Shown: positions 1 to 64,000 of the stretch, piece after piece | Layout of the letters: each line of letters begins with the position of its first letter | Numbering within the stretch: the stretch's first letter is position 1 | Assembly: GCA_020975725.1 (NCBI GenBank) | Contig: QXJR01000007.1 | Span: 186,001 to 250,000, forward strand | Length of the DNA: 64,000 nucleotides | Direction of reading: 5' to 3' | Source of the DNA: Picocystis sp. L7 | Lineage: Eukaryota; Chlorophyta; Picocystophyceae; Picocystales; Picocystaceae | Position numbers and translations under genes: made by a program | The notes under the pieces: generated by a model | What the model was told of the DNA's origin: nothing | What the model saw: the letters and a program-made list of their open reading frames with translations, nothing else | The model's database searches: none

Positions 1-367
1 CACAGGGCTGAGCCTCAGTGCAGATGGCACGCACCTGCTTTCGAATTCCATGGATTGTACGCTCAAAGCTTGGGACGTCCGACCATACGCTGAGGGGGAT
101 CGTTGCACCCGCACTTTCAGTGGCCATGCTCATGGCTTCGAGCAGAATCTGCTCCGATGTGCATGGTCACCAGACGGGAGTCGCGTGACCTGTGGCAGTT
201 CCGATTGCTTGGTTTACGTCTGGGACTTCAGCTCCGGCAAGCTTGTGTATCGGCTGCCGGGTCATTCAGGGTCCGTGAATGAGGTAGTCTTTCACCCGCT
301 GGAACCAATCGTCGGCTCTTGCAGTTCGGATAGACAAATATACCTCGGAGAAATCGAAGAAGATTAA
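1..367 (+). CDS. SNRNP40: U5 snRNP 40 kDa WD40 protein, 3' part
   Basis: This is the C-terminal part of a WD40 protein; the 5' part lies outside the window. The frame is open from base 2, and residues before the first visible Met read TGLSLSADGTHLLSNSMD, which is the SNRNP40/Prp8-binding repeat. WD-type blades follow, with LRCAWSPDGSRV, VYVWD and LPGHSGSVNEVVFHP, ending in the family-typical short tail (LGEIEED). The family binds PRP8 in the U5 snRNP and tri-snRNP of the spliceosome. Its presence agrees with the spliceosomal introns placed in VPS29 and CCT4. The gene ends tail-to-tail with the mitochondrial uL3 gene, with 56 bp between stop codons. Identification rests on close motif similarity to animal and plant SNRNP40 in the last two to three blades. 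Confidence 0.9.
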   Translation, partial: TGLSLSADGTHLLSNSMDCTLKAWDVRPYAEGDRCTRTFSGHAHGFEQNLLRCAWSPDGSRVTCGSSDCLVYVWDFSSGKLVYRLPGHSGSVNEVVFHPLEPIVGSCSSDRQIYLGEIEED

Positions 368-369
368 AG

Positions 370-375
370 AATAAA
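370..375 (+). promoter_or_regulatory. AATAAA polyadenylation-signal candidate
   Basis: An AATAAA hexamer lies 3 bp after the SNRNP40 stop codon. Similar hexamers follow the stops of the ULP2-like, HPPD and NUP205 genes, which supports use of the canonical signal in this organism. Confidence 0.5.
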
Positions 376-423
376 ATTTCATCAGCCCAAGGGCTCCTTG
401 GTTATTTTTACGCCCATTTTGAT

Positions 424-1332
424 TTATCCTATCGCAGCTTCGTACGGGTCAGGTCCAACGTCTGCCACAGCAACGGAGAGTTCGTCTTCTTGATTCGGGA
501 TGTAGGTGGGAAATGGAGGGTTCAACCTTAGATGCTCTCCCTCCCAAAGCTTGCGAATCGCATCCTTCACCAATACAAAATTCCCCTTGTGTCCGGGCAC
601 CTGTCCGACCACGTACAGGAGATTTCTAGAGGGGTCCACTTGGTACACCATCACGTTCTGCACCGTTCTCCTATCATTCCCCATTTGTCCTGCCATTTTT
701 TTGCCCTTGAACACCTTCCCTGGATCCTGGCACTGCCCGGTGGATCCGTGCGATCGATGTGCTAGACTCACTCCATGCGTCGCGGGGAGTCCTTTGAAAC
801 CATGCCTTTTCATCGGGCCTTGGAAACCTTTCCCAATCGTGGTGCCCGTGACATCAACGTGCTGCCCGGCCACGAAGTGTGCCGCATTGATCTCTGTGCC
901 CACGGGCAAAAGAGCATCTCGGGTGACTTGGAACTCCGCCAGCTTCCTCTTGATGGGCACTTGTTGCTTGGCGTAATGTCCCAGGAGTGCCCTGGGGACT
1001 TGCTTCTTCTTCTTGCTCCCTATGCCCACCTGGAGGGAATTGAACCCGTGCTTTTCCTCCGTCTTCATCTGCGTCACGTGGCACTCGTCGATCCACAGCA
1101 CGGTGATCGGTCTTCTCACTCCCCATTTGTCCCAGAGGCTCATCATCCCGCACTTGACCGCCACTACGCCGCACCGTCTTGAATCTGGCGACCAAGGACG
1201 CGGTTCAAGCGGCACTTGGGGCGGTCCCGCCTCTTCCAGCACCTCCCCAGCTTCCACGGCCAGGTTTTGGGATCCGATCCATCGCCTGGCGCATGCGTTA
1301 CGTGCGTTCGCGAGCAGGCGACGTGCGAGCAT
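424..1332 (-). CDS. MRPL3: mitochondrial ribosomal protein uL3m
   Basis: A large-subunit ribosomal protein of the bacterial/organellar L3 family, 302 residues from the chosen start. The body carries the family signature: CGVVAVKCGMMSLWDKWG near residue 60, then AAHFVAGQHVDVTGTTIGKGF and HGFKGLPATHG, then GKKMAGQMGNDRRTVQN and VPGHKGNFVLVKD. The acidic tail, FPTYIPNQEDEL, resembles human MRPL3 rather than bacterial or plastid L3. I chose the ATG at 1332 because it begins MLARRLLANARNACARRW, an Arg-rich sequence without acidic residues that looks like a mitochondrial presequence. The frame stays open further upstream, but that part looks non-coding. The protein should bind 23S-like rRNA near the peptidyl transferase centre. 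Confidence 0.9.
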   Translation of the reverse strand: MLARRLLANARNACARRWIGSQNLAVEAGEVLEEAGPPQVPLEPRPWSPDSRRCGVVAVKCGMMSLWDKWGVRRPITVLWIDECHVTQMKTEEKHGFNSLQVGIGSKKKKQVPRALLGHYAKQQVPIKRKLAEFQVTRDALLPVGTEINAAHFVAGQHVDVTGTTIGKGFQGPMKRHGFKGLPATHGVSLAHRSHGSTGQCQDPGKVFKGKKMAGQMGNDRRTVQNVMVYQVDPSRNLLYVVGQVPGHKGNFVLVKDAIRKLWEGEHLRLNPPFPTYIPNQEDELSVAVADVGPDPYEAAIG

Positions 1333-2345
1333 CGCGACGCCGAACCCTACGACGATGCCGTCGGCAAGCCACCTCAATGGTTCACACCCACATCCGAGCC
1401 GATGATATCCGTATCGGTTCGTCCGGACGGATGTGGAAGGGGGGGGGGTCGAGACGGTCGGATGGAGGGATCTTCGGAGTGCAGGACACGTGTGGGAAGC
1501 TCGATGGACGGGTTTGGAGATTCCCAGGCGAGGAGCAGCATCCAGCTGGATTGGCGGGGATCTCGGAGATGCGATGGGCCCCGCGAAGCTGGGAGATAAG
1601 ACCGGTGCGTGCACGCCAGGGGAGTTGGGCGAGAGGCGACGGGCAGCCGACCTCAGCCGCTGTTTCACCCCCAAGATGCCCATCCCCAACCTGCATCCGG
1701 CCCAACCAGAGGACGACATGGTCCATCACGTGCCACCCGGTGCCCATCCACGGTGGGAGCTGCCCAGGCTGGCGGCCGCTTTCCCGCCAGAATCGACCCT
1801 GGGGTGCATGGATGGGCTCCGTCTCCCCAGGAACGAGATCTGGGGGGAATCCAAACCGATACGCAGGACACGTGTCGTTGTTGGAGGGAAGGAAAGGTGG
1901 GGGACGACGACGTCCGAGCCGGGATGGGGAAACGGTTGCCGGTGGTATCTGTCCGGTTTGGACGGAAGAACTGGGCGATGGAAGATGGACGTGGACCGGG
2001 TGTCCCCAAGTCGACGAACCTACCAAGGCGCGGTCTCGACGTTGCGAAACCCGTGGCCCTTCGTCCCACGCCGGAGAACTCCATGCACGACGCTTGTACA
2101 TGCGGAAGGATTCTTCGATACCCAGATGATAAACTGAAAGATGTACAACAAGAAAAATGACCCAAGCATTCCCACTCGATACACGATCAGAACTCGCTGT
2201 CCCAGCACCACCCTTTGAAGCTGCAAAGGTACTGTGAACATGGATCTGTCTGTGAAGACCGTCTTCATTCTACATGTGATAGTGAAACAAGCATGGTGGT
2301 GAGTGCCCCTTGCCATGGCAATGTGAAGGAGTGCATACAGCTCAA
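1333..2345. other. intergenic, no gene recognised
   Basis: About 1 kb between uL3m and the CDK inhibitor gene, both on the minus strand. Several overlapping ORFs of 120-320 codons are open on both strands, but none resembles a known family and their composition is biased towards Arg, Pro and Gly, as expected for chance ORFs in G+C-rich DNA. It probably holds the uL3m promoter and the 3' flank of the neighbouring gene. Confidence 0.5.
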
Positions 2346-2888
2346 TCAAATGGTCCACGTGTACAGGGGATGATGGACGGGTTTGTCCATTCGCACGTCG
2401 AACCCCCACCGTCGACGGAATTCGCCCACTTCCCTCTCTTGCGCACTCTTCAAGTAGGCATCTGCTTCAGCCTGTAGCTGCGAAACATTCTCTATGTCTC
2501 CCATGAATAACCTCGAAAAGCGACCGTGCGGGAGCGACCTCGCTCCCGTGCCAGAGCTTTCGCAGCAGTCGCTGAAGCTCCCCCCTTGCGTGCTTGCCTG
2601 TGATTGAGCAACCACCCTATCCTCGACGTCCGTGCAATTGGTCGGAGCGGTGCTGGTCTTCGGTGCTCTACATTTTCCCTTGGATTCCACGTTCGGTCGT
2701 TTCACCTTCCTCAAGTACACTTGAACGCCTCGCGGGCGAGTCTCGTCCTCCGTGGCCTCGTACACTCTATTTCGAGTCTTCATGCTTCCACCTCGAACCA
2801 GTCTTCCACGGGTTCTTTCCCCGTTTCGAACGCTTTTCCCCCGAGCGCCTCTTCCTCCTCGGTCCTCCCTGGCTTTCGACGTCGACAC
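2346..2888 (-). CDS. KRP/ICK-type cyclin-dependent kinase inhibitor
   Basis: A 180-residue protein whose last ~45 residues match the CDI domain of p27/KRP inhibitors. They read QLQAEADAYLKSAQER, then FRRRWGFDVRMDKP, ending PLYTWTI. This corresponds to the plant pattern of an acidic helix (E-x-E-x-F-F), then rF-x-x-x-YNFD, then PLpGRYEW. The FD dipeptide, the Pro and the final aromatic-x-Trp are kept. The family binds CDK-cyclin D or A complexes in the nucleus and slows cell-cycle entry. The N-terminal 130 residues are basic and low in complexity, with no other domain, as in plant KRPs. The C-terminal placement of CDI is the plant arrangement; animal p21/p27 have it at the N terminus. The start is the first ATG of the open frame, and an upstream exon cannot be excluded. 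Confidence 0.75.
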   Translation of the reverse strand: MSTSKAREDRGGRGARGKSVRNGERTRGRLVRGGSMKTRNRVYEATEDETRPRGVQVYLRKVKRPNVESKGKCRAPKTSTAPTNCTDVEDRVVAQSQASTQGGSFSDCCESSGTGARSLPHGRFSRLFMGDIENVSQLQAEADAYLKSAQEREVGEFRRRWGFDVRMDKPVHHPLYTWTI

Positions 2889-4842
2889 GCCCAGGCACGT
2901 TCACCTCCTTCCGCGACGGAGCACCAGCCTGTCGCGACCCCTTGCTTCGCACGGGTCTTCCCTCTTTGGCCCCCCGTGAGCCTTCCACGTTCCCTCTCGT
3001 GTTTCTTGGAGGACGTGAAGCGCAGGTGTCGTCCTCGAGTGCCTGCGCTCGAATGTGCTCGTGGTGGTGCTCGGCGAACCCCTTCTGGTCTGGGATTCCC
3101 TCACCCCCCCTCTCTCGGTCCTTCCGACGGGGCCCCACCCAGGAAGGAGAAACGAGCACGGATCGATACCTCGAAGAAGATTGCGATGAAGGAGGGTACG
3201 AGATCACAGGGGGGTGAGGGGAGCTGGACCCATGTTTCGGCACTTGCTGACTCGGACACCGACGAAGGTCCCCCCCGCCAACCGCTGTGGGGGCGGAGGA
3301 AGTTCCCCCCGAAATATCTCGATCCTCGCAGAGGATCGACCTTCACCTGCACGAGGTCGACAGGGAGGGGTTCGTTCCTCTGCGAGGATGGGGAAAAGGT
3401 CTCCCGTGGACCCCTCCCCTGGTCGTTGGTCGTTGCCAGGGGGGTCGTGTGACGTGAGGTGTCTTGCGATCCTTCTGTCCCGAGGCCCCTGTGTGGTCTC
3501 CTTCGCTGACCCCCCCATCCGGAGGTGGAAAAGAAAATATCTTTTTGCCAACCGTGGAGTCTTTCCCCCCAACCGTACGAACGCCTCCAGACCTCGTGGG
3601 GGGAACGAACCACGTGGGTGCCCCCTCCTCCAGCACCACAACGAACGCAATGCGAACAACTCGATCCTGTCCAAGTCTGAGGTTGGAAAGGTCGTGGTGA
3701 ACACCCCCCCGAAAGGTTCGGAACGGGACGGGATGGAAGACATGGATCGGTTGCCTTCCTCGTGGAACGTCTTCGCCTGGTAAGGTCGGAGCGTGGAGGA
3801 TCACACAAGATCGGAAACAGAGCTGAAAGAAACCGTGGAACGGGAAGGTCTCGTATCCTCCAGGAGAGGTGGAAACCGATGGGATACAGCCCAAGCGATG
3901 GGGATCGACGGATGTTGCACCAATATATGCAAAAACCGCACCCATCCGTCGTCAGGGCCTGTTCCTTCGCTGGGATGTGATCCTGCCAAAAGTCGGCAGG
4001 AGCAGGGACCTGCAAGTTGAAGAATCGAAGACACGATCGAAACTCGCCATCCGAGGGTTTTCGCTTCAAATGAACAAGTGCACAGGAGGTTGGGCTCTGA
4101 CGGCAGGGAATCGAGCTGGACAGATACTGTTCCCGAGCTGGTGCAGGGCACGCCATCCTGCCGATCAACAAGAAAACTTGCCGCGTGTTTGCTAGCGGAA
4201 CGTCCTCAAGCAAGGCTGGAAGGCAAGTGCAATACTATGCATGCACCGGGGGAGCGAGTGCGTAGAGGATCTACTTTCAAAACAAGAACTTGGGAAAGGA
4301 TGCTTCGTGATGGGATCTGGTGCTGGGTTGTGCACAATCCTCCATCAAAGCCTGTTCTTTTGGGTTCCGATCCACCCGCCGGATGTCCTGGGTGCGCATC
4401 CGTTGCACTTTCTGCCAGGAGACAAAGCGAAGGCAAGGAACGTAGGGCCATCTCCCTCGCGTTGCGATTTGGACCTTGCCATGCCAACTGAATTTGCCCA
4501 CTCGCGCAATGAGAGGGCGTTGTTTGCACAGCAAGACGGAACGATGTCTTGTGACATAGACCTTTTCATCCCAAGCCCCCTCCTCCAACGTTCCGCGTCC
4601 TCGACTCTTCGATGCCCTCTTCCATCGATCTTCGCACCGTTCGTGCCCTCCAGCTGTCTGCTCACCAATGCCAGCACCGCCCATACCAACCCATACAACC
4701 TGGGTGGTCTCCCAGACCGACCGTTGTGTGTGGCAGGGGAAGGCTGGTGGCACGGGTGGTGTGGTGCATGTTTTCATCCAGACCAGGTGGAGGACGGACG
4801 AGGAACCTTCCCACGTCCGCATCGACGTGAAGCCGTGAAGCC
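2889..4842. other. intergenic, no gene recognised
   Basis: Nearly 2 kb without a recognisable gene. The longest ORF, 370 codons on the minus strand at 3101-4213, is Pro/Arg/Ser-rich and overlaps others of similar size, so I treat it as chance. Visible structure includes a small hairpin at 3320-3338 and a 14-bp inverted repeat at 3322-3335 and 3376-3389. The right end probably holds the promoter, and possibly a short first exon, of the MSI4-like gene. Confidence 0.4.
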
Positions 4843-6195
4843 ATGGGAAGGGGCACGGCAGCAGAAGATCGCGTGGGATGCATGTACGACTGGTTCCTGA
4901 ACCACAGGCTGCCGTGGCCGACGCAGACGTGCAGGTGGGGTCCGGTGCAGGAGCGAGGAAAGAACCGGACGAAACAAACACTCTACGTGGCCGAGCAGAC
5001 CGATGGATCCGCACCCAATACGATCGTGATGATGCACGTGGACGTTCCCGACCCTAGGACGGAAGATCCCTTCACGATGTGGTCGTACTTGGATGCGTCG
5101 AAGTCCTATCCCATCGGAAAGCGCGTCAAAACCATCCGTCATGCAGGCGAGGTGAACGTGCTGCGAGAGTTTCCCGTTCGACCACAGCTCGTGTGCACGC
5201 ACACGGATGCAAAGGAAGTCTACGTTTGGGATCTGAACGCACAGCCTGCTCTCACGAAGAGCAACGCAAACGTAGAACCCAAGCCGGATATTGTACTCGT
5301 TGGGCACGAGAAAGATGCCGAATTTGCCCTGTCTGTATCAGCCAACCGGACGCAAGTGGCATCAGGAGGCCAGGATGGCCTCGTCATCACTTGGGACCTG
5401 GAAGATGAACAATGCTCCGTCGTCCAAGAGAACGATGTGTTGAAAGACCCTACCACGTGCATCCAGCCAAGGGCAAGGCTTGTGGGACACACAGGTACCG
5501 TGGATGGGGTAGCGTTGCATCCAACTTCAGAGGTAGAAGTAGCCAGCGTTGGGACCGATAAAAAACTGATTTTTTGGGATATGCGAGATCCTGCACAAGT
5601 TGCTGTTAAAGTGGAAGGTGCACACACGGAGGACATCGCTTGCATTGATTGGCACAATACGAAGGATATGTATGTTGCCACAGGGGGTGGTGACTGCCTG
5701 GTGAAGGTATGGGATCGTAGGATGATGCGGCCCGGAATACATGCATGCGTATTTGCTAGCAGAGAACATAAGGGGCCGCTGACCCATGTCGCTTGGTGTC
5801 CCCAAGACGAGAGGATGCTGGCGAGTGGTGCAGAAGACGGAAAAATCATGCTTTGGAACCTGGCTGGTGTTGTTTCAACGGCGACCGTCCAGACAGACGA
5901 AGGAAGCGATCCGCTCATGTTTGAACACAAGGAGCATTCCGGACAGATTACAGACCTGGGATGGAACCACCACTGCCCCATGACGCTGATCAGCTCCGCA
6001 GTAGGGTTGGACAGAAAGGGATGTTCACAGTGCACGCTTCAGAGCTGGAGAATCACGGACTTAATTTTCAGAGACACCAGTGAAGTCCTGGATGAGTTGG
6101 AAATGTACAGGGACTTTGTCATCGCTGGCAAGGTTGATTGCCTTAGGCATTCTCCAGCCACTCAACATATCGATTACGATGGTCGTGCGGGGTGA
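4843..6195 (+). CDS. MSI4/FVE-like histone-binding WD40 protein
   Basis: A 450-residue WD40 protein of the RBBP4/MSI1 family, closest to the plant MSI4/FVE branch. Near the N terminus it reads MYDWFLNHRLPWPTQTCRWG, followed by LYVAEQTDGSAPNTIVM and IRHAGEVNVLREFP; this order is typical of FVE. Blades follow with VGHEKDAEFALSVS, LVGHTGTVDGVALHP, LIFWDMRD, VKVWDRR and IMLWNL. Family members are histone H3-H4 chaperone subunits of deacetylase, CAF-1 or PRC2-type complexes. An in-frame stop lies just upstream of this ATG. The protein lacks the conserved tryptophan-containing segment usually seen before the V-x-x-x-YDW motif, so a short upstream exon is likely and the annotated start may be wrong. 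The last ~15 residues differ from the family. Confidence 0.88.
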   Translation: MGRGTAAEDRVGCMYDWFLNHRLPWPTQTCRWGPVQERGKNRTKQTLYVAEQTDGSAPNTIVMMHVDVPDPRTEDPFTMWSYLDASKSYPIGKRVKTIRHAGEVNVLREFPVRPQLVCTHTDAKEVYVWDLNAQPALTKSNANVEPKPDIVLVGHEKDAEFALSVSANRTQVASGGQDGLVITWDLEDEQCSVVQENDVLKDPTTCIQPRARLVGHTGTVDGVALHPTSEVEVASVGTDKKLIFWDMRDPAQVAVKVEGAHTEDIACIDWHNTKDMYVATGGGDCLVKVWDRRMMRPGIHACVFASREHKGPLTHVAWCPQDERMLASGAEDGKIMLWNLAGVVSTATVQTDEGSDPLMFEHKEHSGQITDLGWNHHCPMTLISSAVGLDRKGCSQCTLQSWRITDLIFRDTSEVLDELEMYRDFVIAGKVDCLRHSPATQHIDYDGRAG

Positions 6196-6206
6196 TCAAG
6201 ATGCAG

Positions 6207-6945
6207 TCAAGACGATACCTTTTCCTGTGCCTTGGTGTATTCGAACTTGTCTACCTTGAGCTCCCCGTCCTTCAATGAATAAATGTACGCCATCGCTCTA
6301 CCTTCGTTCAAATCGAGGAGAACAAAGTTCGGGGTTGCCGTCGGATCACCTGTGGTTGCATACGCACCGGTTGCGGATCCAGGGTTGACCACGAAGCAAT
6401 TGTAGCACTTCTTCGTCGCCGGGACATGGGTGTGTCCGGTCACAAGTATGTCCAATTTACGTTTCCTTATCTCCACCCCGAGCGCCCTTTCGTCGTCCCA
6501 CGGGAGGACCTGGTGTCCATGCAGGAGGCCTATCCTGTAGCCTTCAATTTCGACAACCTGTGTGCGAAGAAGCAAAACACCTGTCAGTCAAAGTCTTTCG
6601 ATTCGTTCGATCAGGAATGACGACCTTGCGGCATCGAAGCGTGCCTTCTCTGCGGGATATTCCTCCTCCAGGTCGAAGTCTCCCTGCACCACGTGCACGT
6701 CCGGTGCAATGCTTTTGAGGTAGTGTAGCGTGGATCTTGTGCACAGGTTTCCCGTGCAGAGCACAGTTTGTATCTTTCCTGGTACGAGCATGTCCTGCGT
6801 CGGTTTCTCGTCGGTCAGCTCCTGGACGCCACCTGTCTATCCTTCCCTCTCTCCTGGTCCACCTGCGTCTCACCAGGAACTTCTTCGGCATTCCCGAGGA
6901 GCGGTAAGGCACGTGAAAGTCTCCGATGCAGAGCACGAGCACCAT
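6207..6945 (-). CDS. VPS29: retromer subunit VPS29, three exons
   Basis: Spliced coding sequence on the minus strand: exon 1 at 6945-6874 (24 codons), exon 2 at 6794-6645 (50 codons) and exon 3 at 6557-6207 (116 codons plus stop), giving 190 residues against 182 in human VPS29. The product starts [20 protein letters not shown] and continues with [54 protein letters not shown] and [10 protein letters not shown], all VPS29 hallmarks. The fold is a metallophosphoesterase-like scaffold that holds VPS35 in the retromer, which recycles cargo from endosomes to the Golgi. Intron 1 (79 nt) is GT-AG. Intron 2 (87 nt) is best explained as GC-AG, because only that junction keeps the conserved frame YPAEK-VVEIEG. 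It is convergent with the MSI4-like gene, with 11 bp between stops. Confidence 0.9.
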
Positions 6946-7544
6946 CGCGACGCGACGCGTGCGTCGGAGCTCCTCGCGCCTCGTCGATATCTCCCGCCCC
7001 TGTAGCATTTGGGGTCGTGGGGGCTCCTTCGATGGGAGTTTCTTCTCTCGGAGGGTCGTGGTCTTGGCCTCTCGCGTCCGCGTTGCGGTCCCCGCGATGC
7101 CTTTGGGATCCGGATTCTTACCGAACGGCATCGTAATGGCGGATTCCCTGTCTCTCCGGGATGGTTCCATCGGTTTCGGATGGACCCTCTGCCATGGCGG
7201 ACCATCCAAGCTCGCTGGTTCCGATCCTCCGAAGGAACCGGAGGATCGGGACCAGGAAGATCCCACGCCATCCCTCCGACCACGGTGTTTGGACGCGTAC
7301 ATCCGCCTCCTTCGGCCACTGCGTGGTCTGACCTCGCGCCTTGCTTCCCCTCTGTCGACATCGGTTCCAATTCTCCAAGCAAATCCGCCATCCTTCCATC
7401 GGACACGAGCCCAGTGCTTCCTGTGATCCAAACGGATCCGTCTTCGAGAGATCACGAGGGATGTACAGATCCAAAGGGAATCCCAGTGCAGGTCGGTGCA
7501 GAGAGGAATCGACGAGTGGAGCATTGCGAAGGTTGGAAGGCGGC
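6946..7544. promoter_or_regulatory. divergent promoter region VPS29/HIBCH with strong hairpin
   Basis: About 600 bp separate the start codons of two divergently transcribed genes. It holds a 17-bp inverted repeat (7215-7231 and 7239-7255, one G-T pairing, 7-nt loop), described in the findings. No coding sequence is supported here, although several frames are open. Confidence 0.45.
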
Positions 7545-8825
7545 ATGCGCGCTGCTGGAGAGCGCCTGCTGCGCCTCGTCCTGGATCTGGCGAAGGCCAA
7601 GGTGCCGTGGATGGCCAAGGAAGTGCATGGAGGGAGCGGCGGATCGCCTTACGTGCGCAGCGAAGTCCTCGGCCACGTGAGAGGGATCGTCCTGGATCGT
7701 CCCGGCTCGCGGAATGCCGTGGACCTCGCCATGGTCAACACCATGGCCGACATGCTGCGCGAATGGGAGTCGAACGTGCACGTGGAAGCCGTACTGGTGC
7801 GTGGAGAGGGTGGAAAGGCGTTCTGTGCGGGTGGAGACGTGAAGAAGGTCGCGGAAGCGGCACGAAAGGGAGATCCCAGCGTTGGAGAAGACTTCTTCCG
7901 TGGCATCTATTCGCTCGTCTACCAGATCGCCAACTACGGGAAACCGTACATGTCCCTCCTCGACGGCGTCGTCATGGGAGGTGGAGGAGGAATATCCATG
8001 CATGGTCCGGTGCGTATCGCCACCGAAAACGCCGTCTTTGCCATGCCGGAAGCAACCATCGGATTCTTTCCCGACGTCGGAGCTTCGTTCTTCCTGCAAG
8101 AGCTCCCAGGTCTCCTTGGTAGATACCTGGCCCTCACTGGAACGAAAATGACTGGGAAGCAACTCCTCGATGCGGGAATCGCGACCCATTTCATCCCTTC
8201 CAACAAGGTGCCCTCGTTCTTGGAGTTCTTGCACAGTTTTCGACTCAAGCCTGGCCTTCCCCCAAAGGATGCACTCTTTCAGTCCTTGGATCGATTCAAA
8301 AATGAAGACACGGGTGCCTCCTCGACCGAGATGGAGGTGAAACGCCTGCTGAAGTTGGTCAACCGGCACTTCGTCCACTCGACCGTGGAAAGTATCGTGC
8401 AAGATCTGCGGAATGGCTACGAAACTGCCAGCAGCAGGGAGGATGCCCAATGGTACAGGGATACCCTGGAAAGGCTCGAAAACAACTCCCCCCTGAGTTT
8501 GAAGGTCATCCTGCGTCAGTTTCAAGAATCGCACAAGATCATTCAATCAGCTCAGCAGGGGAAATCAGCATTGGTTGACTGCCTGAGGATGGAGTGCCGA
8601 ATGATGCAGCGTTTCATGCACCAGGAGGATTTCCTCATTGGCGTACAATCTGTCCTTGTGGAGAAGTCCACAAAGCCGCTATGGACGTATCAAAGCTTGG
8701 ATCAGGTGTCCGACGAGCTGGTCGACTCTTTCTTCAAGCCAATGCCAGGGGACCAGGAGCTGTGCGGGGTGGCACATCCGATGGAGGGAGAAAGAGGAAG
8801 GGTGTATCCCATGTCGAAGCTGTGA
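7545..8825 (+). CDS. HIBCH: 3-hydroxyisobutyryl-CoA hydrolase-like protein
   Basis: A 426-residue member of the enoyl-CoA hydratase/isomerase superfamily, ECH_2 type. The crotonase core is clear: LDRPGSRNAVDLAMV, then KAFCAGGDVKKVAEAA (oxyanion-hole Gly-Gly-Asp), then LLDGVVMGGGGGISMHG and FAMPEATIGFFPDVGASFF, with the Glu and Asp typical of the hydrolase branch. The C-terminal half (MECRMMQRFM) also fits HIBCH. The enzyme hydrolyses 3-hydroxyisobutyryl-CoA in mitochondrial valine breakdown, although plant relatives also act in peroxisomes. I chose the ATG at 7545, where the sequence MRAAGERLLRLVLDLAKAKV could serve as a targeting helix. The upstream open frame (from 7341) looks non-coding. 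Length agrees with the family (about 380-430). Confidence 0.88.
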   Translation: MRAAGERLLRLVLDLAKAKVPWMAKEVHGGSGGSPYVRSEVLGHVRGIVLDRPGSRNAVDLAMVNTMADMLREWESNVHVEAVLVRGEGGKAFCAGGDVKKVAEAARKGDPSVGEDFFRGIYSLVYQIANYGKPYMSLLDGVVMGGGGGISMHGPVRIATENAVFAMPEATIGFFPDVGASFFLQELPGLLGRYLALTGTKMTGKQLLDAGIATHFIPSNKVPSFLEFLHSFRLKPGLPPKDALFQSLDRFKNEDTGASSTEMEVKRLLKLVNRHFVHSTVESIVQDLRNGYETASSREDAQWYRDTLERLENNSPLSLKVILRQFQESHKIIQSAQQGKSALVDCLRMECRMMQRFMHQEDFLIGVQSVLVEKSTKPLWTYQSLDQVSDELVDSFFKPMPGDQELCGVAHPMEGERGRVYPMSKL

Positions 8826-8906
8826 TGCCCTATACCGGTCAAACCGCAGACGGTGTGGATGCAACAGATGCTTATTTAGCTTGGTTACAAGGCTCGAATC
8901 ATGTGA

Positions 8907-9419
8907 TCACCCGAATTCAGATGCCGTGACCTGAATGTAGACTGCCTCCGAAATCCATGGCAGATCGCAGTACCGGCCGGCCAACGTGTGTATCATGCAG
9001 TAGAAGATGGTGGCGAGGATGGACACGAACGAGGCGTTCATGAAGATCGGCATCAAGATGGAATGTGTGACCTCGGAAGGCGCATACATCACCAAGATGT
9101 TGGCCAGCATCACCACAATGTCAAGCATGATGGACTGCATTGCACTGAACCTGAGGAAATGAGGCAACTTCGTGTTCCTCACCACACACAGGAACAGGAC
9201 GAAGAAGATGATCAACGGCATGAACGCATTGCAGCCGTAGATCATCAGGAGTGGCATGGGCAGGTCATGGAAGATCTGAAAACTGGTCCACTCCTGGAAG
9301 ATGAACCTCCCCAGCATGAGACAATCCATCCAGGGAATGAGGTACATCGCAGCAGCTACAGCTCTCCAAAGCGCACTTGGGCTTCCTTTGACTGCGTCTG
9401 CATCTTCTTCTCCGAGCAT
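8907..9419 (-). CDS. Tic20-family plastid protein-import channel component (5' end unresolved)
   Basis: The 170 visible residues match the Tic20/Ycf60 family: ALWRAVAAAMYLIPWMDCLM, then NAFMPLIIFFVLFLCVVRNT, KLPHFLRFSAMQSIMLDIVV and a final hydrophobic segment ending near PWISEAVYIQ. Four membrane segments are visible. The family forms part of the TIC translocon in the inner plastid envelope. The ATG at 9419 is probably internal. The frame stays open upstream to a TAG at 9450-9452, and that TAG would also serve as a splice acceptor, so a transit-peptide exon is expected between about 9450 and 9620. I could not place its donor confidently. Many red algae keep this gene in the plastid genome; here it is nuclear. 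Confidence 0.82.
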   Translation of the reverse strand: MLGEEDADAVKGSPSALWRAVAAAMYLIPWMDCLMLGRFIFQEWTSFQIFHDLPMPLLMIYGCNAFMPLIIFFVLFLCVVRNTKLPHFLRFSAMQSIMLDIVVMLANILVMYAPSEVTHSILMPIFMNASFVSILATIFYCMIHTLAGRYCDLPWISEAVYIQVTASEFG

Positions 9420-10040
9420 GTCTGGATCGTTGATGCGAGCACGCGTCGACTATTTCGTGCCAGTATCGGAGATTTTCCACGCGTTCGTGAACGTCAGCTT
9501 TTTGTACTTCCCGCGCTCCCTGCGATCCGCACCGCCGCTTGTCCGTGATTCCCTCGTCTTTCCGGCGGGAACGTCTCACGGTACGCTTGGAGCACGCTCC
9601 ATATCGTTCATCGTTCCGTAGTCAAGCTACGTTCCTCTCGCGTTTCGTTCCTCGTCCTGGTGCCGCCGCCTCACCGTATCCCGCTTCGCCGCGCCCCCTG
9701 GCACGTGGATCGGCGTCCTCGTCTTCCTGACGTTCGTGCAAGGTTTTACGGCTTTCTTCCTGGCCCCATCTCGCCCTCGGACGATCGCGGTGCTGCGCGT
9801 CATCGCGGTCTTCGCCATCGCCATCGCCATCGCGTCCGAGCACGTCCTTCGACTGGACCGATTCCCTTCGATCTGCCGGTTCGAACCCGGATGAAAGGTG
9901 GCTTCGAACCCGACCGGACCTTCCTTCTCACCCCGATCGGATCCGGGTTCGACCCCCGGGGGAGCCTCGATCTCCACCGGGTCTCTGATCCGAAGCGAGA
10001 TCCCTACGAAGAACACAGAGAGAGTTGAAGATTTCGATTC
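9420..10040. promoter_or_regulatory. divergent region Tic20-like/DUF3054 with repeated TTCGAACC motifs
   Basis: This stretch should hold the missing 5' exon of the Tic20-like gene and the promoter of the DUF3054 gene. Within about 80 bp it contains GGTTCGAACCC at 9879-9889, CTTCGAACCC near 9902-9911 and GGGTTCGACCCCC near 9947-9959. The same motif class recurs before other genes in the window. Confidence 0.4.
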
Positions 10041-10850
10041 ATGCATCGATCGCTTCGGTCGGTCGTCTCGATACGGAAACGTCGAGGCCGAGACGTGGTC
10101 TTGCCGACGATGATGGCCTTGGCGACACCAGCGCACCGGCAAACATCGCTCAGGAGGCGATGCGAAGGGACGCGAACGGATCGGAAAGGGAACAAGAGAC
10201 TTCTGGGGAGATATAGGAGGACAGTGCGCGCAAGAGCGTCCACAGACGGCGAAGGAAAGACCGAGGCGTCGGTGGACGAGAACGTGCCGCTTGTGGAGCT
10301 GCGACGTGCCAAAGACATGGAATCCTCCTCGGCGTTCTCTGGGATCTCGGCAGTGGACCGTGGAGACGATCCCGTGGACGTGATCAAGCGCATTGCGCTG
10401 CTCGTGGCTTGCGACGCGAGTGCACTCCTAGTGTTCTCCGCCATTGGACGCACGGCCCACAGCAGCAGCGACGGGAGCCTGTTGGCCACTGCTGCGCCTT
10501 TTTTGATCGCATGGTTCGTCACAGGAGTCTTCACCGAATCCTACGGTGCAGAAGCGCGAGGAGGCGACGTGGGTGCAGCTGCAGGTGTGGCTGCCAAGAC
10601 GTGGGCGGTGGCCACACCCGTGGGACTGGTCCTTCGGGCCATCGCCAAAGGTCGTGTGCCACCCAAGCCATTCGTGGTCGTGTCCATGGTGGCCACTGCA
10701 GTGCTGCTCGTGGGAACCAGGGTGGCGCTAGCGTGGGCAGCAGAACAAGAGCCACAGAGCAGGAGAGAAGTCATCAAATCCAGGAAGAACAGGAAGGCCA
10801 ATCCATTGGAAATCTTTACGCTGATCGGGGGGCTGACCAAAAGGTGGTGA
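10041..10850 (+). CDS. DUF3054 membrane protein, probably plastid-targeted
   Basis: A 269-residue protein. Residues 1 to about 66 are rich in Arg, Ser and Thr and end in TVRARAS, as expected of a plastid transit peptide. The mature part has about four membrane segments with the DUF3054 pattern: DPVDVIKRIALLVACDASAL, FSAIGRTAHSSSDGS, TAAPFLIAWFVTGVFTESYG, AAKTWAVATPVGLVLRAIAK and PFVVVSMVATAVLLVGTRVA. DUF3054 is found in cyanobacteria and other bacteria and in plants and algae; its biochemical function is unknown to me. An alternative in-frame start is the MM at 10107. The gene is convergent with FIGNL1, with 71 bp between stops. Confidence 0.78.
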   Translation: MHRSLRSVVSIRKRRGRDVVLPTMMALATPAHRQTSLRRRCEGTRTDRKGNKRLLGRYRRTVRARASTDGEGKTEASVDENVPLVELRRAKDMESSSAFSGISAVDRGDDPVDVIKRIALLVACDASALLVFSAIGRTAHSSSDGSLLATAAPFLIAWFVTGVFTESYGAEARGGDVGAAAGVAAKTWAVATPVGLVLRAIAKGRVPPKPFVVVSMVATAVLLVGTRVALAWAAEQEPQSRREVIKSRKNRKANPLEIFTLIGGLTKRW

Positions 10851-10921
10851 GGGAAGCCTGGCACGAAGTTGCACGACAAGCGAGTGCATCGGCAAGATGA
10901 AATACATGTGCTCTATCAAGC

Positions 10922-12835
10922 CTACCAATCGTCCTCCATGTCTTCCGAGGATCCATCGGCCAGGTAACTCGCCCCATGCTTATGGTTGTAGAGCTCATAC
11001 CGCTCAATTTCTTCTGGCGAGACTGAAGCTCGTTGCGCACGTGCAGCCTTCTGAAAGTCTTTCAACACTACCGGGCGAAGGTCTTGGTCTGTCAATCCAA
11101 CCACCGCAGACTCTCCCTTGATAGACATGATGTCCCGAACAGGACCTTGACAAGCCTCTTGAATGAGGTTTCGCATGTCTGATCCTGAGTATCCATCCGT
11201 CTTCCGAACAAGTTTGGTCAAATCTTCTTCGGACAAGTTAGATTTCACCTCTCTCAATGTGCGGAGGACCATCTGCCTACGGGCTGCTTCACATGGCAAT
11301 GGAACGTATAGCTGTTTCGGCATTCTTCTGCGAGCAGCCTCGTCCAGCTCCTCCGGGCGATTAGTGGCTCCAATCAGCAGGACTCTCCTGTCTGCACTGC
11401 TTGAGTCGCAGCCCTCCATTTGGACCAGGAATTCTGTTTTCAGACGTCGACTAGCTTCGTGCTCTCCCTCCGCCTTCCTGGCCGAAAGCAAGGAATCGAT
11501 CTCGTCGATGAATATAACTGATGGCTGTAGCCTGCCAGCAACGGCGAAGAGGGCGCGGACCATCTTCTCACCCTCCCCGATCCACTTGCTAGTGAGGGAA
11601 CTTGCACTGATGTTGAAAAAGGTGGCATTGATGTTCCCAGCCACCGCTTTTCCGATAAGGGTCTTACCCGTACCTGGCGGTCCGAAGAGCAGCAGACCTT
11701 TCGGCGGCGCACGTGCACCCCTGAACAATTCCGTGTTCATCATGGGCCACACAACGAGCTCTTTGATCAATTGCTTTGCTTCGTTCTGGCCGGCGATGTC
11801 GTCCCAACTGGTCTGGCTAGAATTGTCCATGATTTCATTGCACACCTGCTCGACGATCTTTGGGTCCATGTTGCAAAGAGGTTCGGGCAGTTCTCCGCTT
11901 TCATCTGACAGCATCTCCATGTGTTTCTTGGAGATGGGCCCTTCTTCCTCTTCACCTCCACCTGCAGAATCCATGGCCTTTTTCATGAAGGGAGGAACAA
12001 AGCCTCCTCGGCCTGCCCCACCTTGCACGGACCTCCCCCCGCCTTGTTTGTCTCGTCGCGCAGGGCCGTGCTTCGGCCCAGCTGGAAACATATCGTTGGC
12101 CATTTTTCCGATAGCTTCTAGTTCTGCCGCTGCTGCTTTGTTCCCCTTCTTCTTGTGTTCGGCGATCAGTTTGGTGCGTGCGGTCACGAATCCTCCCGTG
12201 GCAGCCACCGGTTCTTCCACCGCTGCCGACGGTTCTTCGACATGCATGGGTTGGGCCTCTCCACAGGTCTCGGATCTCTTCGCAGCCCATTGGTTTCGAG
12301 CAGATCGTTCTTGGTTCGTTTCGGGATCAGGCTGCGGTTGGGCTGGCGGAGGGCCGCGTTTCAATGGCAACCTCCTTCTGTGAGCGTTCCCACCCTTTTT
12401 CATTCCTTCGAGACGGTCTTCTTGTGCATACTCCGGTTTTTTGGATCGGTGACCATGAGTCATGAACGGTGCCCCTGGATTTTCGAGCAGCTTCTTGATG
12501 CTATCGTCTTCGAGCACCTGTTCGAGGCTGAGGCACTTGACGTTCGCGCCTGGTTTCCTTCCCGACGCTTCGGTGGACCCATTGCTTTCCCTCCTTTCTT
12601 CCAGAACCTTCCTGTTCCTTTCCAGCGCATCGAGGCACTTGTTCCTCAGCTTTCTCGTGCACATTTCATGTCCTGCTCCACGCAAGGCTTCCGCTTCGGC
12701 GTGGAGGGACAGGCGCAGCGCCAAGGGCACGATTTCTTCCTCCCTCCCCTGTTTTTGCGCCGTTTCCAGGTTCCACATCAGTTCCTTGATCCTCTCCATC
12801 TCCTCCCTCCCCCCTTTCGCCTCCGTGCCGTCCAT
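10922..12835 (-). CDS. FIGNL1: fidgetin-like 1 AAA ATPase
   Basis: A 637-residue meiotic-clade AAA ATPase. The C-terminal domain has SWDDIAGQNEAKQLIKELVV, Walker A GPPGTGKT, ISASSLTSKWIGEGEKMVRA, Walker B VIFIDEIDSLL, sensor 1 LLIGATNRPEELDEAARRR and the Vps4-type C-terminal region VSPEEIERYELYN. The phrases EPxxCNMDPKIVEQVCNEIMD and ALFAVAGRLQPSVIF match FIGNL1 more closely than katanin or spastin. In animals and plants FIGNL1 limits RAD51/DMC1 filaments and crossovers. The N-terminal ~85 residues are helical and may be an MIT-like region; the central part is low in complexity. I chose the ATG at 12835 (MDGTEAKGG), because the longer open frame runs back over the divergent ASPM promoter and reads like non-coding sequence. 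Confidence 0.88.
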   Translation of the reverse strand: MDGTEAKGGREEMERIKELMWNLETAQKQGREEEIVPLALRLSLHAEAEALRGAGHEMCTRKLRNKCLDALERNRKVLEERRESNGSTEASGRKPGANVKCLSLEQVLEDDSIKKLLENPGAPFMTHGHRSKKPEYAQEDRLEGMKKGGNAHRRRLPLKRGPPPAQPQPDPETNQERSARNQWAAKRSETCGEAQPMHVEEPSAAVEEPVAATGGFVTARTKLIAEHKKKGNKAAAAELEAIGKMANDMFPAGPKHGPARRDKQGGGRSVQGGAGRGGFVPPFMKKAMDSAGGGEEEEGPISKKHMEMLSDESGELPEPLCNMDPKIVEQVCNEIMDNSSQTSWDDIAGQNEAKQLIKELVVWPMMNTELFRGARAPPKGLLLFGPPGTGKTLIGKAVAGNINATFFNISASSLTSKWIGEGEKMVRALFAVAGRLQPSVIFIDEIDSLLSARKAEGEHEASRRLKTEFLVQMEGCDSSSADRRVLLIGATNRPEELDEAARRRMPKQLYVPLPCEAARRQMVLRTLREVKSNLSEEDLTKLVRKTDGYSGSDMRNLIQEACQGPVRDIMSIKGESAVVGLTDQDLRPVVLKDFQKAARAQRASVSPEEIERYELYNHKHGASYLADGSSEDMEDDW

Positions 12836-13190
12836 CCTCGAGCGCAGCACGCGCAGCACGACGTTCGCCGATGAGATCGTCCTTCGGTCGGGACGCTCCT
12901 CCCCCCCCCCTTCGGAGAAGAAACTCCCTCGGGGAGGAGCCCGGACCCCTCCCCCCAATCCCCCCCGGGCCGAAGGAGCCGAGAAGAAACTCCCTCGGAT
13001 TCGAACGTTGGCGCGTCGGCTTCCGCCCCTGGAGCAAAAGGGACCCCCTTGCCGGGACCCCCCTCGGCCCGACGAGGATCGCGTGTTCGAATCCCACGAA
13101 TCCTCGTCGGGAAGGGACGTCTGTCGGGGTGGATGTCCGGTCCGTTCCGACCTGCGATCGAGTCCATTTCGACGCGGTGGGTTCGAAGCG
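12836..13190. promoter_or_regulatory. bidirectional promoter FIGNL1/ASPM
   Basis: 355 bp between divergent start codons. It contains a direct repeat of GAGAAGAAACTCCCTCGG (12916-12933 and 12980-12997), poly-C runs, and three TTCGAA-containing motifs, near 12999, 13085 and 13181, the last ending just before the ASPM ATG. Two cell-division or recombination factors may therefore share control, which is inference from the arrangement only. Confidence 0.45.
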
Positions 13191-16100
13191 ATGGCGCAGA
13201 CGTCCAAGGCGCTCTTCCCCTCGCCAATCCCCGCGAAAACACTCCTGTTCGACTACGAAGGAGGAGAAGAGGACGAAAACCGAGGACAACCGGTCCAAAA
13301 CCCCAAAGGAAGGGGGATCTTCGCAGGATTGGAAACCAAACACAAACGAACGCCACTGGCAGACCGATCCAACCGACTGCAAACTCAACCGTGCGAAAGA
13401 TTTGAGAAGGACGTGAATGAAGTCAGAAGGAGTGCTGGAATCGAACGAGATGGATCCAAGACGGACAAAAAGACACCACAGAGGAGGAGATCCGTTGCCA
13501 AAGTGGGAAACTCGATCCTGCAACTGAGAGAGGGTGCACCGGCACCCATGCTGGATTTCGGCAGGGTCAACGTGGGATCGACAAAGGTAGTGCAAATCGA
13601 CGTGGAGGCCGATGCAGAACAAGAGCTGCACGAAGAACTGCAGCTGCACGGGTTCGCAGGAGCAAAGGGGTTCCAGCTACCGGGTGGAAAGCTGTACTTC
13701 CTTCAACCCGGAACGAAAAGCACCATCAAGGTGTCTTGGAAACCGCAAGTAGCAGGGTTCGCGAGGTGTGTCCTACGCCTCTTGTGGAACCAGTCCAAGG
13801 TGCTGAGTATACAAATGAGAGGCCTCGCAACCGTGGACGCGGTTGCTCCAAAGCTAGGAAAGAGGAGCGGTCGAAATCCAGCAGATGGGGATGGAGTGCA
13901 CTCTGCCAAGAAGAGCAAGACTTCCCACGCCTGCCACATGCTTTCTGCCAGTGAGTCATGTTTAACAACCAGGGAGAAGGCGGCGCGCAGGAGATCACGT
14001 CTATCCATCCGACACAAGGCGCACGTTCCAGCATGGGGGTTTCAAGTGCAACTGGGTAGATCATGCACAAGCCAAGAGAAGGCGTTTTCCTCATGGGTGA
14101 ATCATGTGCTTTTCTCCTTTACGAGCGGAGAAGACTCAGACTGCGAGGTCAGCACTTCTCATCAAAACATTCATTTTGAAAGGGCGCTTTTAGCATCGCG
14201 CGATCACCTCTGGTGTATCTTTCGACAAGATGAGAATCTGCAAAAGGGTTTCCAAAAACTGAAAAAGAAAACAGCAGAGGGAACAATGTCGCTCGACCCA
14301 GGAAATTCCTTGCTCAACGATGTTAGAATTCAAGACAGGGCCCTGCGTGCACTGCTTGGCTACCATCCTTTTTGGTTGAAGCTTGGATTGGAAGTAGTAG
14401 CTGGGGCGAGCATCCCAGGGGCATTGTCCAGTATGGACGAACTGAAGGTTCTGCTCAAGAAAAACATGCTATCTGCACCGGAGATGCAGCTGGAGTATCT
14501 CATTGACCCCACTGTCCCAGGTATGTTCAAAAACGGGTACAAGGAGGCAGCTAGGGGAGCAGTGCTACGCAAGTGTGTCCTGCTTGTGGCGCTGCTGGAC
14601 AGGGGGGTGCAATCTGCTCCAGCTGGAGCGCCACTCCTCTTTCGCAAACGTGCATCCATCAAGGATAGTGCAGGTGTGCTGCAAGCCCTCCTGAAAGAAA
14701 GTATGCAAGGGGGTGGGGACGTCCTCAGGCCATTGACCATGCTGGGCTTTCGCTTCAGCTACAAGCAGCCAGTGAATTTGGAGTACAACTTCAAAGTTGA
14801 AAATTTGGCGATTGATTTGAGGGACGGCATCAAGCTTCTCCGACTCGTTGAGGTACTAACTGGGACGGAAGGGTTGGTGAGAAAGGCTCGCCTCCCGGCA
14901 AAGAACAAGGCGGCAAAGCTTTCCAACGTGGAGCTCGCATTGTCAGCCATGACAGAGGCAAATTTGTGGGCAACAGAGGGGCTTGCAGGGCGTCCCCTCC
15001 AAGCTGCGGATATAGTCTGTGGTGATCGAGAAAGGTCTATTTGGCTGCTTTGGCAGATGATTGTCCATTGGCAGATTTCAGCTGTGGTTGAGGTGGCTAC
15101 CTTGCATAACGAGATAAATGATGTGCTGGCCCAGCAATCTTTGGATAAAATGGGAAGCCCAGCTGAACCGGCTGTTGAGCTCTGTCCAGGCACAGCTGTA
15201 GTCCCGGAATATTGCCTTTTGGCAAAATGGATACAAGCAATTTGTGGTCAATACCGCCTTCGAATTCGCAACCTATCCACGGATTTTGCAGACGGGGCGG
15301 CCTTATGCTTAGCACTCCACCACTACCTAGGAGAGGAAATGCTTTCAATGCGAGATATCGCATTGCCTGAGAGTACAGAACGCAAAGAGGTTGAGGAAAA
15401 CCATCAATTTGGACACGCTCGTACAAAAAGTGAAAGAGCATGTCGCAACTTTTGCTTGTTCCAGAAAACTATGCAGTATTTTGGTGGTAGCTTGTACGCT
15501 TCCGTACCCACCGGCACAGGTCCGTACACGGTCGACGAAAAATCAGCCATTGCTTTCTTGTGTTTCCTCTTTCAGAGATTGGTATCTTCCTCTGACGAGG
15601 TCAAGGCTGCTGTGTACATACAAAGGACCTACAGAAAACAGAGGAATTCCATAACTCCCTCGGCACATTTACAGAGGTGGATCACTTCAGCAATAATCAT
15701 TCAACGAACCTTTCGGCAGCACTTGGAGCGAAGGCGGCACACACACTGCGATTTCAGGAGACAGCGCCGAGCGGCAGTTAAGATCCAGAGCGCAGTCCGC
15801 GGCTGGCTTTCAAGGAATGAAATCCTGAAAGCAATTCAACAAGAAACCGTGCATGCAGATTGTTGGGGTGATTTCGTCCGATTTCACATGAACAGCAAAT
15901 TTGGCGAAATCACTTCTTCTCCGTCGACACTAGCTCATGCAATGCAGCTGCAATCACAGTACCGGGATTTCTTACACCTGAACCGTCGTGCCACGGTAAT
16001 TCAAGCAAGTATCCGGGGATTCATTGTCCGGTGCCGCGTCATCCAAATGCGAAATGAAAATGCGCAGGAGTTGGCTCGAAAAAGAGCAGCCACTCGGCTC

Positions 16101-17501
16101 CAGGCTGCTGTACGAGGCTTTTCCGTAAGAAAAGAATTTGTACGCACCAAGGAGGCGACAATTACCCTCCAAGCCTTCGCCCGGGGCTGTTCTGTACGAA
16201 TTGCCTTGAGGAATCAGGAGAAAGCCGCATTGAAAATCCAACGTTTCATTCGTTGCAAAGCCTTGCGTACCCAGTTTTTGCAGAAGCGCACATCCGCAGT
16301 TCGTATCCAGGCTGCTTTCAGGGGATGCATGGTACGGTCATCCTTTTGCTTGCTACAACGAACAGCCTGCACGATCCAAGCATGTTGGCGTGGGCATCGC
16401 ACAAGGCAAGGTTTGAAAAAGACGCTGCAAGCAGCGGTCACTATCCAAAGATTTTATCGTGGGTATCTTGCAAGGCTGGAATATGCAGAACTTCTCCGAA
16501 TGAGGCAAGCAATGGTAGAGATGATGAAAGCAGCAGAAGAGTACTCAAGAAAATACAAGGCAGCAGTCACAATACAGGCTTCGATCCGGGCATACTTAAG
16601 CAGGCGCCAGGTTGCTTTGCTGAGAGAAGATAAGGCTAACGAACAGGAACAGAAGGAAGCCCAATCTGCTCTTATTATCCAAGCTTTCTGGAGGGGATAC
16701 GTTGTCCGTCAATCTTGCTCAGAGAAGATGCTAGGAATCCGAGCACGCTTGAAACAAGCTACTTGTGAGCTGCGGTGGGATCCATCTCGTTCCATTCACG
16801 CAAGGGCAAGGGCGGCGCTCTCCATGCTCTTGCAGAGTGAATGCCTGGTGGAAGCAACAGTGGACTGCGCATCCCTGGACAAAGCTACAATGTACTTTTC
16901 CGACTGCTGCAGATGGATGGTTGATTCCGGCGGACTGGACAAGCTCTTTCAACTTATTCGGGCTTGCGACCGCAGCAAGCCCAACAGGCGGGTTCTCTCC
17001 TCCTCATTGCATATTGTTTACAACATGTGTCATCTGCCTGATGTCCAGCAAGAAGTGTTTGAAGTGGAAGATTCGGTTAATATCCTGATCGAAGTGTTGC
17101 AGATCTATCGTGACATGGAGCATGTGTTTGGATTGGCTACCCAGGTTTTGCACATCATTTGCACCTCCGAAGCTCGGGTGTTGGACATACGCGCGATGCC
17201 GGAGGTGTGTCATCGGCTGGAGATGATTGCGCACATATTAAGTCGCAAGGTGGAGATGGAGGAGAAGTTCTTGGGGAGACTCACTCCCTCCCAGCGTGCA
17301 TCCCTTCCTGCGTTTGTGGCAGCAGAGAAGCGACTGGTGGCATTGAGGAGCATGCTGGAGTCCCTATTGGAAGTCTTGGAGGTGCTGGTAGGGCATCGCG
17401 CAGCTGTCCTCCGAACCTCCCACGCCCAGCATTCGGCCATGCTTCGCACCTTAGCTACGCCTGCATCCATTGCCGCCACATCTTCTCGTCCTATTCGTTG
17501 A
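13191..17501 (+). CDS. ASPM: ASPM/Asp-like spindle protein, single exon
   Basis: A 1436-residue protein with the ASPM architecture. An ASH-type N-terminal domain lies at about 115-220 (LDFGRVNVGSTKVVQIDVEA, then a PGTKSTIKVSWKP strand pair). Two calponin-homology regions follow, one near 520-640 (NLAIDLRDGIKLLRLVEVLT) and one near 660-790 (NLSTDFADGAALCLALHHYL). About twelve IQ motifs come next, from AAVYIQRTYRKQ to SALIIQAFWRGYVVRQ, and then a helical, ARM-like C-terminal region of about 230 residues. Family members bind calmodulin through IQ motifs and focus microtubule minus ends at spindle poles or the phragmoplast. Human ASPM has far more IQ repeats; this count is like plants and algae. 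I chose the ATG at 13191 because the longer open frame overlaps FIGNL1 in antisense. No intron is evident. Confidence 0.9.
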   Translation: MAQTSKALFPSPIPAKTLLFDYEGGEEDENRGQPVQNPKGRGIFAGLETKHKRTPLADRSNRLQTQPCERFEKDVNEVRRSAGIERDGSKTDKKTPQRRRSVAKVGNSILQLREGAPAPMLDFGRVNVGSTKVVQIDVEADAEQELHEELQLHGFAGAKGFQLPGGKLYFLQPGTKSTIKVSWKPQVAGFARCVLRLLWNQSKVLSIQMRGLATVDAVAPKLGKRSGRNPADGDGVHSAKKSKTSHACHMLSASESCLTTREKAARRRSRLSIRHKAHVPAWGFQVQLGRSCTSQEKAFSSWVNHVLFSFTSGEDSDCEVSTSHQNIHFERALLASRDHLWCIFRQDENLQKGFQKLKKKTAEGTMSLDPGNSLLNDVRIQDRALRALLGYHPFWLKLGLEVVAGASIPGALSSMDELKVLLKKNMLSAPEMQLEYLIDPTVPGMFKNGYKEAARGAVLRKCVLLVALLDRGVQSAPAGAPLLFRKRASIKDSAGVLQALLKESMQGGGDVLRPLTMLGFRFSYKQPVNLEYNFKVENLAIDLRDGIKLLRLVEVLTGTEGLVRKARLPAKNKAAKLSNVELALSAMTEANLWATEGLAGRPLQAADIVCGDRERSIWLLWQMIVHWQISAVVEVATLHNEINDVLAQQSLDKMGSPAEPAVELCPGTAVVPEYCLLAKWIQAICGQYRLRIRNLSTDFADGAALCLALHHYLGEEMLSMRDIALPESTERKEVEENHQFGHARTKSERACRNFCLFQKTMQYFGGSLYASVPTGTGPYTVDEKSAIAFLCFLFQRLVSSSDEVKAAVYIQRTYRKQRNSITPSAHLQRWITSAIIIQRTFRQHLERRRHTHCDFRRQRRAAVKIQSAVRGWLSRNEILKAIQQETVHADCWGDFVRFHMNSKFGEITSSPSTLAHAMQLQSQYRDFLHLNRRATVIQASIRGFIVRCRVIQMRNENAQELARKRAATRLQAAVRGFSVRKEFVRTKEATITLQAFARGCSVRIALRNQEKAALKIQRFIRCKALRTQFLQKRTSAVRIQAAFRGCMVRSSFCLLQRTACTIQACWRGHRTRQGLKKTLQAAVTIQRFYRGYLARLEYAELLRMRQAMVEMMKAAEEYSRKYKAAVTIQASIRAYLSRRQVALLREDKANEQEQKEAQSALIIQAFWRGYVVRQSCSEKMLGIRARLKQATCELRWDPSRSIHARARAALSMLLQSECLVEATVDCASLDKATMYFSDCCRWMVDSGGLDKLFQLIRACDRSKPNRRVLSSSLHIVYNMCHLPDVQQEVFEVEDSVNILIEVLQIYRDMEHVFGLATQVLHIICTSEARVLDIRAMPEVCHRLEMIAHILSRKVEMEEKFLGRLTPSQRASLPAFVAAEKRLVALRSMLESLLEVLEVLVGHRAAVLRTSHAQHSAMLRTLATPASIAATSSRPIR

Positions 17502-19532
17502 AGGCTGGTGTCACACACCTGGGTGCTATGCATGCTGCTCAATGGTAGTTGACCTTAAGGGGCCAAAAGGAAGCACTGCAACCCGTGGCCCTGAATCACG
17601 ACGGCTGGTTTGCTGGGAATACAAGCCTTCGGCCCTAAATCCTGGAGGACACAGTCTCTTGCGACAGGTTCTGTCCGCCTTGAACCCTTTGCCCTGGATG
17701 CAAAGCAATTCTTGCATCCAATGGAATCAACATCTCTGCTTACGTTGGACATGAAAGGATCGTTTGAAGCACATTGATGTCCCTGCTCAGCAATACATTG
17801 CAATAAAGCTTGATTCCTTTTGATTCAGCCCTTTTACGAAGTGTGCAACAAGACACACTCCCACATGCCAGCTGGAACACATCTTTTGTCACTGCTTGCC
17901 GCACACCTTCGATGCCAGAAACACGCACCATCTTGGAATGGGAAATGGCATCAAATGCCCATGCAATTTAAATGGGAATGCTCAAAAACGATTGTTGTTT
18001 TGGGAAGTAGTTTGTGGGCATGATTGCATGTGATCCAAGGAGGCGTTTGCGATTGAGTGCACAACCATACCAAGGACGAATGAGCTACAATGTTGGTTCG
18101 AGAAAGCCACCAACCATGTCATCTCCAACACGATGTGAACTTTCCCCCCACGCTTGGACCTTGTTCATGGTAAAGCTTTCCGTGTCCTTGAGGAATTGCC
18201 CATAAAACAAGAACTTGCCATGATTCTCTTTTCGGCTGTCCATATTACTGGTTGTTTTCTAGCGAATTTCGTTATATACAAATGATACCTCCGTTTTGCT
18301 CCCGTCTTTCCTAGAACGCCGGTCTCGTTGTGCCATTTCGCTCGATTCCATCGATGATTTTCTCCACGGGCGTCACTTCATTTGCCTACGAAGGATTTGC
18401 GCGCACACAGCCTTTGTAAGGCTACCGGTCAACGCATGACGTTGTCTTGCTCTATCCAACCCTCGATGCGTGATTCTAGACGTCTTTGTTGTTCGTGCAT
18501 GGCCCCTAGGAGTGAGATTACGCGAAACAACTCGTTTGCTTCAACAACGGACGCTAACACACCACTAGTCCTTGTTTTTGGATGCACTCGGGTGGGAGAA
18601 TCCAGAAGCAAGTTTGTTACGAACGCTCATCGTGAGCGATGCCAACAGGTGGCCATGATTGACGCTCCTTCTTTCCTTTGAACTTCAATCCGATCTAATG
18701 CTCCTTGAACATTGTGAAGAAAGTGTTCCTTCCGTCACATTCAACCTTTGAATTAAGGCCTCCTGTTCATGCATCCATGCAAGCGAATATTTGAAAGGAT
18801 GCGCTTTTTGCGTCCTTTCCCGGTCTTCGTTGAAGGGTCCATCATGGCAAAGCGCCGTTTTTTGCGTCCATTGTTTGCACCTTCTGCGACTTTGAAATAT
18901 ACCAAGAGGCTAGAAACGACCCGATCCATCGCTGGGAGGATGTGAAGTCCGACCACTTATGAGCTTCCCGTCTAGAACTTGTCCCACTCGCATCGTTCGA
19001 AAATCCCTGAGTGCCGTGAGGTCCGTGGTACTTTTTCTTGATTTTCTACTCGTTTGGTTTAGTATTGACACAACGGCAACGACGAGAAGCTTCGTCAAGC
19101 CTCCTAAGAAAGACAATGGGTGGACGTCAACGGCCACGATGACCGCCGGCAATGGCATGGTATTGCAAGGGGGTTCTACGTTTTTAACCTGATGCAAGTC
19201 CTTTTCTCCCAAAGAGGTGCGTTCGCCGTGCTTTCTCAGGCAAGCTTTGCGGACGGACGTCCCATCGTGCTTTTTGAAAGGGCAAGACCAAGCTTCGTGA
19301 TGTGGACGTCCTTCGGCGCACCCCGTGGATGGTTCTCACAAATGCTTGATATTGACGAGAAGACACGGCGGCGCTTTCCTTCCGATCCACGTGCACATGA
19401 TGCAGGTGTGGTGGAGAAAGGGATGTGTATTTCTGTGTCGAAGTCTCCCCACACGAATGCTCCCACTTGGGATGGAATGGAGGGAAAGAATTTGCCCAAC
19501 ATACTTCTTGTCCGAAGGTGTTGAGATGCAAC
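17502..19532. other. 2-kb intergenic region, lower G+C, no gene recognised
   Basis: This stretch is visibly richer in A+T than its surroundings and has only short ORFs (about 100 codons or less) before 19120. It probably holds the ASPM 3' flank; an AATAAA at 17802-17807 is 300 bp past the stop. I looked for tRNA, U1, U2, U4, U5 and U6 snRNA signatures by eye and found none. A non-coding RNA gene could still be hidden here. Confidence 0.4.
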
Positions 19533-20024
19533 ATGGCGGTGGCGCAACCCGACGCACGCGTGTCCCGTCCGGTATACGCCATGGCGAGCCGAGGGCTCGA
19601 CGGTAGAGCCACCATGAACGTGGTGACTTTTGCCGCGCCAGTGGCCATCCAGCCGCGGACCTACGCCGTCGGCCTGTACGTGGACACGCTCACGTGGGAC
19701 AACGTGCGAAGGACGAGGAAAGGAGCGCTCCAGCTGCTGCGAAAGCGACACGCGGAGCTGCTCCCGCTCCTGGGCAAGCAGAGCGGTCGAGACGTGGACA
19801 AATATGCGGAGTTGGAAGCCAGAGGGTTCGCCACGAAGGAAACGTATGGATTGCAGGTCCTGGCCGACAGCTACGCGGTGTTGGATCTCCAAGTGGTCGG
19901 CGACGTCCTGCCTTGTGGCGACCACGACCTGGCCATTTGTCGCGTTCTGCACGAGACGTGGATCTCTGGAGACGAGGAAGACGTCCTGTACACCAAGGAT
20001 CTGAAGATGGCGGGATACCTCTGA
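19533..20024 (+). CDS. flavin-reductase-like (FMN-binding split barrel) protein
   Basis: A 163-residue protein. The segment VSRPVYAMASRGLDGRATMN, then VVTFAAPVAIQPRTYAVGLY, is the N-terminal part of the flavin reductase-like FMN-binding domain, in which short-chain residues and an Asn bind FMN. GFATKETYGLQVLADSYAVL and the CGDHDLAICRVL strand match the later barrel strands, where the family usually has a D/H-rich GDH motif. Members reduce FMN or FAD with NAD(P)H, or act as flavin-dependent hydroxylase partners; the substrate cannot be predicted. The ATG at 19533 is the first Met giving a compact domain. No clear transit peptide is present. Confidence 0.7.
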   Translation: MAVAQPDARVSRPVYAMASRGLDGRATMNVVTFAAPVAIQPRTYAVGLYVDTLTWDNVRRTRKGALQLLRKRHAELLPLLGKQSGRDVDKYAELEARGFATKETYGLQVLADSYAVLDLQVVGDVLPCGDHDLAICRVLHETWISGDEEDVLYTKDLKMAGYL

Positions 20025-20261
20025 ACACGGCGTTGGCGTTCGTCGAACCTTCCTCGCTTCGAAACGAGATTGGAATCGATTGCACCGAAAGAGACCACGT
20101 CAGGGACCTCGAACGCTTGCGTGTTTCGCCCGGATCACGCTTCTGTGGTACGCCTTGCGCGCTGACATCAGACGCGTGTTCTCCATTGGTTCGTGGTCGG
20201 CTCGGACCGGTTCTTTGTCGAGGGTCGTCGTCTTGCGTCGGATTCTACCTCGCAACTTCTT

Positions 20262-20567
20262 CTACGGGCTGGTTGGAATAGTTTCCAGCATTTCGTCCCA
20301 CTCTTCTTCTTGGCTCTGCTTTTCTGCGTTTCTACGCTTGTACTCCTTCCAAGCCTCCAATCCTTTCGGCAACTCCTCCTCCTTCGACTTGCTTTCGTCT
20401 GGTTCCACCTGTTCGTTCGGATCCTTCGGTCCTTCACGTGGGCTTTCCGACGGCTTCTCTTCCTCGCCGTCCTTCGTCCACGTCTCTTGCATCCCTTTCC
20501 TGCTCTCTCTGTCCCTCAACGTGTCCCTCAGCGCCTCCAATCCGCGTGCAAAGCTCGGCTGCTGCAT
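20262..20567 (-). CDS. hypothetical small charged protein
   Basis: A 101-residue ORF that looks more protein-like than its surroundings: MQQPSFARGLEALRDTLRDR at the N terminus, an acidic low-complexity middle, then LPKGLEAWKEYKRRNAEKQS and a conserved-looking C terminus. I do not recognise the family. The basic-acidic pattern suggests a largely disordered or helical protein. It is divergent from PI4K beta (273 bp between starts) and ends 237 bp past the flavin-reductase-like gene. The frame is open further upstream; that extension overlaps the PI4K promoter and coding region in antisense and I leave it out. Confidence 0.35.
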   Translation of the reverse strand: MQQPSFARGLEALRDTLRDRESRKGMQETWTKDGEEEKPSESPREGPKDPNEQVEPDESKSKEEELPKGLEAWKEYKRRNAEKQSQEEEWDEMLETIPTSP

Positions 20568-20840
20568 GTCGAAACGCACGCCAAGGCGCACCGTCCCCTT
20601 CCTTTCGTTCCCCCATGGACCGCTCAGAGACCGCAATTCCCGCGGTCTTCGCGGTCCTCGTCTCCCTCGTCGGGCACGCACGGTTAACCTTTCGTGAACT
20701 CGGGTTCCTTCCCTCAGGCCTCCCTGCTCCATCCCTGGGTTAACCTCGGTCCCTCTCCGGGCCCAGGACTGTTGAGAGGTGGATGGAGAGGAGTTGAGAG
20801 AGGAGGGTTTGGCCGACGCATTTCGGGACGTGTTTGGCGG

Positions 20841-23267
20841 ATGGAATCGACGCCTCCGGACGAGGACTCCATGCCACGTGGCGGGGAAGCGGGACCCTCC
20901 TGTGGCGAAGGGAAGACGGACCTGCTCCTGCGGTTCTTCAACAGCAGCTTCTTCAACGAATGGATCGCCGTGACCTACCTCTGGCGGACCCAATCCGAAG
21001 GAGTGGAAGATTACCTCTGCAACCGTTTCTACACGCTGCCAGAAAATGGCGTGGAAAAGTACTTGAATCAACTGTGCACCATCGTGGCGAGGAAGGGATC
21101 CGAAAGGATGCAGCAAGTGCTGGTGGACCTCTGCGGATGCTCGCTGAGAATCGCCTGCAAAGTGCACTGGTTGCTGCTCGCCATCGCAGAAGACAGACCT
21201 AGCTCCACGTTCATCCAAGAACTGCAGAACAAATGCGATCAAGCAGCCATGCAAGGAAAATGGCACCTTCCCTTCCGAGAACGTGCAGAGGCCAAGATGA
21301 AGCAGGAAATCAAAGATGCACAGGAGAAAATCAAGGGGAAAAAAAAGAAAGAAGAAAAGAGAAGGATCCTGGAAATCAGGAGGTCCGTCGGACAAAGCTT
21401 GTGCATCAGCTGCGGAGCCTCTTCGGGAGAAGACGAAGAAGGGGAAACGCTCGTCACCACGCCAACGAAACCCAAAAGCCCCAAAACCGTGCCTCCAAGC
21501 CTGTCCACCTTTGGCTCCATGAGCCCACAAAGCACGTTCCAAAAATTGCGCATGAAAATCGGAAGGCACGCGCACAGCAACACGCGCGGAGAAGAACCTC
21601 TCTCTCCAAGGATCCGAAGGAACATGTTCAACGCCTCCCTCGATTTGGTCAAGGCCCTGTGCGAAGCTTCTGCAGGGTTGGCACGCATCTACGCCGTGGA
21701 GGAAAGGAAACAAGTTCTGGAAAGGACGCTCAAGGCGATCGATCAGGAATTGGATTCATCGCCACCGGTCATCTTTCCAATGTCCAAGGGTGGCCACCAT
21801 GACCGAATCGTGCACATCCCGGCCGAGGAAGCAATGCTCCTGAATTCCAGAGACAAAGCCCCGTTTCTCCTGTTCCTGGAAGTAATGAAGGAAGATGGTG
21901 TGTCGGGACAGGTGGACGGGCATGAGCAATTCTCTGCAAAGATGTTGGAGCCCGCGTCCAACGGTGAAAAGAAAGGAAATGGAGGTACCTTGCGATCGGA
22001 AGAGAACGGGGAGCGCTTGCAAGATTTGTCCTCGTCTTTCTACACGGCCGTAAATGAAGTAAAGAAGGTAGGTAGGTCGGTGCATGTTGCTTTGGTTGTT
22101 GAATTGTCCAGGCGGGGAAGCATGTTAAACCTGGGGCTCTTGAATGGTACAGTTGCAACGGGACAAGCGAACGTGCGGGTATCCATCAAACCTATCGAGC
22201 CATCTCTCAATCTATCCAGACCGGTGGACTATGTGAAGCAGAGAGTACCCTCCTTTGATGCTCTCCGATTCATGGCCGAGTCCCAAAACCTTCAGCTCCC
22301 CCTGGCTGCAGAGTTTGAAGCGCCTGCCGCCTTGGAGGAAGCGGAGCGGTGCAGCGTGGAGTCAGGTGATTCCGAGGACCTTGCTGAGAAGGCGAGAGAG
22401 GTGTATGGCGAACTTTTCGAGGAAAAGAAAGCTAGGGTTCGAAATGTTTCGCCACATGGAACGGAATCGAACTGGGACCTGTATCAGCTGATCATCAAGA
22501 GCGGCGACGACTGCAGACAAGAGCTCCTGGCCGTTCAGCTGGTCCAGCAGTTTGACTTCATATTTAAGGAGGCAGGTCTGCCTCTATGGGTACGTCCATA
22601 TGAGGTGCTGGTGACGTCTTCGCACACTGCCCTCATCGAAACTGTACCGGACGCGATTTCCATCCACAGCCTGAAGAGCAAGTGGCGGGGCGAACTGAGA
22701 AGCTTCTTCGTGGCAAGATACGGCGCTGGGACCCAGGCACTGCAGGACGCTCAGAGGAAATTTGTAGAGTCGATGGCGGGATATTCTTTGGTTTGCTACC
22801 TCCTTCAGGTGAAGGATCGTCACAACGGGAACATCCTGCTGGACAAGGACGGACGCGTGATCCACGTGGACTTTGGTTTCATGCTGTCTAATTCACCGGG
22901 CGGCGTTAATTTTGAGACTGCACCGTTCAAGCTCACGCGCGAGTTTCTGGAGGTCATGGACAGCGATGCGGAGGGCAAGGGCAGCGACCTTTTCGACTAC
23001 TTCAAGGTCTTGTTGATCCAAGGTTTCTTGGCTTGTCGGAAGCATTCGGATCGCATCGTCCTCTTGGTGGAGATGATGCAACACAGTGGTTCTCCCTGTT
23101 TCAAATCGGGGGCCAAGGCCCTTCAGAATCTGTCTCGCAGGCTTCACATGTCTTTGACGGAGGAGCAGTGCATTGAATTGGTGTTGGGTCTGATCAGTGA
23201 CAGCATGGATGCTTGGCGCACCCGACAGTACGATTATTACCAACGGGTGCTCAATGGGATCCAATGA
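20841..23267 (+). CDS. PI4KB: phosphatidylinositol 4-kinase type III beta
   Basis: An 808-residue lipid kinase. The N-terminal helical (LHU) part begins FNSSFFNEWIAVTYLWRTQS and continues SLRIACKVHWLLLAIAED, as in PI4K beta. The C-terminal kinase domain has DDCRQELLAVQLVQQFDFIF, the catalytic loop VKDRHNGNILLD, the activation segment IHVDFGFMLSNSPGG and the FKLTREFLEVMD helix. Catalytic Asp, Asn and the DFG Asp are all present. The enzyme makes PI4P at the Golgi and trans-Golgi network. The middle contains a very Lys/Glu-rich segment (about 150-180), probably disordered. I chose MESTPPDEDSMPRGGE as the start because upstream residues look untranslated. Length agrees with plant PI4K beta (about 1100) being longer and animal forms (about 800) similar. 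Confidence 0.92.
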   Translation: MESTPPDEDSMPRGGEAGPSCGEGKTDLLLRFFNSSFFNEWIAVTYLWRTQSEGVEDYLCNRFYTLPENGVEKYLNQLCTIVARKGSERMQQVLVDLCGCSLRIACKVHWLLLAIAEDRPSSTFIQELQNKCDQAAMQGKWHLPFRERAEAKMKQEIKDAQEKIKGKKKKEEKRRILEIRRSVGQSLCISCGASSGEDEEGETLVTTPTKPKSPKTVPPSLSTFGSMSPQSTFQKLRMKIGRHAHSNTRGEEPLSPRIRRNMFNASLDLVKALCEASAGLARIYAVEERKQVLERTLKAIDQELDSSPPVIFPMSKGGHHDRIVHIPAEEAMLLNSRDKAPFLLFLEVMKEDGVSGQVDGHEQFSAKMLEPASNGEKKGNGGTLRSEENGERLQDLSSSFYTAVNEVKKVGRSVHVALVVELSRRGSMLNLGLLNGTVATGQANVRVSIKPIEPSLNLSRPVDYVKQRVPSFDALRFMAESQNLQLPLAAEFEAPAALEEAERCSVESGDSEDLAEKAREVYGELFEEKKARVRNVSPHGTESNWDLYQLIIKSGDDCRQELLAVQLVQQFDFIFKEAGLPLWVRPYEVLVTSSHTALIETVPDAISIHSLKSKWRGELRSFFVARYGAGTQALQDAQRKFVESMAGYSLVCYLLQVKDRHNGNILLDKDGRVIHVDFGFMLSNSPGGVNFETAPFKLTREFLEVMDSDAEGKGSDLFDYFKVLLIQGFLACRKHSDRIVLLVEMMQHSGSPCFKSGAKALQNLSRRLHMSLTEEQCIELVLGLISDSMDAWRTRQYDYYQRVLNGIQ

Positions 23268-23495
23268 ATGGGCTCCCTTTCCAAAAGGGGATCCTTCCCC
23301 CCAACAACGGGCCTTCGAAACCGGGTTCGTGTTCGGAATAAAGCGAGGGAACCCTTCCCTTTTCCCCGCCCCGTGTACCTTCGAGGACCGCCTCTGCGTT
23401 TCCCACCCTTCCTCGACGGCGCATGGAGCACCCCCTCGTCTACCCCTGTGGGAGGCGTTCCTCCATCGCCATTCGCGTCACTTGCACGTGCTTCG

Positions 23496-25676
23496 ATGGC
23501 GCGCACGAAGCACGAGGCCTGTTCCCGCCAGTCCTGGAAGTCGAAGGAGGACGTGGCACACGCGTACGCCGCCAAACAGGTGGCTGCCATGGCGTGCCGC
23601 CAATCGGACGTCCCGCGTGCGGTGAGCAAGTACCACACGTGCACGACGGAGGATCTCCTGGACAAAGCGGCGCGTCTCTCCGGCGTCGCGCAAGAGAAGC
23701 AGAAGACGCCGGAGGCGCAGATGAAGCTGGACAGCGCCATGGTGGAGGTTCGGTTCGAACTGGAGGAGCGAGAACGTCTCAAGCGTTCCTCGGAGTGGCT
23801 CGAAGCATCCAGAGCGAAGCGAAAGGAGAGCAATAAACGTCGCGAAAGGGAACGCGCGGCGACCACCAGCACCACCAGAAGCACGGGAAAACACCAGCTG
23901 TCCGCTGCACAGGCGGCCGTGGAGAGTCCACCCGATCACAAGCACGTGCGGCTGTCCAGCACGTCGCGACCGTGGACGGATCGTCGTCCCAAGGATCGTC
24001 TGGAAGACGTCCTGCGCGAATCCAAGAGCGCACAGAAACCGTATAGATCGATGGGAAGACCACGAGAAAGACGTGCATCGGCCTCACTGCCAGGTGCCAC
24101 GGCCGAAAACGCCATGGAACTGGTGTCTTCGGACGAAGAAGACGCGCAGCAGGAGAACCCAGAAAAGGCGGAACGAAGAAGGGAACGTGGCGCGAGAGAA
24201 GGGCGCAGGCTGCGCAGGAGCCCACGCGTGAACGCGTACAGGAGCCTGTCGCAGAAACTGAGCGGTCTGAAGGTGGTGTTTCCGCCGTCTGGCACCGTCC
24301 ACGCCGTCGAGATCAACGCCGAAGACCTCGCACACTTGGAGACCGAAGAGTTCCTGAACGACACCGTCATCGACTTCTACTGCAAGTATTTGGAAGAAAC
24401 CATGGTGCAGAGCAAAGACAAGGAACGGGTGCACTTTTTCAACGCCTTCTTCTACAAAAAGCTGACCCAGAGGCCAGGATCGGGAAGTAGCTTGGCCTCG
24501 GCGGAAGGTGCGCAACTCAACCTCAACAGGAGGAGGCACGAAAGGGTCAAGAAATGGACCCGCAACGTTGACCTCTTCAGCAAGGACTACGTGTTTGTTC
24601 CCATCCACTCGGCCGCCCACTGGAGCTTGGCCATCATCTGCCATCCAGGCGCGTCCAAGAGTCCAACCAGCGACAAGTGGCCCTGCGTGTTGCACTTGGA
24701 CTCCATGATGGGAGGACACAGCACGAACTTTGTGACCAAGACTTTGAGGGAGTATCTGGAGCAGGAGTGGATCTGCAAGATGCAACCCAAGATCGATGCA
24801 GGAGAGGTGGTGGAAAGAAAGCACTTCAGCCCGGACGCCATCCCGTGCAAGCGTGTGACGACCATACCCACCCAAAACAACACATGGGACTGCGGCCTGT
24901 TCCTGCTCTCCTACATCGAACACTTCCTCAAAGATCCGCCGTTGGCCATCCGGCCGGATCGGCTCAAGGAGCTTGCACAAGCTGGGGAGCATCCGCATCT
25001 TTTCACCAAGAAGTGGTTTCCGGTCCAGCTGCCAGCCATGCTGCGGAGACGGATTCTCACCTTGATCCTAAACATATATTCCAGTCAGGAAAACTTGAGC
25101 AATGACAAGTTGCTCCTTCTGGTGGAGGAGACGTTGAATGATCTCCTGGATGCAGAGGAGGCCGAGTCCGCCAAACAAGCACCACGCAATCGCTCGTCTG
25201 ATCACGCCACCGAGGGAGGTCCGGGGCCCTCCGTTGCTGGTATGCAACCAGCTGCTTCTGAAGCACAAGAGGAAGACGTAGGAAACGGCTCAGCTTCAAG
25301 GGAGACGGGGGAAGCGGCACGAGATGTTTCCGAACCAGAGCACGTCTTCACGTTTGGGAGCCAGGGAGTTGAGAAGGGGAACGAGGACGTGGACATCATT
25401 CGTAGCCTGGAAGGTAGGTTTGCGGAGAAAGCTGCGGCAGCACCAGCCGCTGTGCTGGACCTGTTGGCGTGTATTTCCGATGGAGGAACCGAACCTCTAG
25501 GATCGCCTCCTTCGCCGGTGAACCTGGCGGAGGAGACGGAGCGGATGGTTGTCCCTGAATCGCTGCCTCCCACGGCCGGCGATGATTTCACTGCTTATCG
25601 AGAGACCAAGCTAGCAGAGACGCAACGCAAGGTCCAATCCATCGATCGTATCATGTGCAATGCAACCCTGGTGTGA
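23496..25676 (+). CDS. ULP2/SENP6-7-type SUMO protease
   Basis: A 726-residue C48 cysteine protease. The catalytic domain lies at about 260-510: EEFLNDTVIDFYCKYLEE, then VFVPIHSAAHWSLAIICHPG (catalytic His), CVLHLDSMMGGHST (Asp) and TQNNTWDCGLFLLSYIEHFL (oxyanion-hole Gln and nucleophilic Cys). The start of the domain (VFPPSGTVHAVEINAEDLAH) and the split by a basic insert resemble ULP2/SENP6/7, which trim poly-SUMO chains in the nucleus. N-terminal and C-terminal regions are charged and disordered. The chosen start gives MARTKHEACSRQ; after Met removal the first four residues equal the histone H3 tail (see findings). Upstream frame to 23268 abuts the PI4K stop and looks non-coding. Confidence 0.9.
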   Translation: MARTKHEACSRQSWKSKEDVAHAYAAKQVAAMACRQSDVPRAVSKYHTCTTEDLLDKAARLSGVAQEKQKTPEAQMKLDSAMVEVRFELEERERLKRSSEWLEASRAKRKESNKRRERERAATTSTTRSTGKHQLSAAQAAVESPPDHKHVRLSSTSRPWTDRRPKDRLEDVLRESKSAQKPYRSMGRPRERRASASLPGATAENAMELVSSDEEDAQQENPEKAERRRERGAREGRRLRRSPRVNAYRSLSQKLSGLKVVFPPSGTVHAVEINAEDLAHLETEEFLNDTVIDFYCKYLEETMVQSKDKERVHFFNAFFYKKLTQRPGSGSSLASAEGAQLNLNRRRHERVKKWTRNVDLFSKDYVFVPIHSAAHWSLAIICHPGASKSPTSDKWPCVLHLDSMMGGHSTNFVTKTLREYLEQEWICKMQPKIDAGEVVERKHFSPDAIPCKRVTTIPTQNNTWDCGLFLLSYIEHFLKDPPLAIRPDRLKELAQAGEHPHLFTKKWFPVQLPAMLRRRILTLILNIYSSQENLSNDKLLLLVEETLNDLLDAEEAESAKQAPRNRSSDHATEGGPGPSVAGMQPAASEAQEEDVGNGSASRETGEAARDVSEPEHVFTFGSQGVEKGNEDVDIIRSLEGRFAEKAAAAPAAVLDLLACISDGGTEPLGSPPSPVNLAEETERMVVPESLPPTAGDDFTAYRETKLAETQRKVQSIDRIMCNATLV

Positions 25677-25717
25677 TTGCCCTGGCTGCTAGTTTCGCCT
25701 CGATTGGCTCCTTATTG

Positions 25718-25723
25718 AATAAA
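25718..25723 (+). promoter_or_regulatory. AATAAA polyadenylation-signal candidate
   Basis: AATAAA hexamer 42 bp past the ULP2-like stop, inside the 131-bp gap before the convergent DUF89 gene. Confidence 0.5.
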
Positions 25724-25807
25724 CACCGCACCCCTTCCACGCTTGGTCGCGTTTGCCACGGGAAGGGAGTGCAGATCGATCCGTCCATGCACCTCGACGA
25801 TGTTTCG

Positions 25808-26980
25808 CTACCCCGCCGATGGTTTTTCGGTTGGGATCCCGGTGGTCCACTTCACCACACATCCGAACAGTTCGCCGCCCAGCAGCTGTGCGACTTCTTT
25901 GTGTTTGACCCTTGCCACCCGGAGGCAGTCGCACTCCAATTCCACGTACAGGTTGGTTTCCACCGCTCTACCCATTCCCAGCAGCACCACGAGGTCCGCC
26001 TTTTGGGCTGCCGATGCCAGCTGCGTCGACACGTCCATCAGGTCGATCACGGGCAGTTCGTTTCCGCTGTCGACGACGCGCACCTTTTCGCCGACGTTTC
26101 GGAGGGTCTCGTCGTTCCGTCTCGCTTCCTCCAGCACCTCTTCCATCTCCTTGGCGGTGATGTCGTTGACGCTCGGCGATCCATTCGCCGCCAGGATCAC
26201 CTCCATCTCCCTCTTGGCCAACGCTCTGGCGAACGGCAATGCGCCTAGGACGGCGTCGGCGCCGGCGTTGTCGACGAAGACGACCGCTTGGACGTGTCGT
26301 CGTTTCCACGTCGCGACGTCGCTCCAGGCGTCCAGGAACGCGTCTGCGTCGTCCACCATCCAAGGACGATCGGGAAGCTCGTCGCAGGACCGCAAGAAGG
26401 CGTCCACCGATCCGCTGGAGGCGTCGCCGTGCTGGAACGCGCGCGCCGACGCCGAAGCGCCGAGGTCGAACGCGTTTCCTGCCAGCATGCCGCACACCAG
26501 GCGTTCCATCTGGGCGCGTTCGTCTTGGATCTGGTCCACACTGGAGAGCAGAGAAGGCAACAGCTGGTTCGCCTGCGCGTTCTGGGACGCCTTGACCTCG
26601 CGAAAGACGTCCTCGAAGCCGTGCACGCGCATCGCGCGCTCGCGAAGGCGACAGAGGGACACGCAATCCAGCGTCGGAAGCGGCTTGGGACACCAATCCG
26701 GCGCGCATGCGGCGTCGGAATCGTTCTCGTACGCCTTCAGGACGCCTCGAAAGTCCCTCTCGAAGGCGCGAGCGCGCGCAGGCGCGTCCTGTCCGCCGCC
26801 ATCTTCGTCGGATGCGCACGAGGCGCGTCGCACGAACTCGTCCAGGCTGGCGCGGAACACCTGGATCCAATCCGACGCGCCAGGTGCGTCCTCCCATGGA
26901 GGCACGGACATGTCGAAGGTGCAGGCGCGGTACTCGTTCGGTTGGCGCAGCCGCGGGAATGCCGCGCCGGAGCACGCCAT
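25808..26980 (-). CDS. DUF89 damage-control phosphatase, plant At2g17340-like
   Basis: A 390-residue protein of the DUF89/ARMT1 metal-dependent phosphatase family. It reads FPRLRQPNEYRACTFDMS at the N terminus, then DWIQVFRASLDEFVRRA, CGMLAGNAFDLGA, the metal-site motif VVFVDNAGADAVLGALPFAR, the partner motif VILAANGSPSVNDITAKEME, and VVLLGMGRAVETN. The Asp-Asn and the second Asn-x-x-(P)-x-x-x-D pair are the expected metal ligands. The order matches the plant stand-alone subfamily related to the C-terminal domain of PANK4. These enzymes hydrolyse harmful phosphometabolites, such as oxidised 4'-phosphopantetheine or sugar phosphates. I chose the ATG at 26980 (MACSGAAF), directly before the conserved start. 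It shares a 131-bp tail-to-tail gap with the ULP2-like gene. Confidence 0.87.
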   Translation of the reverse strand: MACSGAAFPRLRQPNEYRACTFDMSVPPWEDAPGASDWIQVFRASLDEFVRRASCASDEDGGGQDAPARARAFERDFRGVLKAYENDSDAACAPDWCPKPLPTLDCVSLCRLRERAMRVHGFEDVFREVKASQNAQANQLLPSLLSSVDQIQDERAQMERLVCGMLAGNAFDLGASASARAFQHGDASSGSVDAFLRSCDELPDRPWMVDDADAFLDAWSDVATWKRRHVQAVVFVDNAGADAVLGALPFARALAKREMEVILAANGSPSVNDITAKEMEEVLEEARRNDETLRNVGEKVRVVDSGNELPVIDLMDVSTQLASAAQKADLVVLLGMGRAVETNLYVELECDCLRVARVKHKEVAQLLGGELFGCVVKWTTGIPTEKPSAG

Positions 26981-27225
26981 GGCGGTGATGGCGGTGTGTG
27001 CGACCACGTTCGACCCAGACCGTTTGGCATCGAGGAAGGGGAAGAGAGTGGATCGAAACGAGGAGCCAAGCAGTATGGACAGGTTCATGGTAGAAGGAGA
27101 TCCCATGACACACACCCACGGACCAAGAAGGGATGCCCGCTTGGAAGAGGGGAGAGGGGAAGGAGGAATGAAGAAGCTGCTTGCAAGGTTGGGAAAGCGA
27201 AAGCAAACGACAGTGCGGTGACCTG

Positions 27226-29151
27226 TCAACGGACAGGGACCACGTCGTCGATCTTGAGGATCATACGGACGCACTCCGAGGCCAAGGAAATGGCGCTCGT
27301 GGAAACGAGCAAAGGCTGGACCACGTTCTCCTCGTAGATGTTCGTGATGCAGCCACGACGGACGTTGATGCCTGCCTGCACCTCTCCATTGGCGTGACGA
27401 GCCTTGAGTTCCGTGACGATCTGAATGGCATTCAGACCCGCGTTCTCCGCCAGCGTGTAAGGAATGGCCTCGAAGGCTTCGGCAAACGCCCGCACGCAGT
27501 AGCTTGCGGCACCCTCCAGGGTTTTGGACCAGCTGCTCAGGCCCCTGGATACCTCGATCTCCGGCGCTCCGCCACCGGCGATGAGGAAGCGTTTCTGAAC
27601 CAAGCACTTCACGACACACAGCGCATCGTGAAGGGAACGCTCGGCTTCTCCCAGCACGAGCTTATTGGAACCGCGCACAAGGACGGTGGTCGTCTTTCCC
27701 CTCCTCTCGATCTCCGTGATCTTCACGATCTTCTCCGAACCCACGTTTACTTCTTCCACCAACCCTGCAGACCCCAGCTTCTCGGGCTTCATGTGATCTA
27801 TGTGCGAAATGGGCAAGCATCCTAGCGATTTGCTGATGAACTCGATGTCGTCCCTCTCGATGTCCTTGATGACCATGATCTTAGCCTTCGCCAGGTAATG
27901 CAAGGACAGCTCGGTCACGGCATCGCGCAGGATGCTCTTCTGAATCAGGAGGACGTTGCATCCCGATGCCTTGATCTTCTTGACCATCTGCAAGATGTAA
28001 TTCCTCTCTTCCCTCAGTATGCGATCCATCTGTGCATAGTCACTCACGACCACATTGCTCTCCATGTCCGTCTTTGGAGGGGATACGCAAAATTGAATCA
28101 ATCCTACTTTCGCATTGGTGACCCGGGTGGGACCGCTGGCCGACTTGGACACGTGCTGTTCAAACACCAGTCCGTCGATCATTTCGGTGTCCTCTACGGT
28201 CCCACCCAGCTTCTTCACAAGCTTGATGTCCCTGAGGTCCACACTGAACGAGTCCAACAACCGAGGCAGGCGAAGATAGGTCAGCTCGGTCCTACACCAG
28301 AGCGGGCACGACGGCGCGAGAGCGGCGACGTAAGACGGCCACGCGCGCGCACCTGTTGGGAGATTCGGGATCCACCACGCCCAGCACGCAGTCCACGGCC
28401 ATGGGCGCCAGGATGGACGAGTACTGCGACACCACTTTGCTACCGAGCGAAGTCGTCGCGTTTTGGATCAGCGCTTCGCGGTCCGAGAGGTCCACTGGGA
28501 TGGCGTTCTCTTCGAGGATGGCACAGGCCTTTTCGCCGGCGAGGTTCATGGCATCCGATATGACCGTGGGATGGATTCCCTTTTCGATCAGATCCATGCT
28601 CTTCTTCAGCAGCGCGCCGGCCAGCACGACCACAGACGTCGTCCCGTCTCCCGCGTTGATGTCCTGTGCGGTCAACGTCGGTCGGTCAGCGCTCCAGATC
28701 GCCACTCGGTACGTTCGCGTTTCGATCGATGGCACGCACCTGTGACTTGGACAGTTCCACCAGCATCTTGGCGGCTGGATGCGACACCTCCATCTTCTGG
28801 AGCACCGTTGCGCCATCGTTGGTGATCAGCACCTCGCCGTTCGCTTGTTCCACCTGTTCGGGACCAGGCGCGTCTTCCGGTCAACACGCGTTCCATTCGG
28901 ATCCATCACTCCTGCCACGCATCCGTTCGTCTCTTCCCGCCTCCTCTGCTCCTCCATCGGTCCATCTTCCGCTCGGAAGGCACGCGCACGCTCCTGCTCA
29001 CCATCTTGTCCATGCCACGTGGTCCCAAGCTGGTCCGCACGGCGTCTGCGACCGACTTGGCCGCCTCGAGGTTGTCCCATCGCACGTCCTTCTTGCGGCT
29101 GTCGTTGCGGTAGGATTCTCCCGCCTTTCCTTCGCCCATCGCTCCAGGCAT
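27226..29151 (-). CDS. CCT4: chaperonin CCT/TRiC subunit delta, four exons
   Basis: Spliced coding sequence on the minus strand: exon 1 at 29151-29002, exon 2 at 28853-28740, exon 3 at 28663-28353 and exon 4 at 28243-27226. Together they give 530 residues (human CCT4 has 539). Junctions were chosen from GT-AG signals and unbroken homology, and the total length stays in frame. Introns are 148, 76 and 109 nt. Motifs: [29 protein letters not shown], the ATPase [92 protein letters not shown] and [11 protein letters not shown]. The delta-specific phrases distinguish it from other subunits. CCT folds actin and tubulin in the cytosol. All introns lie in the first half of the gene. Confidence 0.94.
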
Positions 29152-29989
29152 GGCGGTGCGACGTGCACGAAACGTGCTCGGCGACGATGCGAAATTCTGA
29201 TCCGCATCATCCGACGAAACGGAGTGGGAGTCGCCGCCCAGATCCCACCCCTCCCAACCAACATCCACCGACGAGGAACCTAAGGGTGGAGCGCACGCCT
29301 CGACGGGCGACGGCGATCTCGGGCGCGGTGAATCGAGGCCGAGGGGCGTTTGCCGCCGAGGAATGGAAAACGAAGCCACGGAAGCCTCTGCGGCAAATGG
29401 CGGTCGGGAGAGGGGGTGTTGGAGGCGGGCCCAGGCCTCGAAACGAAAAGGGAAGAAAAACCGAGATGGAAGCGACGCAAAAGCGCACCTGGAAGAGCGA
29501 AGAAGCCATGCCAGAAGGAAAAGAAAAGCTGGAAAAAGAGGTGCGTCGTCTCGCTCATTGGACGAGACGACGCAAGGGAGGGATACACGGAGGTTGCTGA
29601 CGGACATGCGGGGAACGACGGACGTCCAGCTGAAGATGCTGCAAGTCGCAGCGTCGGAAGTCGAAACGCAGAAGCCAGGAAAGACAGTGTACGAGAAGCG
29701 ATGCGCCGTCTTCTTCCTGGCAGATCGAGACGGCGTACGAAGCAACGTCCAGGGTGAGGCACGGAAGACGAACCTGGATCGAACCGCAGGACGTAGCGGC
29801 AAGCGAAGGTGCGGGCGTTGACGCGGGCCTGCCTGTCGCAGCTCAAATCGACAAGAAGAGAGATGAACTCAATTCATTCCAGTGACGTACAGTGTTGCTT
29901 GTGGGAATAATGATGCCATTTCCTTCAGTTTGGGGGGGGGGGCAAAGCAATGTTGTCTTCGTGGGGAGAAAAGGTGCTGCGTGAGCGTA
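29152..29989. other. CCT4 upstream region, no gene recognised
   Basis: 838 bp between the CCT4 start and the stop of the upstream secreted-protein gene, both on the minus strand. Overlapping ORFs on both strands are Arg- and Pro-rich and look like chance. A run of about ten G near 29931-29941 is the main simple-sequence feature. Confidence 0.4.
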
Positions 29990-30724
29990 TCATGGATTGG
30001 TGGAGAAAGCCACAGCTTCACCTTCCTCGTCCACAGTTATGACCTCATCAGGTTGGCCTTCCAGCTGAATTTCGGACAAGCAAACCAGTACCACTTTGTC
30101 TTTGTGGTCGCCTTGATTGCCCTTGCAGCTGTCGCCTTGCTGCAAACAACGTCCCAAGGTGATGCGATCGAAGACTTCGGCGCTTTCGGCAAATTCCTTG
30201 AGCCTGATCTCTTTCTTCACCCACGTGGAATCCTCTCCGACCTGGGATGTTCCTCCGGATGCTTCGGAAACGACCTGGATGGGACTTTCCCCGTCTCCTT
30301 CGTTGCCAAGACTAGCTACGGAACTGACTGCATACTGCACAGAGACCGAGGATTCCAGCTGGATTTCTAAGTTTAGGTCTCCGTGCTCACTCTCCTTTTG
30401 CCAAAACGTGAGCGTTCCCTCAGCTTGAAAGGGTTTGCTCGTTTTCAAGCTGACTGCTCCAAAGGGCTTGATCTTCGTGCACATGGATGCGTCCGTTTCA
30501 GGGAGGGCGTATTTCTCGTCCTCGAAGTTCAGATACTCCACCCCCCAAGGCCAGCTTTCCCAATCGGATTGGAGCTTCCCGTTGGAATAAATGACTCGGA
30601 CGCTTGCATCGCCTTCTGTACCTTCTCCTTCAGATTGCTCCCGAAGTCCCCTCGCAGCTTCAGTCGCGTATATGCTGCCTGCCAGCAAGCAAGCTAGGGC
30701 GATGTGCGTGCAAGGCGTTCTCAT
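29990..30724 (-). CDS. secreted beta-sandwich-like protein, paralogue of 43028-43711
   Basis: A 244-residue protein with an apparent signal peptide (MRTPCTHIALACLLAGSIYA). The mature part starts with VRVIYSNGKLQSDWESWPWG, then KIKPFGAVSLKTSKPFQAEG and LTFWQKE. A later strand series contains STWVKKEIRLKEFAES and ITLGRCLQQ. This layout, a Y-S-D/N-x-x-L...W-x-x-W start and alternating short strands, is seen in many secreted proteins of algae, amoebae and fungi that resemble carbohydrate-binding modules; I cannot name a family with confidence. The gene at 43028-43711 shares the same opening, the PxGA(L/V)SL(K/R) motif and the overall length, so they are paralogues within 13 kb. Location outside the cell or in the secretory path is likely. 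Confidence 0.6.
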   Translation of the reverse strand: MRTPCTHIALACLLAGSIYATEAARGLREQSEGEGTEGDASVRVIYSNGKLQSDWESWPWGVEYLNFEDEKYALPETDASMCTKIKPFGAVSLKTSKPFQAEGTLTFWQKESEHGDLNLEIQLESSVSVQYAVSSVASLGNEGDGESPIQVVSEASGGTSQVGEDSTWVKKEIRLKEFAESAEVFDRITLGRCLQQGDSCKGNQGDHKDKVVLVCLSEIQLEGQPDEVITVDEEGEAVAFSTNP

Positions 30725-32947
30725 CTTCGCAATGCCTTGTTCGTAGTGATGGTTGCAATCCGTAGCCTTGAGAAAAATGGGGTCCAGTGCTTCTCAGTCG
30801 GAATGTGGCGATTCGGTACCTCTGTCTTCCCAAGTCTTGTACGCTTCGGTGCGGCTGCAGGCGGAGCGGTCAAGGCACGCGTTCGTCTTCGCACGTGTGG
30901 TCTGCAATCCTTCCACCGGCGATGGTGGATACCCGTTGGTCGTGGACGAGGTCTGCAGCGATTCCTTCGCGGTCTGTTGCGTCGATTGGACAGGACGTTG
31001 CGAACAAGCGGTTCGTATGGCGCTCCCTCGTTCGACTCGCAACAGCAAACGCCATCGGGACGTCGAGGGGACGCAGGAGGGGACCGTCCCATTCACCGAC
31101 GAGGAATGTCTCCGGAAATCAGAGCGATTCTCCACGGGCGATGGGTTGAGGGCCGTCGGGATGGAGTTCGGAGATCCGAGGTCGGAAAAGCTTCGTTCGG
31201 AACCCCATCCTGTATCGACGAGGACGAGTGCATTCTGCAGAGGTGGGTGGGAGGGGATCCTCTGCGGTACCTGCCCATGTACCCCGATCGGCCCGACCCG
31301 CCGTGCCAACGGTGGCGATTCGTTTCCGAGGGAGTGCGCACGGTCAGGATGGCTTCGTTCGAACGTTCGAACGAGGACCCTTCCATGGGCTCGTGCGTCT
31401 GAACATGCACGTTCTTGGTTCCCCTCTGCGCCACCACCTCCCAAGGAAATGGACACGGCCCGAAAGACGGTGTCCTGCGCAGCATAGGATCCTTCCGACC
31501 GGATCTGACCTGGCAGGTCGGGTCTGGGCACTCCTCCAGCACGCTTTCGTCGCTCGGTTCCTTCCCACAGAGGAGCATGGATCTTGCGGACGGAAGGGCT
31601 GGGCTTCGCTTCTCGTGGCATGTCTCGTTTTCATGGCAACTTGCATCCAATCCCCGTGCAAGCGGTCCGGGGTCTGTCGCCACGCCACCTCCTCATGGTT
31701 CCATCCACGGCAGGACCGACATCGACAACCGATCAACCGGATGTGGGGACGACATCCAGCTGGAGGCCCCAGGAGGGTCGTTCGGCGAATATCCCCCCGA
31801 TTCGTCCCTGTTGCTTTCTTCCTCGATTGCCCCTCCGACCCTGCCCACAGAAATATCTCCACCGGGGTGCGGAGTGGATAAGACTGAACCGATTCGAAGC
31901 ATCTGGAGGCGCGGAGGCGAGCCCCTGGGATTCCGACACGTGCTGGAAAAGCAAGGGAAAGGCTCCGGGACGACAAAGCGAAGGAAGAGGAAGGTCGTTG
32001 GTGCAGGCATCTCGGCACACGTGGGCCACGTGCAGCGGATCTGAATTCAAAAGACAGGATGACATGTCTGTGCGAGGACCCGGTCGGACACCGGAGTTCC
32101 TCCAAGGCCGACCCAGATCTCCTTGCACATTCGCTCATGGCGTTCGAAGGGTCCACCTTTCCATCGCCGGATGGTTGGATGGAGGCGACGGCAGCCACAA
32201 CGTCGAACTCCGGATTCCTCTCCTCCGGCTGCCGACGCGAAGCACCGGATCCGATCTTCGCGACAACGAGCAGATCTGCATCTGTCCGTGATCGATCGCT
32301 CCATCCCCCCTTCCTCTGTTTGCATTCCAGCCTTTTCATGGCAAGTACCCGCACCTCCACCTGTCCCTTCACACTCCGTCCATGGACGATCCATCGCTGC
32401 TTGCGTTCAGGACATACGTCCGTTGCCACCATCCCAACGACTTTTTCGGTTGGTCGGTATTGCTACGTGGACCCATCTGCCACGTAGGCAACGAAAGGGG
32501 GGTACCTGGAACGTCCTTGAAACGGGGGTTGACAGCACCACACCGGACCGAAAGGGGGGCATTGGTGCATGGTCTTTCGCTTCGTGTCGGAACCTTTCGT
32601 GATCTCGGACCGTCTCGGGTGCCCGTCCCGATCTCGGAATCCATCGGATACCGTCGAGGCATCTCTCCCTGCCCGAAGGCCTCTGCGGGAGCTGTAAAAA
32701 GGTGGGATGGAGGTCCCGAACCCACCGGGACGTGGAGTCAGAACGCAAGTGCGCAGCACGAGCACGCGGTGCTTTTCGGAAGCTCGAAAGAGGTGAGCGA
32801 GGAGCCGCAACAATGGGAAGCAAGTGCAGACTTCCTCTCTGTGTGTGCGTGGAAAGCCGAGGAAGGGAAGACGGCTGACGGGGAAAACGTCTCGGAACGA
32901 ACGTACAGAACGACGCTCGCTCACCAACCCACGACACGTGAAGTTCA
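30725..32947. other. 2.2-kb region without a confident gene
   Basis: No frame here resembles a known family. The best candidate is a plus-strand ORF from the ATG at 30777, beginning MGSSASQSECGDS (a possible N-myristoylation site) followed by about 80 residues of plausible protein up to a PFTDEECLRK segment; it then degrades into compositionally odd sequence, so it could be the first exon of an unrecognised gene. A perfect 20-bp palindrome occurs at 31355-31374. The right end should contain the PPDK promoter. Confidence 0.35.
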
Positions 32948-35815
32948 ATGCGCGTCCCCGGAAGGAAAGGGACCACGACACAATCGTCCACTCCTGCGGG
33001 ACAGCAAAGGAGCACAGCCAGGCCTGTGCAAAATACCAAGGCAGCAGCTGCTGCCGCAGAATACAACAACTCCTACGCACCCACGCCTGCCAATTTCAAG
33101 CCCATGGGCAGTGGACAGGCCAAGCATGAAAGCAATACAGCGGTGAGAACCCAGGCAATGGCAACCACCGACGCACCTACCAAGACGAAGTATGTGTACA
33201 GCTTTGGAAAAATCAGGACGGATGGCAACAAATCTCTCAAACAACTCCTGGGAGGAAAGGGAGCGAATCTTGCCGAGATGTGCGCCATTGGCCTTTCTGT
33301 TCCTCCGGGATTGACCATTAGCACGGAGACGTGCCAAGTCTTCCATAAAGCTGGAGGAAAGCTTCCCCAGGATGTGCTGGACGAAGTCGTGGAAGGCCTT
33401 CGAATCATCGAAGAGGAAATGGGAGCAAAGCTTGGGGATTCGGAAAATCCCCTGCTGCTCTCCGTTCGCTCTGGAGCAGCGATATCCATGCCAGGAATGA
33501 TGGATACCGTGCTGAATCTAGGAATGAACGATCAAGTGGCCGAGGCACTGGCCAGAAAGTCCGGAGAACACGTAGCGTACGATGCATATCGACGCTTCTT
33601 GGATATGTTTGGCGATGTGGTCATGGGCGTTCCCCATGCCCTTTTTGAGGAGGAGCTGGAAGACCTGAAAAAGGAACGTGGAGCAGCTCAGGACACAGAT
33701 CTTACTGCTGATGACCTGAAAGAGCTCGTTGTGCGCTTCAAGGGTGTCTACGACAAGGTTGGAAAGTCCTTTCCTCTGGATCCGTTGGAGCAGATGAAGG
33801 CCTCGATATATGCAGTCTTCAACTCCTGGAACTCCGATCGAGCGATCAAATACAGGCAGATCAACAAGGTAACTGGTTTGAAGGGAACTGCAGTGAATGT
33901 GCAGTCGATGGTCTTTGGAAACATGGGAGGAACATCTGGCACTGGCGTGTGCTTCACACGCAACCCGTCAACAGGAGAAAACAAGCTGTATGGCGAGTAT
34001 CTGATTAACGCTCAAGGGGAGGATGTGGTTGCTGGCATCCGCACCCCAGAGCCTATTGCAGTGATGGGGCAGACAATGCCCGGTCCGTACCAGGAGCTTC
34101 TCCATAACACCCAGTTGCTGGAAAAGCATTATCAGGATATGCAAGATATTGAATTCACCGTGCAAGAGGGCCGTTTGTACATGCTACAGTGCAGGAGCGG
34201 CAAGCGCACGGGAACTGGTGCCGTAAAGATTGCAGTGGACTTGGTTGAAGAGGGTGTTATTGACATTCCCAAGGCAATCACCATGGTTGAAGCAAGGCAT
34301 TTGGACCAGCTACTGCACCCCCAGTTTGACAATCCCAAAGCTTACGAGACGGACGTCCTTGGAAGGGGGCTCCCTGCTTCACCTGGAGCTGCGGTGGGTC
34401 AGATTGTCTTCTGTGCGGAAGATGCTGAAGAAGCTATTGCTGCCGGGCAAAAGGTCATTCTTGTTCGCGTCGAGACGAGCCCAGAAGATGTCGGTGGCAT
34501 GCATGCTGCCGAAGGAATTCTTACTGCAAGGGGTGGAATGACATCACATGCTGCGGTGGTGGCACGTGGTTGGGGCAAGACGTGTGTTTCCGGATGTTCT
34601 GAACTGCAGATCAACGAAGCCGCAAAGACAGTCACACTTGGTGGTGTCACTCTGTCAGAAGGCGATTTTCTTTCCTTGAACGGCACAACAGGAGAGGTGA
34701 TCAAGGGAAAGCAACCCCTGTCTCCACCAACCATATCTGGAGACTTGGCCAGGTTCATGGACTGGGTCGACCAATACAGGCGACTGAAAGTCTTGGCAAA
34801 TGCGGATACCCCTGCAGATGCTGCAGCAGCTCGCAAGAATGGCGCGGAAGGAATTGGCCTTGTTCGCACGGAGCACATGTTCTTTGGTTCCGCTGAGCGC
34901 ATCAATGCCGTGAGGCGGATGATTATGGCCGTGGAGACCGAGTCAAGAAAGGCTGCCCTCGAAGATCTGCTCCCCTACCAAAGGAGCGACTTTGAGGGAA
35001 TCTTCCGAGCAATGGATGGTCTCCCCGTCACCATTCGTCTGTTAGATCCCCCACTGCACGAGTTCTTGCCAGATGGAGAAGTTGATGAGGTGGTTCAAGA
35101 AATGGCAAGTATATCGGGATGCAAGCCCGAAGAGGTCCTTGATCGCATCGAGAAGCTCTCGGAAGTCAATCCCATGCTAGGCTTCCGTGGGTGCCGTTTG
35201 GGCATTACTTACCCTGAAATTGCGGAGATGCAAGCCCGTGCTATTCTCCAGGCTGCTTGTAATGTGCAGAAGGAGGGAATTGATGTCCAACCAGACATCA
35301 TGGTGCCCCTTGTGGGCACCCCACAGGAGCTTGCCCATCAGGCTGGCCTGATTCGGGACGTGGCTTCGGCCGTCTGCTCCGAGGAAGGAGTCAATGTTCC
35401 GTATCATGTTGGCACGATGATCGAGGTGCCTAGGGCAGCACTTGTTGCCGACGAGATAGCTGAGCACGCAGAGTTTTTCTCTTTTGGAACAAATGACTTG
35501 ACCCAGATGACGTTCGGATATTCGAGGGACGATGTGAACAAGTTTCTACCCTCTTACTTGTCAAATGGCATATTGACGGTGGATCCATTCGAGGCAATTG
35601 ATCAAAGGGGCGTGGGGCAGCTCATTGAGTTTGCTGTACAGCGCGGTCGTAGCACTCGCCCTGGATTGAAGGTGGGTATTTGTGGTGAGCATGGGGGTGA
35701 ACCTTCTTCGGTCAAGTTCTTTGACAAGAAGGGACTAGACTACGTGTCTTGTTCTCCTTTCCGCGTGCCCATAGCACGTTTAGCCGCTGCCCAGGCTCAA
35801 ATTGAGCAAGCATGA
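32948..35815 (+). CDS. PPDK: pyruvate phosphate dikinase
   Basis: A 955-residue PPDK that interconverts pyruvate, ATP and Pi with phosphoenolpyruvate, AMP and PPi. The nucleotide-binding domain shows [40 protein letters not shown] and [20 protein letters not shown]. The swivelling domain carries the phospho-His loop [20 protein letters not shown], with the Thr two residues before His that regulatory proteins modify in plants. The PEP domain has [27 protein letters not shown] and the catalytic Cys in [16 protein letters not shown]. All key residues are present. The first ~75 residues are not conserved and could be a plastid or other targeting extension. The true start could be any of several Met codons in that stretch. 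Confidence 0.95.
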
Positions 35816-36119
35816 GCAAGATTTCGGATCGACGCGTTCAGTGCAAGGTGCAAATCAAGAGCCCCTTCCATCGACACAAGAGTCGTCGTCTAACATCCAC
35901 ACTGAAATTTCTACCTTTGTTTGTTTTTTTCATTCCTGCTCCTTCCTACTTTGAGATCGATCGTCCCACCTGCTACCCCCCCCCCCCCAACACAAATACA
36001 AGCATCTCGATGGGAAGCTGCTGCATGTTTCCCAACTCCTGCCTGGCTCGTCGCTCTTACATTGGCTCTGTACGTGTGCAGCTGTTTGCTTCCCCTGTTT
36101 TTCTCCTTTCCCACTTGCT

Positions 36120-37022
36120 TCATACTGCCCCATCGAACCCGTCTCCAAACCCTTTCCACATGCCTTGTGTCGGTGCCAGTTGCTTGGCCATCCTCTCCCA
36201 GGGAGGCAAGCGCACTCCTGATCCCCTCACTCTACCATCCATTCGAAAGCTCACGTACACTCCGCTGCTTTCAGGTACGTCGGCCAATTGCTTCTGGTTC
36301 CTCACCCAGTCCCTCCATTCTTCCAGACGCAAAGGAATCGCCTTCCAGCGCACATCTACGGGTTCTGTTGCCGTCCCATTGCCGCCCTCGGATGCATCGG
36401 TGGACGATTCGACATCGCTCGTTGTTCCACTGGTGTTTTCGTTCGCAGCTTCTGGAGGAGCTTGGAACGCATCCATGGGTATGGGCACGTACATCACACC
36501 GCGTTGGAGGAGCTCCTGGCGGTACGGCGCCGCCGTGGCTTGCGCTTCTGCGAGGTATTCTTGCGATCCAGCCACCAGCACGAGTCGATGGAATCCACGC
36601 AGCGCACCAGCGGCACACGTCTTTCCGTTTCCGAGCTCCAGTCGCAGCTGCGACAGCTGCGCTTCGCGTTCCATCCGCGCGATTTGCGCGTCTCGCGCTC
36701 GCCAGTCGCGTTTCAGGGACCAGGCGCAGAACGCCACGCCTCCCAGGTCCACCAGCAGCGTCTTTGCGTTCCGTATCACGTCTTCTTCGACCGCTCCTTG
36801 CGCCAAGGACGCCACCAGCTGCGTGGTTGCGACCGCCGTGCCGATGGAGGCGCCTGCGCCCACCGCTCCGACGAGGAAGATGCGCGCCACGCGGAAGGGA
36901 GAGGCCACCTCGGTCCTCAGGCGTGCTTCTTGGCTCGTGGAGCTCTTCCGGGTGTCTCGAGAGGCACGCACGTGCACCGTGCGACGCGCAGATGCGCGAA
37001 CGCGCGTCGTCGCCACGGCCAT
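36120..37022 (-). CDS. LPA1-like photosystem II assembly protein, plastid-targeted
   Basis: A 300-residue protein. The first ~40 residues, MAVATTRVRASARRTVHVRA and following, are rich in Arg, Ser, Thr and Ala, as in a plastid transit peptide. The body has SPFRVARIFLVGAVGAGASI (first membrane helix), VIRNAKTLLVDLGGVAFCAW (second), then RDWRARDAQIARMEREAQLS. After it come RLVLVAG, APYRQELLQRGVMYVPIP, and a C-terminal block WKAIPLRLEEWRDWVRNQKQ, ending GVYVSFRMDGRVRGSGVRLP and PPW. This matches the LOW PSII ACCUMULATION 1/DUF3493 group of cyanobacteria and plants, involved in PSII biogenesis at the thylakoid. A Ser/Thr/Gly-rich insert near 205-230 is unusual. It is convergent with PPDK (304 bp between stops). 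Confidence 0.8.
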   Translation of the reverse strand: MAVATTRVRASARRTVHVRASRDTRKSSTSQEARLRTEVASPFRVARIFLVGAVGAGASIGTAVATTQLVASLAQGAVEEDVIRNAKTLLVDLGGVAFCAWSLKRDWRARDAQIARMEREAQLSQLRLELGNGKTCAAGALRGFHRLVLVAGSQEYLAEAQATAAPYRQELLQRGVMYVPIPMDAFQAPPEAANENTSGTTSDVESSTDASEGGNGTATEPVDVRWKAIPLRLEEWRDWVRNQKQLADVPESSGVYVSFRMDGRVRGSGVRLPPWERMAKQLAPTQGMWKGFGDGFDGAV

Positions 37023-37882
37023 CGCGATTGGCGAATGGTCACGTGGGCGAAGGGGCCATCGCCACCGCTCGGGACCACGAAACGTGCATCGCCCGTCGAG
37101 GAGGGGAGGAAAGTTTCACACCTTCCTCTGCGGGAGAGGGGGCGAAGGGATCCCCCCGGGTTCGGATCGGGACGAAAGGGGAGGTCGTCCCTTCTATCCG
37201 AGAAGGAGAAGGAGGAATCGTCCCGATGGTGACCGAACGGTCGAAAGGGAAGGAGACCCAGACGAAGCCCAACACAACCCAGCGCGTTTCGTGCAGGCGT
37301 CTGGCGACACCTTCGCGGCCTGGATCGCACCACGTGGATCTCTACGTGCCAGGTGCATCTCCCTCCGCTGCACGGATGGAAGGTGACCCAGCCGAAGCAC
37401 GCCTGTCGGATCGGACGTGCGCGGATGGATCGGTTCGGTGACGTCGACAGTACGAGCTGAAGCCCATTCGCACGAGGTACGTCCCACACTCGTGCGCCTC
37501 GCACCACCACCCGCGCACTCCGGTTCACCGAGCCATCCGTGCCGATGCCGGGCAGAGAAGCTTCGTGCCACGTGTGGGGAGACGCGCACCCGCACGCCCA
37601 ATCATCGACCGCGTCGTCCGTACCGTTGTGTCCCCTCCCGGACCGAAACCTTGGACCTTCCGACCGTTGGGGTGGGGGGGGGGGCTGCAGCAACCGTTCC
37701 CGCCAGATGGGACACGTCTCCCCTTCTTGCCACTCGAAGCATCGAAGGTGGCGTCGGTTCAGATCCGAGGAACCCGATGGGTTGACCGGCAGGGCATCCG
37801 ATCGATGGGGATGCTTGATTGGGAAGAGGGATGCCAATGAAGGGAGGTCGGCGAAGGCTGTCCGGAGGACCGAAGACGTGCG
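37023..37882. promoter_or_regulatory. divergent region LPA1-like/sulfotransferase
   Basis: 860 bp between divergent start codons. It contains GGGTTCGGATCGGGA near 37149, several AAAGGGA/G motifs and a run of nine or more G near 37673-37683. ORFs here are open by chance in several frames and none is convincing. An upstream exon of the sulfotransferase cannot be excluded. Confidence 0.4.
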
Positions 37883-38752
37883 ATGGTGCAGCGGAAGTCG
37901 CAGCTGGCGAAGCTGGGAGCTGGAGCGCTGGTGGTGGTGATGGCGTGCTTTCTGGTGGTGGCCTCCGGCGTGTGGAAGCAGACGGATGGTGGTCAGGAGA
38001 TGGCGCAGGAGATCGTGCGTTTGGGGGACAGGGAAACGTTCACCGAGGGCAGGAACACCTCTCGTGGACAAGTCCGGACCGATATCGACCCGAAGCAACC
38101 GTGCAAGCACGCACGATTCGTCTTCGTACACGCGACGGGAAGGAGCGGGTCCACCACGCTGAGGGGGTTCCTCAACTCCATCCCTGGATATTGGATTTCC
38201 GGAGAGAACTGGGGAGCATCGATAGGACTGATGGGGTTCTTCAAGAGGCTCAAAACCATTCCTCAAAACATGATCCACGGAAAGGGAGTATTCGAGAATC
38301 ATTTTGATTATGCAGTGATTCGCAACAACATTAGGAAAACCATCATCGATGTGATCAGCCCCACGTGGGGAGATGAGGTCATTGGCTACAAGGAGGTGAA
38401 GAACACCGACCCAGAGCTGTTCCAATTCTTGAAGGGCATGTTCCCATGCATGAAGCTGATACTGAACTACCGGTTGGATGTGGAGGAGCAAGCAAAGACG
38501 CCCATGCACCGGCAGTCTCACCACACGGCGGAAGGGCTGGCGAAGAAGAACCAGCAGATGATCGATTTCCACGCCAAGCATCCGCAGTGGACGTACCTCA
38601 TGCCTCTGCAGGACTTCAATGCTGCCAAGTTCGACGCCTTGTTGTCGTGGCTGGGGGAATCCCACTGTCGCACCGGTTCCATCCCTCACTCCCACCAGAA
38701 AGATTCATACGTGTCGGATTCCAGGTCATGGAACTCCACGGTGTGCATGTGA
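37883..38752 (+). CDS. type II membrane sulfotransferase-like protein
   Basis: A 289-residue protein with a short cytosolic N terminus, one membrane anchor (GAGALVVVMACFLVVASGVW, about 12-31) and a lumenal domain. FVFVHATGRSGSTTLRGFLN is a PAPS-binding 5'-phosphosulfate loop. Downstream, NNIRKTIIDVISPTWGDEVI, then YKEVKNTDPELFQFLKGMFP and KLILNYRLDVEEQAKTPMHR, match the 3'-phosphate-binding segment, though the usual R-x-x-x-x-x-x-x-S spacing is imperfect. Golgi-resident sulfotransferases of this kind sulfate glycans, and sulfated wall polysaccharides are common in marine algae, including reds. The C-terminal ~40 residues do not look conserved; a final intron or a changed 3' end is possible. 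Confidence 0.75.
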   Translation: MVQRKSQLAKLGAGALVVVMACFLVVASGVWKQTDGGQEMAQEIVRLGDRETFTEGRNTSRGQVRTDIDPKQPCKHARFVFVHATGRSGSTTLRGFLNSIPGYWISGENWGASIGLMGFFKRLKTIPQNMIHGKGVFENHFDYAVIRNNIRKTIIDVISPTWGDEVIGYKEVKNTDPELFQFLKGMFPCMKLILNYRLDVEEQAKTPMHRQSHHTAEGLAKKNQQMIDFHAKHPQWTYLMPLQDFNAAKFDALLSWLGESHCRTGSIPHSHQKDSYVSDSRSWNSTVCM

Positions 38753-39105
38753 TATGATTTCTCCTACCCCACATCTATCTTGTACCTTCCATGGTGTCCA
38801 CCCGTGGTGCTCCTCCCATCCCCGGGACACACGGTCCACGACTCCTGGGAACTCCCTTCCGATCCCCAGGGCCACGTGGCACGTGCAGGTGTCTCTTCGG
38901 TTGAACCGGTCTGGTTCACCGGGAGAGAAGGGGACAAGGGGATGGATCCATCCCTTTGAGATCCCCCCCACTCCCCACTCAAACTCCGAGAACCGTCGGA
39001 TGGACCCGACCGGGGGATCCCCGGTTCAACCCGATGGGATTGATCGGGGGAAGGGGAAGCGTGAAAGGGGTATCGTTCGGGATGAAAGGGGAAGAAGGAT
39101 CGAGG
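38753..39105. promoter_or_regulatory. sulfotransferase 3' flank and HPPD promoter
   Basis: 353 bp. It holds CCGGTTCAACCCGATGGG near 39030 and two GAAAGGGG boxes close to the HPPD start. No gene seen. Confidence 0.35.
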
Positions 39106-40416
39106 ATGGGATCCGTGTCTCGCAGACGTCTTGCCGACGCGATGCCCACGCACGTGACACGTGCTTCGTCTGCATCCGCGTCCGTCGCGCCCTCGAAGCG
39201 GCCCACGAAGGGTCTGCAGGGTGCTGTACGAGATAAACCACGCAGCGACCGGTTCGCGACGCAAGAGTTCCACCACGTGGAGTTCTACTGCGGGGATGCG
39301 CTCACCTGCAGCAAGCGGTACGGATGGGGACTCGGCTTGAACGCCGTGGCCAAGTCGGACCAAAGCACGGGAAACGCGCATTACGCGAGCTACGTGATGC
39401 GTTCCAAGGACGTGAGGTTCGTGTGCACCGCGCCCTACTCCAGCAAAGTGGACCTCGAAGGGAGTCGACGGCCACTGCCGAACTTCGACCAAGAGGCCGC
39501 CAGGCAATTCTTCAACACGCACGGATTGGGCGTGCGTGCGCTCGGGATACGCGTGGAAGACGCCCACGAAGCCTTCGAACAGAGCGTCCGAAACGGTGCC
39601 GTGCCGGTCATGGAACCCATCCAACTTCAAGACGAAATGGGAGACATGACCGTCGCCGAAGTCGAGCTCTACGGAGACGTCGTGCTGCGATACGTCAGCG
39701 GTGACTTCCAAGGAGAATATCTGCCAGGATACACCCACACGGACGTCAAGAAGCCGCACACATGGGGACCGTCGCGCGTGGATCACGCGGTCGGAAATGT
39801 CTACAACCTCGCCCAGACCGTGGACTACATCACGAAGTTCACAGGCTTCCACGAGTTCGCCGAATTCACTGCCAAAGACGTGGGGACGGAGAATTCCGGT
39901 TTGAACAGCATTGTTCTTGCAAACAACGACGAGAAGATTCTTTTGCCGGTCAACGAGCCAACCTACGGCACCCGGCGCAAGTCTCAGATTCAAATGTTCC
40001 TCGAGCAGAACGAGGGACCGGGCTTGCAGCACATCGCATTGATGACGGAAGACATCTTTCAGACGCTGCGAGAAATGAGGGAAAGGTCAGACATGGGAGG
40101 GTTCGAGTTCATGCCAAGCCCACCTCCCACGTACTATGAAAGGATGCCAGACAGGCTTGGGGATTCGCTGACGCCGGAGCAGTACAAGGCATGTGAAGAG
40201 CTCGGGATCCTGGGGGACAAGGACGACCAAGGTGTCTTGCTGCAGATTTTCACGAGACCTCTAGGCGATAGGCCTACGTTTTTCATCGAAATCATCCAGC
40301 GGATTGGGTGTATGGAAGATGGGGTTCAGAAGGGTGGGTGTGGCGGATTTGGAAAGGGGAACTTTTCCGAGCTTTTCAGATCCATTGAAATCTACGAAGA
40401 GCAGTTAAAGGTTTGA
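39106..40416 (+). CDS. HPPD: 4-hydroxyphenylpyruvate dioxygenase
   Basis: A 436-residue Fe(II)-dependent dioxygenase that turns 4-hydroxyphenylpyruvate into homogentisate, the precursor of tocopherols and plastoquinone and a step in tyrosine breakdown. The N-terminal vicinal-oxygen-chelate domain begins FHHVEFYCGDALTCSKRYGW. The metal ligands are visible in the C-terminal domain: His in WGPSRVDHAVGNV, His in GPGLQHIALMTEDI and Glu in FFIEIIQRIGC. QIFTRPLGDRPTF and GFGKGNFSELFRSIE are the conserved C-terminal blocks. The first ~45 residues (MGSVSRRRLADAMPTHVTRA and on) are basic and Ser/Thr-rich and may be a targeting peptide. An AATAAA follows 7 bp past the stop. Confidence 0.95.
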   Translation: MGSVSRRRLADAMPTHVTRASSASASVAPSKRPTKGLQGAVRDKPRSDRFATQEFHHVEFYCGDALTCSKRYGWGLGLNAVAKSDQSTGNAHYASYVMRSKDVRFVCTAPYSSKVDLEGSRRPLPNFDQEAARQFFNTHGLGVRALGIRVEDAHEAFEQSVRNGAVPVMEPIQLQDEMGDMTVAEVELYGDVVLRYVSGDFQGEYLPGYTHTDVKKPHTWGPSRVDHAVGNVYNLAQTVDYITKFTGFHEFAEFTAKDVGTENSGLNSIVLANNDEKILLPVNEPTYGTRRKSQIQMFLEQNEGPGLQHIALMTEDIFQTLREMRERSDMGGFEFMPSPPPTYYERMPDRLGDSLTPEQYKACEELGILGDKDDQGVLLQIFTRPLGDRPTFFIEIIQRIGCMEDGVQKGGCGGFGKGNFSELFRSIEIYEEQLKV

Positions 40417-40423
40417 AACTGGT

Positions 40424-40429
40424 AATAAA
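40424..40429 (+). promoter_or_regulatory. AATAAA polyadenylation-signal candidate
   Basis: Canonical hexamer 7 bp past the HPPD stop, in the 57-bp gap before the convergent SDR gene. Confidence 0.5.
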
Positions 40430-40473
40430 CAAGTCGCTCAAGTTTCACAATTATTGCGCAATGGATTTTGCCC

Positions 40474-41634
40474 CTAATCAAGCTCCCCCGCTCCCCCTGC
40501 AGAAGTGTGCTCGGCACTAGTGTTGAAACTCCCGCTCCCTGACGAGGGAGTTCCTAGCCAACGTTCGCTCTCGCTCCAAAGCAACTCGGCTACTGACTCA
40601 TCCCTGGCATCCTTGGCGTGCATGCCAACGTTGCAGTCGGCGAAGTACTGTCCACCTAGTTCCTCCACGCTAGGGCTCACGGCGCAGTACAAGATGCCAG
40701 AGATGCCCTGCTCTGATGACTTGCACGTGCCCAACCCATGAAAGCAGTAGTCCGCCCAGCCGAACAAGTTCCGTTGCCACGACCCCATTTCCCAGCCCAA
40801 GTATCGATAGACCCCGGTGGAGAGCACGAAACCTGGATTGACTGACACCGCAACCACATCCTTCCCTTCTGCTTCCATTCTACGATTGAGCTCCACAGCA
40901 TGCAAAATGTTGGCCACTTTGGATTGCCCATAGGCATAGAGCGGCGAGTGTCCCATTCTGTCCAGGGGCGTTCCGATGTATTGGAATCGTATCCCGGAAT
41001 GGATTCGAAACCTTGGGTTTTCTCCATAATGGAAGTAATGAGAGGAGCAGGTCACGTTGACCACGCGGGATTTGCTTCCGGACTGCTCAGCGCCTTTTTG
41101 AAGCAGCGGCAAAAGCAGATTGGTCAGGTGGAAATGGCCCAGGTGGTTGGTGGCGAACTGCACCTCGATCCCTTCTTCGTTGGTGCGGAACGGACACATA
41201 CATACGGCTGCATTGTTGATGAGCACGTCCAACTTGTCCCGTTTCCTTCTCAGAACGTCCGCGAAGGATTCGATCGATTCCCTGCTTTCGAGGTCGCATT
41301 CAAGTGCTTGGACGTCTGCATCGGGCAGTTCCTCTCGGATGTTTCGCATCGTTTCGTCTCCTTTGTGCTTCTGCTTCGCCGCAACCACCACACTCGCTCC
41401 GAACCTGCATAGGGTCTCGGCCACTTGCCTTCCCAATCCAGACGTGGCGCCGGTGACGACGACGGTCTTCCCGCGTATCGCATCGCCGTGCAAGGCCATC
41501 ACATCTGCGCCGGTGGTGGCGGATCCGAAGCCGTTCGGACCGGGTGCGCCGGCGAGATGGGCCCAGAATCCCACCGCCATTTCCTTGGTCTCGTCTTCGA
41601 GGACCGAGACCTGTTTTCCCGTGTCGCACGCCAT
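40474..41634 (-). CDS. short-chain dehydrogenase/reductase, retinol dehydrogenase-like
   Basis: A 386-residue classical SDR. It has the NAD(P)-binding VVVTGATSGLGRQVAETLCR, the cofactor-adenine motif ALECDLESRESIE, LDVLINNAAVC, FATNHLGHFHLTNLLLPLL and a catalytic Ser in VVNVTCSSHYFHYG. The active-site YGQSK follows (YxxxK), then VSVNPGFVLSTGVYRYLGWE. The sequence resembles the retinol dehydrogenase/WWOX/POR-like branch; substrate is unknown. It lacks features that would make it protochlorophyllide reductase. I chose the ATG at 41634 (MACDTGKQV), giving ~57 residues before the Rossmann fold; the frame upstream to 42126 has no ATG and reads as non-coding. Adjacent tail-to-tail with HPPD and head-to-head with a GNAT gene. 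Confidence 0.85.
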   Translation of the reverse strand: MACDTGKQVSVLEDETKEMAVGFWAHLAGAPGPNGFGSATTGADVMALHGDAIRGKTVVVTGATSGLGRQVAETLCRFGASVVVAAKQKHKGDETMRNIREELPDADVQALECDLESRESIESFADVLRRKRDKLDVLINNAAVCMCPFRTNEEGIEVQFATNHLGHFHLTNLLLPLLQKGAEQSGSKSRVVNVTCSSHYFHYGENPRFRIHSGIRFQYIGTPLDRMGHSPLYAYGQSKVANILHAVELNRRMEAEGKDVVAVSVNPGFVLSTGVYRYLGWEMGSWQRNLFGWADYCFHGLGTCKSSEQGISGILYCAVSPSVEELGGQYFADCNVGMHAKDARDESVAELLWSESERWLGTPSSGSGSFNTSAEHTSAGGAGELD

Positions 41635-42086
41635 CGCAAGCGCCGCGATTCCGCGCACGAGAGTGGAACGAAGGTGGACGAAGCAGGCGTATGTATGGGC
41701 GACGCTTTCCCTTTCGTTGCGTCGCAAGCCTCCAAGGCGCGCCAGAGAAGGCTCCTGGTCGCGTTTTCGTCCTCTCAAGAGGCAGACGGACCGCCACCAG
41801 GTTCCTTCTTGCTTCCGAATCGGCGCGAACGGCGGCACGTGTGGCGCGAATGGCGTTGGACGCGCGAGTCGACTCCTCTCGAAACGAAACCCGACGAGTC
41901 CGGAAGAATGGATCGGAGGGACATTCCGATCGAACCCGAACGCGTTCCCTTTCAAACCCGGAGGGAGATCCCTTACGGGTCGATGCGTGGGTTCGAAAAG
42001 GGTGCGATTTCGGGTTCGAAAGGGATTGGGTTTCGGGTCGGAAAGGGATGGAGAAGGGAAACGGTTGGGACGCACGTGGAGAGGGC
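41635..42086. promoter_or_regulatory. divergent promoter SDR/GNAT
   Basis: 452 bp. CGAACCCGAACG near 41930, GGGTTCGAAAAGGG near 41988 and CGGGTTCGAAAGGG near 42011 are clustered in the half nearer the GNAT gene, again the recurrent TTCGAA/GAAAGGG class. Confidence 0.4.
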
Positions 42087-42752
42087 ATGGCCGCGCGCAC
42101 GTGCGTGGCGCACGTGTCGACGCCACGCCATGTTCGCCGGACCCGGCTGCGTTGCAGGGCTCTCTTCGAAGGGAAGGAGGTGCTGCGGACCTACCGGAGG
42201 CGCCTCGGAAACGGAGACATCGCGGTGAGGGAGATCCGAAACGAGGAAGCAGAGACGGTCGCCGAGCTGCTTACGGAAGTCTTCGCAGAAGAAATGGGAA
42301 CGACCTACCGTCCTTACATCCTCAAGCAGGTGGGAAACTACCTCCGAGAGAAGGTGGAGGCATCGCCAGACGTGGTGTGCCTCGTCGCAGTCGAAGTGGA
42401 AGTGGGAACGGGACGCGAGGCAGTCGTTGGAACGGCAGAACTGTCGTTCAACGCCGCGACCAGGTCCGTGTACAATCTGCAACCTCCAGAGGAGCATGCG
42501 TACATGTGCAACCTCGCCGTGTCCGACAAACATCGAAGGAAAGGATGCGGGAGCCTCCTGCTCTCGTCCTGCGAGGAACTGGCCTCGCTCTTCGGCAAGG
42601 AAGAGTTGTACGTACACGTCCGCCTGGTCGACGAACCTGCCAGGAAGATGTACAGAAAGACGGGATACGACACGTGGAAGATCGAAGGTCCAATGATGAG
42701 CATCGGGAGAAGGAGGAGAGCCCTGCTCAGAAAGAAGCTGACGTCGGGATAA
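42087..42752 (+). CDS. GNAT-family N-acetyltransferase, probably plastid-targeted
   Basis: A 221-residue protein. The first ~35 residues (MAARTCVAHVSTPRHVRRTR and on) lack acidic residues and are rich in Arg, Thr and Ala, as in a plastid transit peptide. The GNAT core follows: IAVREIRNEEAETVAELLTE, VVGTAELSFN, then the acetyl-CoA site AYMCNLAVSDKHRRKGCGSL (the R/Q-x-x-G-x-G/A pyrophosphate loop is RRKGCG), then LYVHVRLVDEPARKMYRKTG and YDTWK. This resembles the plastid GNAT group of plants that acetylates protein N termini and lysines. Substrate remains inference. The start was chosen for its transit-like sequence; the frame is open upstream through the promoter region. Confidence 0.8.
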   Translation: MAARTCVAHVSTPRHVRRTRLRCRALFEGKEVLRTYRRRLGNGDIAVREIRNEEAETVAELLTEVFAEEMGTTYRPYILKQVGNYLREKVEASPDVVCLVAVEVEVGTGREAVVGTAELSFNAATRSVYNLQPPEEHAYMCNLAVSDKHRRKGCGSLLLSSCEELASLFGKEELYVHVRLVDEPARKMYRKTGYDTWKIEGPMMSIGRRRRALLRKKLTSG

Positions 42753-43027
42753 ACAAACTTCAAGTGCAAAAGAAGGGTTGCTGCGCGTTGCTTCCATTCT
42801 TCCCAGGAAGCGCACGCTCTGCACAGCTCACTCCAAACATGTCAAACCGCGAGATTTTCAGACAGAGAACACTACGTGCGTTATTTATGGGGTATTTCCA
42901 CTCTAGATTTGTGCAAGCGTGGGAAACGTTGTGCCAGTGCAGGGGGTGGATGCGTCCTCCGACGAGCATGCGTTGCCCGTTGCAGGGCAGAACAAGGCCC
43001 TGAGCCATTCTCGTGTGCCAAACTGGC

Positions 43028-43711
43028 CTAAGGTGTGAAGCGGCCGAAATGGGAGTCTTCTTCAGCGGGCGCGAGCAGGTTGCTGCTACCTCTGAAAATG
43101 CCGTTGGTGGAAGTCCAGGGTTTGCCTTCCTTCATGAACGCAGTCAAGGGCACCGTTTCTAGGCACCCATCCTCCCAGTTGATTTCCGTCATGATGGCAG
43201 CTTCTATGTACAGCGTGGCAGGGGAAGACAGCGCGTGAAAGTTGAGCACCTTCCATCCTCCCAGTTCTGGATCTTGCCTCTGCGTGATGGCGGGAATGGG
43301 CACCGCATAGTCCTCCCATGCGTCGCTCATGTCCAGTAACACAGGTGTTGAGAAGAACGGTTCGGGTGCTTCGGTGGCTTCGAAGACGACCTCCACCGTT
43401 CCGCTTCCTTTGGCTCGCACGACCAGCGACCCTCCGCCGGCAAGGACGGGTGCCTCTGCTTTGGCTCGCAACGAGAGCGCTCCCCAGGGCCTGATGTTGG
43501 CGCGTATGACGTTCTCACCTCGAAGATCGTGGTCGAATTCGAACTCGCCCAGCCAGGAGAAGCTTCTCCAGCTGCTCCCCAGCCCATCTGCATCGTACAC
43601 CGTCAGGTACGTGGTGTCCCAGCACACGTCTTCTCCTTCCCTTCTCAGGAACGTGCGTCCCGAGGTGCCCAGCAACGCGCCCATCCATGCGACCGCCCAC
43701 CACGTCCGCAT
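43028..43711 (-). CDS. secreted beta-sandwich-like protein, paralogue of 29990-30724
   Basis: A 227-residue protein with a likely signal peptide (MRTWWAVAWMGALLGTSGRT). It continues LTVYDADGLGSSWRSFSWLG, IRPWGALSLRAKAEAPVLAG and GSLVVRAKGSGTVEVVFEAT, then WEDYAVPIPAI and TLYIEAAIMTEINWEDGC. It shares with the other copy the Y-x-D/N-x-L-x-x-x-W-x-x-x-x-W opening, the P(W/F)GA(L/V)SL block and length, but the two are clearly diverged. The pattern is CBM-like; no catalytic residues can be assigned. The start codon lies 776 bp from the left edge of the LTR retrotransposon, so the element inserted into the upstream side of this gene. Confidence 0.6.
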   Translation of the reverse strand: MRTWWAVAWMGALLGTSGRTFLRREGEDVCWDTTYLTVYDADGLGSSWRSFSWLGEFEFDHDLRGENVIRANIRPWGALSLRAKAEAPVLAGGGSLVVRAKGSGTVEVVFEATEAPEPFFSTPVLLDMSDAWEDYAVPIPAITQRQDPELGGWKVLNFHALSSPATLYIEAAIMTEINWEDGCLETVPLTAFMKEGKPWTSTNGIFRGSSNLLAPAEEDSHFGRFTP

Positions 43712-44487
43712 CGTGCTCGTTCGGCTTTGAATGCTTGGAGAAGATCTCCAATGCACCGAGACCATCCCCTGCCCTCCCCTCCCCTCCCTTTGTCTCTCCC
43801 TCTCCCCCTCTCGACCCCGGTGGGGGAGACGAAGAAAAGGCGGTTCGAACACTTGAACCGAACGACCGTTCCCGTGGCTGTAGCATCCCCAACCGCCCAG
43901 GAGCAAGGGAGGGGGGATGCGAAGTGCATTTCGAGCGTACGAAACGAAAAATATAAAAGGAACGGTTGTCGGGGATAAGCGTGTCCGTGGAGACGGGAAA
44001 ACGCAAAGATAATCGCCTACGCGCCCCCGCACTAGGGTCGGATCCCAAGACCCTGGCCAAGGAAGACGGTCCCTTCTCCGTGGCGCCAATACGCCATCCA
44101 CATTGCTCTACCCCGAGCGAAAAGTAAAGGGTGCGAATGGAGGAGGCAAGGGTTGCCTACAACCACAGAACCCTCCACCTCGAAACATGCACGTGCGCAA
44201 TCGAACCACGGCGGTTCGTCGGATCGTGCCAAGCCCACCCCCCGAACTGCCGATGCAAGGACCCTTGGAGCAATACAAAACCAACGGCGTGCTCGTTTCT
44301 TGCCATCCTACGTTCTTCCCACGGGCGGGCCCATCCTCGCGGGGGCCGGGTGGAAGCCATGATGCCTCCCCTCCCTTGTGCACGGGAGCTTCCTTGCTCT
44401 GTCCATCTTGCGGTCTTGTATTCGTCTTTCTCACGGCGTGCGCCCATGGTGTTCAAGCCAGGCACGTTTCGCCGAGGGGGTCCACGG
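43712..44487. promoter_or_regulatory. upstream region of secreted-protein gene, up to retrotransposon
   Basis: 776 bp with GGTTCGAACACTTGAACC near 43834 and pyrimidine-rich tracts. No gene is supported. The last four bases (ACGG) form the left copy of the retrotransposon target-site duplication. Confidence 0.4.
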
Positions 44488-45206
44488 TGTAACGGCCAGC
44501 GAGGCCTCCCAGGGTCCCTACGAGACCCTGGCCTACGGGACCAGACCCCCGGGACCCCATATGGATGAAGGGCAATGGTGTCCCCTCTCAAACAACGGCT
44601 GTACCGTTCCGGAACTGGAGTCAGTCCCCTTGGGGGTTCGTATTGAAGGAAGGTCGCCCCGGTTCAGAACGGGTTTTCCTGTAAGGGACATCGAGGATTT
44701 AGACCGAAACAGACCGACTAAAGGGGACCGACCCCATCTCTACCTTTGCTTCTGGAAGGTAGGGCTGGGGTGCTGGACGGTGTCGATGCGACTGCCAGCT
44801 CACGTTCGCCCCGGGGCGAACGCAACGGACGGTCAGATGTGACTCTAGGGAGCACGTGGGCTGCCATGGCACCCCTGTTGCCCCAATTCCAACCGCCAGT
44901 GAGAGGCGGTGAGAGAGAGGTAGACCCTTGGTCCCTCTTTGCTTTGTGATACACTTCTTCTACTTGCCAAGCCAAGTGCGCAACACGCCTCCTCCTCCGA
45001 CCCTGACCAACGCAACAGGAGAAACCACTTGGACGCTCCAGCACGTCCGTTCTCGCCTCCCACGCCGGCCGAGGCTCCTTCAACTCAAGGGAGAAGAGAG
45101 AGAGAAGAAGACCCCGGTACAAGGGGTGAGAAGCCCGTCCTCCACGAGACCCTCGTCACCAAGAGTACGTGTGTTGGGTCATTCAACCACGGACGCAAGT
45201 CTAATA
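44488..45206 (+). repeat. 5' LTR of the retrotransposon
   Basis: 719 bp, starting TGTAACGGCC and ending CAAGTCTAATA. It appears identical to the 3' LTR: the short ORFs in every frame are the same in both. It contains a perfect 20-bp palindrome at 44803-44822 and an 8-bp stem with 7-nt loop close to its start. Confidence 0.93.
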
Positions 45207-45252
45207 CTGTCGAAGCCTACTCTGGGGAGAAGACGGCGTTTCGTTTGCAAGA

Positions 45253-46509
45253 ATGGACGATACGGACCACGCCACAAGAATGAGCACTCTCCGAAGAGAG
45301 CTTGAACAAGAACGAAGCGAAGGGCACATCCTTCGTGGAAGAGTCGCTGATCTTGAAGCCCAAGTTGAGGCTCTTCAAGCCATACCACCTGATGGTAATG
45401 AATTGGAAGTAGCGAAAGACCTTCTCGATGGTGATGACTCTCCAAGTACCGATCAAGGCGCTCCCGCCGAACCCATCAGTTTGTCCGAAGAAAAGGGGCT
45501 CCCACACCTCACAAGTTTGTATGGGACAGCATTGCAAGACTCCAAGAACATACAAAAGGTCTCCCTTGAAAAACCTACCAAGTTCACTGGGCTGGAGCTT
45601 GAGGAAGACCCCTACTCCCTCACCTATTGGTATAGGGATGTGTTGTGTTGGTGCCAGGCCTACGCCTTCGATCGACCGAAGGAACAATTGGTCCTAGCCA
45701 TCAGTCAAGCACTTGGAGGAACAGCCAAGTCCATGGTCCAGAACCTCATCATGAAAGACCCTGATGCTTTGCAATCGGTGGAGGACCTGCACTCATATTT
45801 GAAAAAGACATTTCAAAACCAAGATCCAGGCCCCGAAGCGTGGCGCGAGTTCCACACCACCAGAATGAGAAGGTCAGAAAATGTTTTGCACTTTTTGAAC
45901 AGGTTGGTGCAGCTCAGCTTTGTGGTGAATGCCAGCAGCTCTCCTGTTTGCCGTACTCTGTCCGAGCATGACATATCAGCCAGGCTACAACATGGTCTGC
46001 CAACATACCTCCAAAAGGCTTTGTATAAACACCTGGAGCATCTAATTGATGTTGATAAGGTTCCAGACATGGAGCCAGGCAACCTGGCAGCCACCATATT
46101 CAAACTTGAACGCGAGGCGGCTGAACCAACAAGGAAGGATATCAAACAGCCTGATGAAAAGTGGAGAGGACGATCGCCCGCGAATCGCGAGTATCGACCG
46201 ACACCGCAGCGAGCGGCGTACCGCTCTGCAGCCATAGCAGCTGCCATGCCAACTCAGCAGCAACAAACAGCAAGAAGCGATGGATACCCCAAGCGTCAGC
46301 ACAAGCGGTTTGATGATTTGGAAGAGGAACAGAAAAATGCGATCATCAAAGTCCAAACACAGCTGGCCAGCAAGCCACTTGGGGGTAAGCTTACCCCAGA
46401 GGAAAAGAACCTTTGCCTTGCACATGCTCTGTGCCAGCGATGCCGTCGATATGGTCATGATCAATCAGTCTGCAAGATGGCATCAGTGATGGGCGCGCCA
46501 AAAAACTGA
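45253..46509 (+). CDS. gag: retrotransposon gag-like protein
   Basis: A 418-residue ORF starting 46 bp after the left LTR. An N-terminal coiled-coil-like stretch (TLRRELEQERSEGHILRGRV) is followed by a retrotransposon-gag-type helical region (FTGLELEEDPYSLTYWYRDV through VLHFLNRLVQL). Near the end a CCHC zinc knuckle, CQRCRRYGHDQSVC, is present with C-x2-C-x4-H-x4-C spacing. The gag stop and the pol start overlap as TGATG, an arrangement that could allow coupled termination and reinitiation; the mechanism is inference. Confidence 0.85.
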   Translation: MDDTDHATRMSTLRRELEQERSEGHILRGRVADLEAQVEALQAIPPDGNELEVAKDLLDGDDSPSTDQGAPAEPISLSEEKGLPHLTSLYGTALQDSKNIQKVSLEKPTKFTGLELEEDPYSLTYWYRDVLCWCQAYAFDRPKEQLVLAISQALGGTAKSMVQNLIMKDPDALQSVEDLHSYLKKTFQNQDPGPEAWREFHTTRMRRSENVLHFLNRLVQLSFVVNASSSPVCRTLSEHDISARLQHGLPTYLQKALYKHLEHLIDVDKVPDMEPGNLAATIFKLEREAAEPTRKDIKQPDEKWRGRSPANREYRPTPQRAAYRSAAIAAAMPTQQQQTARSDGYPKRQHKRFDDLEEEQKNAIIKVQTQLASKPLGGKLTPEEKNLCLAHALCQRCRRYGHDQSVCKMASVMGAPKN

Positions 46510-49500
46510 TGGCTCTCCGTCCGGTAACGCAGGTTACCGCGACGGAGCCGGGAGCGAAAACTGCAGCCGCCCCGGTGAACAACAGTAGAGATCCAGTCTG
46601 CTTACACTCATTGACTAATGTGAAACCAAGACAGGAATTTCTTGCTGCAGAAACATACTTTGGAAACAGGAAACAGAGAATTAGAACCCAGGCCTACCTG
46701 GATACTTTAGCAAGTCACTGCTTTATCAGTGAAAAGCTTTTCAAGAAACTGCAGGATGCTGACCCGTGCCGTTCATCTTGGCAGTATACGACAGACAGCG
46801 TAGATTTCACAGTGGCTGTGGGCCAAGATGTTCACACTGCACCTGTGATTGAAGCTACGTTTACGATCGATGGATTCCGCACTCGCATGAACTTTGGAAT
46901 AGCACCTCTGGAAACGTTCGATTGTATCCTGGGAGCCACCTTCTGCCATCAGCATTTGGAAGCACTGGACTGGCAGCAACACAGAATGATCCTGCGCGGA
47001 CGCAATGGAACCAAGTTTACAGTGTATGGGGATCATCAGTTCCTGTCTTCAAGGAAACTGGACCTCATCGTGCCCCGGAGCGAAGCTCGCGCAGCAGTCA
47101 AGGACCCAGGCTGCTTGTTACTCATGATACAGCCTATGGACCCCACTCCAGAAATGATAAGTGAGGAAGAAGACTTCAGCAGAGTGCGCAGCCAACTCAG
47201 CGATGCATGGGACCTGGATGACCAAGACCAGGCCCGGCTAGATGACCTGATAGAAAAGAAATATAAGCACCTGTTTCAGCCTCGTACCGAGTTACCGCCC
47301 GAACGAGTACCAGGAGAGATGTTCAAGGTTCAATTGATGGAGGGCGCTACGCCCCAATATCGTAATTACTACCGGCTGTCCCCGCAGCAGCAGACTGCAC
47401 TGAAGGAACTGATCGCCGAGTACGTAAACGCAGGTAAGATGGACCTGTGTGCTGGATCCAGCTGGGGAGCCCCGGTCATACTGGTTCCCAAGAAGGACGG
47501 CGGATGGCGAGTCGTTTTCGACTACCGCCTTCTCAACAATGTTACGGTCAAGGATCGCTATCCTCTGCCGAGGATCGATGACTATCTGCAGAACTTGAGG
47601 GGAGCCAAGTACTTTTCATCGCTTGATGCGATGGATGGCTTCCATCAGATCAGAATGGACCCAGATGATGTGGACAAGACTGCTGTGGTGACCCCCTTTG
47701 GGTCATTTGTATGGAAGGTCATGCCGATGGGGGCTGCGAACGCGCCATCGATGTTCCAGCGCATGATGAATAGAGTGTTTGGGCACCTGCTATATTTAAA
47801 AGTGTACATGGATGACATCTTAGTACACTCAGAGACAAAACAGCAGCACTTTCAGCATCTGGAGGAGTTCTTCGCCGTATGCGAACAAGCCGATATTCGG
47901 CTCAAGCGATCAAAGTGTCACTTTTTCATGAGCACCCTGGAATGGGTAGGCTTTCGCATTCGAGACGCGCAGTTGGCCTGCACAGGCCGTCTCCTCGATA
48001 AGATCCAGCAGTTCCCGCGCCCCACATCGCAGCGCGAAAATATGGCTTTCCTGGGGTTATGTCAGTTCTACATGCGGTTTGTTCCTCACTTTGCGGAGTT
48101 GGCTTCCCCACTTACAGAGTTGAACCAAGCATCATTGAAATACAACTTTGCTGCATACTGGAAAGAGCCACAGGAGAAAGCCTTCAAAAAACTGGTGACA
48201 GCTTTAAATAGCCCACCAGTACTGGCTCTCTTTGATGAGGACAAACCCATCAGGGTAGAGACAGATGCCTCAGATATTGGTATGGGTGCGTCGCTGATGC
48301 AGCAGGATGAGCAAGGCACATGGCGACCCGTCGAGTACTGGTCGAAGAAGTTCAACAGCGCGCAACAGAACTACCACCCTGCAGAAAAGGAAACCTGCGC
48401 GATACTTTATGCATTACAACACTGGAGACATCTTTTATTTGGGCAGAACTTTACGGTCATCACCGATAACAAGGCCAGTCATTTTCTCAATACCAAGGCC
48501 ACTGAACAACTGTCCCCCAGAGAAATGAGATGGGTGGAGAAGCTGGCTTACTTTGCTCCATTCACTGTGGAGTACAGACCTGGCTCTGAAAATATTGGAC
48601 CGGATTATCTCTCTCGCCATTCAGCCCAGGTTAGGAAAGGAACAGTATATTGTATACTTGATTTGTGTGCTGGGATGGGCACTACGCTCCGTGCACTGGA
48701 AATGGTCATACCAGAAACTGCAGACTACACCTTGGACTACATTGCAGTTGAGAAAGACGCGGACTGCAGAAGCGTCATCCAGCGCGTGTTCAATCAAGTG
48801 CGCCTGGCTCGGCCAGGCCTGTTCGCTCGCAAGGACATCTTCCGATATGGTGACGATGTTGCTGCTCTGGCGCATCGTCGAAAGCTTCCCCCAGTTCACC
48901 TGCTCATTGCAGGTGTGCCTTGCCAGCCGTTCTCGCGCGCAAACACAGATGCAAGTAAACCTCCGCTGGGCCTTTACGATGATCGAGAACTCTTTACAGC
49001 TGTGGGAAAACTTCACAGACGACTACGATCGCCAGACTTTGTGATAGAGTGTACCCCGTTTGCACCCCACCTGGAATCTCACTTGGACACAATCTCCCAA
49101 TGGTTTGGGGAACCCAGTACTGAAGACCTTTCTCAGTATGGAGCTCAAGCACGGACCAGGCTCTGTTGGACCTCGCTGCCACCAGCCCCGGTATCAATGG
49201 GCACCACGAAACATACTCCCCTCACATGGCAGGAATGTTTGGATCCAGGGGCACACGCCCCAAAAGACGCTTTCGACAGGCCTCGTCTTAAATGCCCCAC
49301 CCTGATGGCCAGCGCACGGTCCCATAGTGACCGCTCGCGATCCACCTGGGTACACGGCAATGACGGGGAGCTCCGTCCGCTGACCACCAGCGAGCGTGAG
49401 CGACTGGTAGGAGTACAGGCAGGTGACACTGCTGCAGTTGATGTCAGTGAAGCCGGTCGACAGCGCATGTGCGGCAACGCCTTTCCAGTAGGATGGATTG

Positions 49501-51494
49501 CCCACATGTTACTCCGCTGGATACACCACACACGGACGCTTCGACCGCTAGCCGGCCGCAGTCCTGATCGGACTGTGTGTGGCTCGATTGCGTCTCTAAA
49601 TACCTTCAGCCCGATACCATCCGCTTCAGAAGCTACTGGTCAAGACATACCTCCCATACTGGATCGCATACGCATCGCAGCAAAAAGAGACCAGAGTTAT
49701 CAGGACATGCTCAGCGCACCACCGCAAGACTGCACTGTCCAAGACAATCTCCTGTTCACATCAGGACCACACTCACAGCCAGTACTTGTGGTACCTGCTG
49801 ATAATGGTATAAGGCAAGAGTTACTACACCTGGTACATGACCCCAGGCATTTTGGAAAAGATCGAACCTTTACGGAAGCTGCCAGACACTTCACCTGGAA
49901 GGACATGCGCCACCACGTACGACACTTCGTGGCAAGATGCCCAGTATGCCAATTGCAGAAACCAGGTAACCGTACTCGGCACGCATTGTTGTGTCCAGAA
50001 CTAAGGTTCCACCCGTACCCGTTCCACACTGTAGTGATGGATGTGGTGGAAAACCTGCCACTTACTGCCCAAGGCCATAATGCTGTGCTTACAGTCGTGG
50101 ACAGGTTTACGAAGTTTGCGATATACGTACCAATCCATTCCACTTGGAGCGCGTACCGGCAGGCCCAGTGCCTGATGGACCATCTGGTGTACAGGTATCA
50201 CACCCCAGTGCACATTCACACTGATAATGGACCGGCGTACCGGACCCTGTTTAAGGCGTTCTGCGCAGCGTTGGGCGTGCGACATGTGACGGGCACCCCA
50301 TACCATTCACAATCCCAAGGTGGGGCAGAGAGGCAGCACAGAACCTTACTGCAGACGCTACGCTCTACCTGTTCAAACAAGCATCAATGGGATGTCTATT
50401 TACAAGCAGCAGCTCATGCCTACAATGACTCTGTGCATGCTGCTACTGGTCACTCACCATTTGAATTATTGTATGGCTGCCCATCCAGGTTACCTTGGCA
50501 TCTACAACTGCCCAACAGTGGACCGCACCAACACATGGATCAGGTCACCACTTATGACCAGAGGGTGTCAAACCTCCTGGAGCAGCACCGTGCAGTTTAC
50601 GAAGCGGTCCTGAAGAATCTGAGCAGGGCTGCAGAAAGCATGGGTAATCTGAAATCCAAACGGCGCCCCAAAAGCTTCGCAGTTGGCGACAAAGTAAAAG
50701 TCCAGTACGGACTGAAGGGCCCGACCGACAAACATAAGCTGGATCCTTACTATGTGGGCCCCTATGTGATCAAGCAAGTGCTACAGAATGGTGCTTACCA
50801 ATTAGATCTACCCCAAGGATCAGCCTTCTCCGATCGTATACACGTAGACAGACTGGAACCATGGATTGATTCAGATCTTACGCTCTTCCCGATGGATGAG
50901 CATCTACAGCCAGCAGCAGCACCGCTTCCGGATACTCGGGCCATGCAGGATGAGACTACAGCGTACCGCATACGCCGATATCTACTGCGGGACTATTCAG
51001 CCTTCCCTGCGCAGCCCGTACGATACTGGGTTGAGGGAAACATGGCTGATCCGTCGCAACGCTACTTCTGGGTAGATGAGACAGCAGCCTTATTGGAGGA
51101 ATTCCTCCCCTTGGAGGAACAAAATGGATGCATACCAGAGCAAGGGATTTTGCCAGCGAACTTCGATGCCGTGCAGACTCATAAGAAGACAACTTATTTG
51201 CAGTCTCCGAACCCAATCATGGCGAACACCTGGCCATATCATAAGCTACCGTACCAGACACGCCGGCGCCCGCCCTCTCCACCAAGGACAACTCTACTGA
51301 ACAGTGTGGTACAGGAGCTGTTTTATTTGGAGGGACAGGACCAACCGGCATACTTTCAGGGGATGGTGCATGCATACCAAGACAACCAGTATGAAGTACT
51401 ATGGACAGATGGGAAAAAGGATTACTATCAGGAAGAACAAATCAAGGCTATGCTGTATGACCCAGTTTCGTACATATATGACTTCCAGCTCTAA
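46509..51494 (+). CDS. pol: retrotransposon pol polyprotein with cytosine-5 DNA methyltransferase domain
   Basis: A 1661-residue ORF. Parts in order: aspartic protease-like region (about residues 55-150); reverse transcriptase (about 270-470) with WRVVFDYRLLNNVTVKDRYP and the YMDD box; RNase H (about 570-690) with VETDASDIGMGA; a cytosine methyltransferase (about nt 48640-49540); H2C2 zinc finger and integrase core (D, D and E in VVMDVVE, HTDNGPAYR and GGAERQH); a GPY/F-like stretch. The methyltransferase has motif I LDLCAGMGTT, IV GVPCQPFSRAN (catalytic Cys), VI VIEC (Glu), VIII QARTRLCW, IX LTTSERERLVGVQAGD and X GNAFPVGWIA. The last ~50 residues, YFQGMVHAYQDNQYEVLWTD and following, resemble a Tudor-like barrel. 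Activity of the methyltransferase is not shown. Confidence 0.92.
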   Translation: MALRPVTQVTATEPGAKTAAAPVNNSRDPVCLHSLTNVKPRQEFLAAETYFGNRKQRIRTQAYLDTLASHCFISEKLFKKLQDADPCRSSWQYTTDSVDFTVAVGQDVHTAPVIEATFTIDGFRTRMNFGIAPLETFDCILGATFCHQHLEALDWQQHRMILRGRNGTKFTVYGDHQFLSSRKLDLIVPRSEARAAVKDPGCLLLMIQPMDPTPEMISEEEDFSRVRSQLSDAWDLDDQDQARLDDLIEKKYKHLFQPRTELPPERVPGEMFKVQLMEGATPQYRNYYRLSPQQQTALKELIAEYVNAGKMDLCAGSSWGAPVILVPKKDGGWRVVFDYRLLNNVTVKDRYPLPRIDDYLQNLRGAKYFSSLDAMDGFHQIRMDPDDVDKTAVVTPFGSFVWKVMPMGAANAPSMFQRMMNRVFGHLLYLKVYMDDILVHSETKQQHFQHLEEFFAVCEQADIRLKRSKCHFFMSTLEWVGFRIRDAQLACTGRLLDKIQQFPRPTSQRENMAFLGLCQFYMRFVPHFAELASPLTELNQASLKYNFAAYWKEPQEKAFKKLVTALNSPPVLALFDEDKPIRVETDASDIGMGASLMQQDEQGTWRPVEYWSKKFNSAQQNYHPAEKETCAILYALQHWRHLLFGQNFTVITDNKASHFLNTKATEQLSPREMRWVEKLAYFAPFTVEYRPGSENIGPDYLSRHSAQVRKGTVYCILDLCAGMGTTLRALEMVIPETADYTLDYIAVEKDADCRSVIQRVFNQVRLARPGLFARKDIFRYGDDVAALAHRRKLPPVHLLIAGVPCQPFSRANTDASKPPLGLYDDRELFTAVGKLHRRLRSPDFVIECTPFAPHLESHLDTISQWFGEPSTEDLSQYGAQARTRLCWTSLPPAPVSMGTTKHTPLTWQECLDPGAHAPKDAFDRPRLKCPTLMASARSHSDRSRSTWVHGNDGELRPLTTSERERLVGVQAGDTAAVDVSEAGRQRMCGNAFPVGWIAHMLLRWIHHTRTLRPLAGRSPDRTVCGSIASLNTFSPIPSASEATGQDIPPILDRIRIAAKRDQSYQDMLSAPPQDCTVQDNLLFTSGPHSQPVLVVPADNGIRQELLHLVHDPRHFGKDRTFTEAARHFTWKDMRHHVRHFVARCPVCQLQKPGNRTRHALLCPELRFHPYPFHTVVMDVVENLPLTAQGHNAVLTVVDRFTKFAIYVPIHSTWSAYRQAQCLMDHLVYRYHTPVHIHTDNGPAYRTLFKAFCAALGVRHVTGTPYHSQSQGGAERQHRTLLQTLRSTCSNKHQWDVYLQAAAHAYNDSVHAATGHSPFELLYGCPSRLPWHLQLPNSGPHQHMDQVTTYDQRVSNLLEQHRAVYEAVLKNLSRAAESMGNLKSKRRPKSFAVGDKVKVQYGLKGPTDKHKLDPYYVGPYVIKQVLQNGAYQLDLPQGSAFSDRIHVDRLEPWIDSDLTLFPMDEHLQPAAAPLPDTRAMQDETTAYRIRRYLLRDYSAFPAQPVRYWVEGNMADPSQRYFWVDETAALLEEFLPLEEQNGCIPEQGILPANFDAVQTHKKTTYLQSPNPIMANTWPYHKLPYQTRRRPPSPPRTTLLNSVVQELFYLEGQDQPAYFQGMVHAYQDNQYEVLWTDGKKDYYQEEQIKAMLYDPVSYIYDFQL

Positions 51495-51522
51495 TTCAGA
51501 TCGTCGCAGTGAGCCGGGAGAG

Positions 51523-52241
51523 TGTAACGGCCAGCGAGGCCTCCCAGGGTCCCTACGAGACCCTGGCCTACGGGACCAGACCCCCGGGACCCCATATGGA
51601 TGAAGGGCAATGGTGTCCCCTCTCAAACAACGGCTGTACCGTTCCGGAACTGGAGTCAGTCCCCTTGGGGGTTCGTATTGAAGGAAGGTCGCCCCGGTTC
51701 AGAACGGGTTTTCCTGTAAGGGACATCGAGGATTTAGACCGAAACAGACCGACTAAAGGGGACCGACCCCATCTCTACCTTTGCTTCTGGAAGGTAGGGC
51801 TGGGGTGCTGGACGGTGTCGATGCGACTGCCAGCTCACGTTCGCCCCGGGGCGAACGCAACGGACGGTCAGATGTGACTCTAGGGAGCACGTGGGCTGCC
51901 ATGGCACCCCTGTTGCCCCAATTCCAACCGCCAGTGAGAGGCGGTGAGAGAGAGGTAGACCCTTGGTCCCTCTTTGCTTTGTGATACACTTCTTCTACTT
52001 GCCAAGCCAAGTGCGCAACACGCCTCCTCCTCCGACCCTGACCAACGCAACAGGAGAAACCACTTGGACGCTCCAGCACGTCCGTTCTCGCCTCCCACGC
52101 CGGCCGAGGCTCCTTCAACTCAAGGGAGAAGAGAGAGAGAAGAAGACCCCGGTACAAGGGGTGAGAAGCCCGTCCTCCACGAGACCCTCGTCACCAAGAG
52201 TACGTGTGTTGGGTCATTCAACCACGGACGCAAGTCTAATA
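51523..52241 (+). repeat. 3' LTR of the retrotransposon
   Basis: 719 bp, matching the 5' LTR throughout by eye. A purine-rich segment (GTGAGCCGGGAGAG) directly precedes it and may be the polypurine tract. The perfect palindrome recurs at 51838-51857. ACGG follows as the right target duplication. Confidence 0.93.
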
Positions 52242-52917
52242 ACGGCATCCCAAGGCACGAACAGGCCTCGCGCCGTCGAGGGAGTCAAGATATCCACAGA
52301 GAAAGTTCAACGACGACCGTTACGCATTTGATCGCTTCGAAAGCGTCATCACAAAGACCAGTCCGCACGGTTGTCAACGGTCATCCCGCGAACTTGAACG
52401 CGCATGCAACGTGCAAGCCTTCCGTGGAGGGCGCCTTATGGCGCGCATGCCCGTGCCATGGAAGGGATCGAAGGACACGAAGGACGCACGATCGTTGTCG
52501 TCCACCTCGCATTCCTCGTCGTTTGGAGGATGGAGTTGCGCGAGATGGAGACCGTAAAACGCGATGTGTCCGAGGGAGCGGTCCTCGGCTTGTCCGCCTC
52601 GGACGCGATACCACGGCCCCACCTTGGTTCCGTTCTTCTCTTCGTCCCTCTTCGAACCGTCCGAGCGAAGCGTTGTTTGTTTCCATGCTTGCATCCCCCT
52701 CGGCCCGTTCCTTCCGCGGGTCCACGCCAGCATCCTGCATTTGCCCGGTGTCCATGGGGTGAGGTCTTCCTCCATGCAGGTGTGTCTACCATTCCGCCTT
52801 GGGTGAAGCACGTTGGGCTTGCTTGCAAGGACGTGGGTCAGCTTGCCCCTCGTGGGTTCCATGGCTCCACCACGTGGTGTCCTTGGATGGGGAAATCGAA
52901 TTCATTTCCACGTGGCG
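52242..52917. other. intergenic between retrotransposon and ELM2-SANT gene
   Basis: 676 bp with no recognisable gene. Open frames on both strands overlap and lack family resemblance. It should hold the promoter of the ELM2-SANT gene, whose 5' structure is itself uncertain. Confidence 0.35.
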
Positions 52918-53835
52918 ATGGCGGAGGCGTTGGCGACGCTCCTGGAGGCGCTGAAGCGATCTGCGGCGCGTCCGAGGAGGCGAAGGATGGACCGGACGGA
53001 TGCCTTGCGCGTGGTGCGTGCGAGGAAAGCCTTGCGACGCGGGATCCATCGCACCTCCACGCGCATCGCCGGCATGCCGGCACCGCCGAGGAGGCATCGT
53101 CGCGTCCAACGACCTCCACGCGCTTCCTTGTCCGTTCGCACGTCCTCCTCGCGCGTGGGAGAATCCTACCAAGCACGTGTGCCGCGTCGTGCGACCTATT
53201 TCAAGCCCACACGCGCCATTGGAAACTGGCCAGGTGTGCCGACCGACGCGCATCGCACCTTGTCGCCAAGCGCGGAAGCCGCGATGGAGGCGCAGCTGCG
53301 CGGTTCGTGGAGCTCGGAAGACGCACGAGCCTTCGACGAAGCCGTGCGAAGACTGGGCACCGATCTGCGCGCGGTCAAGGCGTGCTTGCCAGGCGGTGCG
53401 AACCGTTCCATGCGCGACGTGGTGGCCTACTTTTACACGATATGGCGCTGCGACGAAGCCAAACGAAGGAAGGAAGAGAGCTCGAAAGGAGACGGAAGGA
53501 TGAAAATGGACGACTTGGAAGATGGAGTGGATCCAGACCAACTGTCGGCGTTTTGGAGGAGATACTACGACGAAGACGAAGCCTTTGCCAGGAGCAAATC
53601 TGCCAGCGATGCAGCCAGGGAAGCCGCCGTGCAGAAGAACAAGATCGCGACACTGGAAGGGATGGAGCGGAAAGATGCAGAAGAGGCGGGAAACGAACCT
53701 TCGGATGGTGAAGCTGTACGTGAAGATCGAACAGACGCCTGCGAACTCGAAGATCGCCTGGTGGAATCCAGACCAAGCATCGACCAAGGTGGAAATGGAC
53801 TCGAGTGGGGCGTCTCTGAAGAACCCATGGATTGA
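52918..53835 (+). CDS. ELM2-SANT domain protein, MIER/CoREST-like (5' part uncertain)
   Basis: A 305-residue ORF as drawn. RVGESYQARVPRRATYFKPT (near 80-100) resembles the start of an ELM2 domain, and GSWSSEDARAFDEAVRRLGT, then DLRAVKACLPG and MRDVVAYFYTIWRCDEAKRR, form a SANT domain in the expected position. ELM2-SANT proteins recruit histone deacetylases (MIER, MTA, CoREST families) in the nucleus. The acidic C-terminal half is disordered. Residues 30-75 are strongly Arg-rich and may be an unspliced intron: a GTGCGTGCG donor-like site lies near 53008, similar to donors in CCT4, but I found no good acceptor, so I left the frame intact. It is convergent with NUP205, 90 bp between stops. Confidence 0.65.
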   Translation: MAEALATLLEALKRSAARPRRRRMDRTDALRVVRARKALRRGIHRTSTRIAGMPAPPRRHRRVQRPPRASLSVRTSSSRVGESYQARVPRRATYFKPTRAIGNWPGVPTDAHRTLSPSAEAAMEAQLRGSWSSEDARAFDEAVRRLGTDLRAVKACLPGGANRSMRDVVAYFYTIWRCDEAKRRKEESSKGDGRMKMDDLEDGVDPDQLSAFWRRYYDEDEAFARSKSASDAAREAAVQKNKIATLEGMERKDAEEAGNEPSDGEAVREDRTDACELEDRLVESRPSIDQGGNGLEWGVSEEPMD

Positions 53836-53882
53836 GGGCGTGGCGAGAGTGCGAAGCACCGAAAGAATCGACTCCATGAACA

Positions 53883-53888
53883 TTTATT
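53883..53888 (-). promoter_or_regulatory. AATAAA polyadenylation-signal candidate for NUP205
   Basis: On the minus strand AATAAA lies 38 bp past the NUP205 stop, inside the 90-bp gap to the ELM2-SANT stop. Confidence 0.5.
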
Positions 53889-53925
53889 GCACGTGCGTGC
53901 CCCCACGTGAGGTAGGAAAAGGAGG

Positions 53926-56900
53926 TCACAAGGACAAGTACTCCTTCGTGCGACGCACCAAGAGATGGAGGTACTGAAGGTCTCGGCCAAAGTCCTTGCC
54001 GCGCATCTGGGATATGGTCTCCAGTACAGGAAGGAGGAGCTTGCTGAGCTGCTCCAGCTCCAGCTGTGTTCCAAGCATAGCCATAGATGAGGGCTCTCCG
54101 CCATTTGAAGGACGCATTGGAGTGGTATACATGTCATCCGCTGCACCGAAGGCATCTCTCGCGGCAAACGTGTCCTTGGCCGCCGGTTGCAAGCAACGGC
54201 GCAGAGTCAGATACATCGTCGCCAGCACATTCTCTGAAATAAAGAAAAGACGGGAGAGGATCCTGTCCTGGTGCTTGAGAGCGGAAGCTACATCCCGCGG
54301 AGTGACCCGTTGTGGATCCACCCCCTCCATTTTTAGCGCTTCCACTGCCTCGGCAGCCAGCTCCAACCCCATGTTTTCGTCTGCAGGATCGATCGCCCCT
54401 GCAAGGGCATCCCTCTGCTCAGCATGGTTGAACAAATCATCCACTGTAGTCCTGAGGATATCAACCATAAGCCGGAGTGTGGGTCTGCTGCCACTGCCTT
54501 CTGCATCCACTACCTCCGAGTGAGATACAGATCGGATGCATGGGTAAATGTCCCCATCCATTGACGCCACGCCACGCAAGTAGCGGGCAATGTTGCATCG
54601 AACCCCCCATGCTCGATCCATGGTCTCTGCCATGGAGGCCTCCTGTCCCATTGCTGCAGACAGCCTCTTCGCCACCGGGCTATCCCTTGGGAAAAATTGC
54701 CAGGCCAGACTGTACATGGATGCTTTGAGAACGGGAGGCGTTCGAGATGGATCCTTGCCCTGCACATAAGCAGTCAATGCTGACGCAAGCAAGATCAGCT
54801 CCAGCTCCTGATCTAGGGGGAGGGTGGCTGCACCCATCGCACGACCGGCGAGGCAACGGACCAGGACACGTTGCTGAGCGGATACGAAGGTAGCTGCCTG
54901 TTCGGCGACCTCCCTTGAAGTCGGTAGGGCTGCTATGATGGCCAAAGCAAGTCGCAGCGAAGCGCACAAGACTCTTCGACGCCTGCCCACTTGCGAGCCT
55001 GGCACTCCAGGAGCTATTTCTGGCTCAGTGGAAATGGCACGGAAATCGGCCAGAGAGGTGAGTGCTCCACTGGCCGCCAGCTGCTTAGCACCATGTGGAA
55101 CACGGGAGGTCGCCAGTTGCAGCAGCAATCCGAGGCCAGCCTCCAAAGCAAAAGAAGCCCTCCAAGCAAGTGCAGCTGGTGCACTAAAGACATAAGCAGG
55201 TGATCTGGGGAGATCCGCCAGAAAAGCTTGGGGTGCGCCAGTATGAAACACACCATCCACAAGCATGGGGTCCAAACTGACCAGGCTTGCCATGATGCAG
55301 CGCGAAAGACTGCGAATGGCCGCACCACTGCCACCCAGGTTGCCCTCGGATGCATCCCGTGCCAGCGCTGGCAATAACCAATGCGCTGATCCACGGATGA
55401 GCGATACAACTCCACCTATCAGCATCTCGCTTTCTACCCGTGCACGGTTGTATTGCAAGAAGGCAAGCAGAGCACCATACAGTGGTGTAGAAGTTGTCTC
55501 TCCACGGCGCTCTGTGCTTGCTTTCACGGCTGCAAGCAACTGACGGAGTAAAGCATGGCTGGCCGCTGGCGCAGGAGCCCCAGGGGAGTCTGGATCGAGC
55601 ACTAGCTGGGCCACCAGCGTTTGCACTGCTAGAGCAAAAGGACGAGCGAGTGCTGCCCCGTCTTGCGCCTGCAGAGTACCAGGCAGTACTGTTAGAGTGG
55701 ATGAAAGAAGAGGAAGCACCACATCCAAAGCACTCCCGATGTCAACCTGAGAGAGCCCAGCAGCCTCCCTGTATAGATGGTACCTGCGAGAGACAGCAAT
55801 TTCAACAGAAAGCTGCCATGCCTTGGCCAGCCCCCTTACAACACTCCATACTAGTGCATATCTATTCCATTCAGCAGCATACTGAACCGCTGCTAGGACT
55901 GCCTCCTTGAGAGGTTCACGAGCACCGCCTTGGCCAACCAAACCCTCTGCTCTGTTTTGAAGTGTAGCGCCCAACAGATGAATATCGATCTGTTCGCTAT
56001 TGCCCTGCATTCGCATGGTAGGATCATTTAGGACTGTCTCAATTCCAAGCTCGTCTGCTGCCCTGCGTGCAGTTGCAGAGAGCTCAAGCCCTCCAGGTGC
56101 CGTGGGAATGGACTCGCAACAGAGTTCTAAAACCTCATCAGCAGCACTCCTTGTCTGATCTGATTCTGTGCGCATAACTTCTAGGCCTGGAGAAAAGCTG
56201 CCAGGTACACCGTCTTCCTCTGCTGGTGGAAAGAAAAGAGCCCCTAATATTCGCACAAGTAGGGTGCGATCCACGGGATCCGATTCATCCGCATCATGAA
56301 GAGCGAGAGCGGCCAGCCGAAGCAGCCATGACCGCTGCTGCAGGCCGTACTCAAAGTTTTCCTCCGAAAGCGGAGTTTGAAATATCACTGGCATGTGTGG
56401 GGCAAAGTAACTAATTCGATCCCTCAAAAGTTCATGCATTGCTGCACGAGTTGCACAATCTTCGCATAATTGATACAATAACTCGAGGCATCTTGCATGC
56501 AGGATTGGTGCCTCCAGCAGGCCAATATCCGACTCTGCTAACAAAAGCACAGGTCTGAGACAACCGTCAAATGCGCGCGGATCATACAGCGCAAGTGCAG
56601 AAGCACCAGGAGCTGCAGATACTACATCAAAACCTAGGAGGTAATGTGCAAAGCTTGGTGAAGGGGAAGAGCGTAAACTTGAAACAATCAGGTCAAGCAG
56701 CAAGGATGCCCTTTCATCAACTGTCTCGGCCTCGTCCTCGGGTAATCCACCCGCTTCTGCTGCCGGAGGGGCAATGGTGAGGTGGTCTTGTGTACCCGTA
56801 ATTGCGGACTCAAGACCTGCCTCTAGGGCAGCTGCAAAGCCTGTCACAATAGGGAACGTCCCGTTTGTTTCTGAAAGCAAGCTTGAGAGCAATCGCTCAT

Positions 56901-59556
56901 CGCTGCGAGAATCGAGCTGCAGAGTAATTTTGATGGCTTTAACTTGCAGTGAAGGATTGTGCGCATAGCTAACATAGCTCAAGAGGGCGGCTGCACACGA
57001 TGCATCTCTCAAAAGTGCCCGGTCCACTGTTGGTGGCGCCCCTCCCCCCCGTGCATTCCTTAATGCAGTGGAATAAGGCCCATCGCAAGCAAGAGCTAGC
57101 TGAAGAACGCTCAAAGCTGATCCAACTGCCAACTCCATCCAGGCACCTTCGTGGCTGCTGAGTCTTGCCCGCGCAAGTTGCTCACTGCCAATCGACAGAA
57201 TCCCCAGAAGGGCTCTGAAGACGCTTCCTTCTTCCAAAAAGTCCACCATTATCATGGACGCTGGGGTATCTAGCTCCTGCAAGGACTTTGCTGACACTGC
57301 AGGTTCAAGGATTTTTTCAAAGTTCTCAAGGCAGGCATTAGCCACCTGCCATCGCTCACTCAAGTTTTTGTAGCCTCTGCGCAAGCAAGGCGCAAACACA
57401 ACATTACGCACAAAGGCAAAGTAATGAGCTCTTGCTCGTCCAAAGTCAGGGAGCGAAGCCACGGAGAGCAGCTTGTTCAGGAGCTTTACAAAGGACAAAG
57501 TTTCCCCGTAGCTCTCCTTTTTTGCCTCCTCTTCTGCAAGTCTAATTGCCAGATCTGTACGTCCAGCCCCAATACCCAGGTTCCCGAACGTGTCCAAAGC
57601 ATCCCAAACCTGGGTGCAAGCGGATGGAGAGGTAGCCATTGCCCCAATGAGTGCATACACCTCCACTTTGATCACTACCGGGGTCGGAAATTGCACAATC
57701 TGCAGGAGAACTTCAAGCGGGCTTGAATTTTGCCTCTCCAACAGCCTGCGGGTCCACCCCGGGACCAGTTCTGGAGCTGCCTCGTAGCAGCTCCTAATGG
57801 CAATCAAGTAAGCTGACAATCCTGCAGCGTCCTCTGGTGGCATGACCCCGGTCAGGCTCTTCTCGTGCCTTCCGGAGGAAAGAACTGAAGCGTAGCGCTG
57901 GCAGTAGGCCTCGAGCGATCGAAAGAGTATGTCCCAGCGTATGTTATTGGGCGCCCCAGGCGGTGGAGAAAGCAACCTCGTGAAGACTTCGTTCGCAGTT
58001 TCTGCCCCACCGGTGGAGATCGCAGCAACACACTGCAAGTACGGAACAAGCAAGCCTAATGTAGGTTCACCTTCTGCGGCGTAGTCCAGGAAGCTCCAGT
58101 CCCTGATGGGGGGGCAGGTGGTAGAGAGGGCGGGATCGCGATCATACACAGCTGCCAAGGCAGCCAAAAGGCTTCCAAGACTTGTGCGCGGAACATTCTC
58201 CATCGGTCCTAGTGCCCTGTACCCTGATCCCAACGTTGGTGCTACATCTTCCCCTGCGTCCCTGAGCTTGGATACAAGCTGCGCACCTCGCTGAGAAGAA
58301 AGCAGTGCGGACAGAACCTTGTGACTGGCAGCAGCGTACTCCAGCTGCATGGTGGGAAGATCGTCTCGAAAGGTTGTGGATCTGTACACAGCTTCCATGG
58401 TGGCCAGTGCACCTGCAGAGATGGCATTTTCAAGTGCAGGCATGGCTGAAGTATCTTCAGAGGTTGGCAACACCAAGGCCCATGCCATTGTGGCAATGGC
58501 GAGGAGTCCTCCGGAGAGCGTCCTAGCGTTTCCATCGTCATTGTTCCCTTTCCAGGCCATCTTGGCGGCCAGCCCTGTATCGGCCGCCATGTGCGCATGT
58601 CTTTCCTGGACCTCTTCTTTCCAAGCTTTCCACTTTTGCTTGGCGTCATTGTTTCCTTGTCCCTCTCGGATGTATCGATCTTCTTCTTGTCCACCTGTTC
58701 CCTCGTCGCCTTCTTCTTCCCCGTCCATGATTCCAAATGCGCGTACAAGTGCCAAGGTGATCACATACGCATGCTGCAAATGGACTCCATCGTCTTGGTC
58801 TGCAAGTCTTTCGCATCTTCCGCACAGTTCTGCGGCGAGATCCGCGATGCTGCGCACCTCTTCCAGCGGCATCATTCCAGTTTGTATGGTACATGCGAGG
58901 TAGATGCATTCGCATGCCAAAGTGATTTCTCGTTGCAAGAGTACGCTCCTCGACACCAGCGATCCTCCAGGTCTCGTCCTTGCGTGTTCGAGGTTCGAAC
59001 CAGGCGACACCGTCCATGCTGCGTCTCGCACGTGAGCCACGAGCCTCGCCACCAGTCCGCTCCCATGCACGCGCTCGGTGAGCAAGGCAGCGTTGAAACG
59101 CTCCACGTAGTCGTCTGTGTCCCTGTCTTCTCCTCGGTCCCCAAAGCACGCGATTTGTGCGCCAAGGAGCATCCGAATCGTCTGCAGAAGCGCCAGCTTC
59201 TCGGCATGGTATGCGCCAGCCGCATCGGGAAAGAAGGATTCCAAGGCCAAGCCACGCGTGGAGGCGTAGGCATCGGCTTGCTGCTGCACGTGGCGGAGGT
59301 AGGAGGTCGCCTCGGCCTCGCTGGTGCGCAACGAGGCGGCCAAGGCGCGCGCAGCGGCGACGAACGGCGGTGCTTCCTTCCCTCCTTCTGGTCCGTCCGT
59401 CGAAGGTGGCGTCGCAGAGCTCCCAGGTGCGAGCGAACGCAGCAGAAACGGACGTGCTCTGGCCAGATCCGCTCTGGACGTCGATCGGAGGCGATCTTGC
59501 GCGCCCAAGGCCCGCGAAGCCGTCGCCAGGAGGCGCCGATGCGCGTCCATCGCCAT
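53926..59556 (-). CDS. NUP205: inner-ring nucleoporin NUP205/NUP192-like, single exon
   Basis: A 1876-residue, almost entirely alpha-helical protein encoded by one uninterrupted 5.6-kb ORF. Length and character fit NUP205/NUP192 (about 1700-2000), a large alpha-solenoid of the inner ring of the nuclear pore that binds NUP93. Supporting segments are AALLSYVSYAHNPSLQVKAI, RCLELLYQLCEDCATRAAMH, LLRLAALALHDADESDP and the C-terminal LSKLLLPVLETISQMRGKDF followed by LQYLHLLVRRTKEYL. There is no SH3-like insertion that I can recognise, which argues against NUP188, though the two are hard to separate by eye. The start MAMDAHRRLLATASRALGAQ is the first Met of the frame. The transposase array begins 161 bp upstream of it. 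Confidence 0.72.
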   Translation of the reverse strand: MAMDAHRRLLATASRALGAQDRLRSTSRADLARARPFLLRSLAPGSSATPPSTDGPEGGKEAPPFVAAARALAASLRTSEAEATSYLRHVQQQADAYASTRGLALESFFPDAAGAYHAEKLALLQTIRMLLGAQIACFGDRGEDRDTDDYVERFNAALLTERVHGSGLVARLVAHVRDAAWTVSPGSNLEHARTRPGGSLVSRSVLLQREITLACECIYLACTIQTGMMPLEEVRSIADLAAELCGRCERLADQDDGVHLQHAYVITLALVRAFGIMDGEEEGDEGTGGQEEDRYIREGQGNNDAKQKWKAWKEEVQERHAHMAADTGLAAKMAWKGNNDDGNARTLSGGLLAIATMAWALVLPTSEDTSAMPALENAISAGALATMEAVYRSTTFRDDLPTMQLEYAAASHKVLSALLSSQRGAQLVSKLRDAGEDVAPTLGSGYRALGPMENVPRTSLGSLLAALAAVYDRDPALSTTCPPIRDWSFLDYAAEGEPTLGLLVPYLQCVAAISTGGAETANEVFTRLLSPPPGAPNNIRWDILFRSLEAYCQRYASVLSSGRHEKSLTGVMPPEDAAGLSAYLIAIRSCYEAAPELVPGWTRRLLERQNSSPLEVLLQIVQFPTPVVIKVEVYALIGAMATSPSACTQVWDALDTFGNLGIGAGRTDLAIRLAEEEAKKESYGETLSFVKLLNKLLSVASLPDFGRARAHYFAFVRNVVFAPCLRRGYKNLSERWQVANACLENFEKILEPAVSAKSLQELDTPASMIMVDFLEEGSVFRALLGILSIGSEQLARARLSSHEGAWMELAVGSALSVLQLALACDGPYSTALRNARGGGAPPTVDRALLRDASCAAALLSYVSYAHNPSLQVKAIKITLQLDSRSDERLLSSLLSETNGTFPIVTGFAAALEAGLESAITGTQDHLTIAPPAAEAGGLPEDEAETVDERASLLLDLIVSSLRSSPSPSFAHYLLGFDVVSAAPGASALALYDPRAFDGCLRPVLLLAESDIGLLEAPILHARCLELLYQLCEDCATRAAMHELLRDRISYFAPHMPVIFQTPLSEENFEYGLQQRSWLLRLAALALHDADESDPVDRTLLVRILGALFFPPAEEDGVPGSFSPGLEVMRTESDQTRSAADEVLELCCESIPTAPGGLELSATARRAADELGIETVLNDPTMRMQGNSEQIDIHLLGATLQNRAEGLVGQGGAREPLKEAVLAAVQYAAEWNRYALVWSVVRGLAKAWQLSVEIAVSRRYHLYREAAGLSQVDIGSALDVVLPLLSSTLTVLPGTLQAQDGAALARPFALAVQTLVAQLVLDPDSPGAPAPAASHALLRQLLAAVKASTERRGETTSTPLYGALLAFLQYNRARVESEMLIGGVVSLIRGSAHWLLPALARDASEGNLGGSGAAIRSLSRCIMASLVSLDPMLVDGVFHTGAPQAFLADLPRSPAYVFSAPAALAWRASFALEAGLGLLLQLATSRVPHGAKQLAASGALTSLADFRAISTEPEIAPGVPGSQVGRRRRVLCASLRLALAIIAALPTSREVAEQAATFVSAQQRVLVRCLAGRAMGAATLPLDQELELILLASALTAYVQGKDPSRTPPVLKASMYSLAWQFFPRDSPVAKRLSAAMGQEASMAETMDRAWGVRCNIARYLRGVASMDGDIYPCIRSVSHSEVVDAEGSGSRPTLRLMVDILRTTVDDLFNHAEQRDALAGAIDPADENMGLELAAEAVEALKMEGVDPQRVTPRDVASALKHQDRILSRLFFISENVLATMYLTLRRCLQPAAKDTFAARDAFGAADDMYTTPMRPSNGGEPSSMAMLGTQLELEQLSKLLLPVLETISQMRGKDFGRDLQYLHLLVRRTKEYLSL

Positions 59557-59722
59557 GGCGATCGATCCACGTCCAAACCCACCTTCTCCCCCTTCCCTTC
59601 AGGACAGCAGGGATAGGGTGTCCTTGTGAGGACCACACAGACCCGTGGTTGGACCAGAGACGGCAGCGTCCACCTCAACAATCCAAGAGGGAAAAGAGGG
59701 AAAGAAAGGAGGGGGGGCAGTA

Positions 59723-60497
59723 CTCCGCCACACCCCCCCTGGAGGTGTTTCTCCGTGGTCTGCTCGTGGGGCGGAAGATTCTCGCGGACGTGTGGGCATG
59801 GGAATGGAAGCTGAAACTCCGGAGAAGGGCCCTGCGTTGCCCGATTGGAGCTCCGTGCCTCGATACTGCCCGTAGACCCCCTTTGAAAACAGGTCCATTG
59901 GAAGGGATGGTCTGAAAACACGATTTTTTTTTACAAGTCGCTCCCGGTCCCCATGAAGGGTCTCAAGAGGCCACCTTCCGTCGGCGATCCAGGAGGCGCA
60001 AGACAACTCCTTGCCCTCTCCTTTCACGTCCCTATCCTTCCCTTTCTCTTCGGCCTGGAGACGGAGCCTTGGATCCCAAGCGGCGAAGATGGCCTGTTTC
60101 GAGGGGTCACCAACAGCCGGATGGGAATGGGTGCCACAGGACACCCACCCAACTTCGACCTACGAAAATCGATGACAGTGTAGAACACATAGCGGTCGAT
60201 CTGCACCCGGAGTTTCGAATCCATCCCATCCCCCGCTGGGCAATGGCGAACGAAGGCGTCCGCCCAGCCGTGGCTGTGCAAAAGGGTCCCCATTGGGGCC
60301 AACCAATGGTAGGGACCAGTTCCCCCTCGTTGTGTGCCACTGAGGCCGATACAGCCCCAGTGAATCCCATGAACAGAAAGAGAATTTTACAAGGAATCCG
60401 TTGGTGTGCAATGCAAGTCCTGAAACGATCGGAATGAGGGTCAAACGGGGAGGAGAAGTCAGGGGTTCGGGCAGGAACCCTGAAAGAAGTGGCGGAC
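59723..60497. other. non-coding left part of the repeat unit
   Basis: 775 bp flanked by TA dinucleotides (59721-59722 and 60498-60499), with ends CTCCGCCAC and GTGGCGGAC that are inverted with one mismatch. Several ORFs of 76-181 codons are open on both strands, but none resembles a known protein. It could be a non-autonomous element nested beside the transposase segment, or simply the rest of one larger element. Confidence 0.35.
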
Positions 60498-62197
60498 TAC
60501 TGGGTCAGCCCTGTTTCAAAATCGTGCCATGGACAGTGTATGCACCTACGGAGAGCCACACGAAGTCCATCACTTTCACTGTTGGAGACAAGACTCCTGT
60601 AAAAAATTGGAAGGAAAGGGAACCATGGTGAATGTAGGAGGAACGATGGAAAAAAACAGCGATTTTGGCCTGGATTTTCAAATTTTCAGGTGGGTTGGGC
60701 TACTGTCCTTCAAGCCCACGTGTACTCCACTTTCAATAGTGAATCATTTCTCCTTTCCTCTTCCGTACTTGATCCATCCTCCGGGGCATGCTATCCATCA
60801 GTCGCCTTGGGATAGTTCCTCTTCCAAGCTCAGCCCATGCTTGGTACATGCACCTTCTCAACTCCCCAAGGGTGGTGGGCTGAGCATGCAAAACCTTCAT
60901 GTCAAGCAAGGCCCAAAGATTCTCAATGGGACTGAGGTCTGGGCTCATAGAGGGCCAGTCAAACATCACATCCACACCCATGTCTTGTGTCCATTCTCTC
61001 AAGGTGGTGAGGGTGGCCTTGGCTGTGTGTGCCCCGTCACCGTCTTGTTGAAAGGTCCATGACCCCCCCTTGAACAACCTATTGCCTTCAGCCAATAAGC
61101 GAGGGAGGACATCATAGGAGTACTCCGTTGAAGACACCCCCTTGCATGCTTGCTTCCCACGCTTGGTTTCATAAGCATTCTCCAAGTCCGTGGTCCCGGT
61201 GACCTCCACAAGTTCGGTACACCCATGCTTGGTTAACCCAGCGTACACCTTGATGCAAGGTGGGTTCTTTTGGGCAAACAACTTGGGAGTAACGCCACTT
61301 GGTGCCATGGTTCTCCTCCCCTTGGAGTGAGGAATGCGTGACAAGCGCAAAGTGTGTGCATCCGTGAACATGACCTGTCCAAAGTCAAAGTTCATATGGT
61401 CTTGGGCAAACTGAACTCGCGCGATTTTGTGCTTGAGGTTGAGCTTGCGCTCCACCTTTTGCACCTTGAACCCCACTCCCAAATCTCGAAAGACACGTTG
61501 AAGGGTCCTCAGGGGAATGACTTTCTTGTACTTGCTGTGCCATGCACGTTGGACCTCTTCCGTGTACGTGAGCTGCCCCTTCTCGGCCCGTTGTGTAAGA
61601 AAACGCACAAGCCATTTTTCATAGCCATGTGCGTACTCCAAGCTTCGATGGTTGCCATGACCATGGGCCTTGGAAGGCACCTCGCGGAGGAACGACTCCA
61701 CCTCTGCCACGGAACGTTTCATAACCAACGCCGTAGTGGTGATGTCACCACCACATGTTTGAAAGGCATACCGAACCACTTGTTGGGTCACCTTGGAGAT
61801 TTCCCTCGCTTGCTTGTCCATCGTTCCCCTCGTTTGCATGGGGAGCGTGCTTGCCTTGTGGAGGGCTGATGGCTCTCCTCACGAGCCCGTCTCCTAGGGC
61901 ATGTGGTAAAGCCGAGTTAACCCTGTACCATTTGTTTACACAAGGGGCGAATCTCCCCTTGACCCCAGGTCTCTCTATGGGTCACGGGCTGTACCACCAG
62001 CCGGTTTGCCCATCGAAATGCATGGACCACCGGAGCTTCCAAGGTACAATTTTGCGTACAAGTACCCCTATGTATGCACATCTTCCGCACCGAATTTCAC
62101 AGCCTCGGTCGTTCTCGTTGGGGCGTAATGGAGGGTCCCTTTCACCCGTGTGTCGATTGGGGTCCCTTCAAGGGGGGAGGACCCAGTACTCCGCCAC
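60489..62197 (-). mobile_element. Tc1/mariner-superfamily transposon segment
   Basis: The transposase is bracketed by an 18-bp inverted repeat with one mismatch: GTGGCGGACTACTGGGTC at 60489-60506 and its counterpart GACCCAGTACTCCGCCAC at 62180-62197. A TA lies in the middle of each, which fits the TA target of this superfamily. If the TAs are the target duplication, the element proper is 60500-62186 (1,687 bp) with only 7 bp of true terminal repeat (CTGGGTC...GACCCAG), inserted in a near-palindromic site. If not, the repeat arms themselves are the ends. I cannot decide between these. Confidence 0.6.
60733..61839 (-). CDS. DDE transposase, Tc1/mariner-like
   Basis: A 368-residue intact ORF. 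The N-terminal ~130 residues look like a helix-turn-helix DNA-binding region (ITTTALVMKRSVAEVESFLR; then LTYTEEVQRAWHSKYKKVIP, ending in an LRTLQRVFRDLGVGF helix). The catalytic core has first Asp in VMFTDAHTLRLSR, second in WTFQQDGDGAHTAK and Glu in FDWPSMSPDLSPIENLW. QQD-x-D-x-x-H and WP-x-x-SPDLSPIENLW are the Tc1 signatures. Counting from the QQD Asp, 39 residues separate it from the Glu, against 34 in classical Tc1. The insertion sits between the H-T-A-K helix and the FDWPS strand. The ORF is open with all three catalytic residues, so the gene may be active. Confidence 0.88.
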   Translation of the reverse strand: MQTRGTMDKQAREISKVTQQVVRYAFQTCGGDITTTALVMKRSVAEVESFLREVPSKAHGHGNHRSLEYAHGYEKWLVRFLTQRAEKGQLTYTEEVQRAWHSKYKKVIPLRTLQRVFRDLGVGFKVQKVERKLNLKHKIARVQFAQDHMNFDFGQVMFTDAHTLRLSRIPHSKGRRTMAPSGVTPKLFAQKNPPCIKVYAGLTKHGCTELVEVTGTTDLENAYETKRGKQACKGVSSTEYSYDVLPRLLAEGNRLFKGGSWTFQQDGDGAHTAKATLTTLREWTQDMGVDVMFDWPSMSPDLSPIENLWALLDMKVLHAQPTTLGELRRCMYQAWAELGRGTIPRRLMDSMPRRMDQVRKRKGEMIHY

Positions 62198-64000
62198 ACC
62201 CCCCCTGGAGGTGTTTCTCCGTGGTCTGCTCGTGGGGCGGAAGATTCTCGCGGACGTGTGGGCATGGGAATGGAAGCTGAAACTCCGGAGAAGGGCCCTG
62301 CGTTGCCCGATTGGAGCTCCGTGCCTCGATACTGCCCGTAGACCCCCTTTGAAAACAGGTCCATTGGAAGGGATGGTCTGAAAACACGATTTTTTTTTAC
62401 AAGTCGCTCCCGGTCCCCATGAAGGGTCTCAAGAGGCCACCTTCCGTCGGCGATCCAGGAGGCGCAAGACAACTCCTTGCCCTCTCCTTTCACGTCCCTA
62501 TCCTTCCCTTTCTCTTCGGCCTGGAGACGGAGCCTTGGATCCCAAGCGGCGAAGATGGCCTGTTTCGAGGGGTCACCAACAGCCGGATGGGAATGGGTGC
62601 CACAGGACACCCACCCAACTTCGACCTACGAAAATCGATGACAGTGTAGAACACATAGCGGTCGATCTGCACCCGGAGTTTCGAATCCATCCCATCCCCC
62701 GCTGGGCAATGGCGAACGAAGGCGTCCGCCCAGCCGTGGCTGTGCAAAAGGGTCCCCATTGGGGCCAACCAATGGTAGGGACCAGTTCCCCCTCGTTGTG
62801 TGCCACTGAGGCCGATACAGCCCCAGTGAATCCCATGAACAGAAAGAGAATTTTACAAGGAATCCGTTGGTGTGCAATGCAAGTCCTGAAACGATCGGAA
62901 TGAGGGTCAAACGGGGAGGAGAAGTCAGGGGTTCGGGCAGGAACCCTGAAAGAAGTGGCGGACTACTGGGTCAGCCCTGTTTCAAAATCGTGCCATGGAC
63001 AGTGTATGCACCTACGGAGAGCCACACGAAGTCCATCACTTTCACTGTTGGAGACAAGACTCCTGTAAAAAATTGGAAGGAAAGGGAACCATGGTGAATG
63101 TAGGAGGAACGATGGAAAAAAACAGCGATTTTGGCCTGGATTTTCAAATTTTCAGGTGGGTTGGGCTACTGTCCTTCAAGCCCACGTGTACTCCACTTTC
63201 AATAGTGAATCATTTCTCCTTTCCTCTTCCGTACTTGATCCATCCTCCGGGGCATGCTATCCATCAGTCGCCTTGGGATAGTTCCTCTTCCAAGCTCAGC
63301 CCATGCTTGGTACATGCACCTTCTCAACTCCCCAAGGGTGGTGGGCTGAGCATGCAAAACCTTCATGTCAAGCAAGGCCCAAAGATTCTCAATGGGACTG
63401 AGGTCTGGGCTCATAGAGGGCCAGTCAAACATCACATCCACACCCATGTCTTGTGTCCATTCTCTCAAGGTGGTGAGGGTGGCCTTGGCTGTGTGTGCCC
63501 CGTCACCGTCTTGTTGAAAGGTCCATGACCCCCCCTTGAACAACCTATTGCCTTCAGCCAATAAGCGAGGGAGGACATCATAGGAGTACTCCGTTGAAGA
63601 CACCCCCTTGCATGCTTGCTTCCCACGCTTGGTTTCATAAGCATTCTCCAAGTCCGTGGTCCCGGTGACCTCCACAAGTTCGGTACACCCATGCTTGGTT
63701 AACCCAGCGTACACCTTGATGCAAGGTGGGTTCTTTTGGGCAAACAACTTGGGAGTAACGCCACTTGGTGCCATGGTTCTCCTCCCCTTGGAGTGAGGAA
63801 TGCGTGACAAGCGCAAAGTGTGTGCATCCGTGAACATGACCTGTCCAAAGTCAAAGTTCATATGGTCTTGGGCAAACTGAACTCGCGCGATTTTGTGCTT
63901 GAGGTTGAGCTTGCGCTCCACCTTTTGCACCTTGAACCCCACTCCCAAATCTCGAAAGACACGTTGAAGGGTCCTCAGGGGAATGACTTTCTTGTACTTG
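62184..64000. repeat. second copy of the 2,466-bp repeat, cut by the window end
   Basis: Head-to-tail repeat of 59718 onward. By eye it matches the first copy throughout, including homopolymer runs such as the nine T near 62391. It continues to the last base of the window, so at least 1.74 units are present; more may follow. Confidence 0.85.
63199..64000 (-). CDS. DDE transposase, second copy, partial at window end
   Basis: The same reading frame as 60733-61839, shifted by 2,466 bp. The C-terminal 267 or so codons are inside the window, including all three catalytic residues, and the frame is still open at the edge. Translated sequence is the same as the first copy wherever both are visible. 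Confidence 0.88.
   Translation of the reverse strand, partial: KYKKVIPLRTLQRVFRDLGVGFKVQKVERKLNLKHKIARVQFAQDHMNFDFGQVMFTDAHTLRLSRIPHSKGRRTMAPSGVTPKLFAQKNPPCIKVYAGLTKHGCTELVEVTGTTDLENAYETKRGKQACKGVSSTEYSYDVLPRLLAEGNRLFKGGSWTFQQDGDGAHTAKATLTTLREWTQDMGVDVMFDWPSMSPDLSPIENLWALLDMKVLHAQPTTLGELRRCMYQAWAELGRGTIPRRLMDSMPRRMDQVRKRKGEMIHY

What the first reader, a model, noticed from the sequence alone, without database searches (positions are those of the whole stretch)
48640..49540. Cytosine-5 DNA methyltransferase embedded in a Ty3/gypsy-type retrotransposon pol
Between RNase H and integrase, in the same frame, lies a roughly 300-residue C5 methyltransferase with motifs I, IV (PCQPFS), VI (Glu), VIII (Q-x-R-x-R), IX and X in canonical order and the catalytic residues present. 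Retroelements are normally silenced by cytosine methylation, so one that carries its own methyltransferase could mark its own copies, compete with host control or keep the host tolerant. From memory, cytosine methyltransferase capture by retrotransposons has been reported in dinoflagellates and in the charophyte Klebsormidium, so the concept is known; the position within pol, the RT-RH-CMT-IN order and the host lineage here may be new.
Basis: partly seen in the sequence, partly recalled or inferred. Interest (0 to 1): 0.9.

Follow-up and report, generated by a model that had tools for sequence, protein, structure and literature searches.

The report
DNA-methylating enzyme inside jumping gene
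A recently inserted jumping gene in a small-genome green alga carries its own DNA-methylating enzyme in the protein that copies and inserts it, and the enzyme's key parts are kept across three deep families of the element, so a parasite normally silenced by DNA methylation here brings its own methylation machinery.

Summary
Confirmed. The window holds a full-length Ty3/gypsy LTR element (44488-52241; LTRs identical over 719 bp, 4-bp target duplication). Its 1677-aa pol runs RT-RNaseH-C5 methyltransferase (CMT)-integrase in one open frame. The CMT is DNMT3-like by profile search (DNMT3A 2.7e-11; HhaI 8e-6), with motifs I-X in normal order. It is not a stray insertion: 127 scored copies in the 20.5-Mb host genome carry it (113 without a stop inside it), and two deeper families (B, C) have it in the same slot. 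In the RT tree all sampled bearers, plus one type lacking catalytic motifs, form one clade; one old capture is simplest, but the CMT tree leaves two captures open. CMT dN/dS is 0.06-0.10 in 4 of 7 pairs with a finite ratio. In family A, pol looks expressed by -1 frameshifting (A AAA AAC at the gag stop, covarying stem), so the enzyme would be made as Gag-Pol, beside RT and integrase. I infer, not shown, that it methylates the element's cDNA or new insertion. DNMT-bearing retrotransposons are known (de Mendoza 2018, including a Klebsormidium gypsy). Not seen described: this LTR clade, its frameshift coupling, a nested non-catalytic lineage. No methylation was measured.

The parts
44484..44487 (+). 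target-site duplication ACGG, left copy
   Evidence: flank comparison
44488..45206 (+). 5' LTR, 719 bp, starts TG
   Evidence: identical to the 3' LTR
45205..46509 (+). gag ORF; first ATG at 45253; CCHC zinc knuckle CQRCRRYGHDQSVC near its end
   Evidence: no Pfam match at 0.001
46500..46506 (+). A AAA AAC slippery heptamer, directly before the gag stop; proposed -1 frameshift site
   Evidence: same place in 16 of 17 other elements examined (15, L033; family B element L013 lacks it); several of the 16 are near-identical copies
46511..46549 (+). stem-loop downstream of the heptamer
   Evidence: window fold -29.7 kcal/mol, z -3.3 against simple shuffles; covariation across subfamilies
46461..51494 (+). 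pol ORF, 1677 aa
47484..47960 (+). reverse transcriptase (YMDD at 47805-47816)
   Evidence: PF00078 1.6e-37
48159..48554 (+). RNase H
   Evidence: PF17919 9.5e-36 and PF17917 6.9e-35
48633..49565 (+). DNMT3-like cytosine-5 methyltransferase domain (motif I to X about 48648-49496)
   Evidence: PF00145; DNMT3A in PDB by profile; motif positions
49806..49964 (+). integrase H2C2 zinc-binding domain
   Evidence: PF17921 5.8e-14
50019..50309 (+). integrase core; D1194, D1255, E1290 (D-D-35-E; E lies just past the Pfam stretch)
   Evidence: PF00665 8.1e-13; residues
50715..50861 (+). Tf2-1-like SH3 domain after integrase
   Evidence: PF24626 3.1e-7, 30.8 bits against a cut-off of 30
51523..52241 (+). 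3' LTR, 719 bp
52242..52245 (+). target-site duplication ACGG, right copy

Best explanation
An intact-looking, recently inserted Ty3/gypsy LTR retrotransposon whose Gag-Pol polyprotein includes a catalytically complete-looking DNMT3-type cytosine-5 methyltransferase between RNase H and integrase. SHOWN by sequence: architecture, copy number, conserved motifs, purifying selection, near-identical LTRs in several subfamilies, one clade of the sampled bearers' reverse transcriptases (with one nested non-catalytic type), and a conserved frameshift signal in family A. INFERRED: pol, and so the CMT, is made as a Gag-Pol frameshift product and travels with RT and integrase in the particle. There it methylates cytosines (probably CpG, by analogy with DNMT3A and SymbioDIRS-Dnmt3) on the double-stranded cDNA or on the fresh insertion, so that new copies enter the genome already carrying the host's 5mC mark. 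This would let them pass as self DNA or limit their own expression and harm. The domain was most simply captured once, before families A, B and C split. I put the identity part at about 0.97 and the cDNA/new-copy methylation step at about 0.4.
For: Domains and order. DNMT3A/B/C are the 26 best of 47 PDB sequences by profile. In a CMT tree the retroelement domains plus DNMT3A separate from a bacterial Dcm and host DNMT2 at 99/98, with long branches. 127 family-A copies scored, 9 family-B loci, 19 near-full plus 3 partial family-C loci. Catalytic positions invariant in 14 CMTs of families A-C (loci had been picked for holding PCQPFS, so that motif is so by construction, the others not). CMT dN/dS 0.10 (window vs L007), 0.06 (window vs L008), 0.07 (L013 vs L016, 63 N/127 S); across family-A subgroups synonymous sites are saturated while CMT dN is 0.20-0.45, and the linker after the CMT has higher dN (0.37-1.02). 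LTR-like direct repeat pairs in 17 of 18 further large loci, each at least 99.07% identical, 9 of them 100%. One RT-RH clade 99/97. Frameshift heptamer and covarying stem: 8 of 15 pairs changed on both sides, 0 of 500 shuffles as high. CpG o/e 0.70-0.79 in 13 CMT elements or pol ORFs against 1.02 in 3.5 kb of a non-CMT gypsy and a host-window median of 0.93. Two SymbioDIRS-Dnmt3 domains methylate CpG de novo in yeast (PMC5890265, section 10 read).
Against: No methylation, expression or enzyme data exist here. The yeast test of the nearest known analogue, KnitGypsy-Dnmt3, showed no activity (called inconclusive by its authors, PMC5890265). CpG transitions between near-identical copies exceed a random null clearly in only one of five groups (A1, 2.05 vs 1.26-1.67; pairs not independent). 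One 3.9-kb host window (0.59) and the host DNMT1 ORF (0.72) have CpG o/e as low as or lower than the elements. A nested lineage without the catalytic motifs (L042 type, 27 of 33 rows covering most of the segment at 90-100% identity) is multi-copy too, so catalysis seems not to be needed for spread in that lineage. In the CMT tree DNMT3A falls inside the retroelement CMTs (85/95), which would mean two captures; holding them together is not rejected (p 0.376). Motif VI reads E-C-T or E-C-V, not E-N-V; one near-identical copy (L008) did not match the ECxxFA pattern. L027 vs L030 and L035 vs L037 give CMT dN/dS 0.30 and 0.32 (7 N/7 S and 2 N/2 S).
Confidence: 0.55

Rival explanations
1. The CMT acts in trans on host chromatin at or near the target site (marking or seeding heterochromatin, or tuning host genes), rather than on the element's cDNA.
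For: The CMT is tethered to integrase in pol; copies are concentrated on two contigs (50 of 127 on 11.6% of the genome); the C-terminus carries an SH3_Tf2-1 domain and in L013 a sub-threshold Tudor-like match.
Against: Pfam finds no chromodomain PF00385 in the window's pol, L013, L027, L033, L039 or the part of L042 held. The enrichment on C3/C4 is mostly of broken copies (8 of 50 open against 47 of 77 elsewhere), which fits slow removal as well as targeting.
Confidence: 0.2
2. The domain is kept mainly for a structural or RNA-directed role (spacing RNase H from integrase, binding cDNA or RNA), with DNA methylation secondary.
For: The L042-type lineage, nested inside the RT clade of the bearers, keeps a 217-aa segment without catalytic motifs in the same slot and is multi-copy with near-identical segments; another gypsy pol fills the slot with a SET domain.
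Against: Catalytic positions stay invariant in the 14 CMTs of families A-C compared, which a structural role alone would not require.
Confidence: 0.2
3. The host benefits: the elements supply the genome's only non-permuted DNMT3 activity and are tolerated or domesticated for it.
For: Of 121 PF00145 matches in the genome, 110 lie in family A, B or C elements, 4 beside a gypsy RT, 6 in five host genes (DNMT1-RFD-BAH, DNMT2, chromo-CMT, PWWP-DNMT, DRM) and 1 is unassigned; no free-standing unpermuted DNMT3 was seen.
Against: The copies sampled are mobile elements with near-identical LTRs, not a fixed single gene; an intron-rich host DNMT3 could have been missed by the exon-wise search, which scored 123 of 177 candidates; one 148-aa ORF fragment on C20 was not assigned.
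Confidence: 0.1
4. Neutral passenger: the CMT is inert sequence carried along by chance.
For: None beyond the lack of functional data.
Against: dN/dS 0.06-0.10 in 4 of 7 pairs with a finite ratio, motif invariance, retention in three deep families.
Confidence: 0.03

Closest known systems
KnitGypsy-Dnmt3 (Klebsormidium nitens; de Mendoza et al. 2018, PMC5890265: sections 7, 9, 10, 11 read, the first part of the text up to midway in section 6, and passages)
   Same: A gypsy-type pol with a Dnmt3-class CMT in the Pol ORF, key residues kept, Ka/Ks < 0.2, green-lineage host
   Different: The paper's legend gives it DIRS-like repeats; this element has plain direct LTRs and a 4-bp target duplication. 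Its domain order was not visible (figure not held), and no named Klebsormidium protein is among the rows, so direct kinship is untested.
SymbioDIRS-Dnmt3 and SymbioLINE-Dnmt (dinoflagellates; same paper)
   Same: Retroelement-borne CMT; SymbioDIRS-Dnmt3 is Dnmt3-class and methylates CpG de novo in yeast
   Different: Other retroelement orders: tyrosine recombinase in DIRS, LINE endonuclease; the LINE CMT is an orphan class
Ty3/gypsy LTR retrotransposons with post-integrase SH3 or chromo domains (recalled: Tf1/Tf2, chromoviruses)
   Same: LTR-gag-RT-RH-IN plan, H2C2 + rve + SH3_Tf2-1
   Different: Extra CMT between RNase H and integrase; no chromodomain found by Pfam
DNMT3A/DNMT3B catalytic domain (PDB 6brr, 6u8w and others)
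   Same: Best PDB matches; co-linear from before motif IV through motif X
   Different: Motif VI ECT instead of ENV; no companion domains of DNMT3 in pol by Pfam; fused into pol

Membership tests
Ty3/gypsy LTR retrotransposon | Direct LTRs with target-site duplication | tested here: met
   719-bp identical LTRs, TSD ACGG
Ty3/gypsy LTR retrotransposon | RT - RNase H - integrase order with rve D-D-35-E | tested here: met
Ty3/gypsy LTR retrotransposon | Aspartic protease (D-T/S-G) | tested here: inconclusive
   The window pol reads D-T-L and has no Pfam protease match at 0.001; family B has DTG and weak RVP_2; L033 weak gag-asp_proteas
Chromovirus | Canonical chromodomain PF00385 after integrase | tested here: not met
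   Not found in the window pol, L013, L027, L033, L039 or the part of L042 held
DNMT3 family C5-methyltransferase | Motifs I-X in non-permuted order with PCQ, E, QxRxR, GN | tested here: met
DNMT3 family C5-methyltransferase | Closest to DNMT3 rather than DNMT1/2 or bacterial Dcm | tested here: met
   (DNMT3A/B/C 2.7e-11 to 5e-9; another 'Cytosine-specific methyltransferase' 2.5e-8; DNMT2 4.8e-7; HhaI 8.3e-6); tree, long branches
DNMT3 family C5-methyltransferase | ENV in motif VI | tested here: not met
   ECT/ECV in families A-C; the catalytic Glu is kept
DNMT3 family C5-methyltransferase | Methylates DNA | not testable with these tools
KnitGypsy-Dnmt3 | DIRS-like repeat arrangement around gypsy genes | tested here: not met
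   plain LTRs in the window; plain direct repeat pairs in 17 of 18 large loci
KnitGypsy-Dnmt3 | Sequence kinship of RT and CMT | not tested
   no named Klebsormidium protein among the rows; its sequence is not held

The most novel reading that the evidence does not exclude
In this alga the only canonical, unpermuted DNMT3 enzymes belong to a clade of Ty3/gypsy retroelements that deliver the methyltransferase inside the Gag-Pol particle, so that new copies enter the genome pre-methylated. The RNase H-integrase junction is an 'epigenetic writer slot' that can hold a DNMT3, a decayed DNMT3 (L042 type) or, in another gypsy, a SET domain.
Probability: 0.3. Interest if true: 0.82.

Novelty: new variant of a known kind. 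Interest (0 to 1): 0.6.

Why it matters
DNA methylation normally silences retroelements. Here three deep families of one gypsy clade have kept a DNMT3-type writer under selection in one small (20.5-Mb) genome, with many copies whose LTRs are near-identical. Related elements that differ at the same slot (catalytic CMT against the non-catalytic L042 type) live in the same nucleus, which makes a natural controlled comparison: per-copy long-read 5mC calls could test whether retroelement CMTs mark their own new copies, a question the 2018 report left open.

Tried and rejected
1) Exchange of the CMT module between families. CMT identity between families A and C (46-50%) is higher than RT (38-42%) or IN (30-37%), the reverse of the pattern within A. 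AU tests do not reject congruent trees (RT with A+P0019+L042+C p 0.463; CMT with A+B p 0.127), so I do not claim exchange.

2) The first RT tree rejected 'CMT bearers as one clade' (p 3.8e-7), but P0042 and P0043, which I had labelled CMT-less, do carry a truncated CMT and L042 is nested. Six rows (P0042, P0043 and four long branches P0055, P0057, P0059, P0060) were dropped. In the IN tree the bearers without L042 are also rejected as one clade (p 0.004); I did not test IN with L042 included. In the CMT tree DNMT3A falls inside the retroelement CMTs, but A+B+C as one clade is not rejected (p 0.376).

3) L042 spacer as decayed CMT: profile comparison E 0.009, probability 4%; 13 of 2000 shuffles score as high, and one window of its own RT scores higher; none of 5252 candidates scored E <= 0.001. 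Suggestive only.

4) Deamination footprint: weak. The composition scripts stopped early with errors: after L031, before its last group.

5) Viral contigs: 18 pattern matches, none a relative. Prokaryote genome contigs: 2 matches, one a mis-binned copy of the element and one an ordinary Dcm-like gene.

6) Chloropicon-type telomere: 0 matches; plant-type TTTAGGG telomere repeats present at contig ends.

Full report
OBSERVATION. The ORF at 46461-51494 is 1677 codons without a stop. hmmscan puts RVT_1 at aa 342-500, RNase H at 567-698, DNA_methylase (PF00145, whole-protein E 1.5e-6, 28.3 bits, cut-off 22; no single stretch passes 0.001 alone) with its best stretch at 734-829, Integrase_H2C2 at 1116-1168, rve at 1187-1283 and a Tf2-1-like SH3 at 1419-1467. 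A single-sequence PDB search gives 16 sequences, all DNMT3A, best 7.2e-6. A profile of 14 CMT domains from this genome gives 47 PDB sequences, the best 26 all DNMT3A/3B/3C (2.7e-11 to 5e-9), then another 'Cytosine-specific methyltransferase' (2.5e-8), DNMT2 (4.8e-7), HhaI (8.3e-6) and DRM2 (2.3e-4).

ANATOMY. Identical 719-bp LTRs lie at 44488-45206 and 51523-52241, with a 4-bp duplication ACGG outside them. A gag ORF (45205-46509, first ATG 45253) ends in a CCHC knuckle. Gag and pol overlap, pol being in the -1 frame. The last gag codons are CCA AAA AAC TGA: an A AAA AAC slippery heptamer directly before the stop (46500-46506). The same heptamer-plus-stop arrangement stands in 15 of 17 other elements and in L033; the family-B element L013 lacks it, and family C was not examined. 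Downstream a stem-loop folds well (window z -3.3; six other family-A elements z -2.3 to -4.9; L013 +0.6; simple shuffles). On a gapless 54-column alignment of 12 elements (8 distinct rows) 89.2% of 120 cells pair and 8 of 15 pairs change on both sides; 0 of 500 shuffles reach either figure and slid versions stay at 24-42% paired. One measure, further pair types, is not exceptional (95 of 500). The structure was taken from one of the rows, which favours cells paired more than double-sided changes. I conclude that in family A pol, and so the CMT, is very probably made as a Gag-Pol frameshift product.

COPIES AND AGE. The host genome held is 20.5 Mb in 30 contigs. Family A: 127 of 190 candidates were scored, all 127 matching, at 53-100% identity. 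113 of 127 have no stop within the matched domain; 58 of 127 are listed with an open frame of at least 1660 aa, but three of these hold a stop in the domain, leaving 55 (stops by eye). Family B: 9 loci at 76-100% to L013. Family C: 19 near-full and 3 partial loci at 69-100% to L041. Target duplications were checked only in the window. These loci and the window span six family-A subgroups whose CMTs are only 53-72% identical to one another, so several old sublineages look recently active. Nine family-B or other loci of 6-8 kb, not centred on elements, showed no pair; L041 (family C) was not examined.

SELECTION. NG86 counts on 16 pairs; the CMT ratio is finite in 7. It is 0.10 and 0.06 (window vs L007, L008), 0.07 (L013 vs L016; 63 nonsynonymous, 127 synonymous changes), 0.06 (L023 vs L026, but dS 3.6), 0.30 and 0.32 (L027 vs L030, L035 vs L037, on 7/7 and 2/2 changes) and 0 (L039 vs L040, one change). 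Between nine pairs of family-A subgroups synonymous sites are saturated or nearly so while CMT dN is 0.20-0.45, RT-RH dN 0.07-0.31 and the linker after the CMT 0.37-1.02. The CMT is thus constrained, though less than RT.

ORIGIN. In an RT-RH tree of 25 rows the sampled CMT bearers (families A, B, C and public-assembly proteins such as P0019 and P0020) plus L042 form one clade at 99/97 against 8 other gypsy elements. Outgroups were only those that my own search returned. One capture before the A/B/C split is simplest. The CMT tree itself is less clear: retroelement domains plus DNMT3A separate from a bacterial Dcm and host DNMT2 at 99/98, but DNMT3A falls between family B and the rest (85/95), on very long branches; one clade of A+B+C is not rejected (p 0.376). 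The L042 type (RT 53% to the window; 27 of 33 rows cover at least 177 of 217 residues) sits inside the RT clade (88/81 in RT; 99/97 in IN). In the same slot it has a 217-aa segment without PCQ, E or QxRxR motifs and without a PF00145 match at 0.1. It may be a decayed CMT, but sequence evidence is only suggestive.

HOST. A nuclear rbcS (C6:225854-226177), a chromodomain-containing CMT, a PWWP-DNMT, a DRM and TTTAGGG telomere repeats point to the green lineage; that rbcS is plastid-encoded in haptophytes is general knowledge. The species is not identified, and chlorophyte against streptophyte is not settled. Chloropicon-type telomeres are absent (compared with passages of PMC6731263). Closest proteins elsewhere come from unnamed public assemblies (ENA, JGI, Logan) and, among proteins with a species name at high identity, from scaffolds labelled Pavlova lutheri in EukProt; given the green-lineage markers here, that label or a culture mix-up deserves checking. 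Host DNMT genes: DNMT1 with RFD and BAH (L009), DNMT2 (L010), chromo-CMT (L011), PWWP-DNMT (L012), DRM (L020) (DNMT2 by eye). Of the 121 PF00145 matches, 81 fall in family A, 12 in B, 17 in C, 4 beside a gypsy RT, 6 in those five host genes and 1 (C20:532869, a 148-aa ORF) is unassigned. No free-standing unpermuted DNMT3 was seen, but only 123 of 177 candidates were scored and introns could hide exons.

FOOTPRINT OF METHYLATION. CpG observed/expected is 0.70-0.79 in the window element, nine further family-A elements (which stopped after L031) and three family B/C pol ORFs, against 1.02 in 3.5 kb of a non-CMT gypsy and a median of 0.93 over 14 host windows (range 0.59-1.07; 12 of 14 above 0.793). 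Three host DNMT ORFs give 0.72, 0.90 and 0.83, so low values also occur in host genes. Transitions at CpG between near-identical copies exceed a random null clearly in one of five groups only. This fits some CpG methylation of CMT elements but does not show it, nor who did it.

MECHANISM. Made with RT and integrase in one polyprotein, the CMT is best placed to act on double-stranded cDNA or the fresh insertion. The benefit could be to look like methylated self DNA, or to damp expression and harm. De Mendoza et al. propose the same for SymbioDIRS and showed de novo CpG activity in yeast for two SymbioDIRS-Dnmt3 domains but not for KnitGypsy-Dnmt3 (PMC5890265: sections 7, 9, 10, 11 read, the start of the text up to midway in section 6, passages elsewhere).

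PRIOR ART. Nine paper searches were run. The only primary report of DNMT-bearing retrotransposons that I recognised in their listings is PMC5890265; PMC12344493 and PMC6338049 (passages only) cite it, and PMC9998398 (passages only) reports no DNMT3 in green algae of MMETSP. PMC6338049 says in passing that DAM- or DCM-encoding Ty3/Gypsy and DIRS elements occur in several groups including green algae, without details in the passages seen. So the kind is known; this clade, with true LTRs, the RT-RH-CMT-IN order, frameshift coupling and a nested non-catalytic lineage, I did not find described in those searches.

Noticed in passing
L020:1937-3142 (-), G000 C20 about 156.4-157.6 kb: Host DRM-type permuted methyltransferase: 7.5e-38 to PDB 4onq ('DNA methyltransferase') and 9.1e-29 to DRM2 (7l4h), aligned over residues 41-390 and 62-387 of 402. 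PMC12344493 (passage) calls DRM restricted to streptophytes, so either the host is a streptophyte or DRM is older.
   Followed up: partly
L042:1225-1980 (+); 27 of 33 rows: Gypsy type nested in the CMT clade with a non-catalytic 217-aa segment in the CMT slot; its open frames reach 2672 aa in several copies.
   Followed up: partly
P0041 (public-assembly protein): Gypsy pol with a SET domain (PF00856, histone methyltransferase type) between RNase H and integrase, the same slot as the CMT (position by eye).
   Followed up: no
G000 contigs C3 and C4: Hold 50 of 127 family-A copies on 11.6% of the genome, mostly broken (8 of 50 in a long open frame without a stop in the domain, against 47 of 77 elsewhere): element graveyards, reminiscent of outlier chromosomes in other small green algae.
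   Followed up: partly
L043 (PUNI01000121.1): A 'Rhodobacteraceae' MAG contig in GTDB is really this retroelement (97% identity over the CMT): eukaryotic contamination.
   Followed up: no
P0006, P0024, P0031-P0034, P0036, P0037, P0044, P0048: EukProt scaffolds labelled Pavlova lutheri (a haptophyte) carry family A-like and, by eye, family C-like elements; mislabelled culture, contamination or real sharing.
   Followed up: no
46701-46721 and family A pols: The protease active-site motif reads D-T-L instead of D-T-G in the window, L023, L026 and L031; L013 (family B) has DTG; the pattern found nothing in five other pols.
   Followed up: no
L031/L032 (C11:532-548 kb) and C4:1048257, 1055406, 1062555: Tandem elements: two family-A copies 6605 bp apart with identical repeats, and three family-C copies exactly 7149 bp apart.
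   Followed up: no
12459-17501 (+) and 53926-59598 (-): Long host ORFs that by eye look like an ASPM-type IQ-repeat protein and a large nucleoporin; not searched.
   Followed up: no
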